NCBI RefSeq assembly: GCF_001660705.2
Contig: NZ_LYBV02000001.1
Coordinates: 186,001-250,000 of the forward strand
DNA length: 64,000 nucleotides
Source of the DNA: Saccharicrinis aurantiacus
Lineage (GTDB): Bacteria; Bacteroidota; Bacteroidia; Bacteroidales; Marinilabiliaceae
Reading direction: 5' to 3'
In this document: one piece after another, positions 1-64,000 of the stretch
Layout: each line of letters begins with the position of its first letter
How positions within the stretch are numbered: the stretch's first letter is position 1
Notes under the pieces: generated by a model
Databases searched by the model: none
Seen by the model: only the letters and a program-made list of their open reading frames with translations
What the model was told of the DNA's origin: nothing
Position numbers and translations under genes: made by a program

Positions 1-858
1 ATCTGGGAATATTGGCGTTAGGTGGTCGAATGAGACTCTATCTCTAACGATTTGAGGAGAGCGTCCATTTATTTCTTCAACTTTAATTAACGGGAAATAT
101 TTCTCACCTTCTTTTGGTGGTCTGATGGCTCCTAATACTGTATCACCAGTTTTTAATCCAAATAACTTTATCTGTGACTGAGATACATAAATATCATCAG
201 GAGAATTTAAGTAGTTATAGTCTGACGATCTTAAGAAACCATATCCATCTTGCATGATTTCAAGAACGCCAGATGCTGAAATTATGCCATCAAAATCAAA
301 AGATTTGTCTTGGTTCTTTCTATGGTGTTGGTTGTTGTTATCTTTTTGGTTCTTGTTGTCATGTGGCTTGTTTCTTTTGTCATCATGACGATTGTTTGCT
401 TGTCTTTTATTTTCGGATGCAACAGGAGGATTCTCTTTTGCTTGAGGTTCTTTCTGTTCTGGTTTTTTATCCGAAGTTTTAACTTCTTGAGGATTGGTTT
501 CCTTTTTGATTTCTGCTTTCTTTTCAGGTTCAATCACGGATTCCTTTTTAACCTCATTTGCAGCAGCCTTGGCAACTTCTGCAATCGGAGAAGTTTTTTC
601 GGTAGCTTTTTCTGCAGGTTTCTTTTTATCTGTAGTGGGTTGCTTTACAGGCTTGTTAACTCTAGGGCGCTTGGTGTGCTTTTTATCTGCTGGTTTGTCA
701 GTTTTCTTTTTTTCAGAGGCAATAATGGCTTGCTCATCTAGGATTTTGTAGATTAAATCCTGTTTTTTAAACGAATCAATTCGTTTAATGTTAAGCTCCT
801 TAGCAACCTCTTTAAGTTCTGCTAAAAGCTTCTTGTTTAATTCAAGAATATCGTACAT
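1..858 (-). CDS. rho: Transcription termination factor Rho, N-terminal part (truncated by window edge)
   Basis: ATP-dependent RNA helicase that terminates transcription. The frame is open from an ATG at 856-858 to the window edge, giving 286 residues without a stop, so the helicase core is missing. Residues 1-45 form the Rho N-terminal helical domain (starts [17 protein letters not shown]). Residues about 50-195 are a very basic, Lys/Glu/Asn/Gln-rich, low-complexity insert. The RNA-binding cold-shock-like domain follows from about 200, with the typical stretches [15 protein letters not shown] and [16 protein letters not shown]. Long charged inserts between these domains are common in Bacteroidota Rho. 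The gene is divergent from rpoD. No other family has this N-terminus plus this OB fold, so identification is firm despite the truncation. Confidence 0.95.
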
Positions 859-1346
859 AATATAATACTACCAATAAATAACTGGGGAAATAAGTGAAAC
901 GAACTAATGTTCGATATAATAAGTTTAAAATGTTCTGATTTGTCTGAGTTGACTGTATGAAATACATTATTTTAAAAGATGTGATACTCAGAGGTACATT
1001 GCAAACTTAGTAAATAAGAAATGAAGATGCAAATTTGATTGTTTAAATTTTAATAATGATGATTTTACAATTCGTTATTATGCAACTATGGTTAGTTAAG
1101 ATTTGAATGAGTAAATAATTGGTCTTTGTATGATAATTTTACACTTTGCTCTTAGATTTCCTAAAATTTATGTAATGTAACACCCTTTTTATTAGCGTAA
1201 AAAAACCAAAAGAGCTATTTTTTGTTATATTTACTGAACGCTGCATAAAACTAATATTAATTGAATCATTTATTTAATGTTGGTATACATAGCGAGTATT
1301 TGGCTAAAACTATTATTAACCCATAATTTAAACCTTGTAAATTGTT
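859..1346. other. Divergent intergenic region between rho and rpoD
   Basis: This AT-rich spacer of 488 bp has no open frame worth calling and must contain the promoters of both rho and rpoD. A small palindrome (CGAAC, 4-nt gap, GTTCG) lies around 899-911 on the rho side. A TATATTTA sequence around 1230 resembles the Bacteroidota -7 element but departs from it at the last base. Nothing else was recognised. Confidence 0.5.
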
Positions 1347-2210
1347 ATGCGACAATTAAAAATAACGAAGCAGGTAACCAATAGAGATACTCCTTCCTTA
1401 GATAAATACCTCCACGAGATTGGTAAGGTGAAATTATTAACGGCAGAGGAGGAAGTTAAACTAGCCAAACGTATTAAGGATGGTGATACCGTAGCTTTAG
1501 ATCGCCTTATTAATGCCAATCTTCGATTTGTAGTTTCGGTTGCGAAACAATACCAAAACCAAGGCCTGAGTTTGCCAGATTTAATAAATGAGGGAAATCT
1601 TGGATTAATCAAAGCAGCTCAAAGGTTTGATGAAACTCGAGGGTTTAAGTTTATCTCCTACGCAGTTTGGTGGATACGTCAATCGGTACTTCAAGCACTG
1701 GCCGAACAAGCTAGAATAGTTAGGTTACCGCTTAATAAAATTGGCTCAATGAATAAGGTGAATAATACCTTTGCTGCATTGGAGCAGGAGTATCAAAGAG
1801 AGCCTACAACTGAAGAGATCGCTCAAGTGTTAGACCTAACACCGAAAGAAGTAAAGGATTCATTAAAGGCAATGCATAAGCATATCTCTATGGATGCACC
1901 TTTGCGAAAAGATGAGGATAATAACTTGTATGATACATTGCTATCTACAGATTCTATTAGTCCTGATAATACACTTCTAAGTGATTCCTTACGTAAGGAA
2001 ATAGAGCGTTCATTATCTACATTATCTGATAGAGAATCAGATATTATTAAATTGTATTATGGTTTAAATGGTGAACCGCCATATTCTTTAGAGGAAATAG
2101 GAAACTTATTTAATCTAACACGTGAACGAGTAAGGCAAATTAAAGAAAAGGCCATTAAACGACTAAAACATACTTATAGAAGTAAGATTTTAAGATCTTA
2201 TTTAGGTTAA
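1347..2210 (+). CDS. rpoD: Primary RNA polymerase sigma factor RpoD (sigma-70 family)
   Basis: Housekeeping sigma factor that directs RNA polymerase to TTTG/TAnnTTTG promoters in Bacteroidota. At 287 residues it is the short form typical of this phylum, lacking the large region 1.1 and the non-conserved insert of proteobacterial RpoD. Visible parts are region 1.2 ([20 protein letters not shown]), region 2 ([17 protein letters not shown], then the [17 protein letters not shown] motif of 2.3/2.4 around residues 105-125), region 3 (about 130-210) and the region 4 helix-turn-helix ([20 protein letters not shown], about 246-266). It is a single gene with its own terminator. The ATG directly precedes the conserved MRQLKITKQ start seen in the family. 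Confidence 0.97.
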
Positions 2211-2217
2211 TTAATTT

Positions 2218-2255
2218 TAAACCTTCCCATTATTATTAGTCGGAAGGTTTTTTTA
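2218..2255 (+). terminator. Rho-independent terminator of rpoD
   Basis: The perfect 9-bp inverted repeat AAACCTTCC/GGAAGGTTT has a 14-nt loop. It is followed directly by a T tract, starting 8 bp after the rpoD stop codon. Confidence 0.85.
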
Positions 2256-2259
2256 TTCT

Positions 2260-2267
2260 TATTTTTG
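2260..2267 (+). promoter_or_regulatory. Probable -7 promoter element of rpe
   Basis: TATTTTTG matches the Bacteroidota -7 consensus TAnnTTTG and sits 22 bp before the rpe ATG, right after the rpoD terminator. No good TTTG -33 box is visible at the expected 19-21 bp spacing. Confidence 0.4.
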
Positions 2268-2288
2268 CGCGCAAACTAAAAAATAGAA

Positions 2289-2969
2289 ATGAAACATCTT
2301 ATAGCACCATCACTACTAGCTGCTGATTTCAGCAAAATGGAGTCGCAAATAGAAATTATAAATAAAAGTGAGGCTGACTGGCTTCATTTAGATATAATGG
2401 ATGGTCGTTTTGTGCCAAATATTTCGTTTGGTATGCCGATATTGAAATCATTAAGACCGCATATTGATAAACCTTTTGATGTGCACTTGATGATAGTGGA
2501 ACCAGATAATTATATTTCTGATTTTAAGAAAGCAGGTGCTGATCTGCTAAATGTGCATTATGAGGCATGTACCCATTTGCACAGAACAATTGATGCCATC
2601 AAAAAAGAAGGTATGCAAGCGGGTGTTACTCTAAATCCGCATACTCCGGTATTTTTATTAGAAGATATTATAACTGAGGTTGATCTAGTATTACTAATGT
2701 CAGTCAACCCTGGTTTTGGTGGGCAGAAGTTTATTGAAAATACCTATAAAAAGATTGCTGAGCTAAAAGCTCTTATAGAGCGTAAACATAGTAGGGCCTT
2801 AATTCAAGTTGATGGAGGTGTTACTGTTAGTAATGCCCAATCGTTAATAAACTCAGGTGCGGATGTTCTTGTGGCAGGGAGTGCTATTTTTAATGCGCCA
2901 AATCCCATACAGGCTGTTAAAGAAATGAAACATTTCTTACCAGATCCACCTGCATCAAACCTTGTTTAA
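2289..2969 (+). CDS. rpe: Ribulose-phosphate 3-epimerase
   Basis: Cytoplasmic TIM-barrel enzyme of the pentose phosphate pathway that interconverts D-ribulose 5-phosphate and D-xylulose 5-phosphate. Its 226 residues match the family length. Family signatures are APSLLAADF at the N-terminus, the metal-binding HLDIMDGRFVPNISFG (about residues 34-49), HLMIVEP (about 68-74), LLMSVNPGFGGQKF (about 138-151), QVDGGV (about 175-180) and the phosphate-binding GADVLVAGSAIF (about 190-201). The metal-ligand His and Asp residues are present. It lies downstream of rpoD with its own -7-like element. A strong terminator-like hairpin follows, shared with the convergent sulfatase gene. Confidence 0.96.
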   Translation: MKHLIAPSLLAADFSKMESQIEIINKSEADWLHLDIMDGRFVPNISFGMPILKSLRPHIDKPFDVHLMIVEPDNYISDFKKAGADLLNVHYEACTHLHRTIDAIKKEGMQAGVTLNPHTPVFLLEDIITEVDLVLLMSVNPGFGGQKFIENTYKKIAELKALIERKHSRALIQVDGGVTVSNAQSLINSGADVLVAGSAIFNAPNPIQAVKEMKHFLPDPPASNLV

Positions 2970-3070
2970 ACATATATAGAATTGAGCAATCAAATAATTT
3001 TCTTCATAGAGGTTAAATGATAAAAGGATATCTTAATTACCTTACTTTAAGGTATCTAAGATTATAACAA

Positions 3071-3128
3071 AATAAGGTTGTAGCCAGAAGTATTCAAAAT
3101 ACATCTGTTACAACCTTATTTTTTTTAT
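3071..3128. terminator. Terminator hairpin between convergent rpe and sulfatase genes
   Basis: The perfect 12-bp inverted repeat AATAAGGTTGTA/TACAACCTTATT has a 26-nt loop. A T run follows on the plus strand, and an A-rich flank on the other side could serve the minus strand less well. Confidence 0.75.
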
Positions 3129-3142
3129 TGTTTCTTATTCGA

Positions 3143-4726
3143 TTAGTCGTTCCAATGTTTATCAACAATGGCTTTTAGTTCGGGGTAGTTAGCATCCGTT
3201 TCGTTTAATTCTTCACGTGTTTGTTTAAGTTCTGCTTTAAGCTCTGCTATGATTGCTTTGTAAGCAGGATCGTTATAACGGTTGTGTAATTCATTAGGAT
3301 CATTTTTTAAATCGTACAATTCCCAAGTATGCGGTGTTTCTTGCGCTATTCCATTATAAGTTTTACCCCAATAGAACTTACTGAACTCTTCCTCGGGTAG
3401 GTAGTGTTTACCGTAGTAAAAAATCAATTTATAATCTTTAGTGCGTATTCCAAAATGAGCCGGAACATAATGATGAATAATATGCATCCAATAACGGTAA
3501 TAGGTTCCTTTACGCCAATTAACTTCAGGTTTTCCTTGTAGGGTGTTGATAAATGATTTTCCTTGCATATAATCCGGAGTTTTTCCACCGGCAAGCTCAA
3601 TCATGGTAGGTGCATAATCTGTGTTATTAATAATTAAATCACTCACTTGATTTTTTTCAATCATTTTAGGATTGTGCACAATAAAGGGCATACGCATGGC
3701 TTCTTCGTACATCCAACGTTTATCTATCAAATCATGCTCACCAAGCATCATACCTTGATCTCCAGTATAAATAATAATTGTGTTTTCCCAGAGGCCTTCA
3801 TCTTTTAAATATTGAAATAACCTCCCTAAATTATCATCCACACCTTTTACACATCGTAAATAATCTTTTAGGTATTTCTGATAAGCTAAATGAGTTGCTA
3901 AGCTTGCGTCGATACTATCTCCGAACCAACGATCAGAATAGTTGGTGTCGTAGTTTATCTTTTGCTGATGACGAGGAGAAATAGAAGTGCCGATGTAATG
4001 TATTAAACTATCGTTTTTTCCTCTAGTTCCTTCAGAACCCCAGAAGGGTTGGTTATACATACTTGAAGGTTCAGGAATTTCAATATCGGCTAAGTAATCT
4101 TCGTAGCGAGGTGCATATTCAAACATATCATGCGGAGCCTTGTAGTGGTGTGCTAAAAAGAAAGGTTTCGACTTATCTAGGTTCTTTAAATAGTCTATTG
4201 ATAAATCAGTAATCACGTCAGTTGAGTGTCCCTCAGTTTTAACTTCATTCTTTGGCCAAGTGCCTTTACCTTTTTCCCTAAAAGTAGGGTTAAAATATTT
4301 TCCTTGACTATGCAATACTTTATAATAATCGAAATTAATAGGCTCCTTTTTTAAGTGCCATTTCCCGATGATAGCTGTAGAGTAACCAAGAGCTTTTAAT
4401 TCTTTGGGCAAATATTGCTTTTCAGGATCTAATGCGCCATCTAAGTCGAGTACTCCATTGGTTTGAGGATATTGACCAGATATAATACTGGCTCTACTAG
4501 GTGTACAGATAGAGTTATTACAAAAAGCATTTTCAAAGCGGATACCTCCAGCCGCCAATTTATCAAGGTTAGGGGTAGGGTTTAAGTTGGCTAACAATCC
4601 TCCGTAGGCTCCAATGGCTTGGGCGGTATGATCGTCGCTCATTATAAAAATAATGTTGGGTTGTTTCTTCTTAGCAGATACAGGCAAGAGTATGCAGGCT
4701 AATAGTGCAATAAATATGTATTTCAT
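3143..4726 (-). CDS. Secreted type I sulfatase (formylglycine-dependent, S1 family)
   Basis: Hydrolyses sulfate esters, most likely on sulfated sugars, in the periplasm. The ATG at 4724-4726 is chosen because it starts a clean signal peptide (MKYIFIALLACILLPVSA); an upstream in-frame ATG would put a polar 23-residue extension before it. The mature part begins KKKQPNIIFIMSDDH, with the metal-binding double Asp. CTPSRA holds Cys74, the CxPSR residue converted to formylglycine. Later motifs include GKWHLKK, HHYKAPHDMFEYAPRYEDY and YTGDQGMMLGEHDL. The 527-residue length is normal. Overall it resembles N-acetylglucosamine-6-sulfatase-like S1_11 enzymes, but the sulfated substrate cannot be assigned from sequence alone. 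No sulfatase-maturing enzyme lies nearby. Confidence 0.9.
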   Translation of the reverse strand: MKYIFIALLACILLPVSAKKKQPNIIFIMSDDHTAQAIGAYGGLLANLNPTPNLDKLAAGGIRFENAFCNNSICTPSRASIISGQYPQTNGVLDLDGALDPEKQYLPKELKALGYSTAIIGKWHLKKEPINFDYYKVLHSQGKYFNPTFREKGKGTWPKNEVKTEGHSTDVITDLSIDYLKNLDKSKPFFLAHHYKAPHDMFEYAPRYEDYLADIEIPEPSSMYNQPFWGSEGTRGKNDSLIHYIGTSISPRHQQKINYDTNYSDRWFGDSIDASLATHLAYQKYLKDYLRCVKGVDDNLGRLFQYLKDEGLWENTIIIYTGDQGMMLGEHDLIDKRWMYEEAMRMPFIVHNPKMIEKNQVSDLIINNTDYAPTMIELAGGKTPDYMQGKSFINTLQGKPEVNWRKGTYYRYWMHIIHHYVPAHFGIRTKDYKLIFYYGKHYLPEEEFSKFYWGKTYNGIAQETPHTWELYDLKNDPNELHNRYNDPAYKAIIAELKAELKQTREELNETDANYPELKAIVDKHWND

Positions 4727-4941
4727 TTTATAAGATTTTTGTGAACCTCTTAAAGGTTTAAACGGTATTGTACCAATGTGTAATTGGCATAGCAAATTTG
4801 TTAATTGTATTTGCTATTTGCTAAAGAAACCAAAGTATTTTGAGGGGGGAAATACAATTAATTGTGGTGTCTATTTAAAATCGAGTTGAGTTTTGTTTAG
4901 GTTCACTCATAATAAGAACTTGCAGGTAGTTTAGTCGGCAA

Positions 4942-6105
4942 TTATTGTTTCGAGAAATAGGTGTGTTCTATTATTTTTCTAATCTTTTTACCCCATTGTT
5001 GCCAATTTAATTCATTTAAGTATTTTGTTCGCGATGTTACTGCTAGTTGTTTAAGTTTTGTCTTGTTGTATAATAGTTCTGAAATTACTTTGTAGTAATT
5101 TGAACTTGTCGCTGATAAAGGCAGTATATACCCATTTACTCCATTTTCAACAACAGAAGAAGTGCCTCCTGTATTGGTTGTTATTACGGGTAATCCATAA
5201 GCATTAGCTTCACAAAATACTATCCCATAACATTCTGCTCTAGTTGGCATAAAGAATAAGTGCGCTTGTACAAAATGATCTCGAAAAGTATCCATATCTT
5301 GTTTTTTATTTTTATCCAAAAATGGAACTACCTTCATTTTTTTGTGTTTGATGGGAGGGGTACATCCAATAACAGTTAATTCAACATTAAAGCCATTCTT
5401 ATTTAGTTTATCAATTGTATCAATTGCAATATCTCCACCTTTACGTTCCCACTCTACTCCTACGAATAGTATTTTAATACAGTTATCATAATTCTTTTCT
5501 AATTCGTTTTCAGTAGGCTCTCTATCAATGTTTGCACCCATTTTTACTAGTTGAGGGTTTGTTACATTATAATTTTCTTTAGCTGAATTACACGCCCACT
5601 GTGATGAGAAAGCATGAGAAATTGCTTTATCAAAAGCTTTTTGTTCAAGAGAATGAGCAATTCTGTTAGAGAATTGAGAGAAATTTGAGTATTTCTGATA
5701 ATAGTTAACAATAGTTTGATAAGTGGTATCAGAGTAATAACAAATAGGAACTGTTGATTTAAGTTTTGCGATTTGTGGCGCAGAAATAGGTGCAAAAATT
5801 ACATCAACTTTATTTTCTTGAATTTTGGCATCAAAAAACTTACCGTGGTATGAGCTTTTAATTCCGCAATTAATTCCATTATATTTTCGTTTCGTTAAAA
5901 GTCGATGAATGGCAATATAAAAAAGCTGTTTATACCGCATTACTTTTCTCTTTTTCTTAGTTAGTTTTACTGGGCCCAAATAAGAAACGTGCTCAAATTC
6001 TTGCTCTAAAGATTTTGCCATGCAATAGATAATACCCGACCAGCTTCTTTTGTCATTCGGGTCAAGTTCTGAAAGAATTGCTACTCTAATGTAATTATTC
6101 TTCAT
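4942..6105 (-). CDS. Glycosyltransferase family 4 (GT-B fold)
   Basis: Retaining GT1/GT4-type glycosyltransferase that transfers a sugar from a nucleotide donor to an unknown acceptor, probably in surface glycan assembly. The 387-residue protein has no signal peptide. The C-terminal half carries the donor-binding Rossmann domain: ILFVGVEWERKGGDIAI (about 215-231), then MPTRAECYGIVFCEANAYGLPVI with the E-x7-E catalytic/donor-binding signature (about 290-312), and NGVNGYILP (about 325). The N-terminal half is poorly conserved, as usual for the family. It stands alone between a sulfatase and the divergent aquaporin gene, with no other glycan-synthesis genes around it. Confidence 0.85.
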   Translation of the reverse strand: MKNNYIRVAILSELDPNDKRSWSGIIYCMAKSLEQEFEHVSYLGPVKLTKKKRKVMRYKQLFYIAIHRLLTKRKYNGINCGIKSSYHGKFFDAKIQENKVDVIFAPISAPQIAKLKSTVPICYYSDTTYQTIVNYYQKYSNFSQFSNRIAHSLEQKAFDKAISHAFSSQWACNSAKENYNVTNPQLVKMGANIDREPTENELEKNYDNCIKILFVGVEWERKGGDIAIDTIDKLNKNGFNVELTVIGCTPPIKHKKMKVVPFLDKNKKQDMDTFRDHFVQAHLFFMPTRAECYGIVFCEANAYGLPVITTNTGGTSSVVENGVNGYILPLSATSSNYYKVISELLYNKTKLKQLAVTSRTKYLNELNWQQWGKKIRKIIEHTYFSKQ

Positions 6106-6327
6106 ATTATCAATTGAGTTGATTTACGTTAAATTACTAAATAAAATGGAGTAAGCGATTTTTTATGATTTATATATTTTTGTTACCCATCAATGTGTAA
6201 TAGAACGAGATTAATCTATGTTAATTACTATGCATAAAACAAACGTAGGTTGCATTAGTTTATGAAATCCTTTATTTACCCACCTATATAGCTCTATTTT
6301 TTGGTGTGTGGCTTTACTTGAATTGTA

Positions 6328-6335
6328 TATTTTTG
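6328..6335 (+). promoter_or_regulatory. Probable -7 promoter element of the aquaporin gene
   Basis: TATTTTTG fits the Bacteroidota TAnnTTTG consensus 19 bp upstream of the ATG. A TTTG at 6300-6303 could be the -33 box, though its 24-bp spacing is longer than the usual 19-21. Confidence 0.4.
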
Positions 6336-6354
6336 TTGCACACAAGTACACACT

Positions 6355-7185
6355 ATGCAAGTATCTTTTTATAAACAAGATTTCATTGGAGAGTTAATAG
6401 GAACTTTTATGCTCATCGTATTTGGTTGCGGCGCTATTGCTGTAGCTACTACATTAAATGGGTATGAAGGAATTTTTCAGGTGGCAATGATATGGGGTTT
6501 GTCTGTTACCCTAGGAATTTATACCGTTCGTCATTTATCATGTGCTCATTTTAATCCGGCCATTACCTTGGCTATGGCGTTTAGTAGGCGGATGAGTTGG
6601 AAAAAAGTACCTTCCTATTTTCTAGGGCAGTTTATGGGGGCGTTTTTAGGAGCTTTAATGGTGTATATCCTATTTTCGGCACCTATTGCCGACTATGAAA
6701 GTAAGCACAATATTGTTCGAGGGTCCATAGAATCAGTAAAAACGGCACGCATATTTAGTGCATTTTATATTTATGGCGATGGTACTTCGGTAATTACATT
6801 ATCTGCTGCAATGATAACTGAGTTATTTGGAACCTTTATGCTGATGCTATTAGTATTAGCCTTAACAGAAGGTTGTCATGTGGGCCGACCAGGCAATAAT
6901 CTGTCGCCCATTATAATTGGTTTGGTTGTAGCGTCAATCATCTGTTTAGTAGGCCCATTAACACAAGCAGGTTTAAATCCTGCTCGCGATTTAGCACCAC
7001 GGTTAGTAATCTGGATTATGGGCTGGGGCGAAGCCTCTATGCAGTCGATCAACGGAGGTTTCCTTTTAGTGTATACCTTTTCTCCTATACTAGGAGCTGC
7101 TGTTGCAACAGTGTTTTACGATAAAGTTCTTAAGATGTCAATGACGGAAGCATCTTCATCTTGCATTTGCAAGGGTGAAGATTAA
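6355..7185 (+). CDS. Aquaporin / glycerol facilitator (MIP family)
   Basis: Inner-membrane channel for small uncharged solutes. The 276-residue protein has six predicted transmembrane segments and two pore half-helices with intact NPA boxes at Asn67 (HFNPAIT) and Asn208 (GLNPARDLAPR). An Asp after the second NPAR box (NPARD) is characteristic of glycerol facilitators rather than water-only aquaporins, so glycerol or a similar polyol is the likely permeant. No glycerol kinase gene lies beside it, so linkage to glycerol catabolism is not supported locally. The C-terminus ends in a short Ser/Cys-rich tail (SSSCICKGED). It is convergent with the lactonase-like gene, separated by 21 bp. Confidence 0.93.
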   Translation: MQVSFYKQDFIGELIGTFMLIVFGCGAIAVATTLNGYEGIFQVAMIWGLSVTLGIYTVRHLSCAHFNPAITLAMAFSRRMSWKKVPSYFLGQFMGAFLGALMVYILFSAPIADYESKHNIVRGSIESVKTARIFSAFYIYGDGTSVITLSAAMITELFGTFMLMLLVLALTEGCHVGRPGNNLSPIIIGLVVASIICLVGPLTQAGLNPARDLAPRLVIWIMGWGEASMQSINGGFLLVYTFSPILGAAVATVFYDKVLKMSMTEASSSCICKGED

Positions 7186-7206
7186 TTTAAATTACCTGTA
7201 GCATTA

Positions 7207-8256
7207 TTATTGCTCAAATTTCACGCAGCACACTGATGCAACTCCCTTTATTTGCGATCGATAATTAAGCGTACCTTTATGCACATCTATGCCAAAGCAT
7301 ACAATGGATTCAGAATCTTGATTACCAACAATTAATACTTTTCCATCCGGGGATAGTTCAAAATCACGTGGAGTAATACCTCTTGTATCTGTTTTTTCAA
7401 TCAAAAGTAGCGTTTCGTTTTCAGCATCAAACTTCAAGGTTGAAATGCTATTTGAACTTCTAAGCCCAACATATATGTATGCTCCACATGTTGATATTTT
7501 AATGGCAGAAGCCGATGCATGATTAAGATGAGGTGTACTTATGGCACTTACATTTTTAATCCATTTCCACTTGTCGGTTTCCCATTTAAGAAGACTGATT
7601 TCAGCCGTCATTTCATTATTGACAAATAGATAATCTCCATTCGGGTGTTGTACCATATGGCGAGGGCCGCCACCTTTAGGTATGTCAACGGAATTTACTT
7701 GTTTGAATAGTTTGTTTTCCATCTTTAAACAATACACCTTATCACATCCTAAATCAGCCAACAACAGCTGTTTGTGTTTGCTATCAAAATGGGCCATATG
7801 TGCGTGCGGATCTTCTTGCCTTTCTTTGTTGATGCTATTACCACAGTAAGTAATATTCTGAGGATTAGATTGAGGGATGCCATTTTCGCCTAAATCGTAA
7901 ATTAAAAAATTACCAGTTTCATAACAACTAACCACAATACAGTTGTAATCCTTAATATGTAAAATATGACAAGGTAATCCTCCCGTTATCTCTTGTTTAT
8001 ATAATAACTCAGGCTTGTTTCCTTCAATATTAAAGCATAATAAAAGAGGTAGTTTGGTCTCTAGTCGTTCCTGAAAACTGTAGAGTAATTGCTTTGATTG
8101 GTTAATACATAAATAGCCTGGGTTAATAGTTGCCGAACTAGTGAGTGGAGTTATTTCTCCCGACTGATCATCTAAATTAAAGCATTGTATGCCTACTCCA
8201 TTTCCAGCTAAATCTCCGCCAACATGTTCTGTATATGATCCTGTGTAAAACTTCAT
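7207..8256 (-). CDS. Lactonase-fold seven-bladed beta-propeller (6-phosphogluconolactonase-like)
   Basis: Member of the YbhE/Pgl-type lactonase family, whose known members hydrolyse 6-phosphogluconolactone or carboxy-muconolactone. The ATG at 8254-8256 (MKFYTGSYTEHVGGDLAG) fits the family start; a TTG five codons upstream is less likely. Family landmarks are YTGSYT at the N-terminus, DPHAHMAHFDSKHKQLLLADLGCDKVYCL (about residues 140-170), PKGGGPRHMVQHPNGDYLFVNNE (about 190-215) and TPRDFELSPDGKVLIVGNQDSESI near the C-terminus. There is no signal peptide, so it is probably cytoplasmic. No oxidative pentose phosphate genes are adjacent, so the real lactone is uncertain. Confidence 0.8.
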   Translation of the reverse strand: MKFYTGSYTEHVGGDLAGNGVGIQCFNLDDQSGEITPLTSSATINPGYLCINQSKQLLYSFQERLETKLPLLLCFNIEGNKPELLYKQEITGGLPCHILHIKDYNCIVVSCYETGNFLIYDLGENGIPQSNPQNITYCGNSINKERQEDPHAHMAHFDSKHKQLLLADLGCDKVYCLKMENKLFKQVNSVDIPKGGGPRHMVQHPNGDYLFVNNEMTAEISLLKWETDKWKWIKNVSAISTPHLNHASASAIKISTCGAYIYVGLRSSNSISTLKFDAENETLLLIEKTDTRGITPRDFELSPDGKVLIVGNQDSESIVCFGIDVHKGTLNYRSQIKGVASVCCVKFEQ

Positions 8257-8363
8257 AATTTTCTCTTTCAAAATGTGTTCATATTTGTTGAGGTTGATTT
8301 AAGGTTTTAAAAATAGTTATTTTATCATTTTTCAGAAATGATTGGTGTATATACTTAAACTAT

Positions 8364-8400
8364 AAAAAAAGTCCCCTTCAATTCTAAGTTTGAAGAGGAC
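8364..8400 (-). terminator. Terminator of the amylase gene
   Basis: Read on the minus strand, GTCCTCTTCAA pairs with TTGAAGGGGAC around an 8-nt loop, with one mismatch or wobble. A run of seven T residues follows. It starts about 20 bp after the amylase stop codon. Confidence 0.85.
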
Positions 8401-8422
8401 CTCTATTAATATTATTTAATTA

Positions 8423-11400
8423 TTACTTTACGTGAATTTTATGAGTTGTATTATTTACTCGAACTATGTAAAGCCCAGGTTTCAAATGTCCAATATCAAC
8501 CTTGTTGCTTGTTACTTTTGTTTGATACACAATATTGCCTATTGCGTTATAAAAACTAATAACACTATTATCAGATACACTTGTAGTGTACACGAATTGG
8601 TCTGCTGGATTTGGATATAGAATTACTTTACCAGTTTTTATATTAGATGTACTTAATGGGGTGTTGGTACCCTTAAGATTAGTCCATGATCCGTTGCTAT
8701 ACCAACCATCACCACATCTATTGAGATCAGCAGTTTGACCGTTGCTATTGTTAAAAATAAGATTGATACAATCGTTTCCGGTAACAACATATTCGTACCA
8801 ACCATCATTATCGGTATCCTGCATTTCAGTGCCAGGCCATGCAATATCAGCATTTAGGTTATCATCCCAAGTATAAATATGCGTATAGTCGCCTTTGTAA
8901 TAAATAGTAAATGATTCTGAGTTATCTGGTTTTGAAACCCACCCGTTGTTGTACCAAACAATACCATCAAATTCACCATCATTATCAGATATACCAATTA
9001 AATCGTCCGACTGTCCTCCATTACCATTGAAGATTACGTTGGCAGATTCACCTTCAATTGTATATTCAACCCAACCTGAATACTCTGTACTTGTTTGCAT
9101 ACTTGCACCTGGCCATGTTGTTAAATCTCCAGCTACTCCATCTACATTCCAAATATGTATTGTTGGATTATTTGAAGTAGTAGTTTTCCACATAAATGTT
9201 AGTGTCTCTTGTACTTCGGCTTTCGCTGTTTCAACAGTAGAGGCACCAATGCTGTTGTATGCAATGGCTTTAACTACTTCACCCAAACTTACCTCGAATG
9301 AGTTTTCGTATAAAGTGCTCGACTGGCTAGGTTCTGAACCGTCGGTTGTGTAATAAGAAATCCCGTCTTCAGTTGCACTAATTGTAACATTAAACTGGTC
9401 GCTTTCTCCTATTTGAGACATATAAATAGAAACACTTGGTTCTTTTGGTCCAGGGCAATTAGAAGGACAACTATCAAACCAGCTACCATCTTGATACCAA
9501 CCATCTCCTGTTCGATATAAATCTTCAGTTTGTTGCGTATTGCTACCTCCGTTAAATACAATTACGTTAGCTGTGATTGCCGTAATAGTATATGAGTACC
9601 ACCCGTTTCCTTCATCAATCATTTGGGCTCCAGGCCATGCTATTACATTGGATACGCCTTCGCCTTCAGGACTTAATTCATCATAGAATAGATAAGCACC
9701 AGCCCAATCAGATGGTTTGTAAAGCCATAAGGTCATTGGTTCAATAGGTCCAACGCTATACTTTTTGCTAGATACGCGTGATAAGTTACCTTCTGCATTG
9801 ATACCAACAATTCTGATAGTTTCTGTTGTTTCTAATATAAAAGGTTGTGAGTATACGTTCCAGAGGTCTAAGCTATCTGTACCTATATTTTCATCAAAAG
9901 TATAGTATAAAATAGGGTTAGGATCTTCTTTATCTGTAATACTCAATTCGATACTAATTGGATCTTCAGACCATTCAATTTGTGTTACAAAACTAACAAT
10001 TGGCTTATTAACTTGCACATAATCTTTATCCCACAGTAGTATTATTCCTTCACTATCAGCTGTAAAGCTTACTTTTCCATCAACAACAGTTTGAGTATTT
10101 CCGGTATAATGATCAACGATTGTATGTCCATCAGGGAAACGATCAGCAACATCAAATTCCGTATTTCCGCTTGCATTGATGGCTATGATTACATTATCTT
10201 CGTAACCAGTTATTGGATCAACATAATCGCGGGCGAAAGTATACGGTGATTCAGAAAGCTTAGTGTGTGTACCTGCTCCAACAGCTGCATGCTCGCGACG
10301 GAAAGTACCTAATTTAGTCCATACGTTAAATGTAGCATCATCAAAGTTACCCCAGTTCATATCCGAACGCGTATTCTGTTCTTCATCATCGTAATTGCCT
10401 AATGGTCGGGCTGTTTCATCACCATAATAAGTTTGAATTCCTCCAGGGAGTAATAAAAACCCAGGAGCAACTTCTTTTAGTCTGGATCTGTCGTATAGCT
10501 CAGTATCATGAGATGACAAGTAACTTAAACCATTCCAAGTTCTATCGTCGTTTACTTTAGCATAATCAGTAAATAATCCGTCAAGATTATTTCTGTCTAA
10601 TGAATTTCCTTGTAAATCAAAATTAATAATAGAGTTGAAACCAGCATCAGTGTGGTAGTGGCTTTTTGCAAAACCATGTCCCCAAACCTCACCGGTAGTC
10701 CAAAACTCATCATCATTCATTACTTTATCAGGGTTAGCAGCTTTCCACTCTTTTAAAGCTTCTACTGCCATCTCTTTAAATCGTTTTAAAACATCCTGAT
10801 CAACATGCTTTGCAGTATCAATTCTAAATCCATCAATACCAAATTTACGAACCCAATCAACCAACCAGAATATCATATAATTTGATACAGTTCTGCTTAA
10901 TCCAGTTTCGTTAAAAAAGGAGTCTAAATCTGCTTTTTTCTGATCAAGAGTTCCTTCTGCAGTCCATTTAGCAACTAAAATTCCTGGGATGTCTAGCTCT
11001 GTTGTAGATTCAGTTTTTAAGTCGGGTAAGTAACCAACGCACATGGTTAAATCGTCTCCGCCAACATCATAACCTTTAATGTCAGGATGTCTGATCCAGT
11101 CGCTGCCCCAATAATTAGATGACCAATCACCATTTTCATAATCTACGAATAAGTCGTGATAGCTATGCCAAGTTTCACCATTACTAGGCATCCAGTCTCT
11201 CCAAGCCGCATCAACGGTACCATAATTAAATTCTTCCATTTCGTGCATGGTTGCGTAGCCCGTATGGTTTATTACAACATCCATTACAATGCGAATACCT
11301 CTGCTGTGAGCTTCATCAACAAACTCCATTAAATCAGCTTCAGTTCCCATGTTTTTGTCTAGTTCTGACCAATCTAGGGCATAATATCCATGGTAACCAT

Positions 11401-13987
11401 AGTGTCTGAAATCGCCAGCAGGTCCGCCGCCACACCATCCGTGCATTTGTTCTACAGGTGATGTAATCCAAATGGCATTAATGCCTATTTCTTCAAAGTA
11501 TCCCTCTTTTAGTTTTGCGGTCATCCCCTTAAGGTCGCCACCATGAAATTCACCAGCACCAGAATTACTATCGTCAGGATATTCTTGTCCATTTCCATTT
11601 AAGCCTCTTCCGTATGAAGTATCATTGCTAGTATTACCATTATAAAAGCGGTCAGTCATCACAAAATATATATTTGCGTTGTCCCAAGTAAAATAATCTG
11701 TATTTGCAGTACTTTCTCCTTGTTTAGTAAAAGAAGCAGAAACAACCTCAGATATATCACCATTAAGTTCTGCTATTGCTTTTACAGTTGTTGATTCCGT
11801 AAGGCTTAGTGCTGATGAATATACCTGAGATGTTTCAGAAGGGATTGTTCCATCTGTTGTATAATATATTTTCTCACCAGTATTACAAGTAATTGAAACC
11901 GTAATGTTTGTATCAAATATTCCTCCATTAGGAGAAATGATTGGTTTGTCAATTTTATTACTTGTTTTTGTAAAAGTAGCGCTACTTACATTTGAATATG
12001 TATCGTCTTTTATCGCAATTGATTTAAGGGTTAGGGTTTTATCAACTGTAATTGCATTTACATATTGTGAGCTTGAGTTACTAGGTGTAGACCCGTCTAA
12101 GGTATAATATATAGATGCACCATTGTCAGCACTGAGTATTACGGTTGTATCTACCGAGAATATAGCGCCATTAGGCGTGATTGTTGGAGCATTAACAATT
12201 GGAGTAGTGCTGCCATTTCCATCTGTCCACCCATTATCATACCAGATAAGACCATCGGCAGAATTGCTATCGGAATCGGTGATATTGACTAAATCTTCAG
12301 TTTGATTACTACCATTATCACTAAAAATGAAATTACCCCCAGACCCGTTGATTGTATATTCAACCCATCCTGGATTATTAGTGCTTGAAGTCATGGTTGC
12401 ACCTGGCCATTCATATGTTTCATTTGTACCTTCGTCAGTTATACCCCAAAACCAAAGTCTTGGATTGCTTACGTCGGTTTTCCATAGTAAAGTTATACTT
12501 GTTTGTTCATTAAAAGTATAAGTGTTGGTTATTACTTCAGAGCTTCCATCGTTGTTGTAAGCAATAGATTTAATAGTAGAAGGTGTATCAAGTAAAAAAC
12601 TTTGAGTATATAATATTGAACTTGTAGAAGGTTCAGTTCCATCAAGAGTGTAGTATATTGTTCCATTATTAGTTGCACTCATGGTAATATTCACACTTCC
12701 TTGCGAATAATTGCCACCATCAGTTACGGTTAGAACGGGAATGTTTGATTCAGTTATATTAGCCCATACTGCATAGTTATTACCAGAAGTTTGTAAAGTA
12801 AACTCTGAACCTGGAGACCAATCGCCTGAACCTAGTTTTACAGCTACATTTCCATTAACAATTGCAGCATAGCAATCGGATTGTGACTTAACAATATCAA
12901 GCGTGCTAGAGTTTGTTACCCCAGCTGCTTTTCTTACCGCAATAAGTTCATTAATTTGATCTTTTACTCCCCAGTCGAAATAATGAGGCCAATAAATTGT
13001 TGGTGTTCCAGGATGCGTTAATAAATAAGCATATCCGATACAAACGTTGTTTGAATTCCATATATCTCTTCCGCTGTCATATCTAGGAGTATCATGATTT
13101 TCAATAAACGTGGTTGATTGTGCAGGCGACCAACCTATAAGTCCTGAAGCACCCCCTTCATATTCTAAATAAGAATAATTGTTATCCTTAACAGCATCCT
13201 TAATTGTAGAGTAAGTTGGGAAATCGAAGGCAGTTGATTTTTTGTTGGTACCATCAACCCAGTCTTGTACTTTTTGTTTATCAAAGTCATAGAATTCACC
13301 AACAGAGAATGAAGGGGAGGAGGCGTCGTTATATTCAGCATTATAACTTGGGGCATAGCCTTTTACTAAATCGTACCTCCAGCCTTTATAGCCAGCATTT
13401 TTTAAAAGCTGTAGCCAGTCTTTAATACCTTGTCTTACAATACTATTTGTATGATCAACATCTCTACCAGCATCATAACCTTCACCAGTATCATCACCGC
13501 CACGTGGTAAATCACCATATCCAGGTTCATTCCAAACTTCATCATTATTAACTATTGATCTTGTACCATCCCATTCAGGGTTTGTAAAATCGGCCCAGTC
13601 TGAAGTTCCATTTCTGTGATTAATAACGATATCAGCAATAGGTTCAATTCCTAATGAGTTTAACTTGTCTAGCATCGATTTGTGTTCACTTTCTGTACCA
13701 AAGCTATTGCTTAACACATTTAATTCAGTAGGCAAATACCCCATTCCTCCTGTAGAAGCACTCGGAGCAGGCAGCCAAATCATATCAATTCCTGAGTTGG
13801 CTATTTGATCAGCATTATTGGCAATTATATTATACCATTCTCCTTCGTTCCCTTGATAGCAATCCCAATAAAATCCTTGTAATAGAATTCTAGAATCATT
13901 GGGTTGTTGGGCCATTGATTGTGTTGTACTTAGCAATCCTATTATGCACAGTATTGCATAAAAGAATTGAGTTGATGTTTTTTTCAT
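8423..13987 (-). CDS. Giant secreted bifunctional alpha-amylase with two GH13 domains, starch-binding modules and T9SS tail
   Basis: Extracellular starch-degrading enzyme of 1854 residues. In order: signal peptide (1-26, ending QSMAQ); a first GH13 domain of the plant-like type (about 30-410; nucleophile Asp in GWRYDLVKG about 206, Glu in VGEFYD about 232, Asp in FIENHDTPR about 300); a chitobiase-like beta-sandwich (about 417-492); a CBM26-like starch-binding module (about 498-592); two more chitobiase-like sandwiches (about 600-755); a second GH13 domain of the MalS-like type (about 765-1325; Asp in GFRIDTAKH about 1058, Glu in TTGEVWGHG about 1101, Asp in SSHDTE about 1162); another sandwich; then three CBM26-like modules (about 1420-1505, 1595-1690, 1692-1775) interrupted by a sandwich. 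The last 75 residues (VILYPNPADQF, GLYIVRV) are a T9SS type A sorting domain. All six catalytic acids are present. It is probably controlled by the upstream membrane regulator. Confidence 0.93.
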   Translation of the reverse strand: MKKTSTQFFYAILCIIGLLSTTQSMAQQPNDSRILLQGFYWDCYQGNEGEWYNIIANNADQIANSGIDMIWLPAPSASTGGMGYLPTELNVLSNSFGTESEHKSMLDKLNSLGIEPIADIVINHRNGTSDWADFTNPEWDGTRSIVNNDEVWNEPGYGDLPRGGDDTGEGYDAGRDVDHTNSIVRQGIKDWLQLLKNAGYKGWRYDLVKGYAPSYNAEYNDASSPSFSVGEFYDFDKQKVQDWVDGTNKKSTAFDFPTYSTIKDAVKDNNYSYLEYEGGASGLIGWSPAQSTTFIENHDTPRYDSGRDIWNSNNVCIGYAYLLTHPGTPTIYWPHYFDWGVKDQINELIAVRKAAGVTNSSTLDIVKSQSDCYAAIVNGNVAVKLGSGDWSPGSEFTLQTSGNNYAVWANITESNIPVLTVTDGGNYSQGSVNITMSATNNGTIYYTLDGTEPSTSSILYTQSFLLDTPSTIKSIAYNNDGSSEVITNTYTFNEQTSITLLWKTDVSNPRLWFWGITDEGTNETYEWPGATMTSSTNNPGWVEYTINGSGGNFIFSDNGSNQTEDLVNITDSDSNSADGLIWYDNGWTDGNGSTTPIVNAPTITPNGAIFSVDTTVILSADNGASIYYTLDGSTPSNSSSQYVNAITVDKTLTLKSIAIKDDTYSNVSSATFTKTSNKIDKPIISPNGGIFDTNITVSITCNTGEKIYYTTDGTIPSETSQVYSSALSLTESTTVKAIAELNGDISEVVSASFTKQGESTANTDYFTWDNANIYFVMTDRFYNGNTSNDTSYGRGLNGNGQEYPDDSNSGAGEFHGGDLKGMTAKLKEGYFEEIGINAIWITSPVEQMHGWCGGGPAGDFRHYGYHGYYALDWSELDKNMGTEADLMEFVDEAHSRGIRIVMDVVINHTGYATMHEMEEFNYGTVDAAWRDWMPSNGETWHSYHDLFVDYENGDWSSNYWGSDWIRHPDIKGYDVGGDDLTMCVGYLPDLKTESTTELDIPGILVAKWTAEGTLDQKKADLDSFFNETGLSRTVSNYMIFWLVDWVRKFGIDGFRIDTAKHVDQDVLKRFKEMAVEALKEWKAANPDKVMNDDEFWTTGEVWGHGFAKSHYHTDAGFNSIINFDLQGNSLDRNNLDGLFTDYAKVNDDRTWNGLSYLSSHDTELYDRSRLKEVAPGFLLLPGGIQTYYGDETARPLGNYDDEEQNTRSDMNWGNFDDATFNVWTKLGTFRREHAAVGAGTHTKLSESPYTFARDYVDPITGYEDNVIIAINASGNTEFDVADRFPDGHTIVDHYTGNTQTVVDGKVSFTADSEGIILLWDKDYVQVNKPIVSFVTQIEWSEDPISIELSITDKEDPNPILYYTFDENIGTDSLDLWNVYSQPFILETTETIRIVGINAEGNLSRVSSKKYSVGPIEPMTLWLYKPSDWAGAYLFYDELSPEGEGVSNVIAWPGAQMIDEGNGWYSYTITAITANVIVFNGGSNTQQTEDLYRTGDGWYQDGSWFDSCPSNCPGPKEPSVSIYMSQIGESDQFNVTISATEDGISYYTTDGSEPSQSSTLYENSFEVSLGEVVKAIAYNSIGASTVETAKAEVQETLTFMWKTTTSNNPTIHIWNVDGVAGDLTTWPGASMQTSTEYSGWVEYTIEGESANVIFNGNGGQSDDLIGISDNDGEFDGIVWYNNGWVSKPDNSESFTIYYKGDYTHIYTWDDNLNADIAWPGTEMQDTDNDGWYEYVVTGNDCINLIFNNSNGQTADLNRCGDGWYSNGSWTNLKGTNTPLSTSNIKTGKVILYPNPADQFVYTTSVSDNSVISFYNAIGNIVYQTKVTSNKVDIGHLKPGLYIVRVNNTTHKIHVK

Positions 13988-14392
13988 GATTATATATTTA
14001 ATTGATTAAAAAGGATTCATGTGGGCTTATACAATTCAAAAAAAATAAGAGATTTCAACTGTTAATCAATGTTAATGCTTAAATGTGATTTCGAGGATTC
14101 ACTATTGAAGAAATTAGAGAGGTATGCATATATCTATGGTGTCAATTTATATAATGAATCGTGTAATTGATTCATTATCAACACCAAGTGTGTGTGGTGG
14201 TGAGAGAGCGTATTTTTGAATTCTGCTTCCTTAAAAAGATATGAAGTGTCTAATAATAAAGAAGAAATTAAAAAGTGATACTCATAAGATGTTTTTATGA
14301 TACGGTTTTACTACAAAAAGAGATACAAAATTGAAATAATAAAAACGAACTTTAATAAGCCTGTATAAATTATGAGTGAAATATGGTAAGTT
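13988..14392. other. Intergenic region upstream of the amylase gene
   Basis: This 405-bp non-coding stretch lies between the regulator stop and the amylase start, both on the minus strand. It must hold the amylase promoter. Its main feature is the 28-bp palindrome at 14151-14178. Next to it is a GT-rich patch (14186-14210, CACCA/TGGTG arms). No consensus -7 box could be assigned with confidence. Confidence 0.5.
14151..14178. promoter_or_regulatory. Perfect 28-bp palindrome, candidate operator of the amylase gene
   Basis: ATAATGAATC and GATTCATTAT are exact inverted 10-mers separated by 8 bp. The site is about 165 bp upstream of the amylase start codon. No T tract follows on either strand, which argues against a terminator of the regulator gene. 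Binding by the adjacent AraC-type protein is inference. Confidence 0.5.
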
Positions 14393-16186
14393 TTAAGTAT
14401 GAATTTTTCTTGAAGAAAAGTATTCACTTGGGGTTGTATTTTTCACCTTTTTAAAAGCCCTATTAAAAGCCGATTTTGAATTAAAGCCCACTTTAAATGC
14501 ATGGTGCAGGAATGTTCTATTGGTATTGTCGTTTTGTACTATATCTATAAAAAGCTTAATTCTATACGAATTAATATAATCATTGTAGCTTTTTTCAAAT
14601 CCTTCGTTAATTAACTTTGATACATATTGGTTGTTAGTACCTAATAAAAGTGATAAGTCTGATAATGTGAGCTCTGGATTTAAGTATACCTTATCCTCTT
14701 CCATAAGATTGACAAGTTTCGACTTGAGTTTCATCCAATTGTTATTCAAATGTGAATCTTTAATTTTACTGTTTTGTAATTTATGAGAAACGGAATTTTT
14801 TTCAAGAATTGTTGACCAATGATAGTAGATTAATGAAACCCCAATAAATATCCATACTAAATGTTCATACCAATCAGTTACAAACTTAATATCTATATCT
14901 TGACTGATATATAGTAAAACAGCAGCTATTGTAATTGAAGTAATTGCGTAGCATGAGTATTGAAATATCTGATAAGTTCTCTTTTGATTCTTATTGAGCT
15001 CTAGGTTGGAAGTTACTGATTGTATATTGAAATAAAGTATTAGCATAAAAACAGAACTGAATCCGTATAAGCTAAAAAATAGGTGGTTGTATTTATTGGT
15101 CACTAAACCTAGAAAAAAAGTATCCTTTGATACTGAATAATAACTAAGATACCATAATAACACTAAGATAAGGGGTAAATAAAGAACCCTTTCTATTGTC
15201 TTAAATTTATTGATGCTTTTCTTTAATTTAATGTAGTATATAGGAATAATGGTAGAAAATAGTATGCCAGTTAGTAAGTATCCTTTAGGAAAATGTGTTA
15301 GAAAAGGAAAGTCGAGATATAGATATTTTAGGAGTAATGCTAAAATTACAAGTACATTTAATAGTAGTAATTTTATGCCGCTTTTATGGTGTAATTTAAT
15401 TACTATTAGTACAATAGATTGTAATATTAATAAAAGAAATATGGCTTTTAAGCTCACCTTTTTTGTTGATAAATCTTGCCAATCTGCAATTTCAGTAACA
15501 ACCTTACGATCCCGATTACTCGATGCAATAAATGTTCGATTCGAAAGCATTCCACCATCCCATCTACTCTCTATTGATTCCCATGGACCTCTAATAAACT
15601 TGTAGGAAATAGTATCATATCCAGGAGGTATTTTTCCGCTATAACTTCCATCACTATTTTTTGATAATTTGTAATTAGGATCATTATCAATCCAATTGTT
15701 AAAGGTGCCTGTTAAAAATATAGATGCATCATGAGGCGTATTTTCAGGAATTGACTTTACAATAATATCTATTGGCGGATAAATTGAATGGTGTAAATCT
15801 TGCCAAGTTAAAACCTTAAGGTGAATTTCGAATATGGAATCATTATAAACAAACTTACGGTTTAGCCTATAATCCCCCCAGTTATTTCCTTCAACTTTAT
15901 CCCAGTTACCACGATTAATTTTATACTCAAAGAAACTGTTATCCTTAAGGTCAACAGTTAAGCGATAAGCTCCATCAGGAAAATGTCGGAATCTTTTAGA
16001 ATCATTACTTTCTATCCATCCATCAAGCGAAGACGAAAGATATAGGGTATCTGTTTTTGGAGTGTACGATGGAATTTCTGTGATTACTAGAGTAACAGTA
16101 TTTTGTGCAATTCCAAAGCTTGGAATTATTAAAAAAAATATAATCCAATAATAGTGTAGTACATTAATTTTTGTGCGATAATCCAT
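14393..16186 (-). CDS. Membrane-spanning AraC-type regulator with periplasmic starch-binding-like domains
   Basis: Probable one-component starch sensor. The 597-residue protein has an N-terminal signal segment (residues 1-27, IIFFLIIPSFGIAQ). Two repeated beta-sandwich domains follow (about 30-138 and 139-242), with CBM20/CBM48-like features (LYLSSSLDGW, FFEYKINRGNWDKVEG; IFLTGTFNNW, ISYKFIRGPWESIES). Seven hydrophobic helices span about 245-470. The C-terminus is an AraC helix-turn-helix pair (about 495-597; LTLSDLSLLLGTNNQYVSKLI, FKVGFNSKSAFNRAFKK). Seven spans would place the sandwiches in the periplasm and the DNA-binding domain in the cytoplasm. It lies directly upstream of, and on the same strand as, the giant amylase gene. 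Starch or maltodextrin binding is inferred from the fold and this neighbour. The AraC call is firm and the ligand is not. Confidence 0.82.
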   Translation of the reverse strand: MDYRTKINVLHYYWIIFFLIIPSFGIAQNTVTLVITEIPSYTPKTDTLYLSSSLDGWIESNDSKRFRHFPDGAYRLTVDLKDNSFFEYKINRGNWDKVEGNNWGDYRLNRKFVYNDSIFEIHLKVLTWQDLHHSIYPPIDIIVKSIPENTPHDASIFLTGTFNNWIDNDPNYKLSKNSDGSYSGKIPPGYDTISYKFIRGPWESIESRWDGGMLSNRTFIASSNRDRKVVTEIADWQDLSTKKVSLKAIFLLLILQSIVLIVIKLHHKSGIKLLLLNVLVILALLLKYLYLDFPFLTHFPKGYLLTGILFSTIIPIYYIKLKKSINKFKTIERVLYLPLILVLLWYLSYYSVSKDTFFLGLVTNKYNHLFFSLYGFSSVFMLILYFNIQSVTSNLELNKNQKRTYQIFQYSCYAITSITIAAVLLYISQDIDIKFVTDWYEHLVWIFIGVSLIYYHWSTILEKNSVSHKLQNSKIKDSHLNNNWMKLKSKLVNLMEEDKVYLNPELTLSDLSLLLGTNNQYVSKLINEGFEKSYNDYINSYRIKLFIDIVQNDNTNRTFLHHAFKVGFNSKSAFNRAFKKVKNTTPSEYFSSRKIHT

Positions 16187-16321
16187 TGGAATAGGTTTTA
16201 AGGGTAGGCTAAAGATTAAAAAAAATCAATGCATAACCAAATTTTCAATTATCCCATATATGCTTATCTATATAATTATTACGATACTCAATAAAAAAGT
16301 ATCTATGTAAATTTTGCTATA

Positions 16322-16485
16322 GAAGTTGTTTAAAGTTGTATTGAAAATCTGCGAGTAACACCTTGATTTCATTGGCTTCAGCTAATTTTTATTCCGTAGC
16401 TACGGCTATGCAATAGAAAATTGAGCTTTGCCACTGATAATCAAATTGTCACTCTCGAAATTCCCCTACAACCTTAAACAACTTC
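16322..16485. repeat. 164-bp imperfect palindromic element (MITE-like) upstream of the IclR gene
   Basis: The ends are near-perfect inverted 19-mers (GAAGTTGTTTAAAGTTGTA at 16322-16340; its complement with one change at 16467-16485). The pairing continues with gaps to the central palindrome CCGTAGCTACGG at 16394-16405. The whole element could fold into one long hairpin. It contains no open frame. It looks like a non-autonomous palindromic repeat rather than a regulatory site. Confidence 0.65.
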
Positions 16486-16528
16486 ATAATAAAAGTGGCT
16501 ATTGCACTATTAAAAATGCTGATTTTCT

Positions 16529-16536
16529 TATTTTTG
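16529..16536 (+). promoter_or_regulatory. Probable -7 promoter element of the IclR gene
   Basis: TATTTTTG fits TAnnTTTG and lies 19 bp upstream of the chosen ATG. The overlapping GTGGAAAT (16536-16543) resembles one half of the palindrome ATTCCACGAGTGGAAT at 32097-32112, so autoregulation is possible but unproven. Confidence 0.4.
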
Positions 16537-16555
16537 TGGAAATTAAATTGTGCTT

Positions 16556-17320
16556 ATGCCTAATTATTATGCGCCCGCTTTAGATAAGGGTTTAGATATC
16601 TTAGAATTCCTTTCAGCTCAGTCAGTTCCGCAATCACAAGTGGAAATCGGAATAGGAATTAATCGTAAACCAAACGAGATATACCGAATGTTGGTGTGCC
16701 TCGAAGATAGGGGATATGTAAATAAGGAGCCTATATCGGGCAAATATCAGTTAACCTTGCGTTTGTTTCAGCTGTCGCACCATCACTCGTCAATCGATAA
16801 ATTGGTAAAAGCCGCCATGCCTTACCTTGAGCAGTTATCGCACACCATTAATCAGTCCTGTCATTTAAGTTTCTTTTATCAAGGAAAACTCTTAATCATT
16901 TGTCAGGCTAAAAGCATGACACCAATTTCTCTGTCTGTTGAGGTGGGAGGGGTGTTTCCCATCACCCAAACCAATTCGGGTAAAATAATATTAGCACACA
17001 AAACACCAGCAGAGCGTAAGCAAATACTTAAGGCTTCCGACGATTATAAAGAATTATCGAAGGAAGAAAAAATACAATTAGAAGAAGAGCTTAAAGAACT
17101 GAAGGATATCAAGTGTTTAATCCGTAAAAGTACCTTAACCGAGGGGGTTACCGATTTTGCTGCGCCTGTATACGATGTAAATAACGATGTAATGGCCGTA
17201 CTTATGGTATCTGGTTTAACCTCGCAGCTTCGTAAATTAGTATCAAACGATACCATTGTTGAAGAGACCTTAAAAACAGTGAAAGCCATACATGTATCTA
17301 TAGGCGGAACGCAAGAGTAA
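16556..17320 (+). CDS. IclR-family transcriptional regulator
   Basis: DNA-binding regulator with an effector-binding domain, usually controlling catabolic genes for sugar acids or aromatic acids. The ATG at 16556 (MPNYYAPALDKGLDILEFL) is preferred over an in-frame GTG two codons upstream. Residues about 5-70 form the winged helix-turn-helix (SQVEIGIGINRKPNEIYRML, DRGYVNKEPISGKYQLT). Residues about 80-250 form the GAF-like ligand domain (QSCHLSFFYQGKLLIICQ, PITQTNSGKIILA, EGVTDFAAPVYD). The length of 254 residues is normal. The known IclR member KdgR controls KDG metabolism. A KduD-like gene lies in the operon starting 4.5 kb away, with a mobile-looking segment in between, so this is the best local candidate for its regulator. 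That link is inference. Confidence 0.9.
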   Translation: MPNYYAPALDKGLDILEFLSAQSVPQSQVEIGIGINRKPNEIYRMLVCLEDRGYVNKEPISGKYQLTLRLFQLSHHHSSIDKLVKAAMPYLEQLSHTINQSCHLSFFYQGKLLIICQAKSMTPISLSVEVGGVFPITQTNSGKIILAHKTPAERKQILKASDDYKELSKEEKIQLEEELKELKDIKCLIRKSTLTEGVTDFAAPVYDVNNDVMAVLMVSGLTSQLRKLVSNDTIVEETLKTVKAIHVSIGGTQE

Positions 17321-17333
17321 TATGATTTGGGCA

Positions 17334-17656
17334 GCTCAACGCGCTATCCACTATAGTAGCAACTTTGCTTGGGTGTTTTATATAGTCGGTACGTGGGCTT
17401 CCTGCGGTCGCCTCCGCACTCCCTATAAAACAACACAAGCACAGCCGCCACTGCCGTTCCTATCGCGGCTGCAGCGAATGACTGTATAAAATAGAGACTC
17501 AAAGATGGTACTTGTAGTTGAGCATAAGATATTTTTTTCTACTTTCATATCTGAATTATATATTTCCACAGTTGCTTATATTACCCAATGAGGTGAGTAT
17601 GCAGAATATACGGTAATTTTGTATAGTGCGGTGGTGAGTATATGATTTAGTTGAGC
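17334..17656. repeat. Candidate recombination-site region bounded by integron-like inverted core heptamers
   Basis: GCTCAAC (17334-17340, 13 bp after the IclR stop) and GTTGAGC (17650-17656) are exact complements. They fit the integron attC core patterns RYYYAAC and GTTRRRY. A second GTTGAGC lies at 17517-17523. The interior is locally GC-rich, unlike the surroundings, with a CAGCCGC/GCGGCTG hairpin around 17445-17470. The region is longer than known attC sites (up to about 140 bp), so it is a candidate only. No open frame is present. Confidence 0.4.
17496..17652 (+). repeat. 157-bp direct repeat, copy A
   Basis: It matches copy B at 20009-20165 along its whole 157-bp length without net gaps, at roughly 85-90 percent by eye. 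Shared blocks include GTAGTTGAGCATAAGATATT, ATTACCCAATGAGGTGAGT and AGAATATACGGTA. The similarity stops just after a common AGTT, where A continues GAGC and B continues ATGG. Each copy sits 20-45 bp upstream of an accessory gene. Confidence 0.85.
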
Positions 17657-17696
17657 GTCATGCATGCAAGAGAAAAAGAGTGAACAGTAGGTTAAT

Positions 17697-18659
17697 ATGG
17701 AATTTATAATTATACATTTTTCAGGAACAGGCAATACAGAATTAATAAGTAACAAAATAAAACAAAGGCTTGAGAGAAATAATCATAGAGTAGATTTAAT
17801 CTCTATTGAGGACATAGACATGCTAAAAACTATTGATTTTTCCGATAAAGTTATTGGTTTTGGTTACCCCGTTTATAAATTTACCTTCCCTGATAATTAT
17901 CTGAAAGTATTTCCTGTACTACAAGAAAAGTGTAGGAATAATACATGTTTTCAATTTTGTACTTATGCTCGTTTTACAGCAGATGTATTTTATGATTTTT
18001 CGAAAAAGTTGAAAAAGCTTAATTTTAAGTTAATTGGTCAGAAAAGTTTTAAATCACCTTCAAATGGAATATCCGCAAGAAAACCTGAAAATGATTATGA
18101 ATATGAAAATGTTATGTTTTTTGAAGATGACATTACAAGAAAGATTGATGATTTTGTAATCGAAATATTGGATAATATAAATGGACATAGGAAAATTGTA
18201 CAGAAAAAACCTCATATCCTTGCCCCACTAAGACTGAAAATTGTTAAAGATATTGAAATTACGAAATATCCAAAATTGCAGATAGATACAGATGCTTGTA
18301 AAAATTGTGGTTTGTGTGCAAAAAAATGTCCCGATTCAAATCTTGTAAACCAAGGAGATTATATTGAAATAGTAGATAACAAAGACTGTTTGCACTGCTT
18401 AAGATGTATGCATCATTGTCCGTCGAATGCAATTAATTTCGGGAAATTAACACAAGGCGATAATCGTTATACAATCAAAAAACGGAATTGCTTTTTTGAG
18501 AAATCGGCGGGTGGACATAAAGAAAGATACTGGGAAGACTTTGATAGAACACGGGCTATTTGGCGAAAAAATACTATCAAATATTGGTGGAAGCATAGGA
18601 ATAAACCTGAAAAAGAATTAGTAGATTGCAAGAAAACACGAACGCACAACAAATTATAA
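17697..18659 (+). CDS. EFR1-type flavodoxin/ferredoxin fusion protein
   Basis: Probable cytoplasmic electron-transfer protein of 320 residues. The N-terminal flavodoxin-like domain starts MEFIIIHFSGTGNTELIS, with the phosphate-loop-like GTGNTE, and has GFGYPVYKFTFP around residues 60-72. The C-terminal ferredoxin domain carries two complete CxxCxxCxxxCP clusters: CKNCGLCAKKCP (about 200-211) and CLHCLRCMHHCP (about 231-242). Each should hold a [4Fe-4S] cluster. EFR1-family members are widespread in anaerobes, with no settled substrate. Its lysine-rich composition and position between repeats suggest an acquired gene. No partner oxidoreductase is adjacent. Confidence 0.85.
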   Translation: MEFIIIHFSGTGNTELISNKIKQRLERNNHRVDLISIEDIDMLKTIDFSDKVIGFGYPVYKFTFPDNYLKVFPVLQEKCRNNTCFQFCTYARFTADVFYDFSKKLKKLNFKLIGQKSFKSPSNGISARKPENDYEYENVMFFEDDITRKIDDFVIEILDNINGHRKIVQKKPHILAPLRLKIVKDIEITKYPKLQIDTDACKNCGLCAKKCPDSNLVNQGDYIEIVDNKDCLHCLRCMHHCPSNAINFGKLTQGDNRYTIKKRNCFFEKSAGGHKERYWEDFDRTRAIWRKNTIKYWWKHRNKPEKELVDCKKTRTHNKL

Positions 18660-18755
18660 ACGTAATGCGGGGCGAAGTGAGTAACTTAAAAGAAAGTAAA
18701 CTAAACAACGATAGCGGTAATCAATCAGTAATACTTACGTAGTAATATTTTTGAA

Positions 18756-19766
18756 ATGAAATACACCTTAGTAATTATGTTTTTTGGATTAAATATATTG
18801 ACTGCATTTGCAACAACTGCCAGTTATTATAAGATAGAAACGGAGAAAATAACATTTACATCTAGTAATTTTAACAAAGAATATCGATTCAAATACAATT
18901 GTATTACATCAACCATAGAAGATTATTTGAAGGTTACACTATCTAAGAAGGAGTATAAAGAATTCCCTAGAATTGAATTTTCAGTATCTTCATTTAATAA
19001 TCACAATTCCTTACGAATAAGGAAGACAGGTTTTTTCATAATGCTTCATGATACAACCATTATGACTGAGCGAGTATTAAAAGTTTTCAAACATCTTACA
19101 TTTAACTACACAGATTATATTGCAAGGCATAGTGATGAAGAAAACAAACAGTTACTTGATAAAAATGATTTCAGGCATCTATATGCAACTGAACTTGATA
19201 AAACTCAAAAGAAACTTTTAGCAAAAGAATATTATAGAGCTTTTGGATATACGGATAAAAGTCTACACGAAAATACACTATATAGTTACTCAAACGATAG
19301 TATTTACGTTTTTTGTAAAAAAAGAGTCCTTCTAAAGCTTGATAATATTTCAGGAATATTAGATACAGATCATTTAGGTTTTTTCATTTTTGATACTGAT
19401 AGTTCATTTTATCATATAAATCCATATTATGAGCATCATCCTACCGAGGACAGAGAAAAGTGGCTAAAGCCAGGTTATGAGCGTAATATTATATATGGAA
19501 AGCTATCAAAAAGGCATGAATTTGAAAAAGGATATTCATGTGATTTTGAGCTTTTATACGAAGATATTGATAATTACCAAGTATGTTTTTATTACAATAT
19601 TGGTAGATCAAGTTTTCGATATCCAGGTTCTAGGCTTTCTTTTAGTTTAGGTAAATTCAATTCAAAAGAAAAGTTTCTGTATCTAGTGAATGATGATATA
19701 CTTATTTCAAATTACAACGAGTTAGAGCAAGAGTTAATTGACAATATAAAAAATGACGATCGCTAA
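18756..19766 (+). CDS. Hypothetical exported protein
   Basis: I do not recognise this 336-residue protein. It starts with a plausible signal peptide (MKYTLVIMFFGLNILTAFA, about residues 1-20). The mature part is rich in aromatic, Lys and Asp/Glu residues and shows no transmembrane segment, lipobox, repeat or metal-binding motif that I can name. It may be a periplasmic protein of mixed alpha/beta structure. It lies 96 bp after the flavodoxin/ferredoxin gene and before the second copy of the 157-bp repeat. The two genes may therefore form one mobile cassette. AT-rich codon use is stronger than in the flanking IclR and operon genes. It is likely a real gene, given 336 uninterrupted codons and a signal peptide. 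Confidence 0.6.
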   Translation: MKYTLVIMFFGLNILTAFATTASYYKIETEKITFTSSNFNKEYRFKYNCITSTIEDYLKVTLSKKEYKEFPRIEFSVSSFNNHNSLRIRKTGFFIMLHDTTIMTERVLKVFKHLTFNYTDYIARHSDEENKQLLDKNDFRHLYATELDKTQKKLLAKEYYRAFGYTDKSLHENTLYSYSNDSIYVFCKKRVLLKLDNISGILDTDHLGFFIFDTDSSFYHINPYYEHHPTEDREKWLKPGYERNIIYGKLSKRHEFEKGYSCDFELLYEDIDNYQVCFYYNIGRSSFRYPGSRLSFSLGKFNSKEKFLYLVNDDILISNYNELEQELIDNIKNDDR

Positions 19767-20182
19767 TAAATAGGAATGAATGGTCTGCAAGACCCAGCGA
19801 TTATTCGCGGTTGAACTACAACCTGTTTTCAATACCACTCAAGTATTTTAGTCGGGTTTTAAAGTTCTTTATTAGATTTTGGGATTCGTGTTTATTGTAT
19901 AATTTTCAAATGTGCTTTAGCCCTCTTTGCTGCTACATCTGTCCTCACGTGTCGTCCAACTTTAAAGTAGTATAAAAATGAACGCGAAGGGATTCGCGCA
20001 CGAGCGGCGACTCAAAGGTGTTACGTGTAGTTGAGCATAAGATATTTTTTTCTACTTTCATATCCGAATTAGATATTCCCACTTGTGCGTATATTACCCA
20101 ATGAGGTGAGTGTGTAGAATATACGGTATTTTTGTATAGTGAGGTGGTGAGAATATGAGTTAGTTATGGCCAATTAAAAAAA
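19767..20182. other. Non-coding segment between accessory genes, containing repeat copy B
   Basis: These 416 bp hold no supported gene. The second half is the 157-bp repeat described at 20009-20165. The first half contains an RYYYAAC-like GTCCAAC around 19947 and a hairpin-prone GAAGGGATTCGCG patch around 19985. The expected GCTCAAC partner for a cassette beginning at 17651 was not found here. Confidence 0.5.
20009..20165 (+). repeat. 157-bp direct repeat, copy B
   Basis: Second copy of the element at 17496-17652, offset by 2513 bp. It ends at AGTT, directly followed by ATGGCC, so that GTTATGG (20163-20169) spans the point of divergence. The start codon of the next gene is 14 bp further on. 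Confidence 0.85.
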
Positions 20183-21205
20183 ATGAGCAACCGATTTATA
20201 GAATATAATAACAAGAAATACGAAATTCCGAATACTTGGGAAGAATTTGTTAATTCTATGACTTTAAAAAACATTCAATTCAATTCCATAAAACGTGAAA
20301 GGTTTGAAGAAAACTCTTCTTTAATTCGACTATTAGATTCATACTTTCAAGCGCAGCATTCAAAAGGGGAACTTACCCTTCCCGAACTAAAAACAATGGG
20401 AAATGAATCAATAGCTATATTCTCAGATTATGGAGGAGAACACAAAGGCAGTAAATATAACTCATACTCTTTCTTGTTTTGCGGTTGGAATCATTGCTAT
20501 CACATTAGCGAAGCATTAAAAAAGGTCAGAAAAAAATATGATTTGAGTAAGAAAGAAATCTCATTTAAAGATTTGGATTACGGTCCTTCTTTTAGAGCAT
20601 TAGACGAATATTTAGAGACAATTGACCGTAATGTTTATGGATTTTCACTTACAATTCTTATCGACAGGAAATTGAGTTCATTGTTTATTGGAAATGAGAA
20701 TATACATTTGCTTAAGGAAATAGAAAATGCAGGATTGGGTCGTTGGCATAAAAAAGCCGCTGAAAAGCTTATGAGGATATTACATGTAATAGGATATGTA
20801 TTACCTCTTATTGCAGATTCAGACCAGAAGGTTATTTGGATGAGTGATAAGGACCCTGTTATTCAAAATAGTGAGATGTTCAATAATGCTTTAGGTTTAT
20901 TGAAAGCTGTGCTTAAAGTATACTCTGACAATAAATACAAACAAATTGGTGGATCAAAATTGCCTTTTGCAAATAAAGATATCCATACAATGGATTTATT
21001 AAGTGTAACAGATTTGATTGCAGGGTCAGTTGAACAATATTTTACAACTGAGCAAAAAGAAGGAAGTCCATTTTTGAAGAATGGAGCCGAAAAAGTTATC
21101 AAATGGTTGGCAACATCAGGTGATTTCTTGAAAAAGGAGGTGATACGTATACATAATGTTGACAATGAGTTAAGAATTGAAGGAATTAAATTTAAGAAAG
21201 AATAA
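20183..21205 (+). CDS. Hypothetical cytoplasmic protein in a cassette-like unit
   Basis: I cannot assign this 340-residue protein with confidence. It has no signal peptide or membrane segment. The stretch ESIAIFSDYGGEHKGSKYNSYSFLFCGW (about residues 73-100) and the later DLLSVTDLIAGSVEQYF (about 271-287) faintly resemble the DUF3800 family, which has an Asp-containing strand near the start and a D-x-hydrophobic-AG motif near the end. If so, it would be an RNase H-like fold of unknown role. The gene is tightly framed: GTTATGG lies 14 bp before its start, and the complementary CCATAAC lies 3 bp after its stop. This arrangement fits a single-gene mobile cassette. Confidence 0.6.
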   Translation: MSNRFIEYNNKKYEIPNTWEEFVNSMTLKNIQFNSIKRERFEENSSLIRLLDSYFQAQHSKGELTLPELKTMGNESIAIFSDYGGEHKGSKYNSYSFLFCGWNHCYHISEALKKVRKKYDLSKKEISFKDLDYGPSFRALDEYLETIDRNVYGFSLTILIDRKLSSLFIGNENIHLLKEIENAGLGRWHKKAAEKLMRILHVIGYVLPLIADSDQKVIWMSDKDPVIQNSEMFNNALGLLKAVLKVYSDNKYKQIGGSKLPFANKDIHTMDLLSVTDLIAGSVEQYFTTEQKEGSPFLKNGAEKVIKWLATSGDFLKKEVIRIHNVDNELRIEGIKFKKE

Positions 21206-21208
21206 AAG

Positions 21209-21404
21209 GCCATAACAATGCATCACAAAACATAAGGACAACAGTGGATTATGGAACTTTTGAGCATTTAATCGAGCCCGCCAAATTTGCAATTTGATGT
21301 GTTGATTAAAAAATTTAAATTTGTGTCTAATTGCAAATTTGGCTCTGAGCAACAAGGTAATTTTGTGTTTAAAAATCCTTACGTTTCATATGCCAACGTT
21401 ATGG
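21209..21404. repeat. attC-like palindromic segment after the hypothetical gene
   Basis: CCATAAC (21209-21215) and GTTATGG (21398-21404) are exact complements, 196 bp end to end. Inside are perfect 15-bp inverted repeats, GCCAAATTTGCAATT (21280-21294) and AATTGCAAATTTGGC (21329-21343), separated by 34 bp. The nested palindrome could fold into one long hairpin as integron attC sites do. However, the heptamers depart from the strict RYYYAAC/GTTRRRY consensus and the length is greater than known attC sites. No gene is present. Confidence 0.5.
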
Positions 21405-21408
21405 ATAT

Positions 21409-21736
21409 GCACATTTACTTTTTAAGCAAGCTCCACCCGAGCTGGAATTGCACATTTAATTCATAAGCAAGCTTCACCCGAGCCGGAAATGCACATTTAC
21501 TTCAGCAGCAAGCTCCACCCGAGCTGGAAATGCTCTTTTACTTCAGCAGCAAGCCCCACCCGAGCCGGAAATGCACATTTACTTCAGCAGCAAGCTCTAC
21601 CCGAGCCGGAAATGCACATTTACTTCAGCAGCAAGCTCTACCCGAGCTGGAAATGCTCTTTTACTTCAGCAGCAAGCTCCACCCGAGCTGAAATTGCCCT
21701 TTTACTTCAGCAGCAAGCTTCACCCGAACATATTCT
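21409..21736. repeat. Minisatellite: eight tandem 41-bp repeats
   Basis: The core GCAAGC recurs at 21426, 21467, 21508, 21549, 21590, 21631, 21672 and 21713, exactly 41 bp apart each time. A unit reads about GCACATTTACTTCAGCAGCA followed by AGCTCCACCCGAGCTGGAAAT. Units alternate between GCACATTTAC and GCTCTTTTAC variants. Each unit holds the short palindrome AGCTC-5-GAGCT. Because 41 is not a multiple of 3, a coding repeat is unlikely; the 85-codon open frame across it is an artefact. Confidence 0.95.
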
Positions 21737-21803
21737 TATGATATAAATAACTTGATTTATTGAGACTTCTGCCCAGGCGATAATAATACCAAGCTAAGTT
21801 TCA

Positions 21804-21840
21804 TAAAAAAGGCCTGCTTCATTTGATTGGAGCAAGCCTT
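21804..21840 (-). terminator. Terminator of the CoA-transferase/oxidoreductase operon
   Basis: On the minus strand AAGGCTTGCT pairs with AGCAGGCCTT (one mismatch) around a 12-nt loop, followed by six T residues. It lies 22 bp after the MaoC-like stop codon. Confidence 0.8.
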
Positions 21841-21862
21841 GATAAAAAATGCTTATAAATAT

Positions 21863-22309
21863 TTATTTATCCTTTTTATTCGCCAATAATATATGATCAC
21901 AAACCAATACTAGCTCGTCTTTTTGATTGAATACCTCAACGTGTTCGTTTACTTGTCCGAACTCTGGTTTTTTCGATTCTGTTTTTTCAGAAATCGTAAC
22001 CTTTACTCGGATGGTATCGCCAATATGAACCGGCTTAATAAAACGCAAGCGGTCGTATCCTTTAGAGAAAGCCTCAGGATTAATCTCTGTAGCCGTCATG
22101 CCAATAGCCACACTAAAAGTTAATGTGCCATGTGCAATGCGTTGCTTAAAAGGCTGTGTTTTGCACCACTCAGCATCCATGTGGTGTGGAAAAAAATCTC
22201 CCGTTTGACCCGCATGAACAACAAAGTCGGTTTCTGTAATCGTTCTACCAAGAGTCTCTCTAAAATCTCCCAGCGTGTAATCTTCGAAATATTGTGATTT
22301 GATATGCAT
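21863..22309 (-). CDS. MaoC-like hotdog-fold hydratase/dehydratase
   Basis: Small hotdog-fold protein of 148 residues, the usual size for single-domain MaoC/R-hydratase enzymes, which add water to enoyl-CoA thioesters. The active-site segment is GDFFPHHMD (about residues 36-44). It keeps the Asp-x4-His dyad of R-specific enoyl-CoA hydratases but has Phe where DxNPxH normally has Asn. The following [14 protein letters not shown] is the typical helix. [16 protein letters not shown] is the conserved C-terminal strand pair. It is the last gene of the minus-strand operon, 94 bp after the SDR gene. With two CoA-transferases upstream, it probably acts on a CoA thioester in the same pathway. The substrate is unknown. 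Confidence 0.85.
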
Positions 22310-22317
22310 ATCTGTTT

Positions 22318-22398
22318 TTTTAGTATCAAGTAACTAGTATCAAGTATCAAGACTGAGTATCGTATCTTGATACTTGTGTCTTACTACTTGATACTTTA
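22318..22398. repeat. GTATCAAG repeat cluster between SDR and MaoC genes
   Basis: Short direct and inverted copies of AGTATCAAG/CTTGATACT fill the spacer (for example at 22321, 22336 and 22343, with complements near 22363 and 22387). The segment TTGTGTCTTACTACTTGATAC is related to TTTTGTCTTACTACTGAATAG near 51135-51155. A partial copy lies at 23187-23215. Confidence 0.65.
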
Positions 22399-22403
22399 TT
22401 TAA

Positions 22404-23174
22404 TTAGCGCCCCATCCAGCCGCCATCAACAAGCATTACAGCTCCTTGCATGTACGAACCTGCTTCAGAACAAAGGAATACAACTGGTCCTGCAAAATCC
22501 TCAGGCTTACCCCATCTTCCTGCTGGAATACGAGATAAAATTTGCTCAGAACGAACTGGATCCTGACGTAAAGCCTCAGTGTTATCAGTATCGATATAAC
22601 CTGGAGCAATAGCATTTACGTTAACTCCTTTTGAAGCCCACTCGTTGGCAAAAGCCATAGTCATTTGACCAATAGCACCTTTACTAGCTGCATAACCAGG
22701 AACGGTGATTCCACCTTGGAATGTTAATAACGAAGCGGTGAATACAATTTTACCCGATCCACGAGCTACCATTTCTTTACCAATTTCGCGAGTTAAAATA
22801 AATTGTGCATTTTGATTTACCTCAATTACTTTATCCCACATTTCGTCTGGATGCTCAGCAGCTGGGGCTCTTAAAATAGTACCCGCATTGTTTACCAAGA
22901 TATCGATAACCGGATTCTCAGCTTTTACTTCTTTAATAAATGCGTATAAAGATGTACGATCAGAAAAATCGCATGTGTAAGCCGTAAACTTACGACCTAA
23001 AGCAGTTACCGCTTTTTCAACAGCACTACCTGTTTTTTCCAAAGAAGCACTCACACCAATGATATCAGCTCCAGCCTCGGCCAATGCCACGGCCATTCCC
23101 ATACCAATTCCTCTTTTACATCCTGTTACTAAGGCAACTTTACCTTCTACGCTAAATTTATTTAAAATGCTCAT
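22404..23174 (-). CDS. Short-chain dehydrogenase/reductase, KduD-like
   Basis: NAD(P)-dependent oxidoreductase of 256 residues. The cofactor-binding motif is TGCKRGIGMGM (about residues 17-27). NNAG appears at about 93-96. The catalytic Ser lies in TASLLTFQGG and the Tyr/Lys pair in GYAASKGA (about 145-168). The pattern VTGCKRGIGMGMAVALAEAG, then ANEWASKGVNVNAIAPGY, then IPAGRWGKPEDFAGPVVFL and VDGGW closely follows 2-dehydro-3-deoxy-D-gluconate 5-dehydrogenase (KduD). A related keto-sugar acid is therefore the likely substrate class. It is the penultimate operon gene, separated from the alcohol dehydrogenase gene by 451 bp of repeats. Family is certain; exact substrate is not. Confidence 0.9.
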   Translation of the reverse strand: MSILNKFSVEGKVALVTGCKRGIGMGMAVALAEAGADIIGVSASLEKTGSAVEKAVTALGRKFTAYTCDFSDRTSLYAFIKEVKAENPVIDILVNNAGTILRAPAAEHPDEMWDKVIEVNQNAQFILTREIGKEMVARGSGKIVFTASLLTFQGGITVPGYAASKGAIGQMTMAFANEWASKGVNVNAIAPGYIDTDNTEALRQDPVRSEQILSRIPAGRWGKPEDFAGPVVFLCSEAGSYMQGAVMLVDGGWMGR

Positions 23175-23256
23175 TGTTTATTTTTTAGTATCAAGTATCA
23201 AGACACAAGTATTAAGATGCCTTACATTCTTGATTAATATTTGTTGTTAATTGTTA

Positions 23257-23346
23257 TTACGTCATTCCGAGGAACGAAGGAATCTCAAGGCGCCTTGAAA
23301 AGACATCTTCTCTTGAGATCGCTTCTTGCATCGCGAAGACGCAATA
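23257..23346. repeat. Palindromic intergenic repeat, copy 1
   Basis: An element of about 90 bp running from CGTCATTCCGAGGAACG to CATCGCGAAGACGCAAT. The inner arms AATCTCAAGG and CTTGAGAT pair, and the outer arms CGTCAT/ATGACG pair in the less-mutated copies. The same element recurs at 23487-23578 and 24766-24858, with a half copy at 24695-24740. Confidence 0.85.
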
Positions 23347-23391
23347 TCGTTTGTAAATCACTACTAACTAATAGCTAAAAACTACTAACTC

Positions 23392-23482
23392 ATTACTGAC
23401 AATCCACTAGGAACTTCATTCCTGTTGGCGTAGCGTTAATATCTTCGAATAACTGTTGAATCTGATCCAATGGTTTTGTATC
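23392..23482 (-). pseudogene. Duplicated 3' end of an alcohol dehydrogenase gene (remnant)
   Basis: On the minus strand this encodes DTKPLDQIQQLFEDI, then NATPTGMKFLVDCQ and a stop, matching the C-terminus of the intact gene at 23626-24639. Five base differences are visible over about 90 bp. Four are synonymous and one changes Asp to Asn. There is no start or body of a gene. The bias to silent changes suggests the remnant comes from a once-functional second copy rather than a recent slippage. Confidence 0.8.
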
Positions 23483-23484
23483 TA

Positions 23485-23715
23485 ATTATTGCGTCATTCC
23501 GAGGAACGAAGGAATCTCAAGGCGCCTTGTAAAAAACATCTTCCCTTGAGATCGCTTCTTGCATCGCGATGACGCAATATCGTTTGTAAATCACTACTAA
23601 CTAATAGCTAAAAACTACTAACTCATTACTGACAATCCACTAAGAACTTCATTCCTGTTGGCGTAGCGTCGATATCTTCGAATAATTGTTGAATTTGATC
23701 CAATGGTTTTGTATC
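23485..23715. repeat. Tandem duplication, copy 2 (overlaps the intact gene end)
   Basis: Second unit of the 231-bp tandem duplication. It begins with the palindromic element at 23487-23578 and runs into the last 90 bp of the functional alcohol dehydrogenase gene. Confidence 0.92.
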
Positions 23716-24639
23716 AGTAATAATACTTTCGAAAGGATATTCGTTTTTAGTAATTAACTCGATTGACTCTTCGTAATCTTCTTTTTCGTATACACGAGCA
23801 CCAACTAATTCAAGCTCTTTCCAAAAGAATTTGAATAAATCGATTGGTTTTTTCTCGCCATGAATGGCAACCATCACAATTCGTCCTCTGATACCAGCCA
23901 CCTCAGTCATTACATCTAATGACGGTTGAACACCTGCCACTTCAAAAACAACATCGGCTAAACCGCCATTTGTTTTCTTTTCAACGTATTCAACTAAATC
24001 TGTTTTCACAGGATTCACTACTTCAAATCCCATTTCTTCGGCCATTTTAATGCGAATTTCGTTCACCTCAGAAATAACAACATTAGCACCTTTGCTTTTT
24101 GCAACCATGGCAACTAATAATCCGATTGGACCACCACCAAGAACAACTGCTGTTTCTCCTTTTTGTAAACGACCTCTGCGCACATCGTGACAAGCAACTG
24201 AAAGCGGCTCAATTAATGCAGCTAATTTAAGATCAGTCTCTTCTTTTAATTTGTGTAAAGTAAAAGCTGGTACATTCCAATATTGCTGCATGGCACCAGG
24301 ACTATCGATACCAATAAACTTTAACGACTTCGCAATATGTCCGTGCCCTTTATCAGAAGCTGTTTCTCCACGATTATCCAAAGGACGAACCGTAATTTTT
24401 TCACCAACTTTATAACCCGTAACACCTTCGCCAATGGCATCAACCGTACCCGACATTTCGTGTCCAATAATTTGTGGAATATCCACACGTTGATCCATCA
24501 TACCATGGTAAATGTGTACATCTGTACCACAAACACCACAATAGGCTACTTTAATTCTTACTTCACCTGCTGCAGGTGCTTCAATTTCTTTTTCGACTAC
24601 TGAGAAGGATTTATTTCCTTCGTACAACGTTGCTTTCAT
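23626..24639 (-). CDS. Medium-chain alcohol/polyol dehydrogenase (MDR superfamily)
   Basis: NAD(P)-dependent dehydrogenase of 337 residues related to threonine and sorbitol dehydrogenases. The catalytic zinc site is intact: Cys in YCGVCGTDVHIY (about residues 33-44) and HE in IIGHEMSGTV (about 61-70). The cofactor-binding motif is VVLGGGPIGLLVAMVAKSKGA (about 165-185). The structural-zinc loop is degenerate: where most relatives have four Cys, this protein reads RPLDNRGETASDKGHGHIAK with none. It follows the Gfo/Idh gene after 256 bp of repeat DNA, and its own 3' end is partly duplicated. It probably oxidises a hydroxyl of the sugar or sugar acid handled by this operon; the substrate is unknown. 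Confidence 0.88.
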   Translation of the reverse strand: MKATLYEGNKSFSVVEKEIEAPAAGEVRIKVAYCGVCGTDVHIYHGMMDQRVDIPQIIGHEMSGTVDAIGEGVTGYKVGEKITVRPLDNRGETASDKGHGHIAKSLKFIGIDSPGAMQQYWNVPAFTLHKLKEETDLKLAALIEPLSVACHDVRRGRLQKGETAVVLGGGPIGLLVAMVAKSKGANVVISEVNEIRIKMAEEMGFEVVNPVKTDLVEYVEKKTNGGLADVVFEVAGVQPSLDVMTEVAGIRGRIVMVAIHGEKKPIDLFKFFWKELELVGARVYEKEDYEESIELITKNEYPFESIITDTKPLDQIQQLFEDIDATPTGMKFLVDCQ

Positions 24640-24694
24640 TATGGATGTTGAGTTTTAATTATTTTTAATTTAGTGTTGGCTTAAATTCATTAAG

Positions 24695-24740
24695 CATCTT
24701 TCCTTGAGACTGCTTCATTCTTCGCAGTGACGCAATATCG
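24695..24740. repeat. Half copy of the palindromic intergenic repeat
   Basis: CATCTTTCCTTGAGACTGCT through GCAGTGACGCAATATCG matches the right half of the element at 23257-23346, with several changes. The left half is missing. Confidence 0.7.
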
Positions 24741-24765
24741 TAAGTCAATTGAACCTTAATGAGCG

Positions 24766-24858
24766 CCTCGTCATTCCGAGGAACGAAGGAATCTCAAGGC
24801 ATTTTGTAAAATTCATCTCACCTTGTGATGGCTTCTTGCATCGCGATGACGCAATGTC
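24766..24858. repeat. Palindromic intergenic repeat, copy 3
   Basis: CGTCATTCCGAGGAACGAAG through CATCGCGATGACGCAATGTCG. It is inserted between the Gfo/Idh and alcohol dehydrogenase genes and has an almost complete outer palindrome. Confidence 0.85.
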
Positions 24859-24895
24859 GGATGAGATTCACTTCTGACTTCTAGCTAATTACTAT

Positions 24896-25969
24896 TTAAA
24901 TTGAATCGTATTTTGGAGCAATGCCACCCGCATCGCTCGATGCATAAGCTGCTTCAACAACATGCATGGTATCTAATACATCATCTACCGAAGTGTCTAA
25001 TTTGTCTGTTTCGCCATTTGCGTAGCAAATTAAAGATGACATAGTTCCGATAAATGCATCAGGGAACCACGATCCCTCTAATTTCATTGATTTCCATTCT
25101 GGCTTTTTACCTTCTTCCAAAATGCAATATTCAAAAGCATCAGGCACACCATCAGGATAATTCATCAATAAACCCATTTTTGCATAAATGGCTCCTTTAG
25201 TACCTTCCCACTTCACATAGCTTTCTTGGTGATTGTGACCAAAAATATGATCGTGATTCGTACTTACTAAGGCGCGTACATCATCGCCATACTCCATAAT
25301 AACATTGGTACGTGTTGATGACATCTCTTTGCCAGGATGTTTCAGTGTTTTAGCCATAATTCCTTTAGGGTTACCCAAGAAAGAACGCACTAAATCGATA
25401 TGATGAATACTGTGTTGTTGAATTTCTAAACGTGGGTGATACATTACATTTGGAAATAATTCCCATGGCATATGCACGGTTACCTTTACTTCCATATCGT
25501 AAATCTCGCCAATGGCACCTTGCTTAATTAAATTACGAGCCGCCATAATATATGGAGCAAAACGCAGTTGACAATTAACAGCAGCAATTAGTTTTTTACG
25601 ACGGCAAACTTCAATGATTTCTTTGGTTTGCTCAAAGTAATCGCCCAAAGGCTTTTGAATTAACACCGCTGCTCCATCCGGTAGTTTTTCTAATGTATCA
25701 ACAAACTGATTGGGCATTAATGTTAAGTCGAACACTGCATTTTCAGGAGCTTGAGCAATGGCATCATCGATGCTATCGAATACTCGTGGAATGCCGAATT
25801 TTTCAGCAACTTTCTCAGCTCGCGCTTTGGTTCTGTTGGTGATACCATATACTTCGAAACCTGCCTTTTTGTAGGCTGGCATATGTGCATCGTTTACAAT
25901 ACCTCCGGCACCAAAAATAATAATTGGGCGAGAAGTCTTTGGTAATGTATAGTTATAATTGATTTCCAT
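24896..25969 (-). CDS. Gfo/Idh/MocA-family sugar oxidoreductase
   Basis: NAD(P)-dependent sugar or polyol dehydrogenase of 357 residues, cytoplasmic. The Rossmann motif is FGAGGIVNDAHMPAYKKAG (about residues 19-37). The family EKP-like segment appears as LIQKPLGDYFEQ, with Gln before Lys-Pro where most members have Glu; the catalytic Lys is kept (about residue 106). QQHSIHHIDLVRSFLG (about 185-200) carries the active-site Asp/His. The C-terminal beta-sheet domain is complete. It starts 13 bp after the solute-binding protein gene, inside the tight part of the operon. It probably oxidises the imported sugar or a derivative; the substrate is not visible from sequence. Confidence 0.88.
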   Translation of the reverse strand: MEINYNYTLPKTSRPIIIFGAGGIVNDAHMPAYKKAGFEVYGITNRTKARAEKVAEKFGIPRVFDSIDDAIAQAPENAVFDLTLMPNQFVDTLEKLPDGAAVLIQKPLGDYFEQTKEIIEVCRRKKLIAAVNCQLRFAPYIMAARNLIKQGAIGEIYDMEVKVTVHMPWELFPNVMYHPRLEIQQHSIHHIDLVRSFLGNPKGIMAKTLKHPGKEMSSTRTNVIMEYGDDVRALVSTNHDHIFGHNHQESYVKWEGTKGAIYAKMGLLMNYPDGVPDAFEYCILEEGKKPEWKSMKLEGSWFPDAFIGTMSSLICYANGETDKLDTSVDDVLDTMHVVEAAYASSDAGGIAPKYDSI

Positions 25970-25982
25970 CTCTTTTAATCTT

Positions 25983-27203
25983 TTACAGCTTGTTTACTTT
26001 AGTTTGTGCAGTCTCTAAAATAGACTCAATGGCTTCTTCTGTATTGATTACTTTCAATACCAATTCATCAATAATATCTGCAATTTGCGACCAGTTACCC
26101 ATGCGTGGTAACGATTTTGTATTTTGGTGCAGCTCTTCTAATTTATGATAATAGGGTATCTCGGCATTCACCTTAGGGCTGCGCCATGTTGATACTCTAC
26201 AGCCAATACCTCCTTCGAGGGTTAACAACTCATCGTTTTGAGCCGAAGTAGCGAATTTAATAAAATCATAGGCTACTTGCTGCTTTTTACTTCCGGCGCC
26301 AATCACATACATCCAATAGGCATTTAAGGAAACGCCTTCGCCGCCTTCGCCTGCAGGGATATAGGCAACATCAACTTTACCTTTTACTTGAGAATTGGCA
26401 TTCACTTCGCAGTTGGCAGCAAAACCAAACCAGTTTACACACATGGCTAACTCGCCAGCAGCAAAGGCCAATCCGGCTTTTACAGAATCGAAATCGCGCG
26501 AAGCAGGATGTATAGCATCTGTATTCTGAAGTGCTTTGCGGTAGAAATTCATACCTGCTACAGCTGCTTCTGAATTTAAGATTACCTTTTTATCATCGGT
26601 AATTAATTGGCCACCGCGTGTCCAAAGCTGCAGACAAAAATCAAATACCGTATTGTGTCCGTCAGGATAGGCAGCAAACGTAGTTCCGTATAAATTATCT
26701 TCAGGACGGTTAAAGAAAGTGGCTACTTCCATTAAATCGTCCCAAGTTTTTGGCAATTCTAATTCACGACCATATTGTGCCTTAAAAGCTTCTTTTTCTT
26801 TGGGATCGTTAATTAAATCTTTACGATAAATTAAGCACTCAGGGCCATTGTGAAATGGCAAGCCCATAAAGGCATTATCAAAACTTTGTTTGCCCAACAT
26901 AGAGTTACTCCATGCTTCTGTATCAATAGAAGAATCATTATTGATAAACGGAACAAGATCGAGAATAGCATTGGAGCTATATGCCTCAGTAATCCAATCG
27001 GTATTGATTAAGGCAATATCCCATTCTCCATTTTTAAGGCCATCATTTTTTAAAGTGCTATCGTATAAAGGATGTAAATCCATTGGGATAGCTTCCAACT
27101 CTAAGTCGCAGTTATTCAGCTTGCAGAAGTCGGCCCATATTTTATCTATAGCACTCTCAAAAGGACCGAATTTACGAACGGCAATTCTTAATTTTTCCTT
27201 CAT
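25983..27203 (-). CDS. Leaderless ABC-type solute-binding protein (paralogue 2)
   Basis: A 406-residue family-1-type extracellular solute-binding fold (EWDIALINTDWITEAYSSNAILDLVPFI, LPFHNGPECLIYRKDLI, LPKTWDDLMEVATFF, GELAMCVNWFGFAANCE, AYDFIKFATSAQ). Unlike transported relatives it has no signal peptide and no lipobox. It starts MKEKLRIAVRKFGPF, right at the first beta-strand, and the previous stop codon is 12 bp upstream, so no longer start can be missed. No permease or ATPase gene lies in the operon. It should therefore be cytoplasmic, and may bind a pathway intermediate or act with the CoA-transferases. That role is inference; the lack of a leader is seen directly. Confidence 0.85.
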   Translation of the reverse strand: MKEKLRIAVRKFGPFESAIDKIWADFCKLNNCDLELEAIPMDLHPLYDSTLKNDGLKNGEWDIALINTDWITEAYSSNAILDLVPFINNDSSIDTEAWSNSMLGKQSFDNAFMGLPFHNGPECLIYRKDLINDPKEKEAFKAQYGRELELPKTWDDLMEVATFFNRPEDNLYGTTFAAYPDGHNTVFDFCLQLWTRGGQLITDDKKVILNSEAAVAGMNFYRKALQNTDAIHPASRDFDSVKAGLAFAAGELAMCVNWFGFAANCEVNANSQVKGKVDVAYIPAGEGGEGVSLNAYWMYVIGAGSKKQQVAYDFIKFATSAQNDELLTLEGGIGCRVSTWRSPKVNAEIPYYHKLEELHQNTKSLPRMGNWSQIADIIDELVLKVINTEEAIESILETAQTKVNKL

Positions 27204-27214
27204 TGTTTACTAGC

Positions 27215-28351
27215 TTATAGTTCGCTTAAAATTTTTGCTGTGTGCTCACCAATTGAAGGAGAACCAAGTGATGAAGTTAAATACTCTCCATCTATTTTAA
27301 TAGGACAGCGTGTGGTTTGATACTCGAAACCATCGCCCATTTTCACATTCTGAATCATCTGCAATGCCTTGAAGCCATCGTGAGCAAAAAGCTTGTCCCA
27401 ACTCAATACATCAGCACACCAAATATCAGCAGGCTCAAGAATAGATAGCCAATGCTCAGTACTTTGTGCTTGAAGATGTTTTGCTAGAATATCTTTAATC
27501 TCATCACGCTGCGTAAACCAACTATCAGGCTCAGGATACTCCGTTAAAGCTTTGCAACTTAATAATTCTCCTAAAACAGGAATAGCACCCATGGCTAAAG
27601 CCAGATGACCATTCTGTGTTTCGTAAACACCATAAGGTGCACCAAGGTAAGCGTGTGCATTATTACTAGCGGTACGCACAGTAGGCTCTCCGCCATCATG
27701 GTAATAGGTAGTGATGGTTTCAAATTGGAAATCGAGAATAGATTCCAACATACTTACAGAAACTTTGCTTCCTGTATTGCTTTTAATGCGTTTCACTAAA
27801 GCAGCTAAAATACCTTGCGCTAAGTGCGAACCTGCTAAAATATCAGCAATGGCAATTCCCATAGGTACTGGACCTTTATCGGCATTTCCGCTTAACCAAG
27901 TAACTCCCGAAAGTGATTGTAATAATAAATCCTGACCTGGTTTTTTTGCCCAAGGACCTTCTGATCCGTAACCAGAAATCTCACCATAAACAATAGAGGG
28001 GTTGATGGCTTTAACAGTATCGTAATCCAAGCCTAATCGCTCAATTACTCCCGGACGGAAGTTGTGCACTAGCACATCTGCTTTAGCAATAAGCTTGAGT
28101 ACTTTATTTTTATCGTCTTCAGTTTTTAAATCTGCTTGAAAACTTTCCTTGTTTCTATTAATCGCTCTGAATACTGAAGACTCGCCGTTGAGCATTACGT
28201 TAGAAACGTATAGCTGACGACAGATGTCACCTGTTTCGGGGCGTTCAACTTTAATTACTCTGGCACCTAAATCGGCTAAGCGTAAAGTAGCTGAAGGAGC
28301 AGACAAAAACTGGCTTAAATCAACTACAAGTATATCTTTTAATGGTAGCAT
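27215..28351 (-). CDS. Type III CoA-transferase (CaiB/BaiF family), second copy
   Basis: Enzyme of 378 residues that moves CoA between carboxylic acids. It starts [36 protein letters not shown], the classical CaiB/BaiF N-terminus. [15 protein letters not shown] (about 70-84), [18 protein letters not shown] (about 94-111) and [24 protein letters not shown] (about 121-144) follow. The catalytic Asp is Asp170 in [10 protein letters not shown]. It is close to the upstream paralogue (both share HNFRPGV and KPGQDLL) and 10 bp downstream of it. The pair may form a heteromer or act on two acids. The acid substrate is unknown. Confidence 0.92.
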
Positions 28352-28361
28352 ATCTTTGTCT

Positions 28362-29510
28362 CTACAGGTTAAACTCTTTAGTTATGGCATCCGTATCCTG
28401 TCCTACACGCGGTGCAGGTTTTGGTGCAAATATTTTTTCATCGTTTAAACGGATAGGGCAACGTGTGGTGTGAATTTGCTCACCCGTATCTAAACTCAAT
28501 TTCTGATCCATTTGCAATACTTTGTAAGCTTCGTGGTTTAACAGTTGTTCGTAATCGAATACTGCCGAAGACCAAATGCCTGCAGGTTCAAAAATATCAA
28601 GCCACTCTTGCGTTGTTTTGGTTGAAAGTATGTCTCGTAATATGGCCATAATCTCATCGCGTTTGGTAAAGGTTTCAGCCTCGCTATATCCTTTAAGTTC
28701 GTCTGCATTTAATAGTTCGACTAAAGTATCGAATGAACCCATGGCCAATGAAATATGACTATCCTTTGTTGCATAAACTCCGTATGGTGCGCTTAAGTAG
28801 GCGTGGCCTGAACCTTGAGCAGCTCTTTCAGGAAGTTTATTTCCATCGTTGAGGTAGGTTGTAATTACCTCAAATTGGAAATCGAGCATGGACTCCAGCA
28901 GGCTTACTTCAACCATGGCACCTTTTTGTGTTTTAGCACAGCGCAATAACGCGGCTAAAATACCATGCACCATATGAGAGCCTGTTACGATATCGGCAAC
29001 AGCCAATCCGAATGGAGTAGGGCCATCTTCTTTATCGCCACTTAGGTTAGCCAAGCCCGACATGCATTGCACTAATAAATCCTGACCAGGCTTTGCCGAC
29101 CAAGGACCTACAGTACCATAACCAGTTACTGTGGCATAAACTAATTTAGGATTAATAGCCTTTACAGTATCATAATCTAAACCAATTTTCTCCATTACAC
29201 CAGGGCGGAAATTGTGCGTCATCACATCCGCTCTAGCGATCAGTGCTTTTACTCTTTCTAAATCATCCGCATCCTTAAGGTTAGCTGCGTATGATTCTTT
29301 ATTTCTGTTTAAGGTATGAAATACCAAGCTGCTGCCATCAACCCTAAGGTTTTTAATGGCGATTTGGCGGCCAGCCTCACCGTGGTTTGGTCGCTCAATT
29401 TTAATTACACGAGCTCCTAAATCCGCCAAACGAAGTCCGGCAGATGGTCCTGCCAAAAATTGGCAGAACTCAAGTACCAACATACCCTCTAAAGGTTTTG
29501 CATTACTCAT
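28362..29510 (-). CDS. Type III CoA-transferase (CaiB/BaiF family), first copy
   Basis: Paralogue of the next gene, 382 residues, with the same motifs: [75 protein letters not shown]. The catalytic Asp is Asp173 in [10 protein letters not shown]. Its start overlaps the end of the upstream solute-binding protein gene by 8 bp, so the two are probably translationally coupled. Family III CoA-transferases use an enzyme-bound aspartyl-CoA intermediate. Two tandem copies next to two binding proteins point to two related steps or a hetero-oligomer. Which acid is activated cannot be told. Confidence 0.92.
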
Positions 29511-30660
29511 TTTCCGAAAGGGATTTGATGTATAACTCGTTTAATTGTTTCAGTAATTGTTTAGGATCGCCACCATTCATCATGTATTCACGGATAGGCG
29601 CACCCGCTCTATCTTGGAAGTACATATGTCCGTTGTATCGTGGACGTAAAAAAGCACGATCTAAAGCAGGTAAAGTATCTGAAAAGAAATTCATACACTG
29701 GCTGTTTACTCTTTCGTCAGTCCAAGCTTTTCTATGTCCAGGTTGTCCACCATTATCAAAGAAAATTCCTTTTTGTACCTCTAAAGAACCTGCGTACTCT
29801 AAGAATTTAGCTGCTATTTCTTTTTCTTCACATTTAGATGAAAGTGCTAAACCTGTTCCTCCTAAAGTACTGATTAGTTTTTGATTGTTAATAGCAACCA
29901 TATCATGATACTTTAAGGTAACACGTGCATATCCTTCGCGAGAATAATTGGTGTATCCATATCCAAACGGCGCGTAAATATAATCGTCAGTTAAAGTCAT
30001 GGCTTCACAAACCTTAATTGGGTTCCAATCATAACTTTCTGGTTTGATATTCTCTCCTAAATCGCGTAGCATTTGTAACGCTTTTAGGCCTGTTTCGTCA
30101 GATACTACGTAATCTTTAGTTTCGCATACATTCTCACCTAAAGTAGAACATACCATATAAAAACTCATTAAAGTATCCTGAGGAATACCAGGGATGGCTA
30201 CTTTACCTGTTTTTGAAAGTTCAACTAAATCGTCCCAAGTTTCAGGGAATTTAAGTCCTTCTTTTTGGAATAAATCTGGACGACTAGAGGCAACCGGTGT
30301 AGCAGCATCTACAGCCAATGCCCATTGGTGATTGTTAAAAGAATAACTCTCGTGAGAACGCCCAACAGAATTCTCCGCTAAATCTGTCATTAAGTCTTTA
30401 GATAGAATTGTATCCAAAGGCATAATCACTTGCGTTCGAGCTGCAAAACCTGCCCATGGGTGATCAATAATTAAGAAATCGTAACGCTCAGCCAGTTGAT
30501 CGATAGGCTCATCAGCGAAAGCTTGTAATGATCTTTTCTCCCATGAAATTTGAACACCTGGGTTTAGTTCTTCAAAACGTTGCGATACAGCAACAATTGA
30601 AGTAAATCCACGACTATGGTTCCAAGTAATTCCTTTTAATTTTTTAATATCAGTGCTCAT
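29503..30660 (-). CDS. Leaderless ABC-type solute-binding protein (paralogue 1)
   Basis: A 385-residue solute-binding fold related to family-1 extracellular binding proteins ([119 protein letters not shown]). The N-terminus [13 protein letters not shown] has no hydrophobic leader or Cys lipobox, so the protein should stay in the cytoplasm. It is divergent in sequence from the second copy (25983-27203). It overlaps the first CoA-transferase gene by 8 bp. No ABC permease is encoded here. It starts 126 bp after the RhaT-like transporter stop. Confidence 0.85.
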
Positions 30661-30786
30661 ATGTATATTTTCTATTTTTTTAATCAGATGAATGTGAATA
30701 GCTTGTTAGGTTTGAGATAATAGTATTTGGCCTTTAGTATTAATTTTTCACTATTGGCTTCTGGCTGAAAACTAATTAACTCTATT

Positions 30787-31860
30787 TTAGTGCCCAATAG
30801 CCTCAGTGCCCATGCTACTTCCGTAGGTCATAATTAAGAATGATGAAATTAAGACAGCCAAGGCAAAAACTAGTGTTCGGTAAGTTCGTTTAGAAACCTG
30901 CGACCATTCTTTCATTACAATACCTAGTATGTAGCTAAAGAATATTAGCATTGACATGTGGATAACCCAACTAGCGAACTTAAATCCGCCCATGCGTACG
31001 TGTGCCATGTTGTAAAAGAAAAATTGTCCGTACCAAAGTGCACCACTGATTATTGACATAAACATGTTAAGTCCTATTGTTTTACCACCAAGACCTTTTA
31101 CATCAACTATTTCTTTTAATGTTTTTTGTTTTATGCCAACCACAACAAACCAAATTAAGTTTGTAGCAAATGCACCCATAGTTGAAAGCATTAAGTTGGC
31201 ATTTCCTTCAAAATGGCCAGCACCATGTTTTCCTGCTATTTCTGCAATTGGAGCACCTACCTCTAGCGAGATGCCAAACACAGCAGATAATACACCCGCA
31301 ATTAAAGTAAGGGTAAAACCTTTTTTCATATTGAAAGAAGATTTTTCACCTGACTCTTTATTTAATTCGGTAAGATCTTTTTCTTTTCTATATCCGGCTA
31401 CACCGCATAAGCTAATTCCTATTAAGGAGATTAGCATTCCTAGATAGATAATATTGCCACCTGGTTCATGAAATTTAGAGATAAGTTCACCGTGCATAAT
31501 TAAGGGAACGATAGTTCCGAGGATGGCTGAAATACCAATTGAAATAGTATAGGTTAAAGAGTATCCAATATGTTTAATGGCATAACCAAAACACATGCCC
31601 CCAAATCCATAAATAGAACCCAACAAAAATGCTTTTACAATTAAATCGAATGGCGATTCAGCAAATACCTCCCATAAATTGGGTACAGTTATATACCCGA
31701 CAATTAATGGAAAAATTAACCAAGCAAAAGTAGCTTGAACCAACCAATAAGAATTCCAATTCCATTGTTTTACTTTCTGAAATGGTACGTAACAAGTAGA
31801 GGCCGAAACACCACCTACAGCATGTAATAAAGTACCCATTAATGGATTTTGTTGTATCAT
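30787..31860 (-). CDS. rhaT: RhaT-family sugar-proton symporter
   Basis: Inner-membrane transporter of 357 residues with about ten hydrophobic segments, matching the L-rhamnose-proton symporter family (GTLLHAVGGVSASTCYVPFQKVKQWNWNSYWLVQATFAWLIFP; GSIYGFGGMCFGYAIKHIGYSLTYTISIGISAILGTIVP; SGALWYGQFFFYNMAHVRMG). Related transporters in Bacteroidota import L-rhamnose or other sugars. No rhamnose isomerase, kinase or aldolase gene lies here, so another deoxy or modified sugar is possible. It is the first gene of the minus-strand operon and divergent from the Asp-box propeller and GH2 genes. It thus supplies the uptake step for whatever those exported proteins release. Confidence 0.9.
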   Translation of the reverse strand: MIQQNPLMGTLLHAVGGVSASTCYVPFQKVKQWNWNSYWLVQATFAWLIFPLIVGYITVPNLWEVFAESPFDLIVKAFLLGSIYGFGGMCFGYAIKHIGYSLTYTISIGISAILGTIVPLIMHGELISKFHEPGGNIIYLGMLISLIGISLCGVAGYRKEKDLTELNKESGEKSSFNMKKGFTLTLIAGVLSAVFGISLEVGAPIAEIAGKHGAGHFEGNANLMLSTMGAFATNLIWFVVVGIKQKTLKEIVDVKGLGGKTIGLNMFMSIISGALWYGQFFFYNMAHVRMGGFKFASWVIHMSMLIFFSYILGIVMKEWSQVSKRTYRTLVFALAVLISSFLIMTYGSSMGTEAIGH

Positions 31861-32096
31861 AGAATTTAAATATGAATGAGTGTTTTAAATATGAAATACA
31901 AAGAAGCAATTTAATATTGAAAGCTACAAGAGAAATAGGTACGATATATAATTACCCCCTTAAAATAAATGGAAAGTTCAGCTATTTATCAGGCTGTGAA
32001 ACCAAGTGTGATTAATTAGTTAGTTTGCTTAAGAGGGAGTAATGGGGTGCTAATTTGCTATTGGATGTTCAAATACCCCCTAACTTTATAAATTAT

Positions 32097-32112
32097 ATTC
32101 CACGAGTGGAAT
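32097..32112. promoter_or_regulatory. Perfect operator-like palindrome ATTCCAC-GA-GTGGAAT
   Basis: A 16-bp exact palindrome with 7-bp arms in the divergent promoter region. Its size and symmetry suit a dimeric repressor such as an IclR-family protein. A half-site-like GTGGAAA overlaps the -7 region of the IclR gene at 16536-16542. Confidence 0.55.
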
Positions 32113-32156
32113 TTTGTAGGTATTGTATCTTGCAGTCACCTAAAAATTAGTAGAGT

Positions 32157-32175
32157 TATTCACCCTTTGTGAATA
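32157..32175. promoter_or_regulatory. Second palindrome TATTCAC-5-GTGAATA
   Basis: Exact 7-bp arms with a 5-bp spacer, 30 bp upstream of the propeller-gene start codon. It could be a second operator or an mRNA leader hairpin. Confidence 0.4.
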
Positions 32176-32204
32176 CCTCATTACAAAAAATTAAAAGTGA
32201 TTAT

Positions 32205-35099
32205 ATGCAAAAAATCTACAAGCTATTTATTTACATCTTTTGTATAAGTTCGGTAGTTGGAGTTAAAGCCCAAATGGACCAGGATTATTTTGATAAATTA
32301 CAAACGGAGCGAATAGAATCAAGTGATGTAATTGAGTGGACCCAATTTGGTCCTGGAATGTCTGGTTATTGCGAGGAGTTTTGGTGCCATCCTACAGATG
32401 AAAATGTGATGTTTCAGTCGCCAGATATGTACAATAGTTATGGTACCTGGGATAATGGAGTATCGTGGCAAACTATAAAAGATGAGGATGGAAATGGAAA
32501 AGATATGCGTCGTATTCAGGCGATAACTTTTTCGCACCAGGATGCTAATTTTGGATTAGCAATTGATGTTAGAGGGCATCTATATAAATCTACCGATCAA
32601 GGTAGAAATTGGAATTTAGTAAGTGATAATTTTGGAGGAAAGCATTCTGAATTAGCCGTTGACCCAAGTAATGATAATATTTGGTATATGGGTGCGGGTA
32701 ATTTCTGGAATGTGAAATCTAATCATCGTAGTCAAGAAAGTTTTGATGATCCGACAACGGGTTACTTTTATGACTATGCAGAGTATGGTCATATTTATAA
32801 AAGTACTAACAAGGGCCAAGATTGGATTAAGGTCACAAGTGTATTTCCTGCTAAAACCGAATTTGGGAAAATAATTGTTGACCCAAGGAATTCTGATGTA
32901 GTTATTGCAGTTACTAATTATGGAATTTACCGTAGTTCAAATCAAGGTATTGATTGGGCATTGAGTATAGAAGGTTTACCGCATCATTTGGCGCGAGATA
33001 TGGATTACTACTACAACGCCAGTGATGATGAATTTATATTGTACTGTATCCTTCAAACTAAATATGAGGCTGACGGATCATCAGTAAAAAGTTCGGGAGG
33101 CGTATACAAAAGTACAGATGGGGGTGTTAATTGGATTAGCGCAACAGGAAATCTTAATCATGATTTGATTAGTATTACCGACTGGTCCTCGCGCGATAAA
33201 TACTATAATACTATCACCTATTGGTTTGGTATTACAGAAGATGAGGCACTAGCTGCATATCCAGATTACCCGAGTGAAATATTACCTGTTTTTAATCGTA
33301 TTGTTGTAAATCCAATTGATAAAAATGAAGTGTATTTAGGCAAGAATGTAAAACATGATAAATCATTCGGAGCAAGCGATGTGTGGAAAACGAGTGATGG
33401 CGGAAGTACTTGGAAACCATCGGCACGTACAGGTACTTATTGGGATAGTGATAAAGATGAGACTTATTGGTCTGATAGAAATGTTGGGAAAACAACAAAT
33501 ACAAAATTTGCTCATCTGCAACGTGTTGTAGATCATGAAACAGAGACTTACGGTAATCGTTTTCTCACGATTAACAGCGTAGGTGATGTTTTTATATGCT
33601 TGGATCAGCAAGTATTACGTACCAATAATAATGGAGAATCGTGGGAGCAAGTTGATGATTTTGAAACCTATGATGGAAGCACAGCATGGGTTGGCCGTGG
33701 AGCAAGTAACCTGCCAGGTAGGTTTATGCTTTTACAAACGGGTATTGATGGACGCTATTTTTTCTGTTCAGGGGAGCATGGTCTTTGGCAATCAGCACCA
33801 TTGGAAGGTTACCCCGATAAAAGAGCCATTCCTGTTACTCAAATTGAAGGCCAAAATGTTGATGGCGGAGCAACTTCCATTGCTGCAGTTGCTGTTAATC
33901 CGAAGAATTCAGATGAGGTTTCCATCCTTATGTTTCGCCAAGATCATAGTGGATATTATCGCAAATCAACAGATGGTGGAAAAACATGGGCTAATATTTC
34001 TAAACCTATTGATTGGGTTGGAAATGTATCTGGGGATATGATGTTTCAAAACTCTTTAATGATTGATTATAATGATCCGGATAATATTTATTTTACGCAA
34101 CCTGAGAATGCGATTACTGATGTAAGTAAAGATAATGTGCCAGATGATTACGAAAACTTTGGAGTGTACAGAAGCACGGATAGTGGAGCAACGTGGACTA
34201 GACCGAATACTGGATTTCCGTCAAATTGTAGTGTGCATCGATTAATTATGCATCCAGAGAATCCTGAAATCTTGTATGCTGCTTTAAACGAAAGTAAAAC
34301 GGGCGTTGCTGGCGGTTTATATAAATCAACTAACAAAGGTGATAATTGGGCAAAGTTGTCTATCCCATCGCAAATAGTTGCGGTTAATAATGTGTTTATG
34401 GATGGAAAATCCAAAGACTTATTTATCTCTTGTGGTAGAGAAGAAGGATCTATCTCAGAAGGCGGTGTTTGGAAGAGTACCGATGATGGCTCTACGTGGA
34501 CAAAAATATTTGAAATGCCTTGGGTTTGGCAAGCAGAAGTATCGCCTGTAAATTCAGATATTATAACAGTTTGTGTTGCTTTGCCACACGAAAATAAAGG
34601 GGCTTCTAATTTTAATCCAGGCCTTTATGTTTCTTTTGATGGCGGTGATACTTGGGAAAAAGTAAATCAGAATATTGGTCAGCCCGATACTGTGGTGGAC
34701 TTTAAACCTGATCCAAAGGATGAAAATATATTTTGGTGTGCGCTTAAGGGAAGCGGATGGGCTGTTGGTTACCATAAGGATTATACAGGAAGTGGTTGGG
34801 CTCCTGAAGAAGAAGAAATCAGTAATTCTGTATCGGAGTCTAGTTTTGAAAAGAGTATTGTTATTTTTCCAAATCCGGTTAACGATATATGTAATTTAAG
34901 TTTTGGGATAAGTAAATCAAGTAATGTTTCTATCAGTGTCTATGATGTTATGGGCTCAAAAACGCTAAGCTTCGAATATCGAAATGTAATAAATGCAAAT
35001 GAACTAGCGTTTTCAACTAAGGATTTGGCTACTGGGTTTTATTTTATCTCAATTGTAATTGATGATACAATGTATACTAAGCAATTTTTAAAACAATAA
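32205..35099 (+). CDS. Secreted Asp-box (BNR) beta-propeller protein with T9SS tail
   Basis: Large extracellular protein of 964 residues. The ATG at 32205 is chosen because it starts a signal peptide (MQKIYKLFIYIFCISSVVGVKA); an upstream GTG adds a polar extension. The body carries about eleven Asp-box motifs of the S-x-D-x-G-x-x-W type (KSTDQGRNW, KSTDGGVNW, KTSDGGSTW, KSTDGGKTW, RSTDSGATW, VSFDGGDTW and others). This architecture resembles sortilin/GH74-like double propellers. The C-terminus (IVIFPNPVND, LATGFYFISIVI) is a T9SS sorting domain. It may bind or cleave a glycan, but I see no residues that fix an enzyme class. It ends 9 bp before the GH2 gene, so the two form an operon. Confidence 0.8.
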   Translation: MQKIYKLFIYIFCISSVVGVKAQMDQDYFDKLQTERIESSDVIEWTQFGPGMSGYCEEFWCHPTDENVMFQSPDMYNSYGTWDNGVSWQTIKDEDGNGKDMRRIQAITFSHQDANFGLAIDVRGHLYKSTDQGRNWNLVSDNFGGKHSELAVDPSNDNIWYMGAGNFWNVKSNHRSQESFDDPTTGYFYDYAEYGHIYKSTNKGQDWIKVTSVFPAKTEFGKIIVDPRNSDVVIAVTNYGIYRSSNQGIDWALSIEGLPHHLARDMDYYYNASDDEFILYCILQTKYEADGSSVKSSGGVYKSTDGGVNWISATGNLNHDLISITDWSSRDKYYNTITYWFGITEDEALAAYPDYPSEILPVFNRIVVNPIDKNEVYLGKNVKHDKSFGASDVWKTSDGGSTWKPSARTGTYWDSDKDETYWSDRNVGKTTNTKFAHLQRVVDHETETYGNRFLTINSVGDVFICLDQQVLRTNNNGESWEQVDDFETYDGSTAWVGRGASNLPGRFMLLQTGIDGRYFFCSGEHGLWQSAPLEGYPDKRAIPVTQIEGQNVDGGATSIAAVAVNPKNSDEVSILMFRQDHSGYYRKSTDGGKTWANISKPIDWVGNVSGDMMFQNSLMIDYNDPDNIYFTQPENAITDVSKDNVPDDYENFGVYRSTDSGATWTRPNTGFPSNCSVHRLIMHPENPEILYAALNESKTGVAGGLYKSTNKGDNWAKLSIPSQIVAVNNVFMDGKSKDLFISCGREEGSISEGGVWKSTDDGSTWTKIFEMPWVWQAEVSPVNSDIITVCVALPHENKGASNFNPGLYVSFDGGDTWEKVNQNIGQPDTVVDFKPDPKDENIFWCALKGSGWAVGYHKDYTGSGWAPEEEEISNSVSESSFEKSIVIFPNPVNDICNLSFGISKSSNVSISVYDVMGSKTLSFEYRNVINANELAFSTKDLATGFYFISIVIDDTMYTKQFLKQ

Positions 35100-35108
35100 A
35101 TAAATCTA

Positions 35109-37565
35109 ATGAACAACAAATTTTTAATTCTAATGAGTTTGGTGTTGTGCGTGTGCTTAAATAGTTTTGCGCAAAACATCAATTTTAACGACTCGTGGCG
35201 TTTCTTCAACGATAAGGCTGAAGGAGCAGAAAAACCACAATTTGATGATTCGAAATGGAGAAGCCTTGATTTGCCGCACGATTGGGCAATTGAAGGACCA
35301 TTCGATATTAAATACAATGCCCGTAGTGGCGGTTTACCATTTCATGGTACAGGATGGTATCGTAAAACTTTTAAAACGCCAGAAGGTGCAAAGGGAAAAG
35401 TAATTCGTTTAGAGTTTGAAGGGGCTATGTACGATGCTCATGTATGGGTAAATGGTACTTTCGTAGGTAATCGTCCGTATGGATATATAGGTTTCGAATT
35501 TGATATTAGCAAGCACTTAAAGTACGACGGTAGCGATAATGTGGTGTCTGTACGTTTAGAGCCTAAAGATTTATCATCGCGTTGGTATCCGGGTGCAGGT
35601 ATTTACCGTTCGATTTGGTTAAAGGTTGATGCGCCAGTACATGTAGCACAATGGGGTACTTTTATTACTACACCAACGGTTAGTAATGCAAAAGCAGTAG
35701 TACAAAACGAGACTACCATTAATAACAAAAGCAATAAGGATGCAGTTATAGAGGTAACTCAAGAGTATTTCTCTCCTGAAGGGAAATCGGTAGCAACGGT
35801 TAGTGAGAAATTAACCATTAAAGCCAATGCATCGGCCGTATCTGGCTTATGGTGTAATATCGAGAATCCGGCAAAATGGGATTTAGATACGCCCAACTTA
35901 TACAATGCCGTAACAACTGTTAAACAGGATGGTAAAGTTGTAGATACTTACAAAACGCGTTTTGGTATTCGCACCATCCATTACGATAAGGACGGCTTTT
36001 ATTTAAATGGTCGTAAAGTTCGTTTTAATGGCGTTTGTTTGCATCATGATAATGGAGCTTTAGGAACGGCTACATACAGAAGAGCCGATCAGCGTAAGCT
36101 TCAAATTATGAAAGATATGGGTGTGAATGCCATTCGTACCAGTCATAATATGCCATCGCGTGAGTTATTAGAACTTTGTGACGAATTGGGTTTAATGGTT
36201 CAGGATGAGGCTTTCGATGTTTGGAAAATGGAGAAAGTAGAGAACGGCTACAACGTGTTTTTTGAAGAGTGGGCTGAGCGCGATATCAAAGATATGGTAC
36301 TTCGCGATAGAAACCATGCTTCAGTTGTAATGTGGAGTATTGGTAACGAAATTATTGAGCAAAAGGATAAGAAGAATGGTTGGAAAACAGCGAAAATGCT
36401 GAACGACTACGTAAAGGAGTTAGATTTAACACGTCCTACTACAGCTGGCTTTAATCATTACGATGCGCCATATAAGCACAACATGGCTCAGCAAGTTGAT
36501 ATTGCAGGAGTAAATTACAAGCCTACTAAATATGGTGAGCTTCGTGAGAATTATCCTGATATGCCATTGTATGGTTCAGAGACTTCCAGCTGTACAAGTA
36601 GCCGTGGTGTGTATCACTTCCCAGTAGAGAAGTATAAAATTGCCGATGACAACCAAGTTACGAGTTACGATATTGTTGGTCCGCCATGGGCATATCCACC
36701 AGATATTGAATTCCACTTTCAAAAAGAATTTGAGTTTAGTATGGGTGAGTTTATCTGGACAGGTTTTGATTACCTAGGTGAGCCAACGCCATACGGAGGT
36801 AGAGATAACTCAACCAACGGATATTGGAACGATAACTGGCCATCGCGTAGTTCTTATTTCGGGGCAGTTGACCTTTGTGGATTCCCTAAAGATCGTTTCT
36901 TCTTATACCAAAGTCAGTGGACTACAAAGCCAATGGTTCACCTATTGCCGCATTGGAATTGGAAAGGCATGGAAGGTAAAACTATCCCAGTATACTGTTA
37001 TACCAATTGCGACGAGGCTGAGTTATTTGTGAACGGAAAGTCGATGGGTAAAAAAGTAAAAGGAAAAGACCTAAGTACTGTATTGGTCGATTTCTTACGT
37101 TACGAATCTAAAACATTCGATTCGCCATACCGCTTATCGTGGGATGTTCCTTACCAAGCAGGATCTATTAAAGTGGTAGCTTATAAAGATGGCAAAGCTA
37201 TTTTAGAAGAGCAGGTTAATACTGCAGGTGCACCAGCTAAAATTAGCCTATCTGTTGATCGCGAAAGCATTGATGCTTCAGGTGAAGATTTGGCTTACGT
37301 AACTGTGCGTGTTGAAGATAAAGATGGTAACCTTTGTCCGAATGCAGATAACCTAGTCAACTTTAAAGTAAAAGGAGCTGGTAGTTTAGTGGCTGTTGAT
37401 AATGGTAATGCTGCTTCGTTAGAGTCATTTCAGGCACCGTATCGTAAGGCATTTAACGGCATGGCACTAGCAGTATTAAAATCAACTAAATCATCGGGTA
37501 CTATTCAACTAGTAGCAAGTGGTAAAGGTTTAAAATCAGCAAAAGTTGTGGTAACCACAAAATAG
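35109..37565 (+). CDS. Secreted GH2 glycoside hydrolase (beta-galactosidase type)
   Basis: Exo-acting glycosidase of 818 residues with a signal peptide (MNNKFLILMSLVLCVCLNSFA). Domains in order: jelly-roll sugar-binding (about 25-190; LPHDWAIEGPF, WYRKTF, WVNG), Ig-like (about 195-290), TIM barrel (about 295-590), a DUF4982-like domain (about 610-700) and a C-terminal Ig-like invasin-type domain. The acid/base is Glu414 in WSIGNEI and the nucleophile is Glu491 in YGSETSS. The motif NGVCLHHDNGALG is typical of Bacteroidota GH2. Most such proteins are beta-galactosidases, but beta-glucuronidase and beta-mannosidase activities also occur in GH2. It probably releases the sugar imported by the divergent RhaT-family transporter. 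Confidence 0.93.
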   Translation: MNNKFLILMSLVLCVCLNSFAQNINFNDSWRFFNDKAEGAEKPQFDDSKWRSLDLPHDWAIEGPFDIKYNARSGGLPFHGTGWYRKTFKTPEGAKGKVIRLEFEGAMYDAHVWVNGTFVGNRPYGYIGFEFDISKHLKYDGSDNVVSVRLEPKDLSSRWYPGAGIYRSIWLKVDAPVHVAQWGTFITTPTVSNAKAVVQNETTINNKSNKDAVIEVTQEYFSPEGKSVATVSEKLTIKANASAVSGLWCNIENPAKWDLDTPNLYNAVTTVKQDGKVVDTYKTRFGIRTIHYDKDGFYLNGRKVRFNGVCLHHDNGALGTATYRRADQRKLQIMKDMGVNAIRTSHNMPSRELLELCDELGLMVQDEAFDVWKMEKVENGYNVFFEEWAERDIKDMVLRDRNHASVVMWSIGNEIIEQKDKKNGWKTAKMLNDYVKELDLTRPTTAGFNHYDAPYKHNMAQQVDIAGVNYKPTKYGELRENYPDMPLYGSETSSCTSSRGVYHFPVEKYKIADDNQVTSYDIVGPPWAYPPDIEFHFQKEFEFSMGEFIWTGFDYLGEPTPYGGRDNSTNGYWNDNWPSRSSYFGAVDLCGFPKDRFFLYQSQWTTKPMVHLLPHWNWKGMEGKTIPVYCYTNCDEAELFVNGKSMGKKVKGKDLSTVLVDFLRYESKTFDSPYRLSWDVPYQAGSIKVVAYKDGKAILEEQVNTAGAPAKISLSVDRESIDASGEDLAYVTVRVEDKDGNLCPNADNLVNFKVKGAGSLVAVDNGNAASLESFQAPYRKAFNGMALAVLKSTKSSGTIQLVASGKGLKSAKVVVTTK

Positions 37566-37630
37566 AATAAATTGATTATACTGCATCACACAAGATCTGT
37601 GGTGGAGTTTTACTGACTATCATATTAAAG

Positions 37631-37664
37631 AAGCATCTTCATTTATTTTGAAGGTGCTTTTTTG
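37631..37664 (+). terminator. Terminator after the GH2 gene
   Basis: AAGCATCTTCA pairs with TGAAGGTGCTT-like sequence (one mismatch) around an A/T loop, then a T tract. It lies 65 bp after the stop codon. Confidence 0.75.
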
Positions 37665-38057
37665 TTTATTACCTATTCAAGCATATCATTTGGCGGTCGG
37701 TGGTGCTTTGTGCATATAGGCAAGGCTACCTTTATTCGTTTTTTTAGCAATGTCTATTTTATTTAATTTGTACTATTAACACTTGTTTAATGTGTTTTTA
37801 TCGATTTTAGATGTTAACAATCTTTCAATAACACGCATCTATATTGTCATTTATCTATTGTACTATAATTTCTTAGTGCAGTTGTTTACTCCATTAGGAT
37901 TACTTAAATATTTAATAATTGTTAAAAAACCATTATAAGTATATATAAGTAACCGTAGAATTGATCTTAATTATAATAATAGCATAAGGTTAATTTTAAG
38001 TTGAAGTGCAATACATCGCGTTTATTTGCCATCGTTAATTAAGATGAAGAAAGATAA
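37665..38057. other. AT-rich intergenic region upstream of the TonB receptor gene
   Basis: These 393 bp contain no gene. Just before the receptor start, a five-codon frame ATG-AAG-AAA-GAT-AAA-TGA overlaps the receptor ATG by its stop codon. Its AAGAAAG may simply act as a purine-rich ribosome site. No PHO-box-like or other known operator was recognised. Confidence 0.45.
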
Positions 38058-40859
38058 ATGATGAACTCTCAATTAGGCATTATTTTTATGATGCTGCTCA
38101 TTCCTCTGAATACATTTGCTGAGAAATATGAGGTAAAAGGTAAAGTAACTGATAATAATAAAGAGCCTTTGGTTGGCGCAACAGTTGTAATTTCTGGCAC
38201 AACAGAGGGGTCAGTAGTGGGTTTTGATGGAAGCTACATAATAAAAGGATTAGAACCTGGCGAATATACCTTTACGGTATCGTACATTGGATGTAAGCAG
38301 GAACAACATACAATAAAGCTTACCAATAATGAAGAAATCAGCTTCACGCTTGATGAGGATGACTTGTTGATGGGGGAAATAGTGGTAACAGCAGGTGGTA
38401 TTAAGAATACTATTTCAAGTGCGCGTGCTACAGAACGAATGGCTCCTATGGTTGTTAATGTGGTTTCGGGAGCTGCAATTGAGCTTTCACCCGATTTAAA
38501 CGTAGCTGATGTAATGCAGCGCATCTCAGGGGTATCACTTGAGCAGAGTAATGCGGGTGTTGGGAGTTATGCCATAGTTAGGGGAATGCCCAAAAGGTAT
38601 AGCTACACTCTTGTAAATGGGGTTAAAATTCCATCTCCTGACAATAAAAATAGATATGTGCCATTGGATATGTTTCCATCAGAATTGATGGATCGTATTG
38701 AGGTAACAAAAGCCTTAACGCCCGATATGGAAGGGGATGCAGTTGGTGGAGCTATGAATTTAGTTATGAAAAATGCACCAGATAATTTTATGTTTAAAGT
38801 AAATGCATCTGTTGGTATGTCAACTTTATTTAGTAAGGATGGGATTCCTTTTAGATCTTACAGTCAAAATAACACTGATTATAACTCACCACATAGCAAG
38901 CATCCTGCAGGTTATAGTGCCAGTATTAATGATTTTACCAATAACAATCACGGACAAACTCAAAGCTATAATCCGGTAGATTACAATTTAGGATTATCTG
39001 TGGGTGACAGGTTTTTTAATAATAAGTTAGGGCTTGTGATAGCTGGTAATGTACAATCATTGCATAGAGGTTCAGAAACTGATTTTTTCACGCTCGGAGC
39101 CTACAATATCGAAGATAATACTGTTGCAGTACAAACCATGCAAGAGCGTGAATATTCATCGTATTTATTTCGTGGTGGTTTTCATAATAAACTCGATTAT
39201 CAGTTCAATCATAATCACTCCATCAGTTTATACAATGCTTATATATATGAGCGAGAAGATCAGGTTCGTGAAAACAACAGGATACTTTTTACAAACTACG
39301 ATTTTGAAAGTAAAACAGGCGAGGTAGTACATCGAACGCGTAACCGCACAACGGAGCAATCCATATATAATTCAACTTTGCAAGGAAATCATCAGCTTAC
39401 TGCTAGATGGAAGATGGATTGGTCGGGTGTATATTCAATGGCGCAGCGTATAAGACCAGACCAGCTCGATTTTAGAAGAAGAATTACGCATTTGGGAGGC
39501 AATATATTGGCATATGATATTGACCGATACGAATATTTGCCAACTCGTCAGTGGGAGGATAATAGCGATAGAGACCTGTCTTTTTACATAAATACTCAAA
39601 TAGATTTATCGAGCCAATTTAACATAAAGATAGGAGGGATGTATCGCGACAAAGAGCGTGAGAATAACTTTGTGCAGTATAATTTTAAACCCGATACTGA
39701 GTTTTATGAAAGTGCTATTACCCGCAAGGATAGAGATTGGAGATATGACGAAATTACTTGGGAGTTAGGAAACCCAAGAGGAAGCTCATCAAACCCTTTA
39801 AACTACGATGCTTCAGAAAAAATAAGCTCAGCCTACACGCAGTTTAAATGGGATATTGATAAAAAAATAGAATTAGTAGGTGGGGTGCGTGCTGAGCATA
39901 CCATACAAGGTTATGAACTCAGAAATCTAGGCGACTTTAGTACTTTAGATCCAATAGGAGAACAGGAGTATACTGACTTTTTACCTTCTTTCCACGCCAA
40001 ATACATTGTTAATAATAAAACGAATATTCGTACCTCTTATTTTCGATCAGTAATACGTCCTGGCTTTTTCGAGATAGTACCTTATAACATTGGTAGTGCA
40101 TACTCCGATAGTGAGTTTGATGAACGAGGAAATCCTGATTTAAAGCGAACATTAGCTAATAATATTGATCTGCGTTTTGAGTTTTTCCCCTCTCCACAGG
40201 ATAATCTTTTTATAGGAGCTTTCTATAAAGATATAAACGATCCAATAGAAGAAGGAATTGTAGTAGATGGAAATTCAACCTATCTGCAACCAGGAAATTA
40301 CGGTAATGCTACAAATTATGGTCTGGAGTTCGATATGACTAAGTTTTTCAGACAATTTGGCGTAAAGGCCAATTATACATTCACCGAAAGTAGTATTACT
40401 ACGGATAAGGTTATCTACGAACGAGAAGATGTTAATGATAATAGTTCGGATATCGTAGCTCGAGAGGTGGAGCAAACCCGCCCATTACAAGGGCAGTCGC
40501 GTCATATAGGTAATATTTCATTATTGTATAGAAATCCTGATAGGGGCCTCGAATTTCAGTTGGCTAATGTATTTACTGGTAAACGTATTGCTCAGATAAC
40601 AGCCTATTACGAAAAAGATTATTGGCAAGAAAGTATGTGGCAGTTAGACTTTTCGGCAGAGAAAACTTTTGACTTCGGTCTAGTTGTTTTCTTAAAGGCG
40701 CGCAACTTGCTCGATACCGAGCGAGTTTGGTATATCAACCAAGGGATTACAGAAACACAAGTTGATTACGAAAGTCAAGGAAATGTAGGTGATAACCTTG
40801 TGGTGCGGAACGATAGGTATGGACGAAATTTTTTAATCGGATTAAAATATAAATTTTAA
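38058..40859 (+). CDS. TonB-dependent outer-membrane receptor (phytase locus)
   Basis: Outer-membrane active transporter of 933 residues. It has a signal peptide (MMNSQLGIIFMMLLIPLNTFA), then a carboxypeptidase-regulatory-like domain (about 23-105; VKGKVTDNNKEPLVGATVVI), the plug domain (about 125-240; NVADVMQRISGVSLEQ, MDRIEVTKALTPDMEGDAVGGAMNL) and a 22-strand barrel ending in the typical aromatic NFLIGLKYKF. No SusD-like gene follows, so it is not a standard SusC/D glycan importer. It heads a group with two lipoproteins and a phytase, which suggests uptake of phosphorylated inositols or phosphate-containing ligands; the ligand is inferred. The start ATG-ATG follows a purine-rich AAGAAAG. 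Confidence 0.92.
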   Translation: MMNSQLGIIFMMLLIPLNTFAEKYEVKGKVTDNNKEPLVGATVVISGTTEGSVVGFDGSYIIKGLEPGEYTFTVSYIGCKQEQHTIKLTNNEEISFTLDEDDLLMGEIVVTAGGIKNTISSARATERMAPMVVNVVSGAAIELSPDLNVADVMQRISGVSLEQSNAGVGSYAIVRGMPKRYSYTLVNGVKIPSPDNKNRYVPLDMFPSELMDRIEVTKALTPDMEGDAVGGAMNLVMKNAPDNFMFKVNASVGMSTLFSKDGIPFRSYSQNNTDYNSPHSKHPAGYSASINDFTNNNHGQTQSYNPVDYNLGLSVGDRFFNNKLGLVIAGNVQSLHRGSETDFFTLGAYNIEDNTVAVQTMQEREYSSYLFRGGFHNKLDYQFNHNHSISLYNAYIYEREDQVRENNRILFTNYDFESKTGEVVHRTRNRTTEQSIYNSTLQGNHQLTARWKMDWSGVYSMAQRIRPDQLDFRRRITHLGGNILAYDIDRYEYLPTRQWEDNSDRDLSFYINTQIDLSSQFNIKIGGMYRDKERENNFVQYNFKPDTEFYESAITRKDRDWRYDEITWELGNPRGSSSNPLNYDASEKISSAYTQFKWDIDKKIELVGGVRAEHTIQGYELRNLGDFSTLDPIGEQEYTDFLPSFHAKYIVNNKTNIRTSYFRSVIRPGFFEIVPYNIGSAYSDSEFDERGNPDLKRTLANNIDLRFEFFPSPQDNLFIGAFYKDINDPIEEGIVVDGNSTYLQPGNYGNATNYGLEFDMTKFFRQFGVKANYTFTESSITTDKVIYEREDVNDNSSDIVAREVEQTRPLQGQSRHIGNISLLYRNPDRGLEFQLANVFTGKRIAQITAYYEKDYWQESMWQLDFSAEKTFDFGLVVFLKARNLLDTERVWYINQGITETQVDYESQGNVGDNLVVRNDRYGRNFLIGLKYKF

Positions 40860-40883
40860 ATAAAATCAATTAATTAAACTAAA

Positions 40884-42272
40884 ATGAAAACAGTTAATTT
40901 TTTCAAAACGCTTTTTTTTGCAACAGCTATAGTTGGTGCGCTATCTCTTAGTTCTTGTAATGATGATGACGATCCAAAAACAGATGATCCAGATATTGAG
41001 AATCCGGAGGATGGTGATACCGATGTTGACGAAGAGCAGGTAGTTATTGATATTGATGGCAATACTCTTATTAGTGAAAATACAACATGGAAAGCTAATT
41101 CAATAGTAAATTGGGCAGGACACATTGTAATTAACCCAGGTGTAACGCTTACTATCGAAGAAGGTGTTACAGTGTTGGCCGATAAAAGTGTAGGCCCAGA
41201 GTTATATATTGAGGGGAGTTTAATTGCTATTGGAACAGCTGATAAGCCAATTAAATTTACTGTGCCAGAAGCAGACAGAACTGAAAATAATATTCTAAAA
41301 TTAGCTGCTTGGGGTGGTTTTATCTGTTCTAGTACTGCTGAAAACTTTGTGATGGATCATTGTGTTATGGAGTTTTGTAATGCAACGCTTACGGATGAGT
41401 ATCCATCAATACAAAGAGGTGAGGTTAAGTTAGACGAAGGGGATCCATCTTACGGATTTTACTCAGAAAACCCAAATACTAAAGTAATTGTTCATAACTC
41501 TGTTATTGCTTATACTATCGATGATGCTTTTCGTCCAGAGGGTGGTCAGCTTTCGTTCTACAACAATGTTTTTGCATTTATTGGTTCTACAGGTGGCGAA
41601 GCTTTAAACATCAAAAAAGGAACTACTGGAGATATTGCTTATAACCTATTTTACAACTGTGCTACCAATGGTCCAAAATGGTCGAGCAAAAATGCTGGCG
41701 AAGTACAAACCAATATGAATGTGTATAACAATACTATTTTAAATGGTGGTTACCGTCGTTCTTCATTAGGAAGAGGAGGTTCAATTAACATTGAAGAGTC
41801 TGCACGCGGAACAATTAAAAACAACCTAATTGTAAACTGTCGTTATGGGTTCCGTGTAGTTGATGAGTCTGTAGATATGGCCAATACAGCTTATGGTTAC
41901 CAATATTATTTTGGTAATGATGCAATTATGGTTTCAGAGTTTGTGCCTTCAAATGGTTTATTAACTGAGGCTGCAGCTACCTCTATTACAGATAATAATG
42001 ACCCTATGTTTGCCAACTACGATGTAAACTCATTTAAAGTAACTTGGGATACTGTTGATGATGAAGGTACTTCAGTAAATGTGCCTGTTTCAACTACTGA
42101 AACGCTTAAGTTTGAACAATGGACAAATTTTGATTTTCACTTAAAGTCAGGTTCTCCTGCCTTAAGTGTTGGACAAGATGGTATTTCGGCTACTTATAAT
42201 CACAATGTTGCAGGTAAAACATTCTCTGTTCCTGCTTCGAAAAATTATATAGGAGCTTTCGGAACAAATTAA
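40884..42272 (+). CDS. Right-handed beta-helix lipoprotein
   Basis: Surface or periplasmic lipoprotein of 462 residues. The leader ends in a lipobox (ALSLSSCNDDDDP), followed by an acidic Asp/Glu-rich linker (about 25-52). A first turn set, ISENTTWKANSIVNWAGHIVINPGVTLTIEEGVTVLADKS, leads into a parallel beta-helix, with repeated Asn/Gly/Val rungs such as NSVIAYTIDDAF, NNVFAFIGS, YNLFYNCATNG and NNTILNGGY. No catalytic lyase pattern is recognised. It lies 24 bp after the TonB receptor, so it is probably co-transcribed and may help capture the ligand at the cell surface. A terminator-like hairpin follows. Confidence 0.75.
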   Translation: MKTVNFFKTLFFATAIVGALSLSSCNDDDDPKTDDPDIENPEDGDTDVDEEQVVIDIDGNTLISENTTWKANSIVNWAGHIVINPGVTLTIEEGVTVLADKSVGPELYIEGSLIAIGTADKPIKFTVPEADRTENNILKLAAWGGFICSSTAENFVMDHCVMEFCNATLTDEYPSIQRGEVKLDEGDPSYGFYSENPNTKVIVHNSVIAYTIDDAFRPEGGQLSFYNNVFAFIGSTGGEALNIKKGTTGDIAYNLFYNCATNGPKWSSKNAGEVQTNMNVYNNTILNGGYRRSSLGRGGSINIEESARGTIKNNLIVNCRYGFRVVDESVDMANTAYGYQYYFGNDAIMVSEFVPSNGLLTEAAATSITDNNDPMFANYDVNSFKVTWDTVDDEGTSVNVPVSTTETLKFEQWTNFDFHLKSGSPALSVGQDGISATYNHNVAGKTFSVPASKNYIGAFGTN

Positions 42273-42294
42273 TCATTTGTAAAAACAATATTTT

Positions 42295-42324
42295 AGCGGC
42301 CCTTTTATGGGTCGCTTTTTTTTT
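42295..42324 (+). terminator. Terminator-like hairpin inside the phytase gene cluster
   Basis: AGCGGCCC pairs with GGGTCGCT (one mismatch) around TTTTAT, followed by a run of T residues. It sits between the beta-helix lipoprotein and the next lipoprotein, only 8 bp before the latter's start. Partial read-through would lower phytase expression relative to the receptor. Confidence 0.75.
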
Positions 42325-42331
42325 CAAGAAA

Positions 42332-43291
42332 ATGAAACAGCTCTATTTATTATTAGTCATCTTTTTTTATGCGTGTGATACGCACGAATTAACGGAAGGG
42401 ATTGAAGATGTGGATTACATTCCTTTTGAAGTAAGTTATAATCCGCTCTATTTTGATGTTGATACAACATATTTTGAATTTAGCAAAAGCATTAAAGTTG
42501 TTAATGCTATTGAAGAGGCTTCAGGGCTAGCACAAGGTAGAGTAAATTTAGATTGTTATTATACCCATAATGACAGGGGACATTCTAATATTGTATACTT
42601 GTATAATAGCCAAGCTGAGCAACTCGGCAGATTTCGTTTAGGTATGGCCTGGAGTATCGATTATGAAGATATCTCAAACTTTACATCTAAAACAGGTGAG
42701 CACTTTTTATATGTTGGCGACTTTGGCGATAATCCATTAAACCGCGATTGGTACGAAATCCATTACTTCAAAGAGCCTGAAGCTCCTGCTGAGAAAGACT
42801 TTTATGTTGTGCTTGATGATGTTAAAACCATTAAATATCAATACCTGCCGAGTAAAGAGATTGAGGAAACTTACCCAAACTACGATTGCGAAGCTATGTT
42901 TGTAGAGCCCGAAACAAATCATATCTATTTATTTACTAAAGCAGCTACTAAGTGTTTGGTTTATCGAATTAACTATCCGTTTTTAGAGGATGAGCAAAAT
43001 GAAGCCGAGTATCTTGGAATGATTAAAATAAATGGACAAAAAGTAACAGCTGCTGATATTTCAAAAGACGGCACAAAAATTCTTATAAAAACCTATGAAA
43101 CGGTCTTTTATTGGGAACGTGACCATAGTGAGAGTATAGTTGACCTCTTGCAATCTGAACCTTTACGTGTACCCTATGTTGGAGAAGTGCAAGGAGAAGC
43201 AATTTGTTTTACTACAGATGGGGGTTACTTAACCACAAGTGAAAAAGATAAAAACGTGCATCCTAGCTTTAATTTTTATAAACAGAAATAA
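42332..43291 (+). CDS. Putative beta-propeller lipoprotein
   Basis: A 319-residue protein with a short leader and lipobox (LLVIFFYACDTHEL), so it is membrane-anchored. Repeats such as NIVYLYNSQAEQLGRFRL, HFLYVGDFGDNPLNRDWYEIHYF and HIYLFTKAATKCLVYRINYP, each with beta-strand pairs, suggest a propeller fold. No catalytic motif is recognised. It lies 12 bp upstream of the phytase gene and is probably translated from the same mRNA. Function is unknown; the context suggests a role with phytate or other phosphorylated substrates. Alternative: a calcium-binding structural partner of the phytase. Confidence 0.65.
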   Translation: MKQLYLLLVIFFYACDTHELTEGIEDVDYIPFEVSYNPLYFDVDTTYFEFSKSIKVVNAIEEASGLAQGRVNLDCYYTHNDRGHSNIVYLYNSQAEQLGRFRLGMAWSIDYEDISNFTSKTGEHFLYVGDFGDNPLNRDWYEIHYFKEPEAPAEKDFYVVLDDVKTIKYQYLPSKEIEETYPNYDCEAMFVEPETNHIYLFTKAATKCLVYRINYPFLEDEQNEAEYLGMIKINGQKVTAADISKDGTKILIKTYETVFYWERDHSESIVDLLQSEPLRVPYVGEVQGEAICFTTDGGYLTTSEKDKNVHPSFNFYKQK

Positions 43292-43303
43292 ATTAAGATT
43301 AAT

Positions 43304-44422
43304 ATGTTGAGGCAAATAAAATACGTAATAAGAATAGGGACGGCCATATCCATCTTAATATTGCTATTTATTTATGCTTGCACTCCTGTTGGGAGAGTTA
43401 GCGAGGGATCAAAAAAACATCAGAGCCTTATTAAACCTAGTGTTACAGCTAAATATGAAACAGACCCCGTTCCTGCCGGAATTCATGAGGATTCAGCTGA
43501 CGATCCTGCTATTTATGTGGCTGCGCAGCACCCTGATTCTATTTATATTATCGGAACTAATAAAAAAGGAGGAGTAGGAGTGTATACCCTTAAGGGTAAG
43601 GAATTGCATTATTACTCGTTTGGCAAAGCCAATAATGTAGATGTTCGTTACGGATTCCCATATAAAGGTGGGTTAATTGATATTGTAGCTTTTAGTAACA
43701 GAAGTTCACACTCTACAGATATCTATCAAATTGATAAAAGTGGCGCTTTGCGTCCCTTAAGTGTTGGGCAAATAGTTTCCGATTTCTCCGATGAGGTGTA
43801 CGGATTTTGTTTGTATAAAAATCCGCAAACCAATAATTTTTATGCCTTTATAAATTGTAAGCAAGGCTCGGTAGAACAATATCATTTTTGGAGTGAAGCA
43901 GATACCATTGGCTTTAAAAAAGTGCGCGCATTTAAACTGCCATCTCAAACCGAAGGTATGGTTGCTGATGATGCACAAGATGTATTGTATATTGGAGAAG
44001 AAAAAAGTGCCATATGGAAGTATGGAGCCGACCCAAAACATGGTACTAAGGGTACGGTTTTAAAGGAAAGCATCATTAAAAAGAATCCTCTTTTTAGAGC
44101 CGATATTGAAGGACTCGCCTTATATCCAACAACAGACTCAACGGGATATCTGCTAGCATCTATACAAGGGAATTACTCGTATGCTCTTTTTGAACGAGAG
44201 GGCGATAATAAATACCTGGGTTCTTTTAAGGTGATGGATGGTATTGTTGATGGCGTGGAAGAAACGGATGGTTTAGAGGTAATTAATATTAATTTGCCCG
44301 AATTTCCAGTAGGATTTGCAATTGTGCACGATGGTTATAACTACGATGGAGAAGAATTAAAAGCACAAAACTTTAAGGTAATAGATTGGCGCAATATTAA
44401 ACAAGCGGTATTGAACAGGTAA
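43304..44422 (+). CDS. Beta-propeller phytase (lipoprotein)
   Basis: Hydrolyses phosphate from myo-inositol hexakisphosphate using calcium ions. The 372-residue protein has a leader with a lipobox (LLFIYACTPVG), so it should be anchored in a membrane. Family landmarks are AGIHEDSADDPAIYVAAQHPDSIYIIGTNKKGGVGVYTLKGKELHYYSFGKANNVDVRYGF (about residues 60-120), EGMVADDAQDVLYIGEEKSAIWKY (about 215-240), DIEGLALYP (about 263-271) and ETDGLEVININLPEFPVGFAIVHDG near the end. These Asp/Glu-rich loops form the calcium and phosphate sites of the six-bladed phytase propeller. The match covers the whole family length. It is the last gene of the TonB/lipoprotein cluster. Confidence 0.88.
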   Translation: MLRQIKYVIRIGTAISILILLFIYACTPVGRVSEGSKKHQSLIKPSVTAKYETDPVPAGIHEDSADDPAIYVAAQHPDSIYIIGTNKKGGVGVYTLKGKELHYYSFGKANNVDVRYGFPYKGGLIDIVAFSNRSSHSTDIYQIDKSGALRPLSVGQIVSDFSDEVYGFCLYKNPQTNNFYAFINCKQGSVEQYHFWSEADTIGFKKVRAFKLPSQTEGMVADDAQDVLYIGEEKSAIWKYGADPKHGTKGTVLKESIIKKNPLFRADIEGLALYPTTDSTGYLLASIQGNYSYALFEREGDNKYLGSFKVMDGIVDGVEETDGLEVININLPEFPVGFAIVHDGYNYDGEELKAQNFKVIDWRNIKQAVLNR

Positions 44423-44534
44423 ATTGTAGATTAAAGAATTGGTGTCATTTAATTATTGTTAATAACTTCAATTAATTTACCAAATCCAAAAATATAGTGC
44501 GTAACGCCCATAAAAAGTGAACACTATATTCTGA

Positions 44535-44600
44535 AAAAAAAGACACTATATTTTGAATGGATTATAACTATAATTTTCTCAAAATATAGTGTCTTTTTTT
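44535..44600. terminator. Strong bidirectional hairpin after the phytase gene
   Basis: Perfect 22-bp inverted repeats (arm starts AAAAAAAGACACTATATT; other arm ends AATATAGTGTCTTTTTTT) have a 22-nt loop. T runs follow on both strands. Terminator function is likely. The arms also resemble terminal inverted repeats of a lost mobile element. Confidence 0.7.
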
Positions 44601-44674
44601 AGTTGAATATTTTTAGTGTCTTCCTTCTTCATAATTTAGTTTTTTCAAATGCCTTCTTTAAAAATATTCTACAT

Positions 44675-44694
44675 AATCCCCATTAATGGGGATT
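44675..44694. promoter_or_regulatory. Perfect 20-bp palindrome AATCCCCATTAATGGGGATT
   Basis: Uninterrupted self-complementary sequence about 250 bp upstream of the receptor start. The pairing extends outwards to CAt/gTG with one wobble. It could be an operator for a dimeric regulator. No T tract is attached, so it is not a terminator. Confidence 0.5.
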
Positions 44695-44940
44695 GTGTAA
44701 ATAAAACCTTCCAATAGGACGACTTGTAACTATGTGATTTGTGCATCGTTTCCCCTATGTTTCCAATAGGTATAAAGCTTCTAATAAGCTGTAATGCAGT
44801 GCTATGTAGCGGTGTTTGTGTGTGCTGATATTCCCTTGCGTTAGTTCTGATTTTACCTGATTAGGCATATTCCCCTCTTTAGGGGATTGTTAAAATTTTA
44901 AGATAGCCGCTTCTTTGTATCAATAAAATAAAGAAGAAAG

Positions 44941-47388
44941 GTGAAGCAATTTTATTTATTAATTATACTGGTTTTTGTAAGTGGTTTTTGTGTGGCAGCA
45001 GAGACTTATACCGTGTCAGGAAAAATAACAGATACGAAAAAACAAGCAATTCCATTTGCAACAGTAGTAATTGCAAATACATCAGTAGGAACATCTACTG
45101 ATATGAATGGTGAGTTTACTCTAAATAATATCTCAAAGGGCAAGGTACAGTTGCTAATTAATAGCATGGGATACGAGCAAGTATCTATAGATGTGCAATT
45201 GAATAATAGCCTGCATGTAATTGCCAATGCGGTTTTAAAAGAATCGAACCATAACTTAAACGAGGTATTTGTAAAAGGCGAAAGTAAGGCAGCTCAAATA
45301 GAGCGTAGTGGTTTTGCTGTTAGTTCTGTAGATACCAAACAGCTTCAAAGTAAAAATTTAGAAATTAATGAGGTGCTCGACCAAACTCCCGGACTTCGCG
45401 TTAGAAGAGATGGTGGTTTAGGCTCCGAAACAAGCTATAATATCAATGGTCTGTCGGGCAGTGCAGTCCGAATTTTTATTGATGGTGTTCCAATGGAATC
45501 ATTTGGCTCTTCGTATTCAATCAATAGTATTCCATTATCGCTAATTGAGCGTATCGATGTATATAAAGGCGTTGTTCCAGTTGAGTTTGGTAACGATGCC
45601 ATGGGAGGTGCCATAAATGTGGTTACAAAGCAAATGCCCTCCATGCAACAAAAAAACTACACCTTAGATGCATCTTATTCAGTGGGATCTTTTAATACGC
45701 ACAGGGCAGATGTAGCCGGAACTTGGCGCGATAAAAAAACGGGTTTAACAACGCGTATGTCTGCTTTTTATAATTATTCTGATAATAATTACTCAGTGTG
45801 GTCTGACGATATAAAAATTAAAGATTACAGAGAGTTTTTGCCTGATGGTTCAAGAAACCCTGATTATTTAGCGGTAATAAAAACGGGAGAAAAAGTACAG
45901 CGCTTTAATGATGCTTACGAGTCGTACGGTATTAAGGCTGATGTAGGTGTTACTGATAAAAAATGGGCCGACCAGCTTTTTTTCTCCATTAATGCTTCTG
46001 AAGATTATAAAGAAATTCAGCATGGTCCACGAATGATAACGCCTTATGGCGAGCGTTATTCCACAGGCTGGACTGTAGCTCCAAGTGTAAGTTATAGTAA
46101 AAAAGATGTGTTTACCGAGGGGCTTAACCTTACAGGAAATTTTCAGTACGTTAAATCTCAACGCGCATTAACCGATACCACAAGCAATAAATACGATTGG
46201 TACGGAAATCTTATTCCTCCTGTAGGCGGCGTAACGCCATTGCCAGGAGAAAGTGGTACGGCAACTTTAAATGTTGATAACAACGATAATTACATAGGTC
46301 GTTTGTCAGCTTTTTATAGTCTATCAGAAAACCACTCCTTAGCATTAAGCTATTCATACAATCAATTTGTGCGTTCTTCGGATGATGAAATGGCAGAAGC
46401 CGAACAACGAAATTTTGGAAGCACTAATAATGTAAACAAACAGATTACGGGCTTTACTTATCAGAATACACTTTTTGAAGACAAAATGAGAAACTCAGTC
46501 TTTGTAAAGCACTATCATAACTATTTGCAACAAGATAAGGTTGAAATGAATGATAATGTTTTAGATACCATTCATTTTTCAAGAGCCGATAATAATTGGG
46601 GCTATGGGGCAACCACAAGCTACGATGTAAGTGATAGAGTAAGAGTAAGTGCTTCCTTTGAAAAGGCCATTCGCTTGGTTGGTACCAATGAGGTATTCGG
46701 AAATGCAGCGCGAGAAATAGTGGAGTCAACTGATCTTCAGCCTGAGAAAAGCTACAATTTTAACTTGGGTGGCGATTTTACTTTGTACGATAATACTTAC
46801 AGTTCTGTAAATCTGAATACAAACCTATTTTATCGTAATACTATTGATCGTATCCGACGTAATGTAGTAGTTCAGAGCGGTGATAGTTATTCGGTTTACG
46901 AAAACTTGGGTCATGTAACTTCTAAAGGTATCGAAATGCAGCTTGATTATCGTATCAAACAAAAATGGCATTTCATGGTGCAGGGGTATTATTTAGATTC
47001 CCGCTTTATGGAGAAATACGCCGATAACGGATCAGAAAACCTACACTATCTTTCAAGGGAGCCTAATGTGCCTTGGTTAACATTCAGCGCAGGTGCTGGA
47101 TATACCAAATCAGACTTATTTAAAAATGGCGATCGATTATCCATAAACTGGTATTCATCTTACGTTCATGAGTTTCATTTTGATTGGGATGTAATAGGTG
47201 ATCAGAATAAACCTATTGTACCGAGCCAGTTTATTAACGATGTAAGTGTGGGTTATACTTTCGCTGATAGAAAAATGACCATCAGTCTCGATGGTAAAAA
47301 CATATTTAACACTATGGCATTCGATAATTTTGCCATTCAAAAACCCGGTAGAGCATTCTACCTAAAGTTGTCATATAGAATTTTCTAA
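44941..47388 (+). CDS. TonB-dependent receptor, probably for an iron-siderophore complex
   Basis: Outer-membrane transporter of 815 residues that begins with GTG, preceded by AAGAAGAAAG. It has a signal peptide (VKQFYLLIILVFVSGFCVAA), a carboxypeptidase-regulatory-like domain (about 22-105), a plug (about 125-240; VLDQTPGLRVRRDGG, LIERIDVYKGVVPVEFGNDAMGGAINVVTKQ) and a barrel ending AFYLKLSYRIF. The DUF4374 lipoprotein and PepSY protein downstream are a known Bacteroidota companion set for siderophore uptake, so iron is the likely cargo. This assignment relies on context. It is not followed by a SusD gene. Control by iron is expected but no Fur site was identified. Confidence 0.9.
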   Translation: MKQFYLLIILVFVSGFCVAAETYTVSGKITDTKKQAIPFATVVIANTSVGTSTDMNGEFTLNNISKGKVQLLINSMGYEQVSIDVQLNNSLHVIANAVLKESNHNLNEVFVKGESKAAQIERSGFAVSSVDTKQLQSKNLEINEVLDQTPGLRVRRDGGLGSETSYNINGLSGSAVRIFIDGVPMESFGSSYSINSIPLSLIERIDVYKGVVPVEFGNDAMGGAINVVTKQMPSMQQKNYTLDASYSVGSFNTHRADVAGTWRDKKTGLTTRMSAFYNYSDNNYSVWSDDIKIKDYREFLPDGSRNPDYLAVIKTGEKVQRFNDAYESYGIKADVGVTDKKWADQLFFSINASEDYKEIQHGPRMITPYGERYSTGWTVAPSVSYSKKDVFTEGLNLTGNFQYVKSQRALTDTTSNKYDWYGNLIPPVGGVTPLPGESGTATLNVDNNDNYIGRLSAFYSLSENHSLALSYSYNQFVRSSDDEMAEAEQRNFGSTNNVNKQITGFTYQNTLFEDKMRNSVFVKHYHNYLQQDKVEMNDNVLDTIHFSRADNNWGYGATTSYDVSDRVRVSASFEKAIRLVGTNEVFGNAAREIVESTDLQPEKSYNFNLGGDFTLYDNTYSSVNLNTNLFYRNTIDRIRRNVVVQSGDSYSVYENLGHVTSKGIEMQLDYRIKQKWHFMVQGYYLDSRFMEKYADNGSENLHYLSREPNVPWLTFSAGAGYTKSDLFKNGDRLSINWYSSYVHEFHFDWDVIGDQNKPIVPSQFINDVSVGYTFADRKMTISLDGKNIFNTMAFDNFAIQKPGRAFYLKLSYRIF

Positions 47389-47414
47389 TCATTAAATAAT
47401 AAAAAACAATTATA

Positions 47415-48671
47415 ATGAAGTACTTAGTTAACTTAAAACTTGCTGCTATAGCTTTGCTAGCCTTATTTGTTACTGCTTGTAACGATGATTCGGATGGTCC
47501 GAATAATGGAGGAGAAAAAGAAACAGTAAAAACGAATCATATAACCGCACGTTTCGATGGCGACGATGCGCAAGTATATATTGCTCCGGCAGATAACCTT
47601 GAAGAAGGTAGTTTAACCTTTAAAGGAAACGGATATCACTTAAACCCGGTGCGTTCAGCCAGAGTTTTTACCGATAATACTGGTTGGGTTTATGTTTTTG
47701 ATTATGGCGGTGGATACTTAAAAAAGTTAAGTTATAAAGATGGTACTTATACACAAGTTCGCGAGCTTGATATTGCTCCAGTTATGGGTGGTAATCCTCA
47801 CGTGCGTCCTTGGAAAATTAACGAACAAAGTATTTTAATACATAATATTAATACCGAAGATGTTGAAGATCCCGGTAACGGCATCACAAAAAAAGGGAGT
47901 ATGTATGTTACGCGTGTGCAGATTCCGGAAGTAGTTATTTCTGAAATTATGGAAACATGGACGTTACCTGTTACCGATTGGGATATCGATGAGCAATCTT
48001 ATCCTTTCCGTATCGATGCTCCAACTGTTTTAGATGATAAAATTTACTATGGTGTTGGTCGTCGTCAGTTAGATGAAAGTATTGACTTAACAGGTATTCA
48101 TACAATTGTATTGGATTATCCAACTCTTAAAAACCCAAAGTATATTCGTTCAGAAAAGGCTAACGGAAATACCAATGGTTACCGTGGCGAAAATATGCAT
48201 GCTATTGATGGTTATGTGTACCAGGCAAACAGATCAGAAAAGGCTGAAGATGCTACAGTTATTGTACGTTTAAAAGATGGTGAGTACGATGATAGTTGGG
48301 AGTTTAATGTAAGTGAAGAATTAGGTATGCCATTTAACTCAAACAACTGGTACCATGTTGGAAACGGAATTTGTTATATGTCGGCTGAGTTTTTTAGCGA
48401 GACCGATGAGAATAATACTTGGGGTGTAGTTAGAATTGATATGAATCAGAAAACAGCCATAAAAATGAATGTGCCATTATCTGATTTATTTGCTTATCAG
48501 CATGGAATAGATAAAGATGGTAAATTTTATATGGCCATTAGTCCTGTTGGTTCAAGTGGCGAGTCTGATCCGTATGTTTATATTTTCGATATAGATTCTA
48601 CTGATCCAGATGCTTTTGAAACAGGATTATCATTAGATAAAGGAAATATCTTTATTGAAGGAATTTTCTAG
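47415..48671 (+). CDS. DUF4374-type lipoprotein of an iron-uptake operon
   Basis: A 418-residue lipoprotein (leader MKYLVNLKLAAIALLALFVTAC, then an acidic linker NDDSDGPNNGG). The body has propeller-like strand repeats with TGWVYVFDYGGGYLKKLSYKDG, GNPHVRPWKINEQSILIHNINTED, ITKKGSMYVTRVQIPE and HAIDGYVYQANRSEK, typical of the DUF4374 family. Members occur beside TonB receptors and PepSY proteins in Bacteroidota, where they are thought to help bind or process iron-siderophores; the mechanism is not known. It follows the receptor by 26 bp, so the two are co-transcribed. A 17-bp hairpin separates it from the PepSY gene. Confidence 0.82.
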   Translation: MKYLVNLKLAAIALLALFVTACNDDSDGPNNGGEKETVKTNHITARFDGDDAQVYIAPADNLEEGSLTFKGNGYHLNPVRSARVFTDNTGWVYVFDYGGGYLKKLSYKDGTYTQVRELDIAPVMGGNPHVRPWKINEQSILIHNINTEDVEDPGNGITKKGSMYVTRVQIPEVVISEIMETWTLPVTDWDIDEQSYPFRIDAPTVLDDKIYYGVGRRQLDESIDLTGIHTIVLDYPTLKNPKYIRSEKANGNTNGYRGENMHAIDGYVYQANRSEKAEDATVIVRLKDGEYDDSWEFNVSEELGMPFNSNNWYHVGNGICYMSAEFFSETDENNTWGVVRIDMNQKTAIKMNVPLSDLFAYQHGIDKDGKFYMAISPVGSSGESDPYVYIFDIDSTDPDAFETGLSLDKGNIFIEGIF

Positions 48672-48683
48672 AACAACTTAAAA

Positions 48684-48718
48684 ATAAATAACCAGAGTTT
48701 TAAACTTTGGTTATTTAT
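48684..48718 (+). terminator. Hairpin between DUF4374 and PepSY genes
   Basis: Arms ATAAATAACCAGAGTTT and AAACTTTGGTTATTTAT pair over 17 bp with one mismatch and a 1-nt apex. Only a weak T-rich tail follows, so termination may be partial. Confidence 0.6.
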
Positions 48719-48798
48719 ATTTACATACTCTTATGTATCCTAATCACTGAAAAATGATCCACTATCTTTAGTAAATAAATTTTATCATTCCAAATACA

Positions 48799-50025
48799 AT
48801 GTCGAATCACTCTACTACAAAATCCATACTTAAAAAGGCCTTACTTCGTAAAAAGAAGAAGAGCGAAAGTACCTTTAAATATATTTTATTTCTATTGCAC
48901 CTTTGGTTAGGATTAATCGTTGGTGGGGTAATTTGTTTTATTGCCATTACAGGGGCTTTGTATGTATTTAAGCACGAGGTAGAAGATTTGTCGGTATATA
49001 GTTCTATTCATCGCGAGGCTCCTGCAGAATCCATTGTAAGTATCGATGTGGTGCAGGCTAATTTTGAAGCTTCTTATGATAAAACGCCTCATAAGATTAC
49101 TATTCCCGAAAAAACCAATCATAATATCAGAGTTCAGTTTACTGAAAGAGGTAAAGCCGGAATAACTGCCTTTGCCGATAGAGAAACTGGCGAAATTATT
49201 GGTGAACTTTCGCCAAGTGTGCCAAAGTTTTTTAATACCATTATGTTTTTACATCGTTGGTTTAATATGGAAAACTTTAAACTGGGCCGACAAATTACAG
49301 CTGCCTGTACACTTGTTTTTATGGTATTATTGATATCCGGTTTAATTCTTTGGTTTCCTAAAACAGGTAAAAAGAATGCTTGGAGAAATAAATTCTCTTT
49401 TGGGTTTAGATACAAGTTTAGTGTTTGGAATAGAGATTTGCACATTAACATGGGGATGTATGCATTTATTTTTTTAATAGTTGTGGCATGGACTGGTATC
49501 TTTTTTACTTACGGATGGGTTAAGGATATTACGGTTAACTCTTTAAAACCGGCAGAGTTGCGACAAGAGGCATCTCACAGTCATAATCAAAAATCGCAAC
49601 GTAAACCATCAGGAGGAAATCAACAAAAGAAAAAGGCACTGGAAGTTAACTTAGATGTTTTACTTGCAGAGGCTAATCAGCATTTAAATTATACGGGCGA
49701 CCTTAGCGTTATGCTTTCGGGTAAGGGAATAAGTTCACCAACCATACGTAAAAAGAATACGCACAATTTGTTGGGTGCTCAGTTATATGATGATGTTAAG
49801 TTTTCGGATAAAGGTAAATTAATGAAAGTTGATTTATTTAAAGATAGACCGCTATATCAAAAAGTGGGAAGTATGATAAAGCCTATTCATACAGGAGAGA
49901 TACTAGGATTGAAATCGAAAATATTCGCGTTTATTCTGTCTATGTTTGCCGCTTATTTACCAATATCGGGTTATATTATGTGGTTTAAAAAGTTAAAGGG
50001 CAGAAGCGAAAAACAATCAGCCTAA
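48799..50025 (+). CDS. PepSY-domain inner-membrane protein (probable ferric reductase-like partner)
   Basis: Integral inner-membrane protein of 408 residues with four predicted transmembrane helices: about 36-56 (LGLIVGGVICFIAITGALYVF), 177-197 (TAACTLVFMVLLISGLILWF), 225-248 (MGMYAFIFLIVVAWTGIFFTY) and 372-392. A periplasmic PepSY region (about 60-160) lies between the first two. A Lys/Gln/His-rich stretch follows helix 3 (about 260-285). Conserved helix-borne His residues (LHLWLGL, FLHRWF, DLHINMG) could bind heme. In siderophore loci this family is linked to reductive iron release. It is transcribed after the TonB receptor and DUF4374 genes. Confidence 0.85.
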   Translation: MSNHSTTKSILKKALLRKKKKSESTFKYILFLLHLWLGLIVGGVICFIAITGALYVFKHEVEDLSVYSSIHREAPAESIVSIDVVQANFEASYDKTPHKITIPEKTNHNIRVQFTERGKAGITAFADRETGEIIGELSPSVPKFFNTIMFLHRWFNMENFKLGRQITAACTLVFMVLLISGLILWFPKTGKKNAWRNKFSFGFRYKFSVWNRDLHINMGMYAFIFLIVVAWTGIFFTYGWVKDITVNSLKPAELRQEASHSHNQKSQRKPSGGNQQKKKALEVNLDVLLAEANQHLNYTGDLSVMLSGKGISSPTIRKKNTHNLLGAQLYDDVKFSDKGKLMKVDLFKDRPLYQKVGSMIKPIHTGEILGLKSKIFAFILSMFAAYLPISGYIMWFKKLKGRSEKQSA

Positions 50026-50041
50026 GCTGGATAATAAATTT

Positions 50042-50090
50042 AAAAAAAGCCGAGTATTTTATCTTTGATGATAAAGTACTCGGCTTTTCT
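50042..50090. terminator. Bidirectional terminator between PepSY and outer-membrane barrel genes
   Basis: AGCCGAGTA (50048-50056) and TACTCGGCT (50077-50085) pair perfectly, with additional TATC/GATA pairing in the loop. T runs lie on both strands. It serves the two convergent genes. Confidence 0.9.
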
Positions 50091-50737
50091 TAATTAAGAG
50101 TAACTCCTAATAAAATGCTAAAACTATTACTATTTATTATGTCATAACTTTTATCAAAGGGCATAACTTGCAAATTAGTACTATTCACATGCGTTTTATT
50201 AAAGGCAAAAGCAAGGTTATAGGCCCACCGTTTATTTATTTGCCAAGTTTTACCCAGTGTAAACTGAATTGCAGCACCAATATTACTTATGTTGTTTTGG
50301 TTATTTACTTTAATGCGATAGCGAAAATTTGTTATGCCCAGCGAACTTGAGAAATATACTCCATTAATGTTATTGAGGTATTTACCTCCAATTCCTAAAA
50401 TGAATTCATCAAAATTAGAACTATAATCCGAGCTTATCCTTTCTCCTTGTAATTTTAATAGGGGGTTTATGGTTGTTTTCGTATTAAAAATGATGTGCCC
50501 AAAAAAGTGCTTACCCATATTACGCTCAATTTTAATGTCTAACATAGGTCCAAAGCCATACATAAAGTCCGACATTATATCACCTCTTGCTAAATCAATT
50601 ATCGCATAGCTAATTCCTGTACTTACCGAAATATACATATTTCGAGGTTTGGTGTTTTTACGGGTGTAACCGCATATTTGAGCACTTAGTGCCGAAGTAA
50701 ATAATAAGCAGCATGCAATAAGCTTAAGTTGTTTCAT
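50090..50737 (-). CDS. Small outer-membrane beta-barrel protein (hypothetical)
   Basis: A 215-residue exported protein with a signal peptide (MKQLKLIACCLLFTSALSAQ). The mature region alternates polar and hydrophobic residues in strand-like blocks (MYISVSTGISYAIIDLA, FGPMLDIKIERN, HFFGHIIFNTKTTI, FDEFILGIGGKYL, VYFSSSLGITNFRYRIKVN, YNLAFAFNKTHV). It ends with NSFSILLGVTLN. This fits an 8- to 10-strand barrel of the OmpA/porin-like superfamily found widely in Bacteroidota. No peptidoglycan-binding domain is attached. Function is unknown. It stands alone on the minus strand and shares a terminator with the convergent iron-uptake genes. Confidence 0.7.
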   Translation of the reverse strand: MKQLKLIACCLLFTSALSAQICGYTRKNTKPRNMYISVSTGISYAIIDLARGDIMSDFMYGFGPMLDIKIERNMGKHFFGHIIFNTKTTINPLLKLQGERISSDYSSNFDEFILGIGGKYLNNINGVYFSSSLGITNFRYRIKVNNQNNISNIGAAIQFTLGKTWQINKRWAYNLAFAFNKTHVNSTNLQVMPFDKSYDIINSNSFSILLGVTLN

Positions 50738-51223
50738 ACTATAGGGTTAGTAATTGTATCTTAACAACGTACCCAATGCCACATATAGTATATTACGAAT
50801 TGATATTATGTAAGTTTGTTATTAAATAAAGCCGCCCTGGTTATTAAGAGCAGCTATTATTGTTATTGTGTGATGTAAGTGAATTAGAAGAATGCCTTAA
50901 CAATTAAAGGCTACACCAAGTGGTTTTTATTTACAAGTATTTGTTGCGTAATAAATAGCGGTTACTATTCAGTATAAAGTATAAAGACAAAAGTATAAAG
51001 ATTATCAAATACTTAAAGTTTTTATTATTGTTATAAAAAGGATACTATTTTGCTGCAATTTCATTAATAGCACTATTTTTTTTAACGTTCTTAAAAAAAG
51101 AAAAGTTGTAACATCCTAAGTCTTTTGTCTTTATACTTTTGTCTTACTACTGAATAGTTACAAAAAGCGAATACGTGTAATGAAAGCAGAATGTTAATTC
51201 ACTGATACTTTAAAGTTTTGTAA
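50738..51223. other. Intergenic region with an inverted-repeat element
   Basis: These 486 bp hold no gene. The element at 50966-51160 fills the centre. A short GCCGCCCTGG/TAAGAGCAGC patch near 50830-50855 may be the remains of another hairpin. Confidence 0.5.
50966..51160. repeat. 195-bp element with about 40-bp imperfect terminal inverted repeats
   Basis: The left end starts CTATTCAGTATAAAGTATAAA and continues AGACAAAAGTATAAAG. The right end, read in reverse complement, starts CTATTCAGTAGTAAGACAAA and continues AGTATAAAGACAAAAGAC. The middle carries no open frame. The motif TTGTCTTACTACT is shared with the GTATCAAG cluster at 22318-22398. It is probably a small non-autonomous repeat. Confidence 0.65.
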
Positions 51224-51937
51224 TTACTCAGTAAAATTCCATTCAATATAAACCGTTTTTTGAATCATCTGTTCCTTTGGGTTTAGGTTAACACCTGCCG
51301 AGTTTCTGTTGCTTGAGCTGTTCATTAATTGTTTTTCATAAACAATATCTGTTCTCGGGTTTACAGATGGCGATGTTCCGTAGGTAATATTGGCAATACC
51401 GCTAAGTTTTAAGCCCGATGCTTGTGCAATTATTTCAGCCTTTTCTGTGGCATCTTTAATGGCTAGTTGAAGCGCATCTTTTCTTAATTTTGTTTTCTGT
51501 TCTTCCGTAAAGCCAAAGCTAATCCTATAGTTTAAATCTAAATTTTCCTGATTCAAACTATTCAATAAAGCTTTTGAATACTTTTGTGTATATATTTCTT
51601 TTAGTTCTAAGTTAATGGTAGAAGAGTAGCCTACTTTAACCTTTTTATTTTTCTGCCATTCATAATTTTCGTTAACCACTAGATTTTTAGTATAGATGTT
51701 CTTCGGATTAATTCCATTGCTTTTAAAATGACTTTTTAATTGTTCAAGAGCCTGCAATGAGTTATCAAAACATACCTGATATAAGCTGTCCTTAATACTT
51801 AGGTCAATGCTAACAATTATTTCTTTAGGTATTTCATTAACCTGTGCAATGCCGTTTACATTAATTTTATTTTGCGCAGTTACCTGTGTTCCTATTCCTA
51901 TCATTAATAGAATTGCAATAATGTTTAATTGTCTCAT
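51224..51937 (-). CDS. SIMPL-domain (DUF541) periplasmic protein
   Basis: A 237-residue exported protein. The signal peptide is MRQLNIIAILLMIGIGTQVTAQ. The SIMPL/DUF541 domain spans about 24-230, with INVNGIAQVNEIPKEIIVSIDLSIKD, LKSHFKSNGINPKNIYTKNLVVNENYEWQ, LRKDALQLAIKDATEKAEIIAQASGLKL and KTVYIEWNF as family landmarks. Known members include BP26 of Brucella and E. coli YggE; their role is unclear, with oligomeric channel-like or stress-protective functions proposed. It is monocistronic, with non-coding repeat-bearing regions on both sides. Family assignment is good; function is not established. Confidence 0.85.
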   Translation of the reverse strand: MRQLNIIAILLMIGIGTQVTAQNKINVNGIAQVNEIPKEIIVSIDLSIKDSLYQVCFDNSLQALEQLKSHFKSNGINPKNIYTKNLVVNENYEWQKNKKVKVGYSSTINLELKEIYTQKYSKALLNSLNQENLDLNYRISFGFTEEQKTKLRKDALQLAIKDATEKAEIIAQASGLKLSGIANITYGTSPSVNPRTDIVYEKQLMNSSSNRNSAGVNLNPKEQMIQKTVYIEWNFTE

Positions 51938-52551
51938 AATCCTTTATTTTTTAATTAATTATTTTGTTTTCGAATATAGGATGCAGGCATTATATCAATT
52001 CCATAAAAATAATTGCACTTTTTTATTTTATTTAGAAAAGTTCATCTTGTTAAATTGATACCGTATTGATATGTAGTATACTATAATGATGTAGATGTGG
52101 CGTATAAATGAATAATATTGATGATACAAAAATTAAAAGGAAGTAGATTGAAGATATGTTAGCACAAAGCTATTTTTTTAGTTCACCAAAGCTAAGTTTA
52201 TTATTACTTGTACTTACAATAATTTTGTTTCAATTAACTTTAATATTGTTGTTGCTAATAACAATTCCACTCTGTTTAAGTACAATATTGTTTTAACTAA
52301 AAACAATTTTACTGCAATTAACATTAATGTTGTGCCCATTAACTCCAATGTTGCTTTAATTAACAACACTTCTGCTCATTATAAGTACCTTGTAGCATGG
52401 TCTAAGTGGTATTATATAGTAGCTACGGCTAATGTAAATGAAAAACCACAACATTTATTGTGGTTTAAAGTAATGGTATAATAAAGTTATATGAATTGCA
52501 TATGGGCAATCTTCATCAAAAACGCACTTTATACAAAATAGCTTGTAAGCA
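51938..52551. other. Long intergenic region with a degenerate periodic segment
   Basis: These 614 bp hold no supported gene. The segment at 52205-52380 shows a roughly 21-nt periodic pattern, described separately. A GTAGCTACGGCT stretch near 52416-52427 matches the centre of the palindrome upstream of the IclR gene. The rest is plain AT-rich DNA, which must contain the SIMPL-gene promoter. Confidence 0.5.
52205..52380. repeat. Degenerate ~21-nt tandem pattern with AACAnTAnTGTT-like cores
   Basis: Blocks such as AACTTTAATATTGTTGTTGC, ACAATATTGTTTTAACT, AACATTAATGTTGTGCCC and AACTCCAATGTTGCTTTAAT recur at 17-24 nt, most often 21. One plus-strand frame stays open for about 98 codons without an ATG. 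The minus strand shows heptad-like N-I-x-V patterns broken by three stops. It could be a decayed repeat gene or simple sequence. Confidence 0.4.
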
Positions 52552-54108
52552 TTACTTTTTAATATATTCGTTCAGAGCTTTGTATAAGCTGGCACACATT
52601 ATAATTAATATAATAGCAAAAGGCAGACCTGTTAACATCATAGCCGTTTGTAGTGCCACAAGTCCACCGCCAATTAATAAAGTAGAAGCTACCAAACCCT
52701 CAATGCTTGCCCAAAATACTTTCTGTTTTTTAGAAGAATCATGTCTGCCACCGCTTGTTAAGATATCTACAACATACGATCCTGAATCGGATGAGGTAAT
52801 AAAGAACGATGCAATAAGTATAACGGTAACAAATGAGGCTACCGACGATAAAGGATATTGTTCAAATAAGTAAAAAATAGCAGTTGATATGTTGTCTTTA
52901 ACTGCTGCAGTAATATTATGATTTCCTAATAGCTCTTGAAATAGTGCACTACCGCCAAAAACAGAGAACCATAAAAATGTAAACACCACAGGTACTGACA
53001 TAACACCAAGTAAAAATTGTTGTATGGTTCTACCCTTCGAAATGCGAGCAATAAAAATGCCTACAAAAGGGCACCAAGTAATCCACCATGCCCAAAAAAA
53101 TACATTCCAATCATTAATCCACGTGTTTACTGAATTAACATCGGCATGGTATGTATTGGTCCAAAAACTTAGTTTTATAAAGTTGGTGATATAGTGTCCT
53201 GTATTTTCAACAAACCCATTTAGTAAAAAAATGGTAGGGCCAACGGCAAGCATAAAAACAAGTAAAGTAACAGCTAAACGCATGTTCCACACACTTAAAA
53301 ACCGTACCCCTTTAGCTAAGCCAAGTGCCAAAGATAATGTGGCAAAAAAAGTGATGATTATGATAATAGCTATTTGTACAAACGATGAATTAGGAATATC
53401 GAATAGATAACTCAAGCCTGAATTGATTTGTTGGGCTCCTAATCCTAAAGATGTGGCCAATCCGAATATGGTAGCCATTACAGCAATGGAATCAACAATG
53501 TCGCCAAGAGGGCCATATATTTTATCGCCAATTATAGGATAAAAAACCGAACGTATAGTTAGTGGTAATTTTAGATTAAAAGTAAAAAAAGCCATTGAAA
53601 CCCCAACTATGCCATATAATGCCCAAGCGTGTATTCCCCAATGCACAAAACTTATACTGATAGCCATTTTTGCCGACTGTTCAAAGGTTTCACTATTGCC
53701 AACCATTGGGTTACTAGCAAAATGCAGAATAGGTTCAGCTACACCATAAAAGAGTAATCCAATTCCCATACCTGCGCTAAATAACATAGCCAACCATGAT
53801 AAAGTTGAGAACTCAGGTTTAGCATTTTTACCGCCAATTCTAACGTGTCTGAATCGTCCCGAGAATAAGTAAATGGCAAATGCGAGTATTACATTTACAA
53901 ACAAAATAAAAAACCATCCGGTCTGGTTTGCTATGTTGGTTTGTGCTTTATCAAACCAATCTTTAATGGGGGTGCCAACAGCTATTGTGGTAATCACCAA
54001 TCCTAACACAACAATTAAAGATGTTATGGTAACAGGACCATTGGTTTTGATACCCCATAATGTTTTTTCGTCGCTTCTTAGTTTTTTTCTTTTGTTGTCT
54101 TTGCTCAA
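52552..54108 (-). CDS. BCCT-family betaine/choline/carnitine transporter
   Basis: Secondary transporter of quaternary ammonium compounds, important for osmoprotection, in the inner membrane. Its 518 residues and 12 predicted transmembrane segments match the family. Landmarks are FSAGMGIGLLFYGVAEPILHF (about 92-112, with the glycine-rich TM3 substrate segment), NWGIHAWALYGIVG-like VHWGIHAWALYGIVG (about 150-165) and the family signature NDWNVFFWAWWITWCPFVGIFIARISKGRTIQQF (about 310-343), with the aromatic box Trp residues present. The N- and C-terminal tails are short, unlike the long osmosensing tails of BetP. It stands alone. Confidence 0.92.
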   Translation of the reverse strand: MSKDNKRKKLRSDEKTLWGIKTNGPVTITSLIVVLGLVITTIAVGTPIKDWFDKAQTNIANQTGWFFILFVNVILAFAIYLFSGRFRHVRIGGKNAKPEFSTLSWLAMLFSAGMGIGLLFYGVAEPILHFASNPMVGNSETFEQSAKMAISISFVHWGIHAWALYGIVGVSMAFFTFNLKLPLTIRSVFYPIIGDKIYGPLGDIVDSIAVMATIFGLATSLGLGAQQINSGLSYLFDIPNSSFVQIAIIIIITFFATLSLALGLAKGVRFLSVWNMRLAVTLLVFMLAVGPTIFLLNGFVENTGHYITNFIKLSFWTNTYHADVNSVNTWINDWNVFFWAWWITWCPFVGIFIARISKGRTIQQFLLGVMSVPVVFTFLWFSVFGGSALFQELLGNHNITAAVKDNISTAIFYLFEQYPLSSVASFVTVILIASFFITSSDSGSYVVDILTSGGRHDSSKKQKVFWASIEGLVASTLLIGGGLVALQTAMMLTGLPFAIILIIMCASLYKALNEYIKK

Positions 54109-54558
54109 ACCAAATTGTATTCGTTAATAAATGGGCTACAATAAATAGCCATTGCTGTATAGATAATTGGTTAATGTATAAGAAAAGTAAAAAGGCATTC
54201 GACAAACAATGTATTATCGAACAAAAAACAGAGGGGGTGACTAATATACTGGGCAGTTAAATATCTCTATTCAATGATTTCCTTAATGAAACTCTTTTTC
54301 ACATTTGTGATAAGCTAGAATTTGGCGCAAATGTACTGTAAATAAAAGGTATTCGCAATTATTCGTTAATTGGTTTTTATAAGTGCTAGCTAAAGCCTTG
54401 GCTTGTTATGAAATCAATTTATTGTAGTTTGAGCTAAGTAAACTAGTATTCCATATGTTTTAGTATTGGTATTGAACAGGTACTCCATTTCCCTTTTGTG
54501 TTTATAGAGGAATATTTTATAGTTATGGATGAGAGTTGCAAATTCAATCAAACTTGTA
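54109..54558. other. Intergenic region, nothing recognised
   Basis: These 450 bp between the BCCT and hypothetical membrane-protein genes are AT-rich. Short frames here lack ribosome sites, coding-like composition or known motifs. The BCCT promoter should lie at its left end. Confidence 0.45.
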
Positions 54559-55533
54559 CTAAAGAGGTTTACTCTCTTGATACCATTTGTGTTCATTGGC
54601 ATATTTAACGGTATCTCTTATCCAACTATTGTTTTCATAGTATTTTCTATAATCTGCTAGCAGTTGTTGATAATTGTTGAAGTCTGTGTTAGAGTTATCT
54701 TTATTCCAAGTTTGCCACGATCGACTTAAATATACTTGCGCTAATTCATATTTATCCCATGGAGTAGCTCTGTGTCCCGATTTTAACGCTTTAATCAATG
54801 ATGTATATTGATTGGGTTTTAAGCGGCTCATTAGTTCGGGCTGTATTAATAATTTAATGGCTTTTTCTTTATTGGTATTTGATTCTTTATCATCTAACTG
54901 AATCAACATCGAAAAATATTCTACAGCTAAAGCCTTATCTTCATTCTGTTTATATTTAATAATATTAGAAGTATTATTGGGCGAATACGCCATTCCAAGT
55001 GTCCATAATTCGGGTGCGCTGAGGGCTTTTCTTTTAGGAAGAAAACTTAATGCCTTAGTTTTAATTTCAGCGTTACTAACATAACCAAAGGTAATGGTTT
55101 TCTGAGCAGTTTTCTTAACGGCAATATGCTTGTTATCAGATAAAGCTTCAAGTTTTAGCTCACAATTCTTGAGGCAGCTATCTGGCAAAGCTTCACTTAA
55201 GGTATGGAGGGTATTGTTGTATGAAAGTTTTATTGCTTCTGGATTTCCATTTTTATTAAGTGAATAGTAATGGTTGGTTGCGATAGCACTAATCTGATCT
55301 TCTATATTTTCATCAGAAGCATCAATGTTATGGCGTACTATTTCTATTCCTAATGATAATACTGTCATTAACACAGCAAAAGCCATTGATACGTAAATAG
55401 ATTTTAAAAATGTAGGACGTGGATTATCTTTCTTCTGTTCTGCTTTTAATAGTTCATAAACTTTAATGATGCAAAATATACTTACGCCCATTGCACCAGC
55501 GGCTGCAAGTTTGGTTATTAAGTTAATATCCAT
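54559..55533 (-). CDS. Hypothetical membrane protein
   Basis: I do not recognise this 324-residue protein. The ATG at 55531-55533 (MDINLITKLAAAGAMGVSIFCIIKVYELL) is preferred over a TTG 14 codons upstream, because it begins with the first hydrophobic helix. A second helix follows a charged loop (KSIYVSMAFAVLMTVLSLGIEIV, about 43-66). The remaining 255 residues are hydrophilic and helical, with TPR-like character (ELWTLGMAY, DKALAVEYFSMLIQL, WDKYELAQVYLSRSWQTW), and should lie on one side of the membrane. It is divergent from the AGCS symporter gene and could be regulated with it. No enzyme motif is seen. Confidence 0.65.
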   Translation of the reverse strand: MDINLITKLAAAGAMGVSIFCIIKVYELLKAEQKKDNPRPTFLKSIYVSMAFAVLMTVLSLGIEIVRHNIDASDENIEDQISAIATNHYYSLNKNGNPEAIKLSYNNTLHTLSEALPDSCLKNCELKLEALSDNKHIAVKKTAQKTITFGYVSNAEIKTKALSFLPKRKALSAPELWTLGMAYSPNNTSNIIKYKQNEDKALAVEYFSMLIQLDDKESNTNKEKAIKLLIQPELMSRLKPNQYTSLIKALKSGHRATPWDKYELAQVYLSRSWQTWNKDNSNTDFNNYQQLLADYRKYYENNSWIRDTVKYANEHKWYQESKPL

Positions 55534-55705
55534 GTTTGTGTAATAAGATGATAAATTAGGGTAATTTGTTCGCAAAATAGTTATTATATGTTTAATAGCT
55601 GTTTTGTAATAGGATAAAGAGTAATATTTTGTGATAAAACAGGGAGTTGATCTGATAAATTGTTTAAAAATGCGCCTAAAAACTTTCTTTTAGTATCAAC
55701 ACCCT

Positions 55706-55713
55706 TATATTTG
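55706..55713 (+). promoter_or_regulatory. Probable -7 promoter element of the AGCS symporter gene
   Basis: TATATTTG matches TAnnTTTG exactly, 28 bp before the ATG. A T-rich stretch lies at the -33 position but no clean TTTG. Confidence 0.45.
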
Positions 55714-55741
55714 TAGCTCATCTCCAAAAATAAAGTGTTTT

Positions 55742-57469
55742 ATGCAAGAGTTAAATGAATTTCTTTTACTCATCGATTCTTATATAGGTAGTCATAATTG
55801 GTTTGTATACCTTTTATTAGGTACAGGATTATTTTTTACCATGTATTTAGGATTTCCGCAATTCAGGTATTTAAAGTATGCGTTTCAAATTGTTAAAGGT
55901 AAATTTGATAAAGAAGATGATGAGGGAGATACATCACATTTCGAAGCTTTAACTACTGCCTTGTCAGGTACAGTGGGTACCGGAAATATAGCTGGTGTTG
56001 CATATGCAGTTTATTTAGGCGGACCCGCAGCATTATTTTGGATGTTGCTTACAGCTGTTATAGGTATGACAACCAAATTTGTTGAAGTAACCCTATCTCA
56101 TAAGTATAGAGAAAAGGCCGAAGATGGCACCATATCAGGCGGACCCATGTATTACATGAAAAGCCGATTGAATTTTACCACTAGATCCGGAAAGGTTATT
56201 AAAACAGGTACGCTTATGGCAGTTATTTTTGCTGTAGCTACTGTTTTTTCGTCTTTCGGAACAGGAAGTTTGCCTCAAATTAACAGTATTTCAAATTCAT
56301 TAAATAGTACATTTAATATACCTCATATTGCCACAGGGATAGTATTATCGATATTATTGGCAGTAGTTATAATTGGAGGAATTAAAAGAATCGCTAACGT
56401 AACTTCTAAGTTAGTTCCTGCAATGGCAGCCATTTATTTTGTAGGAGCATTTGCTGTTATAATCTATAATTATCAGAATATTTGGCCATCATTGGTTTCT
56501 GTTTTCGCTGATATATTTACAGGCTCGGCAGCAACGGGAGGTTTTTTAGGTGCTACCATTTCATTCGCATTTAATAGAGGTGTAAACAGAGGCCTATTTT
56601 CTAATGAAGCCGGACAAGGTTCAGCACCAATAGCACACTCTGCAGCGCGTGCTCATGAACCTGTTTCTGAAGGATTAGTAGCATTATTAGAGCCATTTAT
56701 TGATACTATTGTAATTTGTTCCTTAACGGGATTGACCTTATTATCTTCTGGAGTGTGGAATCAAAAGCATCAGAATGTATTTCAAAAGTCGGATATTGAA
56801 ATAATAGACGGTGTTTATTCTGATGTTAGCGATTCAGATAAACAAACTCTCGGTAATCATGTAATGGGGGAGGCATCTTTACCATTATTTACAGGTTCTC
56901 TTGATGTGGTTGAGGGAGAAATAAAAAATGATGTATCTATTATACACTCTCGTTCTTTGGCAGAATCGGTCCATATTTTTAAGGGAAAAGAATTATTTAG
57001 CGGTGAGCTGCAAGTAGAAGAAGGAATCTTAATAAAATCTAAAGGAATCACATTAAAGGGAAAATCATTAATGCATAGTGCGCCACTAACAGCATTGGCC
57101 TTCACCAAAAGTTGGTTTGGTAGTTGGGGCCAATATATTGTGGCCATTGGCTTATTACTTTTTGCTTTCTCAACAGCAATATCGTGGTCGTATTATGGTA
57201 GTAGGGCTATAATATTCTTATTCGGCGTAAAAGGTGTGAAGTACTACAGATTGGTTTATGTATTGGGCTTTTTCTTTGCGTCATTTATTGATACCACAAT
57301 TATTTGGACAATGTCGGGTATAACAGTTGCTTTAATGACTATACCTAACCTTATTGGCTTATTATTCTTACACAAAGAGATGAAGACAGAAGTGAGTAGT
57401 TTTTGGCAAGAGTTCGGTAAGCGATTCCCAAACGATAAGTTGCCGTTGTTTGAAAAGAAGAAAGAGTAA
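55742..57469 (+). CDS. AGCS-family sodium:amino-acid symporter with a ~100-residue insert
   Basis: Inner-membrane alanine/glycine:cation symporter of 575 residues. Family motifs are [33 protein letters not shown] (about 75-107), [11 protein letters not shown] (about 138-148) and [28 protein letters not shown] (about 280-307). Typical members have 450-540 residues. Here a hydrophilic insert of about 100 residues (about 339-445, from [18 protein letters not shown] to LKGKSLMHS) sits between two membrane helices, where others have a short loop. The insert is beta-rich ([24 protein letters not shown]) and may be an extramembrane domain. The substrate is probably alanine or glycine. Two small paralogous genes follow on the same strand. 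Confidence 0.9.
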
Positions 57470-57573
57470 ATTTTGTGTACATAATAATGTCATTAATCAA
57501 CAATTTATTTGCTTGTATGTAAGTCCAACAGTTTAACTATAACATCGTATCATTTGAATCGTATGATGTACCC

Positions 57574-57963
57574 ATGAAAGTAGAATACCATTTCGCCTAC
57601 TCTTTCGATGAAAGAGATAACATATTGTCTGTCCGATTATACAATAAGTTACATTTAAAAAATGCCATTGCAATATTGCAAGAATTATTAATATGTATAA
57701 AAAAGTATCCAACATGTGGTATCTTAATGGATTGCAGGGAGGTGGATTATACAGATAATATCTCGACGGTAAATACCTTCGCATCTTTTTTAACTAAATA
57801 TTATACGGGTATAAGTAATCACAAAATTATATTCATATCCGGTAGTCCAAAACAGGTAGTTTTTGCAACGCTGTTTAAGCATATATTAGGTGTGCAAGGA
57901 GAAAAGGTACAAATATGCTCAACAGAGGAATATGCAAAATCATATTTAAGTTTAAATTATTAA
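57574..57963 (+). CDS. Small hypothetical protein, STAS/SpoIIAA-like (paralogue 1)
   Basis: A 129-residue cytoplasmic protein. The layout fits a STAS/SpoIIAA-like alpha/beta fold: strand (YHFAYSFDERDNILSVRLYN), helix (LKNAIAILQELLICIKKYP), strand (CGILMDCREVDYTDN), helix (VNTFASFLTKYYTG), strand (HKIIFISGSPKQVVFATLFKHIL). MDCREVDYTD resembles the segment around the phospho-Ser loop of such domains but has no conserved Ser. It shares the same block pattern with the next gene. It lies 104 bp after the AGCS symporter. Function is unknown; a signalling or anti-sigma-antagonist-like role is only a guess. Confidence 0.6.
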   Translation: MKVEYHFAYSFDERDNILSVRLYNKLHLKNAIAILQELLICIKKYPTCGILMDCREVDYTDNISTVNTFASFLTKYYTGISNHKIIFISGSPKQVVFATLFKHILGVQGEKVQICSTEEYAKSYLSLNY

Positions 57964-58113
57964 TTCTACTTTTTGCTTGTATAATTTTATTATATCGTCA
58001 TAATATTCTAACTTATTGGTAATTAGTTTCAATAATAGATACTATTATTGAACATATTTACTTATAGAAGAACGTTATTAAATTTAATACAAACCCGCTT
58101 AAACCCATTTCAC

Positions 58114-58563
58114 ATGAAGCCAGCATACAACTTTAAGGTTACTTTCTTGAGTCAAGAAAAACTTACTATAGTGAAGGTTGAAGGGAGAATTACCTTAAAA
58201 AATGTGATCAGTACAATTGATTCCATTCAATTGAATCCTAATTATAAGTCTGATTATTCTTTTTTAGTTGATGTTAGGTCAGCTGAATTTTTCAATGAGA
58301 TAAATATTGTAAAAGCATATTATGTATATGTGAATAGGAAATATCCACATATCTTAGAGGAGCAAACGGTTTGGCTTGCATCTAAGGCAAATCAGGTGGT
58401 TATGGTAACTTTGTTTAAACTTTTACTCGGTAAATTACAACGTAATTCTTCCGTTGTTTCTACAGTTGATTATGCATTGTCGAAATTCAAGCCTTCGAAT
58501 AAAGTATACATAAAACAGATACTTGAAAGTTTTCATAATCAAGATGAGCCTGAATATTATTAA
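58114..58563 (+). CDS. Small hypothetical protein, STAS/SpoIIAA-like (paralogue 2)
   Basis: Paralogue of the preceding gene. The ATG at 58114 (MKPAYNFKVTFLSQEKLTIVKVEG) is chosen over a TTG 22 codons upstream, because it aligns with the first paralogue's start MKVEYHFAYSFDERD. It has 149 residues. Shared features are LKNVISTIDSIQLNP versus LKNAIAILQELLICI, SFLVDVRSAEFFNE versus GILMDCREVDYTDN, and ASKANQVVMVTLFKLLLG versus SGSPKQVVFATLFKHILG. The C-terminal 25 residues (YIKQILESFHNQDEPEYY) are an extra helix. Tandem duplication followed by divergence is evident. Role unknown. Its stop codon lies inside a terminator hairpin. Confidence 0.6.
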   Translation: MKPAYNFKVTFLSQEKLTIVKVEGRITLKNVISTIDSIQLNPNYKSDYSFLVDVRSAEFFNEINIVKAYYVYVNRKYPHILEEQTVWLASKANQVVMVTLFKLLLGKLQRNSSVVSTVDYALSKFKPSNKVYIKQILESFHNQDEPEYY

Positions 58564-58586
58564 CACGTAACTCATCTTGATTTTAT
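58537..58586 (+). terminator. Terminator overlapping the end of paralogue 2
   Basis: AATCAAGATGAG (58537-58548) and CTCATCTTGATT (58571-58582) pair perfectly over 12 bp, followed by TTATAAAA. The left arm is coding. Confidence 0.7.
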
Positions 58587-58592
58587 AAAAGT

Positions 58593-60509
58593 TTATTTCT
58601 TATTTAAAGCTTCTTGATAATATTCTTTTAAGTCATTCAAATTTCCAAGTGATTCCTGTAAACCGCCATCTCGATTTCTAAGAAGCCAAAGTTTTTGGTG
58701 ATTTTCAATAATAATATTAATATCATTAATTAATTCTTCAAGTTCTGCCCTTGATATGTTTTCAGTAGATTTCTTAGGGGCGGCTAATCTTGCCTTTCCT
58801 AGCATAATACCATGTTTAGCCATGTCAGCTGCATGTTTCAGCTCATCTATTACAATTAAAGAATCTGAACTAGGTGAAGCTTCATGAAGAATTAATAGGG
58901 CATCATCAATTTCTTTATTTGCCTTATCTAAGTTTTTAGCTTTTAAATGTTTTGTTTGATATTGACCATTCATGGTCCAAGCATATCTGCGTAGCATTAA
59001 ATGAAAAGCATTGGCATTGCCCGAAGGTATCTCAGCTTTTAAATAAGCATTTCCAAGTTTTAAAACAGCTTTAGCAGTGTTTCCTGTTTTATCTTTAAAA
59101 ACGTAGGTGTTTAATTGATTTTCGAGATTGATTTTCGGATCGGCATCTGAATTCCAACTATAAGCAGCACCTGTCATTATGCTTGGGTAAACAACAGAAA
59201 GAGGTTGCCAATGGCCATAATCACCCCAAGTGGTATTTAAATAACCTTTGGCACCATTTGCTTTACCATAAAAAGCTGCTCGTCGCTGATTTTCAAAGGC
59301 ATTTTTATTTCTACCTATTAGGGAGCGCCAAGTTGAGGTTCCCGGACAAACGTAAAAATCTAAACCTGCATCTTTAAATTTTGGTAGGTTTGTTTCAAAA
59401 GGATATTCAGCTTCGTAGCCCCAAATTACTGCAGTCATATTAGTGGGGATATCTTTAATTAATTCAGGATGGTTTAAAACAATATCACCCCAAAATTGAG
59501 ACTCCACGCCATTTTTATTTGCAGCACTATTTAATTTTTTAAGATACTCAAGATAGATTGTTCCTTTGCCTTTTTCTTTACAAATCTCCTTTGTTTCCCC
59601 ACAACCTAATTCAACTGTTTCATCGCATCCTATGTTTAAATATTTACTATTAAAGTTTGGCAATAATTCAGCATAAAGTTCTTCCATGAGCTCTAAAGAT
59701 TTAGGATCAAGGGGATTAAGACTTGTTCTTTTGCGCATTCCCCAAATGGTTTTACAGTCTTCAGGGCACTCTGCTAAATGCAAGTATTCATCATGTCGTA
59801 ACCAATTTTCCATATGCCCAAAGGAGTTTTGATTAGGAACCAAATCAATATGCTTACTTTTACAGTATAGGTCTATTATTTGAATTTCTTCGGGTGTTAT
59901 AGGGCTGCATCCTTCCCAAACCGTTTTGTGGTTTTTATAAGCAAATGTATGTTCTGTATATAACTGAAATTCGTTAATTTTTAATGAGGCTAACAAATCA
60001 ATTAATTTAAAAATAGATTCCATTGTAGGAACCTTATTTCTACTTATATCTAACATGTAGCCCCTACGTTCAAAATCTGGCGCATCGCTAATATGCAGTG
60101 CTGGTATGTTTTGCTGAGTCGTTTCGCTATAGCTGATGAGTTGCTGCAGAGTTTGTTTACCGTAGTATAAACCAGCTAAGTTTTTTGCTTTAATACTAAT
60201 GCTGGCAGAATCAATATCAAGTGTGTAAGCATCGTTAGTATTTATTGAATCATCTAATAAAAATGAGATGCTGTGTTGTGCATACGGGCTTGTGAAATGC
60301 GTTATTTGACCCACATAATCAAAAGCACAAAGTGATTTCAAGAATTGGTACAATTCTTCAGTGGGCAGTTGTGTATTTAATTGTTGGTTCAGTTGTCCAT
60401 TTTTAATTTCAAGAGTCTTTGGTTGAGGAATTAAAAAAGCTTCTATATTTTGGCTTTTGATTAAACTGGTGCAGCAAATAAGTAGAGCTATAGCTATGTA
60501 TTGTTTCAT
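58593..60509 (-). CDS. Secreted GH20 beta-N-acetylhexosaminidase-like enzyme
   Basis: Periplasmic exo-hexosaminidase of 638 residues acting on terminal GlcNAc or GalNAc. The ATG at 60507-60509 is chosen because it starts the signal peptide (MKQYIAIALLICCTSLIKSQ); the upstream in-frame ATG adds 20 polar residues. An N-terminal GH20b-like domain (about 25-140, AGLYYGKQTLQQLI) precedes the TIM barrel (about 145-470), which starts RRGYMLDISRNKVPTMESIF. The catalytic pair is Asp296-Glu297 in LNIGCDETVELG, as the substrate-assisted mechanism requires. YLNTTWGDYGHWQPL is the conserved Trp segment. A helical C-terminal region (about 480-638) follows. With the sulfatase elsewhere in the window it hints at use of sulfated amino-sugar glycans, but they are 54 kb apart. 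Confidence 0.9.
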   Translation of the reverse strand: MKQYIAIALLICCTSLIKSQNIEAFLIPQPKTLEIKNGQLNQQLNTQLPTEELYQFLKSLCAFDYVGQITHFTSPYAQHSISFLLDDSINTNDAYTLDIDSASISIKAKNLAGLYYGKQTLQQLISYSETTQQNIPALHISDAPDFERRGYMLDISRNKVPTMESIFKLIDLLASLKINEFQLYTEHTFAYKNHKTVWEGCSPITPEEIQIIDLYCKSKHIDLVPNQNSFGHMENWLRHDEYLHLAECPEDCKTIWGMRKRTSLNPLDPKSLELMEELYAELLPNFNSKYLNIGCDETVELGCGETKEICKEKGKGTIYLEYLKKLNSAANKNGVESQFWGDIVLNHPELIKDIPTNMTAVIWGYEAEYPFETNLPKFKDAGLDFYVCPGTSTWRSLIGRNKNAFENQRRAAFYGKANGAKGYLNTTWGDYGHWQPLSVVYPSIMTGAAYSWNSDADPKINLENQLNTYVFKDKTGNTAKAVLKLGNAYLKAEIPSGNANAFHLMLRRYAWTMNGQYQTKHLKAKNLDKANKEIDDALLILHEASPSSDSLIVIDELKHAADMAKHGIMLGKARLAAPKKSTENISRAELEELINDINIIIENHQKLWLLRNRDGGLQESLGNLNDLKEYYQEALNKK

Positions 60510-60678
60510 GTGTTTATAATTTATTTTTCTATGGTCAAATGGAACCTGTCTTCCGTTAGGCAGGCTCACAAATAAATTTAATCATCCACCTGTGTGTCAA
60601 TTTGGATAATTAAATTTTACATGTTCGTTTCATTTGATTTTAAATATTTATCGATGAAAAATGTTTGAAAAGTGTTTG

Positions 60679-62874
60679 TTAAATAATAAGCAAACCAGCC
60701 TCTCTTAATTTTTCGAAAGCCTCACTTTCCCAAAACAGGTCAAAGTCGCCAATTTCTTTATTAATATATGAATCTTCAAATTCCCCAAAGGTAATTTTTT
60801 TTCCAAGCAATAATTCGTCAATGAGTTGTATAATCCATTGGCCTAATTTCTCATTTACGCTAAATATAAGAGTTTCTTTTTTTGTGAAAATACTTAGTTT
60901 TAGCAGTGTTATGTTCTTTCCTTTTTTATTCTTCTTATTATATCTATTAGCAGTACATTTACCACCAAGCCATATTATTTTTTTATTGGGACTAAGTTCC
61001 TCGCCTTCGTAATTTTCAATGGATGAGTAAATATAGTCTTTACTTATACTTGCGTTAGGAACCTTAAAATCGAACCATTCTTGCAAAGGGAGATCAAAGC
61101 CTACATCATGCATATAATTAAATAAAGATTTTTTTAACCCTTCACTAAACATCTTATGTTTTGCTCCTTCTGGGTCAGTGTGATAAAGGTCGTTATTTGC
61201 AAAAGAGTTCGTTTCTTCTTGATCAATACTTACCATGAAACGATCAGGGTTTTTACCCACAGGACTGTGACATGTCATGGCAAATTGATGCCAAAATCCG
61301 GATTGCACAATATTAGCCTCAAAGCATTGACGGACAATTTCTAATGAGTCAATCGTTTCTTGCTCGGTTTGCGTTGGGAATCCATACATCAGGTAGGTGT
61401 GAACCATAATTCCGGATAGCGTAAAATTATTACATACCACAGCAACTTTACTTACACTTACCCCTTTGTTAATAAGTGATAGAATTCTATCGGAAGCAAC
61501 CTCCATTCCTCCTGATACCGCTATGCATCCCGATGCCTTTAATAATTTGCAAACATCCTCTGTGAAAGAACTCTCAAACCTAACATTGGTCCACCAAGTA
61601 ACTGATAATTTACGTTTAATAATTTCTTGGGCCAAGGCAATCATAAGAGCAGGAGGAGCAGCTTCATCGGTAAAATGAAATCCCGTTTCACCAGTTTGCT
61701 TAATCATTTCCTCCATTCTATCGCATAATACTTTTGCTGTAGATGGTTCAAAGCGTTTGATGTAATCTAAAGTTGTATCACAAAAAGTACACCTGCCCCA
61801 ATAGCAACCATGCGCCATCGTTAGTTTGTTCCACCTTCCATCGCTCCACAAACTATGCATTGGGTTTGTAATCTCAATTACTGATAAGTAATCTTTTATA
61901 GATAAGCCTTCGTAACAAGGTGTTATGGCTTCTCGCTGCGAAATGTCTTTAGTATCTGAGGCATCAATATATTCTATAGACTTACCTTTTAATATCAAAG
62001 TTCTTTTTAATTGATTAATAGGTCTATTCCCCTCGATGTGTTCAATCAAATTGATTAGTGGAGCTTCTCCATCATCCAAAGTTATAAAATCGATAAACTC
62101 AAATAAGCGTATATCTTGTATTTGCCTAAGTTCTGTATTTGGGTACCCTCCACCGATACTAATTTTAATTTCAGGATAATGAGTCTTTATAAATTGACTA
62201 CACTTTAGTGCAGAAAACAGGTTGCCAGGGAAGGGAATAGAAAAGCCTATAAGTTGTGGTTTTTCACGCTCTATTATAGATTGAAGTATCTCTAACTGTA
62301 AACTAATGATTGGAGTGTTGTCACTTATCAATTCGTCATATATAGGATCGAATGATGCTGCAGCAGAGCTTATTCTTTCTGCATATCTGCTAAAACCAAA
62401 ATGCGGATCAATAGCTTCAATTATAAAATCAGATAAATCTTCAAGAAAGAGTGTGGATAAGTGCTTGGCTTTATCAATTATACCCATGGCTCCAAAAGCC
62501 CATTCAATATCTTCTTGCGTATTAAATCTACTCGCTTCGGGTAAAAAATTACGACTACATATAGTATGGGCTAAGGTGTTATTTTTACCTTGTAAGAATT
62601 GGATTACCGCATCAATACAGCCAATGTAGTCATCTTGTAGTGCTATTATTCTATTTGTGTTAGCAGTATAGGATTGCTCCTTATTTGAGGCAATATTAAA
62701 AAGAGACTCTAATTTTTCGGCAGAAAATATTTGCAGAATAAGGTCTATTCCTAAATCTACCTGAGAACAAAGCTTGCCAATTTTGTTAAGGTAACCTTTT
62801 AGGTATGTTGTTGCAGGATAGGGAGTATTCAGTTGTGTAAAAGGTGGAGTGATTAATAAAGTTTTTGCCTGCAT
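60679..62874 (-). CDS. B12-binding-type radical SAM protein of unknown function
   Basis: Cytoplasmic iron-sulfur enzyme of 731 residues. Residues about 1-290 resemble a cobalamin-binding-type domain (LITPPFTQLNTPYPATTYLKGYL, PQLIGFSIPFPGNLFSALKCSQFI, ISIGGGYPN, FEFIDFITLDDGEAPLINLI). The DxHxxG motif for base-off cobalamin is not evident. The radical SAM barrel (about 345-560) carries Cys357, Cys362 and Cys365 in HGCYWGRCTFCD, a Cx4Cx2C spacing instead of the common Cx3Cx2C. GGMEVASDRILSLINKG and YGFPTQTEQETIDSLEIVR are typical later motifs. The C-terminal 170 residues are unassigned. It stands alone, with no precursor-peptide gene nearby. Substrate unknown. Confidence 0.82.
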   Translation of the reverse strand: MQAKTLLITPPFTQLNTPYPATTYLKGYLNKIGKLCSQVDLGIDLILQIFSAEKLESLFNIASNKEQSYTANTNRIIALQDDYIGCIDAVIQFLQGKNNTLAHTICSRNFLPEASRFNTQEDIEWAFGAMGIIDKAKHLSTLFLEDLSDFIIEAIDPHFGFSRYAERISSAAASFDPIYDELISDNTPIISLQLEILQSIIEREKPQLIGFSIPFPGNLFSALKCSQFIKTHYPEIKISIGGGYPNTELRQIQDIRLFEFIDFITLDDGEAPLINLIEHIEGNRPINQLKRTLILKGKSIEYIDASDTKDISQREAITPCYEGLSIKDYLSVIEITNPMHSLWSDGRWNKLTMAHGCYWGRCTFCDTTLDYIKRFEPSTAKVLCDRMEEMIKQTGETGFHFTDEAAPPALMIALAQEIIKRKLSVTWWTNVRFESSFTEDVCKLLKASGCIAVSGGMEVASDRILSLINKGVSVSKVAVVCNNFTLSGIMVHTYLMYGFPTQTEQETIDSLEIVRQCFEANIVQSGFWHQFAMTCHSPVGKNPDRFMVSIDQEETNSFANNDLYHTDPEGAKHKMFSEGLKKSLFNYMHDVGFDLPLQEWFDFKVPNASISKDYIYSSIENYEGEELSPNKKIIWLGGKCTANRYNKKNKKGKNITLLKLSIFTKKETLIFSVNEKLGQWIIQLIDELLLGKKITFGEFEDSYINKEIGDFDLFWESEAFEKLREAGLLII

Positions 62875-63195
62875 TATCTATGGTTTTTTATAAATTACAA
62901 AAGTATGAAATTGTAACGAGTTTATTAAGGCTTAATAATCTGAATTACTTTTATTATCCGAGCCAATTAATAATATCAATACGAAGCGATGATTGATTTA
63001 TATGTTAAATGTAGATTAAGAATTGTAATACTTATTTATTAGCTTTGGGGTTTAATTGCTTAATGTCAATCATATAATAATATAGGATTTCTTATTAACA
63101 GAATGCTTATTTGAAATACTCAATAAAAGGAATGATATTTGAGTAATTACTATTACGCTACAGAAACATTTTATTCACTACTATACTAAGGTTTT
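62875..63195. other. Divergent intergenic region, nothing specific recognised
   Basis: These 321 bp of AT-rich DNA separate the radical SAM gene and the efflux-adaptor gene, which are transcribed away from each other. Promoters of both should lie here. No hairpin, repeat or consensus element stood out. Confidence 0.4.
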
Positions 63196-64000
63196 ATGCT
63201 TATAAAACACACAATTAGCAAGGCAGGGGTAATATTTACCTTATTATTACTAATTATTTCCTGTAAAGAATTGCCTGAGAAAGCACCAGTTGTGCGTATT
63301 GATTCACCCGAAGTTCGGAATGTTGAACTTTATGGAGAGTACGTTGGAAGGGTACGCGCATTTAAACATGTTGAGGTTAGAGCCCGTGTTGAGGGTTTCT
63401 TGGAAAAAAGGTTGTTCGAAGAGGGAGGACGAGTAGAGGAAGGAGAGCTTCTATTTGAAATTGATCCTACCATGTACAGAGCAAAGCTCAATGAGGCAAA
63501 AGCAAAATTAAAGCAAGCACATGCAGCTAGGGCTAAGTCTGAAAGGGATGTACAGCGATTAAGACCATTATACGAAAAAAATGCAGCCAGTCAGCTCGAT
63601 CTTGATAACGCGGTATCTTCTTTAGAATCAGAAGAAGCCAATATTGCCATTAGTGAAGCCAATGTTGCTCAGGCTGAGCTTCAATTGAGTTTTACTGCAG
63701 TGCGTTCTCCTTTAACCGGAAGAGTAGGAGAGAGGAAGGCTGATATTGGAGCTTTAGTAGGAGGTTCTGGTATTTCCTTATTAACAACAGTTTTTCAGAC
63801 GGATACAGTTGCTGTTTTGTTTAGTTTAACTGCTTTAGATTACCTGCGAAGTAAAGAACGTAATGTAAATTTATCACAATTGGATACCACTAAAAAGTGG
63901 AAACCTACCATAGAAGTAACATTGGCTGATAATACGGTTTATCCGATTAAGGGTATTGTAGACTTTACAAATCCTGAAGTAGATACTAAAACGGGTACTT
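63196..64000 (+). CDS. RND efflux periplasmic adaptor (AcrA/MexA family), truncated by window edge
   Basis: N-terminal 268 residues of a membrane-fusion protein that links an inner-membrane RND pump to an outer-membrane channel. The leader MLIKHTISKAGVIFTLLLLIISC ends in a lipobox Cys, so it is a lipoprotein. The first lipoyl half-motif (VEVRARVEGFLEKRLFEEGGRVEEGELLFEIDPTMYRAKL, about 55-95), the alpha-hairpin (about 96-165; AKLKQAHAARAKSERDVQRLRPLYEKNAAS) and the second lipoyl half (LSFTAVRSPLTGRVGERKADIGALVG, about 172-197) are all present. The beta-barrel domain is cut by the end of the window. The RND pump gene is expected just beyond it. Antibiotic or bile-like substrates cannot be specified. 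Confidence 0.93.
   Translation, partial: MLIKHTISKAGVIFTLLLLIISCKELPEKAPVVRIDSPEVRNVELYGEYVGRVRAFKHVEVRARVEGFLEKRLFEEGGRVEEGELLFEIDPTMYRAKLNEAKAKLKQAHAARAKSERDVQRLRPLYEKNAASQLDLDNAVSSLESEEANIAISEANVAQAELQLSFTAVRSPLTGRVGERKADIGALVGGSGISLLTTVFQTDTVAVLFSLTALDYLRSKERNVNLSQLDTTKKWKPTIEVTLADNTVYPIKGIVDFTNPEVDTKTGT

Follow-up and report, generated by a model that had tools for sequence, protein, structure and literature searches.

Among the described systems closest to the locus studied here are the carnitine system CaiB/CaiD and the CoA-recycling dehydration of FldA type, together with BbsEF, a heteromeric class III CoA-transferase. A precedent for an intracellular solute-binding-protein (SBP) fold is provided by the SBP-fold enzymes MqnA/MqnD and THI5/NMT1. 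To our knowledge, the L-fucose/L-rhamnose oxidative (2,4-diketo-3-deoxy acid) pathway requires no CoA, CoA-transferase or cytosolic SBP, and searches of an open-access library yielded no account of an SBP/CoA-transferase pairing. In the window, i.e., the whole 64,000-nt stretch of Saccharicrinis aurantiacus DNA analyzed, positions 25983-30660 encode two leaderless SBPs on either side of two class III CoA-transferases, all on the minus strand (Table 1). The tight packing reported in the preliminary description was confirmed, with an 8-bp overlap of SBP2 and CTB and gaps of 10 bp (CTB/CTA) and 11 bp (CTA/SBP1). That interval omits members of a wider cluster, which runs from a RhaT symporter upstream (best NCBIfam match 302 bits, under the cut-off of 468) through SBP2, CTB, CTA and SBP1 to Gfo/Idh, Zn-ADH, SDR and MaoC genes downstream.

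Table 1. Features of the SBP/CoA-transferase cluster and its surroundings (window coordinates).
Feature	Coordinates	Strand	Evidence
RhaT-family sugar-proton symporter, first cluster gene	30787..31860	-	Pfam RhaT 4.4e-52
SBP2, leaderless SBP-fold protein, 385 aa	29503..30660	-	SBP_bac_1 5.1e-15
CTB, class III (CaiB/BaiF) CoA-transferase, 382 aa	28362..29510	-	CoA_transf_3 5.2e-99
CTA, second class III CoA-transferase, 378 aa	27215..28351	-	CoA_transf_3 1.1e-95
SBP1, second leaderless SBP-fold protein, 406 aa	25983..27203	-	SBP_bac_1 2.4e-24
Gfo/Idh/MocA oxidoreductase, 13 bp past SBP1	24896..25969	-	Pfam GFO_IDH_MocA 6.4e-11
Zn-dependent alcohol dehydrogenase (Zn-ADH) family protein	23626..24639	-	Pfam ADH_zinc_N, ADH_N
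SDR dehydrogenase, KduD-like	22404..23174	-	TIGR01832 325.7 bits, slightly under cut-off 338.85
MaoC-type hydratase/dehydratase	21863..22309	-	Pfam MaoC_dehydratas 8.5e-23
IclR-family regulator	16550..17320	+	Pfam IclR_C 1.7e-23

A scan of the genome collection recovered 531 SBP2 relatives, and loci were counted among the best 80 of these. CoA-transferases lay downstream of SBP2 in 79 of the 80 loci, as the next gene in 76, after one small ORF in 1 and as a CTB-CTA fusion in 2 (both Hymenobacter); two CoA-transferases were present in 76/80, plus the 2 fused. Of the four-gene arrangement singled out in the preliminary description, the pairing proved to be conserved in other genomes, while the exact order recurred in only 28/80 loci. 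SBP1 was present in 35 loci, each time followed directly by a Gfo/Idh gene, and SBP2 occurred without it in 45; among the loci having both SBPs, a MaoC-type gene lay between the two CoA-transferases in 5, and the two were fused in 2. Zn-ADH and SDR family genes were found in 14/80 and 15/80 loci, respectively, and neither MaoC nor enoyl-CoA hydratase (ECH) was found within the stretch covered in 9/80, 4 of these 9 being on stretches <17.3 kb. When genomes were drawn at random, a same-strand CoA-transferase adjoined SBP2 in 17/18 Bacteroidota, and SBP2 occurred with a CoA-transferase in 2/5 alphaproteobacteria, so that the idea of a leaderless SBP always accompanying CoA-transferases held nearly throughout the former but not in the latter. 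Since the order recurs both in the best 80 relatives and in the random draws, the gene pairing is beyond chance.

A same-strand CoA-transferase also adjoined SBP2 in 11 of the 13 plasmid records opened (two of the 13 being S. meliloti strains), and outside Bacteroidota one lay beside SBP2 in most, not all, of the loci opened. Six opened loci had no CoA-transferase in reach; MR/MLE genes lay near SBP2 in three of these, all alphaproteobacteria, and in one of the six (Microvirga) a mannonate dehydratase gene overlapped SBP2. One locus (L078) combined SBP2 with a hydratase and ALDH and no CoA-transferase, and in another (G286) SBP2 lay inside an L-rhamnose isomerase/aldolase run. Several alphaproteobacterial loci held the CoA-transferase module together with an MR/MLE or UxaA gene, and therefore the module is no simple replacement of an aldonate dehydratase.

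Both SBP1 and SBP2 have the SBP_bac domain and the two-lobe fold of ABC-transporter SBPs, each matching Pfam SBP_bac_1 and SBP_bac_8, and they belong to different families. The AF2 model of SBP2 (pLDDT 92.9) was closest to sugar SBPs (TM about 0.83) and that of SBP1 (pLDDT 88.7) to MalE3 and TMBP. Since the first beta strand lies at residues 4-10 of SBP1 and 6-13 of SBP2 in these models, both proteins begin at this strand, and start codons lie near it across both families. The open frames (407 codons for SBP1 and 400 for SBP2) leave room for 1 and 15 codons upstream, respectively. Frames, models and family N-termini thus agree with the earlier claim that both proteins are full length and lack a leader or lipobox. 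A search for an overlooked export signal, using as a crude measure whether mean hydropathy reaches 2.2 over some 10-aa window within the N-terminal 40 aa, found none among 81 SBP2 and 36 SBP1 family members, and none was seen by eye in 18 of 18 listed non-Bacteroidota sequences, whereas the true ABC SBPs of alphaproteobacterial loci showed signals visible by eye. Median cysteine was 1.30% in SBP2 and 1.46% in SBP1 vs. 0.60% in the 181 proteins from these loci whose N-termini look signal-like, a content that, judged from sequence, is cytosol-like.

No permease or ATPase gene lies beside SBP1 or SBP2, as first described, and a dedicated permease sought over the whole genome with PF00528 and PF02653 gave none of sugar type: the former returned a nitrate-type (under its cut-off) and a molybdate-type permease, and the latter a urea-type pair, UrtB/UrtC. 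The genome carries a further lone SBP1 copy, with no Gfo/Idh or CoA-transferase of the cluster kind within the 20 kb examined. The lack of signals, the lack of a sugar-type permease among the PF00528 and PF02653 matches, and the conserved pairing give good grounds for the view that these leaderless SBPs are intracellular and repurposed. In annotated plasmid records, SBP2-type genes go under the names "extracellular" solute-binding protein or ABC transporter substrate-binding protein; the location and the function thereby assigned are probably both mistaken. RhaT-family genes occurred in 30/80 loci and in 28 immediately preceded SBP2 on its own strand, which, with the transport-type fold, could be read as the SBPs acting outside the inner membrane after non-classical export, feeding the symporter or an unlinked transporter. 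We regard this as very improbable, however, considering the missing signals and cytosol-like cysteine content, the obvious signals of ordinary SBPs of such loci, and the Roseibium and Ensifer loci in which an ABC sugar transporter has its own exported SBP besides SBP2. That the genes are decayed or neutral ABC SBP copies, hitch-hiking by chance after loss of signal and permeases, is hardly credible. Although SBP1 retains distant similarity (25.5%) to the Ensifer ABC SBP encoded in a locus of this type, the leaderless state is shared by a haloarchaeon, Streptomyces and proteobacteria, and decay is disfavoured by the strong conservation of each of the two distinct families, with a mean column identity of 72% (52 sequences) and 76% (33 sequences).

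The enzymes of the cluster also retain their motif residues. CTA and CTB match CoA_transf_3 nearly end to end and carry the Asp of the "G.AvsDi" block, which we take to be the catalytic Asp of class III CoA-transferases and which was conserved at ≥97% in 78 CTB and 78 CTA relatives; the MaoC D-x-x-P-x-H block was likewise conserved at ≥97% in 23 relatives. Neither CTA nor CTB matched an NCBIfam equivalog at its cut-off, and matches to the L-carnitine CoA-transferase CaiB stayed well under its cut-off (NF002914, 77.4 and 81 bits vs. 413). The CTB and CTA genes stand in tandem and are naturally fused in the 2 Hymenobacter loci; the pair is probably a heteromer, a putative two-subunit complex.

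Neighbours of the module in relatives include fucose dehydrogenase, FucP, and lactonase-, 2,4-diketo-acid-hydrolase- and rhamnose-mutarotase-like genes, and (6-deoxy)sugar-acid catabolism is therefore indicated. One such locus (L176) encodes FucP (TIGR00885, 365.3 bits, cut-off 280.4) and an L-fucose dehydrogenase scoring 354.6 bits against a cut-off of 300, with L-fuconolactonase and 2,4-didehydro-3-deoxy-rhamnonate hydrolase (FAH) matches that are both under their cut-offs; in our window the only match to a fucose/rhamnose transporter or dehydrogenase is the RhaT-family one, also under cut-off. FAH occurred in 15/19 SBP2 genomes vs. 68/395 overall, and by genus in 7/10 vs. 31/161 (p 0.001). 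Of 8 FAH genes lying close to the module, 7 came from one genus, and 25 of the 53 elsewhere had no linked dehydratase of either kind. Since no FAH orthologue was found in the S. aurantiacus genome at E 1e-60, its version of the pathway must end differently.

We propose, with about even confidence for and against, that the cluster is an intracellular (6-deoxy)sugar-acid catabolic unit in which SBP2 and SBP1 are cytosolic partners of the acid and oxidation steps. Sugar would enter via the RhaT-type symporter and be oxidized by the Gfo/Idh, ADH and SDR enzymes, the CTB/CTA pair would load the resulting carboxylate onto CoA, and MaoC (ECH in another form of the locus) would then (de)hydrate the CoA-bound acid. 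Cytosolic SBP2 would capture the acyclic sugar acid in its two-lobe cleft and either pass it to the CoA-transferase or keep it in place for that enzyme; its partner in some loci lacking a CoA-transferase would be an enolase-superfamily or mannonate dehydratase. SBP1 would play the same holder role for the Gfo/Idh step. Weighing against this proposal are the FAH orthologue missing at E 1e-60, the near-restriction of module-linked FAH genes to one genus and the many FAH genes elsewhere that lack a linked dehydratase, the loci holding the module along with an MR/MLE or UxaA gene, the L078 and G286 loci, the lone SBP1 copy, the loci in which neither MaoC nor ECH was found, and the absence of an NCBIfam equivalog match for CTA and CTB. 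The ligands of both SBPs, their physical complex, the hand-over and the exact step are what we infer. Many bacteria, and at least one archaeon, have leaderless sugar-binding-type SBPs encoded close to CoA-transferases or to other enzymes that process acids, within clusters for sugar catabolism, which points to a new intracellular use of this fold. If the partner role is true, the cluster would represent that use and a CoA-dependent branch of (deoxy)sugar catabolism that has so far gone unrecognised, hosted by marine Bacteroidota, Streptomyces, proteobacteria (rhizobia among them) and, in the case of SBP1, a haloarchaeon.

The binding clefts of the two families differ. At the position of SmoF Trp276, SBP2 has Thr (37/40) or Ala (3/40), and SBP1 retains the sugar-stacking Trp (32/33). 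Among 40 SBP2 sequences from Bacteroidota, alpha- and gammaproteobacteria and Streptomyces, 26 positions were invariant; the polar ones include R17, D66, D118, Q306, R339 and Q349, with H15, H67 and R341 nearly invariant. Such conservation, and the siting of the genes among enzymes, where they overlap CoA-transferase or dehydratase genes in members of three phyla, would fit SBP2 (perhaps also SBP1) having turned enzyme, as in MqnA/MqnD and THI5, its cleft being an active site for, e.g., lactone opening, epimerisation or sugar-acid dehydration next to the CoA-transferase step. A single fixed-ligand binding site would show equal conservation, however, and both proteins fold like sugar SBPs, which leaves this reading somewhat unlikely. 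A more specific form of the partner role, unlikely in its full detail, is a CoA-dependent route in which an SBP2-CTB-CTA complex would load the aldonate onto CoA, MaoC or ECH would dehydrate the thioester, and CoA would be passed from product to next substrate. While the thioester forms, SBP2 would grip the acyclic polyol chain, blocking expulsion of CoA by lactone closure from the 4-hydroxyl; the need for a binding protein besides the enzyme would thereby be explained. SBP1 would in the same way present its ring sugar to the Gfo/Idh enzyme. If true, transport binding proteins would have a general use as a "cytosolic substrate-clamp".

IclR-family genes occurred in 54/80 loci, and it is possible that the one in the window regulates the cluster. 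Periplasmic-binding-protein folds serve as effector domains in other regulators, and the SBPs might accordingly be cytosolic sensors reporting a metabolite to the IclR regulator, or buffers keeping a reactive intermediate low. This seems quite unlikely, however, since there is no output domain (SBP2 frames have the length of a single domain, reaching 447 codons at most among the alphaproteobacteria drawn), coupling is tight with the enzyme genes, and the IclR gene lies on the strand opposite to SBP2 in 54/54 loci.

Compared with the sugar ABC SBPs SmoF, MalE3 and TMBP, SBP1 and SBP2 share Pfam SBP_bac_1 and the two-lobe fold (TM about 0.83-0.86 against the best solved sugar SBPs) but differ in having no signal, no permease/ATPase partner found in their own genome and an enzyme gene context; SBP2 further differs from SmoF in replacing Trp276. 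MqnA/MqnD and THI5/NMT1 belong to SBP classes other than those of SBP1 and SBP2. The L-fucose/L-rhamnose oxidative pathway resembles the module in that fucose dehydrogenase, lactonase-, FAH-, SDR-, FucP- and RhaM-like genes lie by it in some genomes, although no FAH orthologue was found in S. aurantiacus at E 1e-60. Like the CaiB/CaiD and FldA-type systems, the cluster joins a class III CoA-transferase to a crotonase or MaoC hydratase; unlike them, it has sugar-pathway neighbours, two CoA-transferases and an SBP partner. Finally, the tandem arrangement of a pair of CaiB-family genes, with a fusion in 2 Hymenobacter loci, resembles that of BbsEF, but here both CTA and CTB retain the motif Asp and the neighbours belong to sugar, not aromatic, metabolism.

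The two leaderless solute-binding-protein-fold families, SBP1 and SBP2, and the class III CoA-transferases CTB and CTA form a four-gene minus-strand set where the preliminary description had placed them, and the 8-bp overlap and the gaps of 10 and 11 bp between the genes were confirmed. The four genes are part of a longer co-directional set that runs from a RhaT-family symporter through SBP2, CTB, CTA, SBP1, a Gfo/Idh oxidoreductase (starting 13 bp past SBP1), a Zn-ADH and a KduD-like SDR to a MaoC-type hydratase. Promoter and terminator scans performed no better than shuffles. The genome itself (5.88 Mb, 69 contigs) carries a second SBP2 on contig C5 (72% identical), with two CoA-transferases after it and an enoyl-CoA hydratase and an aldehyde dehydrogenase before it, and a second SBP1 on contig C19 (62% identical). 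The latter immediately follows an alpha-L-fucosidase gene and precedes one for a MaoC-type protein of 167 aa; the 20 kb read there contain neither a Gfo/Idh nor a CoA-transferase of the cluster's kind. Both copies begin without a leader. Divergent from the cluster lies a plus-strand run that encodes a repeat-rich, secreted-looking protein, a GH2 beta-galactosidase (GalB match above cut-off) and proteins that by eye resemble TonB-dependent receptors; this run may be a polysaccharide locus feeding the cluster.

Coordinates of the features discussed; entries without a locus number are positions in the window
Feature	Position	Strand	Remark
RhaT-family symporter	30787-31860	minus	first in co-directional set
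SBP2	29503-30660	minus	
CTB	28362-29510	minus	
CTA	27215-28351	minus	
SBP1	25983-27203	minus	
Divergent run with GH2 beta-galactosidase	32169-50025	plus	
Stretch with the second SBP1 of the own genome	L003:8297-11720		contig C19
CTB-CTA fusion	L123:11308-13692		Hymenobacter, 794 aa
CTB-CTA fusion	L124:11284-13665		Hymenobacter, 793 aa
SBP2 in rhamnose run	L166:1977-10045		genome G286
SBP2 beside IS3 transposase genes	L145:6861-9146		linear Streptomyces plasmid
CoA-transferase frame by SBP2	L132:7827-8903		S. meliloti 1021 pSymB
CoA-transferase frame by SBP2	L133:7835-9001		S. meliloti ABS7
SBP1 homologue, ligase-type gene and MaoC	L134:7323-10680		Halostagnicola larsenii plasmid

An SBP2-alignment scan of the GTDB contig collection matched 550 stretches, of which 531 were relatives, and the best 80 of these were read. 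Within these best 80 of 531, a CoA-transferase was the next gene after SBP2 in 76, one small ORF intervened in a single locus, and a fused CTB-CTA ORF followed in two Hymenobacter loci, a natural hint that CTB and CTA act as one unit. Only L078 lacked a CoA-transferase after SBP2. The proposed co-occurrence of leaderless binding proteins and CoA-transferases held in 79 of the best 80 loci, but not "always": L078, the drawn genome G286, three drawn alphaproteobacteria and a Microvirga plasmid are exceptions. The best 80 of 531 fell into 35 loci of Form I and 45 others (Form II). Form I contains SBP1 with Gfo/Idh as the next gene after it in 35/35, RhaT in 30 (in 28 of them immediately upstream of SBP2) and MaoC or MaoC2 in 25. 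Its gene order was exactly SBP2-CTB-CTA-SBP1 in 28 of the 35, but MaoC2 was interposed in five and the fusion was present in two. MaoC2, a distinct second MaoC-type gene that some flavobacteria carry between the two CoA-transferase genes (L068, L076, L092, L097 and L108), measures 167 aa in L092. Form II contains an enoyl-CoA hydratase in 44/45 and an aldehyde dehydrogenase in 41/45. An IclR-family gene occurred in 54 of the best 80 loci, always on the opposite strand.

Since the best 80 had been picked by closeness to the query, random genome draws were added. SBP2 was detected in 19 of 395 drawn Bacteroidota genomes (E 1e-40) and SBP1 in 13 of the 395 (E 1e-60), all 13 being among the 19. 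A CoA-transferase adjoined SBP2 on the same strand in 17 of the 18 genomes besides the own one, the aligned ends being no more than 97 bp apart. In the exception, G286, SBP2 belongs to a run of genes that includes L-rhamnose isomerase and a bifunctional rhamnulose-1-phosphate aldolase, ~60 kb from the CoA-transferases and SBP1. Among 289 genomes of Hirschia's class (alphaproteobacteria), six carried SBP2, including the centre genome; in the other five, a CoA-transferase was adjacent in two, and genes of the sugar-acid-dehydratase-type family MR/MLE were nearby instead in three (in one they overlap SBP2 at the end of a contig, in one an IclR gene intervenes, and in one the distance is 1.2 kb). 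In the plasmid collection, 145 records matched SBP2 whether the threshold was 1e-20 or 1e-15, which marks a sharp boundary of the family in that set. Thirteen such records were opened and showed an adjacent CoA-transferase in 11; on a Streptomyces ITFR-6 plasmid it was 2.7 kb from SBP2, and on the Microvirga plasmid a mannonate dehydratase overlaps SBP2. The arrangement is real and widespread, and the proposed conservation of the pairing across genomes is borne out by both the best 80 of 531 relatives and the random draws. We found no description of the pairing in searches of an open-access library, most subscription journals being outside its coverage; a search there on the SBP-fold enzyme MqnA likewise yielded no paper.

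On plasmids, two further observations were made. A linear Streptomyces plasmid has SBP2 beside IS3 transposase genes, a sign of horizontal spread, with a 2,4-diketo-3-deoxy-acid hydrolase (FAH), a CoA-transferase and MaoC nearby. The CoA-transferase frame by SBP2 spans 358 codons in S. meliloti 1021 and 388 in ABS7; the gene may be shortened in 1021, the reference strain.

Both binding proteins had been described as leaderless and without an ABC permease. A missed export signal was rejected, as in-frame extension, hydropathy and cysteine content all spoke against one. In 80 SBP2 and 35 SBP1 loci a start codon was present only a few codons from where the family begins, and the upstream room in these loci held no strongly hydrophobic stretch. 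Hydropathy was scored as the highest 10-residue window in the first 40 residues (threshold 2.2), a measure cruder than SignalP, and peaked at 1.89 among 81 SBP2 and 1.41 among 36 SBP1. Since 21/41 GH2 proteins and 13/36 Gfo/Idh proteins (the latter probably due to their first Rossmann strand) exceeded 2.2, the test is generous; no SBP passed despite this. By eye, 18 listed non-Bacteroidota sequences, including one from the haloarchaeon Halostagnicola, are leaderless, and ordinary SBPs of ABC operons in the same listing do have signals. Median cysteine content was 1.30% in SBP2 and 1.46% in SBP1, within the range of the cluster enzymes (0.84-1.62%) and about twice the 0.60% of 181 same-loci proteins with signal-like N-termini. 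A search of the own genome for two permease families, PF00528 and PF02653, revealed no dedicated ABC permease elsewhere (PF02653 found the urea-type pair UrtB/UrtC), and a separate permease was rejected within that scope. Both transport-type families are now cytosolic neighbours of enzymes of sugar-acid catabolism.

Residues that we take to be catalytic were kept at at least 97%, namely the class III motif Asp in 78 CTB and 78 CTA, D-x-x-P-x-H in MaoC (n = 23) and both Glu positions in the enoyl-CoA hydratases (n = 50). The chemistry of the enzyme set points to activation of a carboxylate on CoA and then addition or removal of water. The neighbouring genes suggest the compound class. In genome G222, FucP and L-fucose dehydrogenase genes, both scoring higher than their curated cut-offs, flank the module (SBP2 plus CoA-transferase genes), as do a lactonase and FAH that score below theirs. 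In G214, RhaM-, MaoC-, SBP2, CTB, CTA, lactonase-, RhaT-, Gfo/Idh-, second MaoC-, SDR- and FAH-like genes succeed one another on one strand. Loci of Roseibium, Ensifer, Thalassospira and Halostagnicola contain rhamnose mutarotase, Gfo/Idh, MaoC and amidohydrolase genes. On a Halostagnicola larsenii plasmid, a leaderless SBP1 homologue adjoins an AMP-binding (acyl-CoA-ligase-type) gene and MaoC, and CoA activation may there be performed by a ligase. FAH was present in 15 of the 19 genomes with SBP2, compared with 68 among all 395 (Fisher 1.9e-9 counting genomes, 0.001 counting genera). At the search threshold the own genome contains no FAH, so its route differs downstream.

We also asked if the module stands in for the sugar-acid dehydratase, using gene positions of FAH, UxaA (PF04295) and MR_MLE (PF13378) in 55 of the 68 genomes with FAH (61 FAH genes) and four SBP2 genomes without it. 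Of eight FAH genes within 12 kb of a module, none had UxaA nearby and one had MR_MLE, in a galactonate-dehydratase/AraD1-type cluster, vs. 22 and 6 of the 53 others (P = 0.04 for UxaA, 0.055 for either). MR_MLE matches to 7e-50 were counted; listed matches reach ~2e-31, and adding most of the weaker listed ones brought no additional match into the 12-kb range of a FAH gene. Mere presence of MR_MLE was uninformative, some member occurring in 59/59 genomes. This result leans weakly toward replacement, but seven of the eight module-near genes come from one genus, 25 of the 53 others have neither family nearby, and module and dehydratase gene occur together in Ensifer, Roseibium, Ponticoccus and two drawn alphaproteobacteria. 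Because of this bias toward one genus and the loci in which the two coexist, simple replacement of fuconate/rhamnonate dehydratase was dropped as such; the idea is retained solely within a reading of CoA-dependent sugar-acid processing, which we regard as quite improbable. Six opened loci have no CoA-transferase in SBP2's reach. Four of them have a dehydratase-type gene beside or near SBP2 (three MR/MLE, one mannonate dehydratase), which suggests that SBP2 is linked to the sugar acid rather than to the CoA-transferase as such; the remaining two are L078 and the G286 rhamnose locus.

The SBP families are most likely partners of these enzymes: for SBP2 the partners would mostly be class III CoA-transferases, for SBP1 a Gfo/Idh oxidoreductase. 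Such a role is the most economical reading, and we give it about an even chance. Its main rival, an enzyme derived from the SBP itself, seems unlikely, at perhaps one chance in a handful. Across 40 SBP2 sequences, drawn from Bacteroidota, Streptomyces and both alpha- and gammaproteobacteria, R17, D66, D118, Q306, R339 and Q349 were invariant and H15, H67 and R341 nearly so. The predicted models were confident (pLDDT 92.9 for SBP2, 88.7 for SBP1), and their best solved relatives were sugar-binding SBPs: SmoF and MalE3 for SBP2, MalE3 and TMBP for SBP1. Against MalE3, TM scores were 0.83 (ligand-bound) and 0.76 (open form) for SBP2, and 0.84 and 0.71 for SBP1. In a profile alignment, R339 and T269 of SBP2 correspond to SmoF Arg345 and Trp276, presumably both sugar-contacting. 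At the Trp276 position SBP2 has Thr in 37/40 and Ala in 3/40, all three from loci without a CoA-transferase, and SBP1 has Trp in 32/33. Compared with SmoF, loss of the stacking Trp in SBP2 would suit an acyclic ligand, and its retention in SBP1 would suit a ring.
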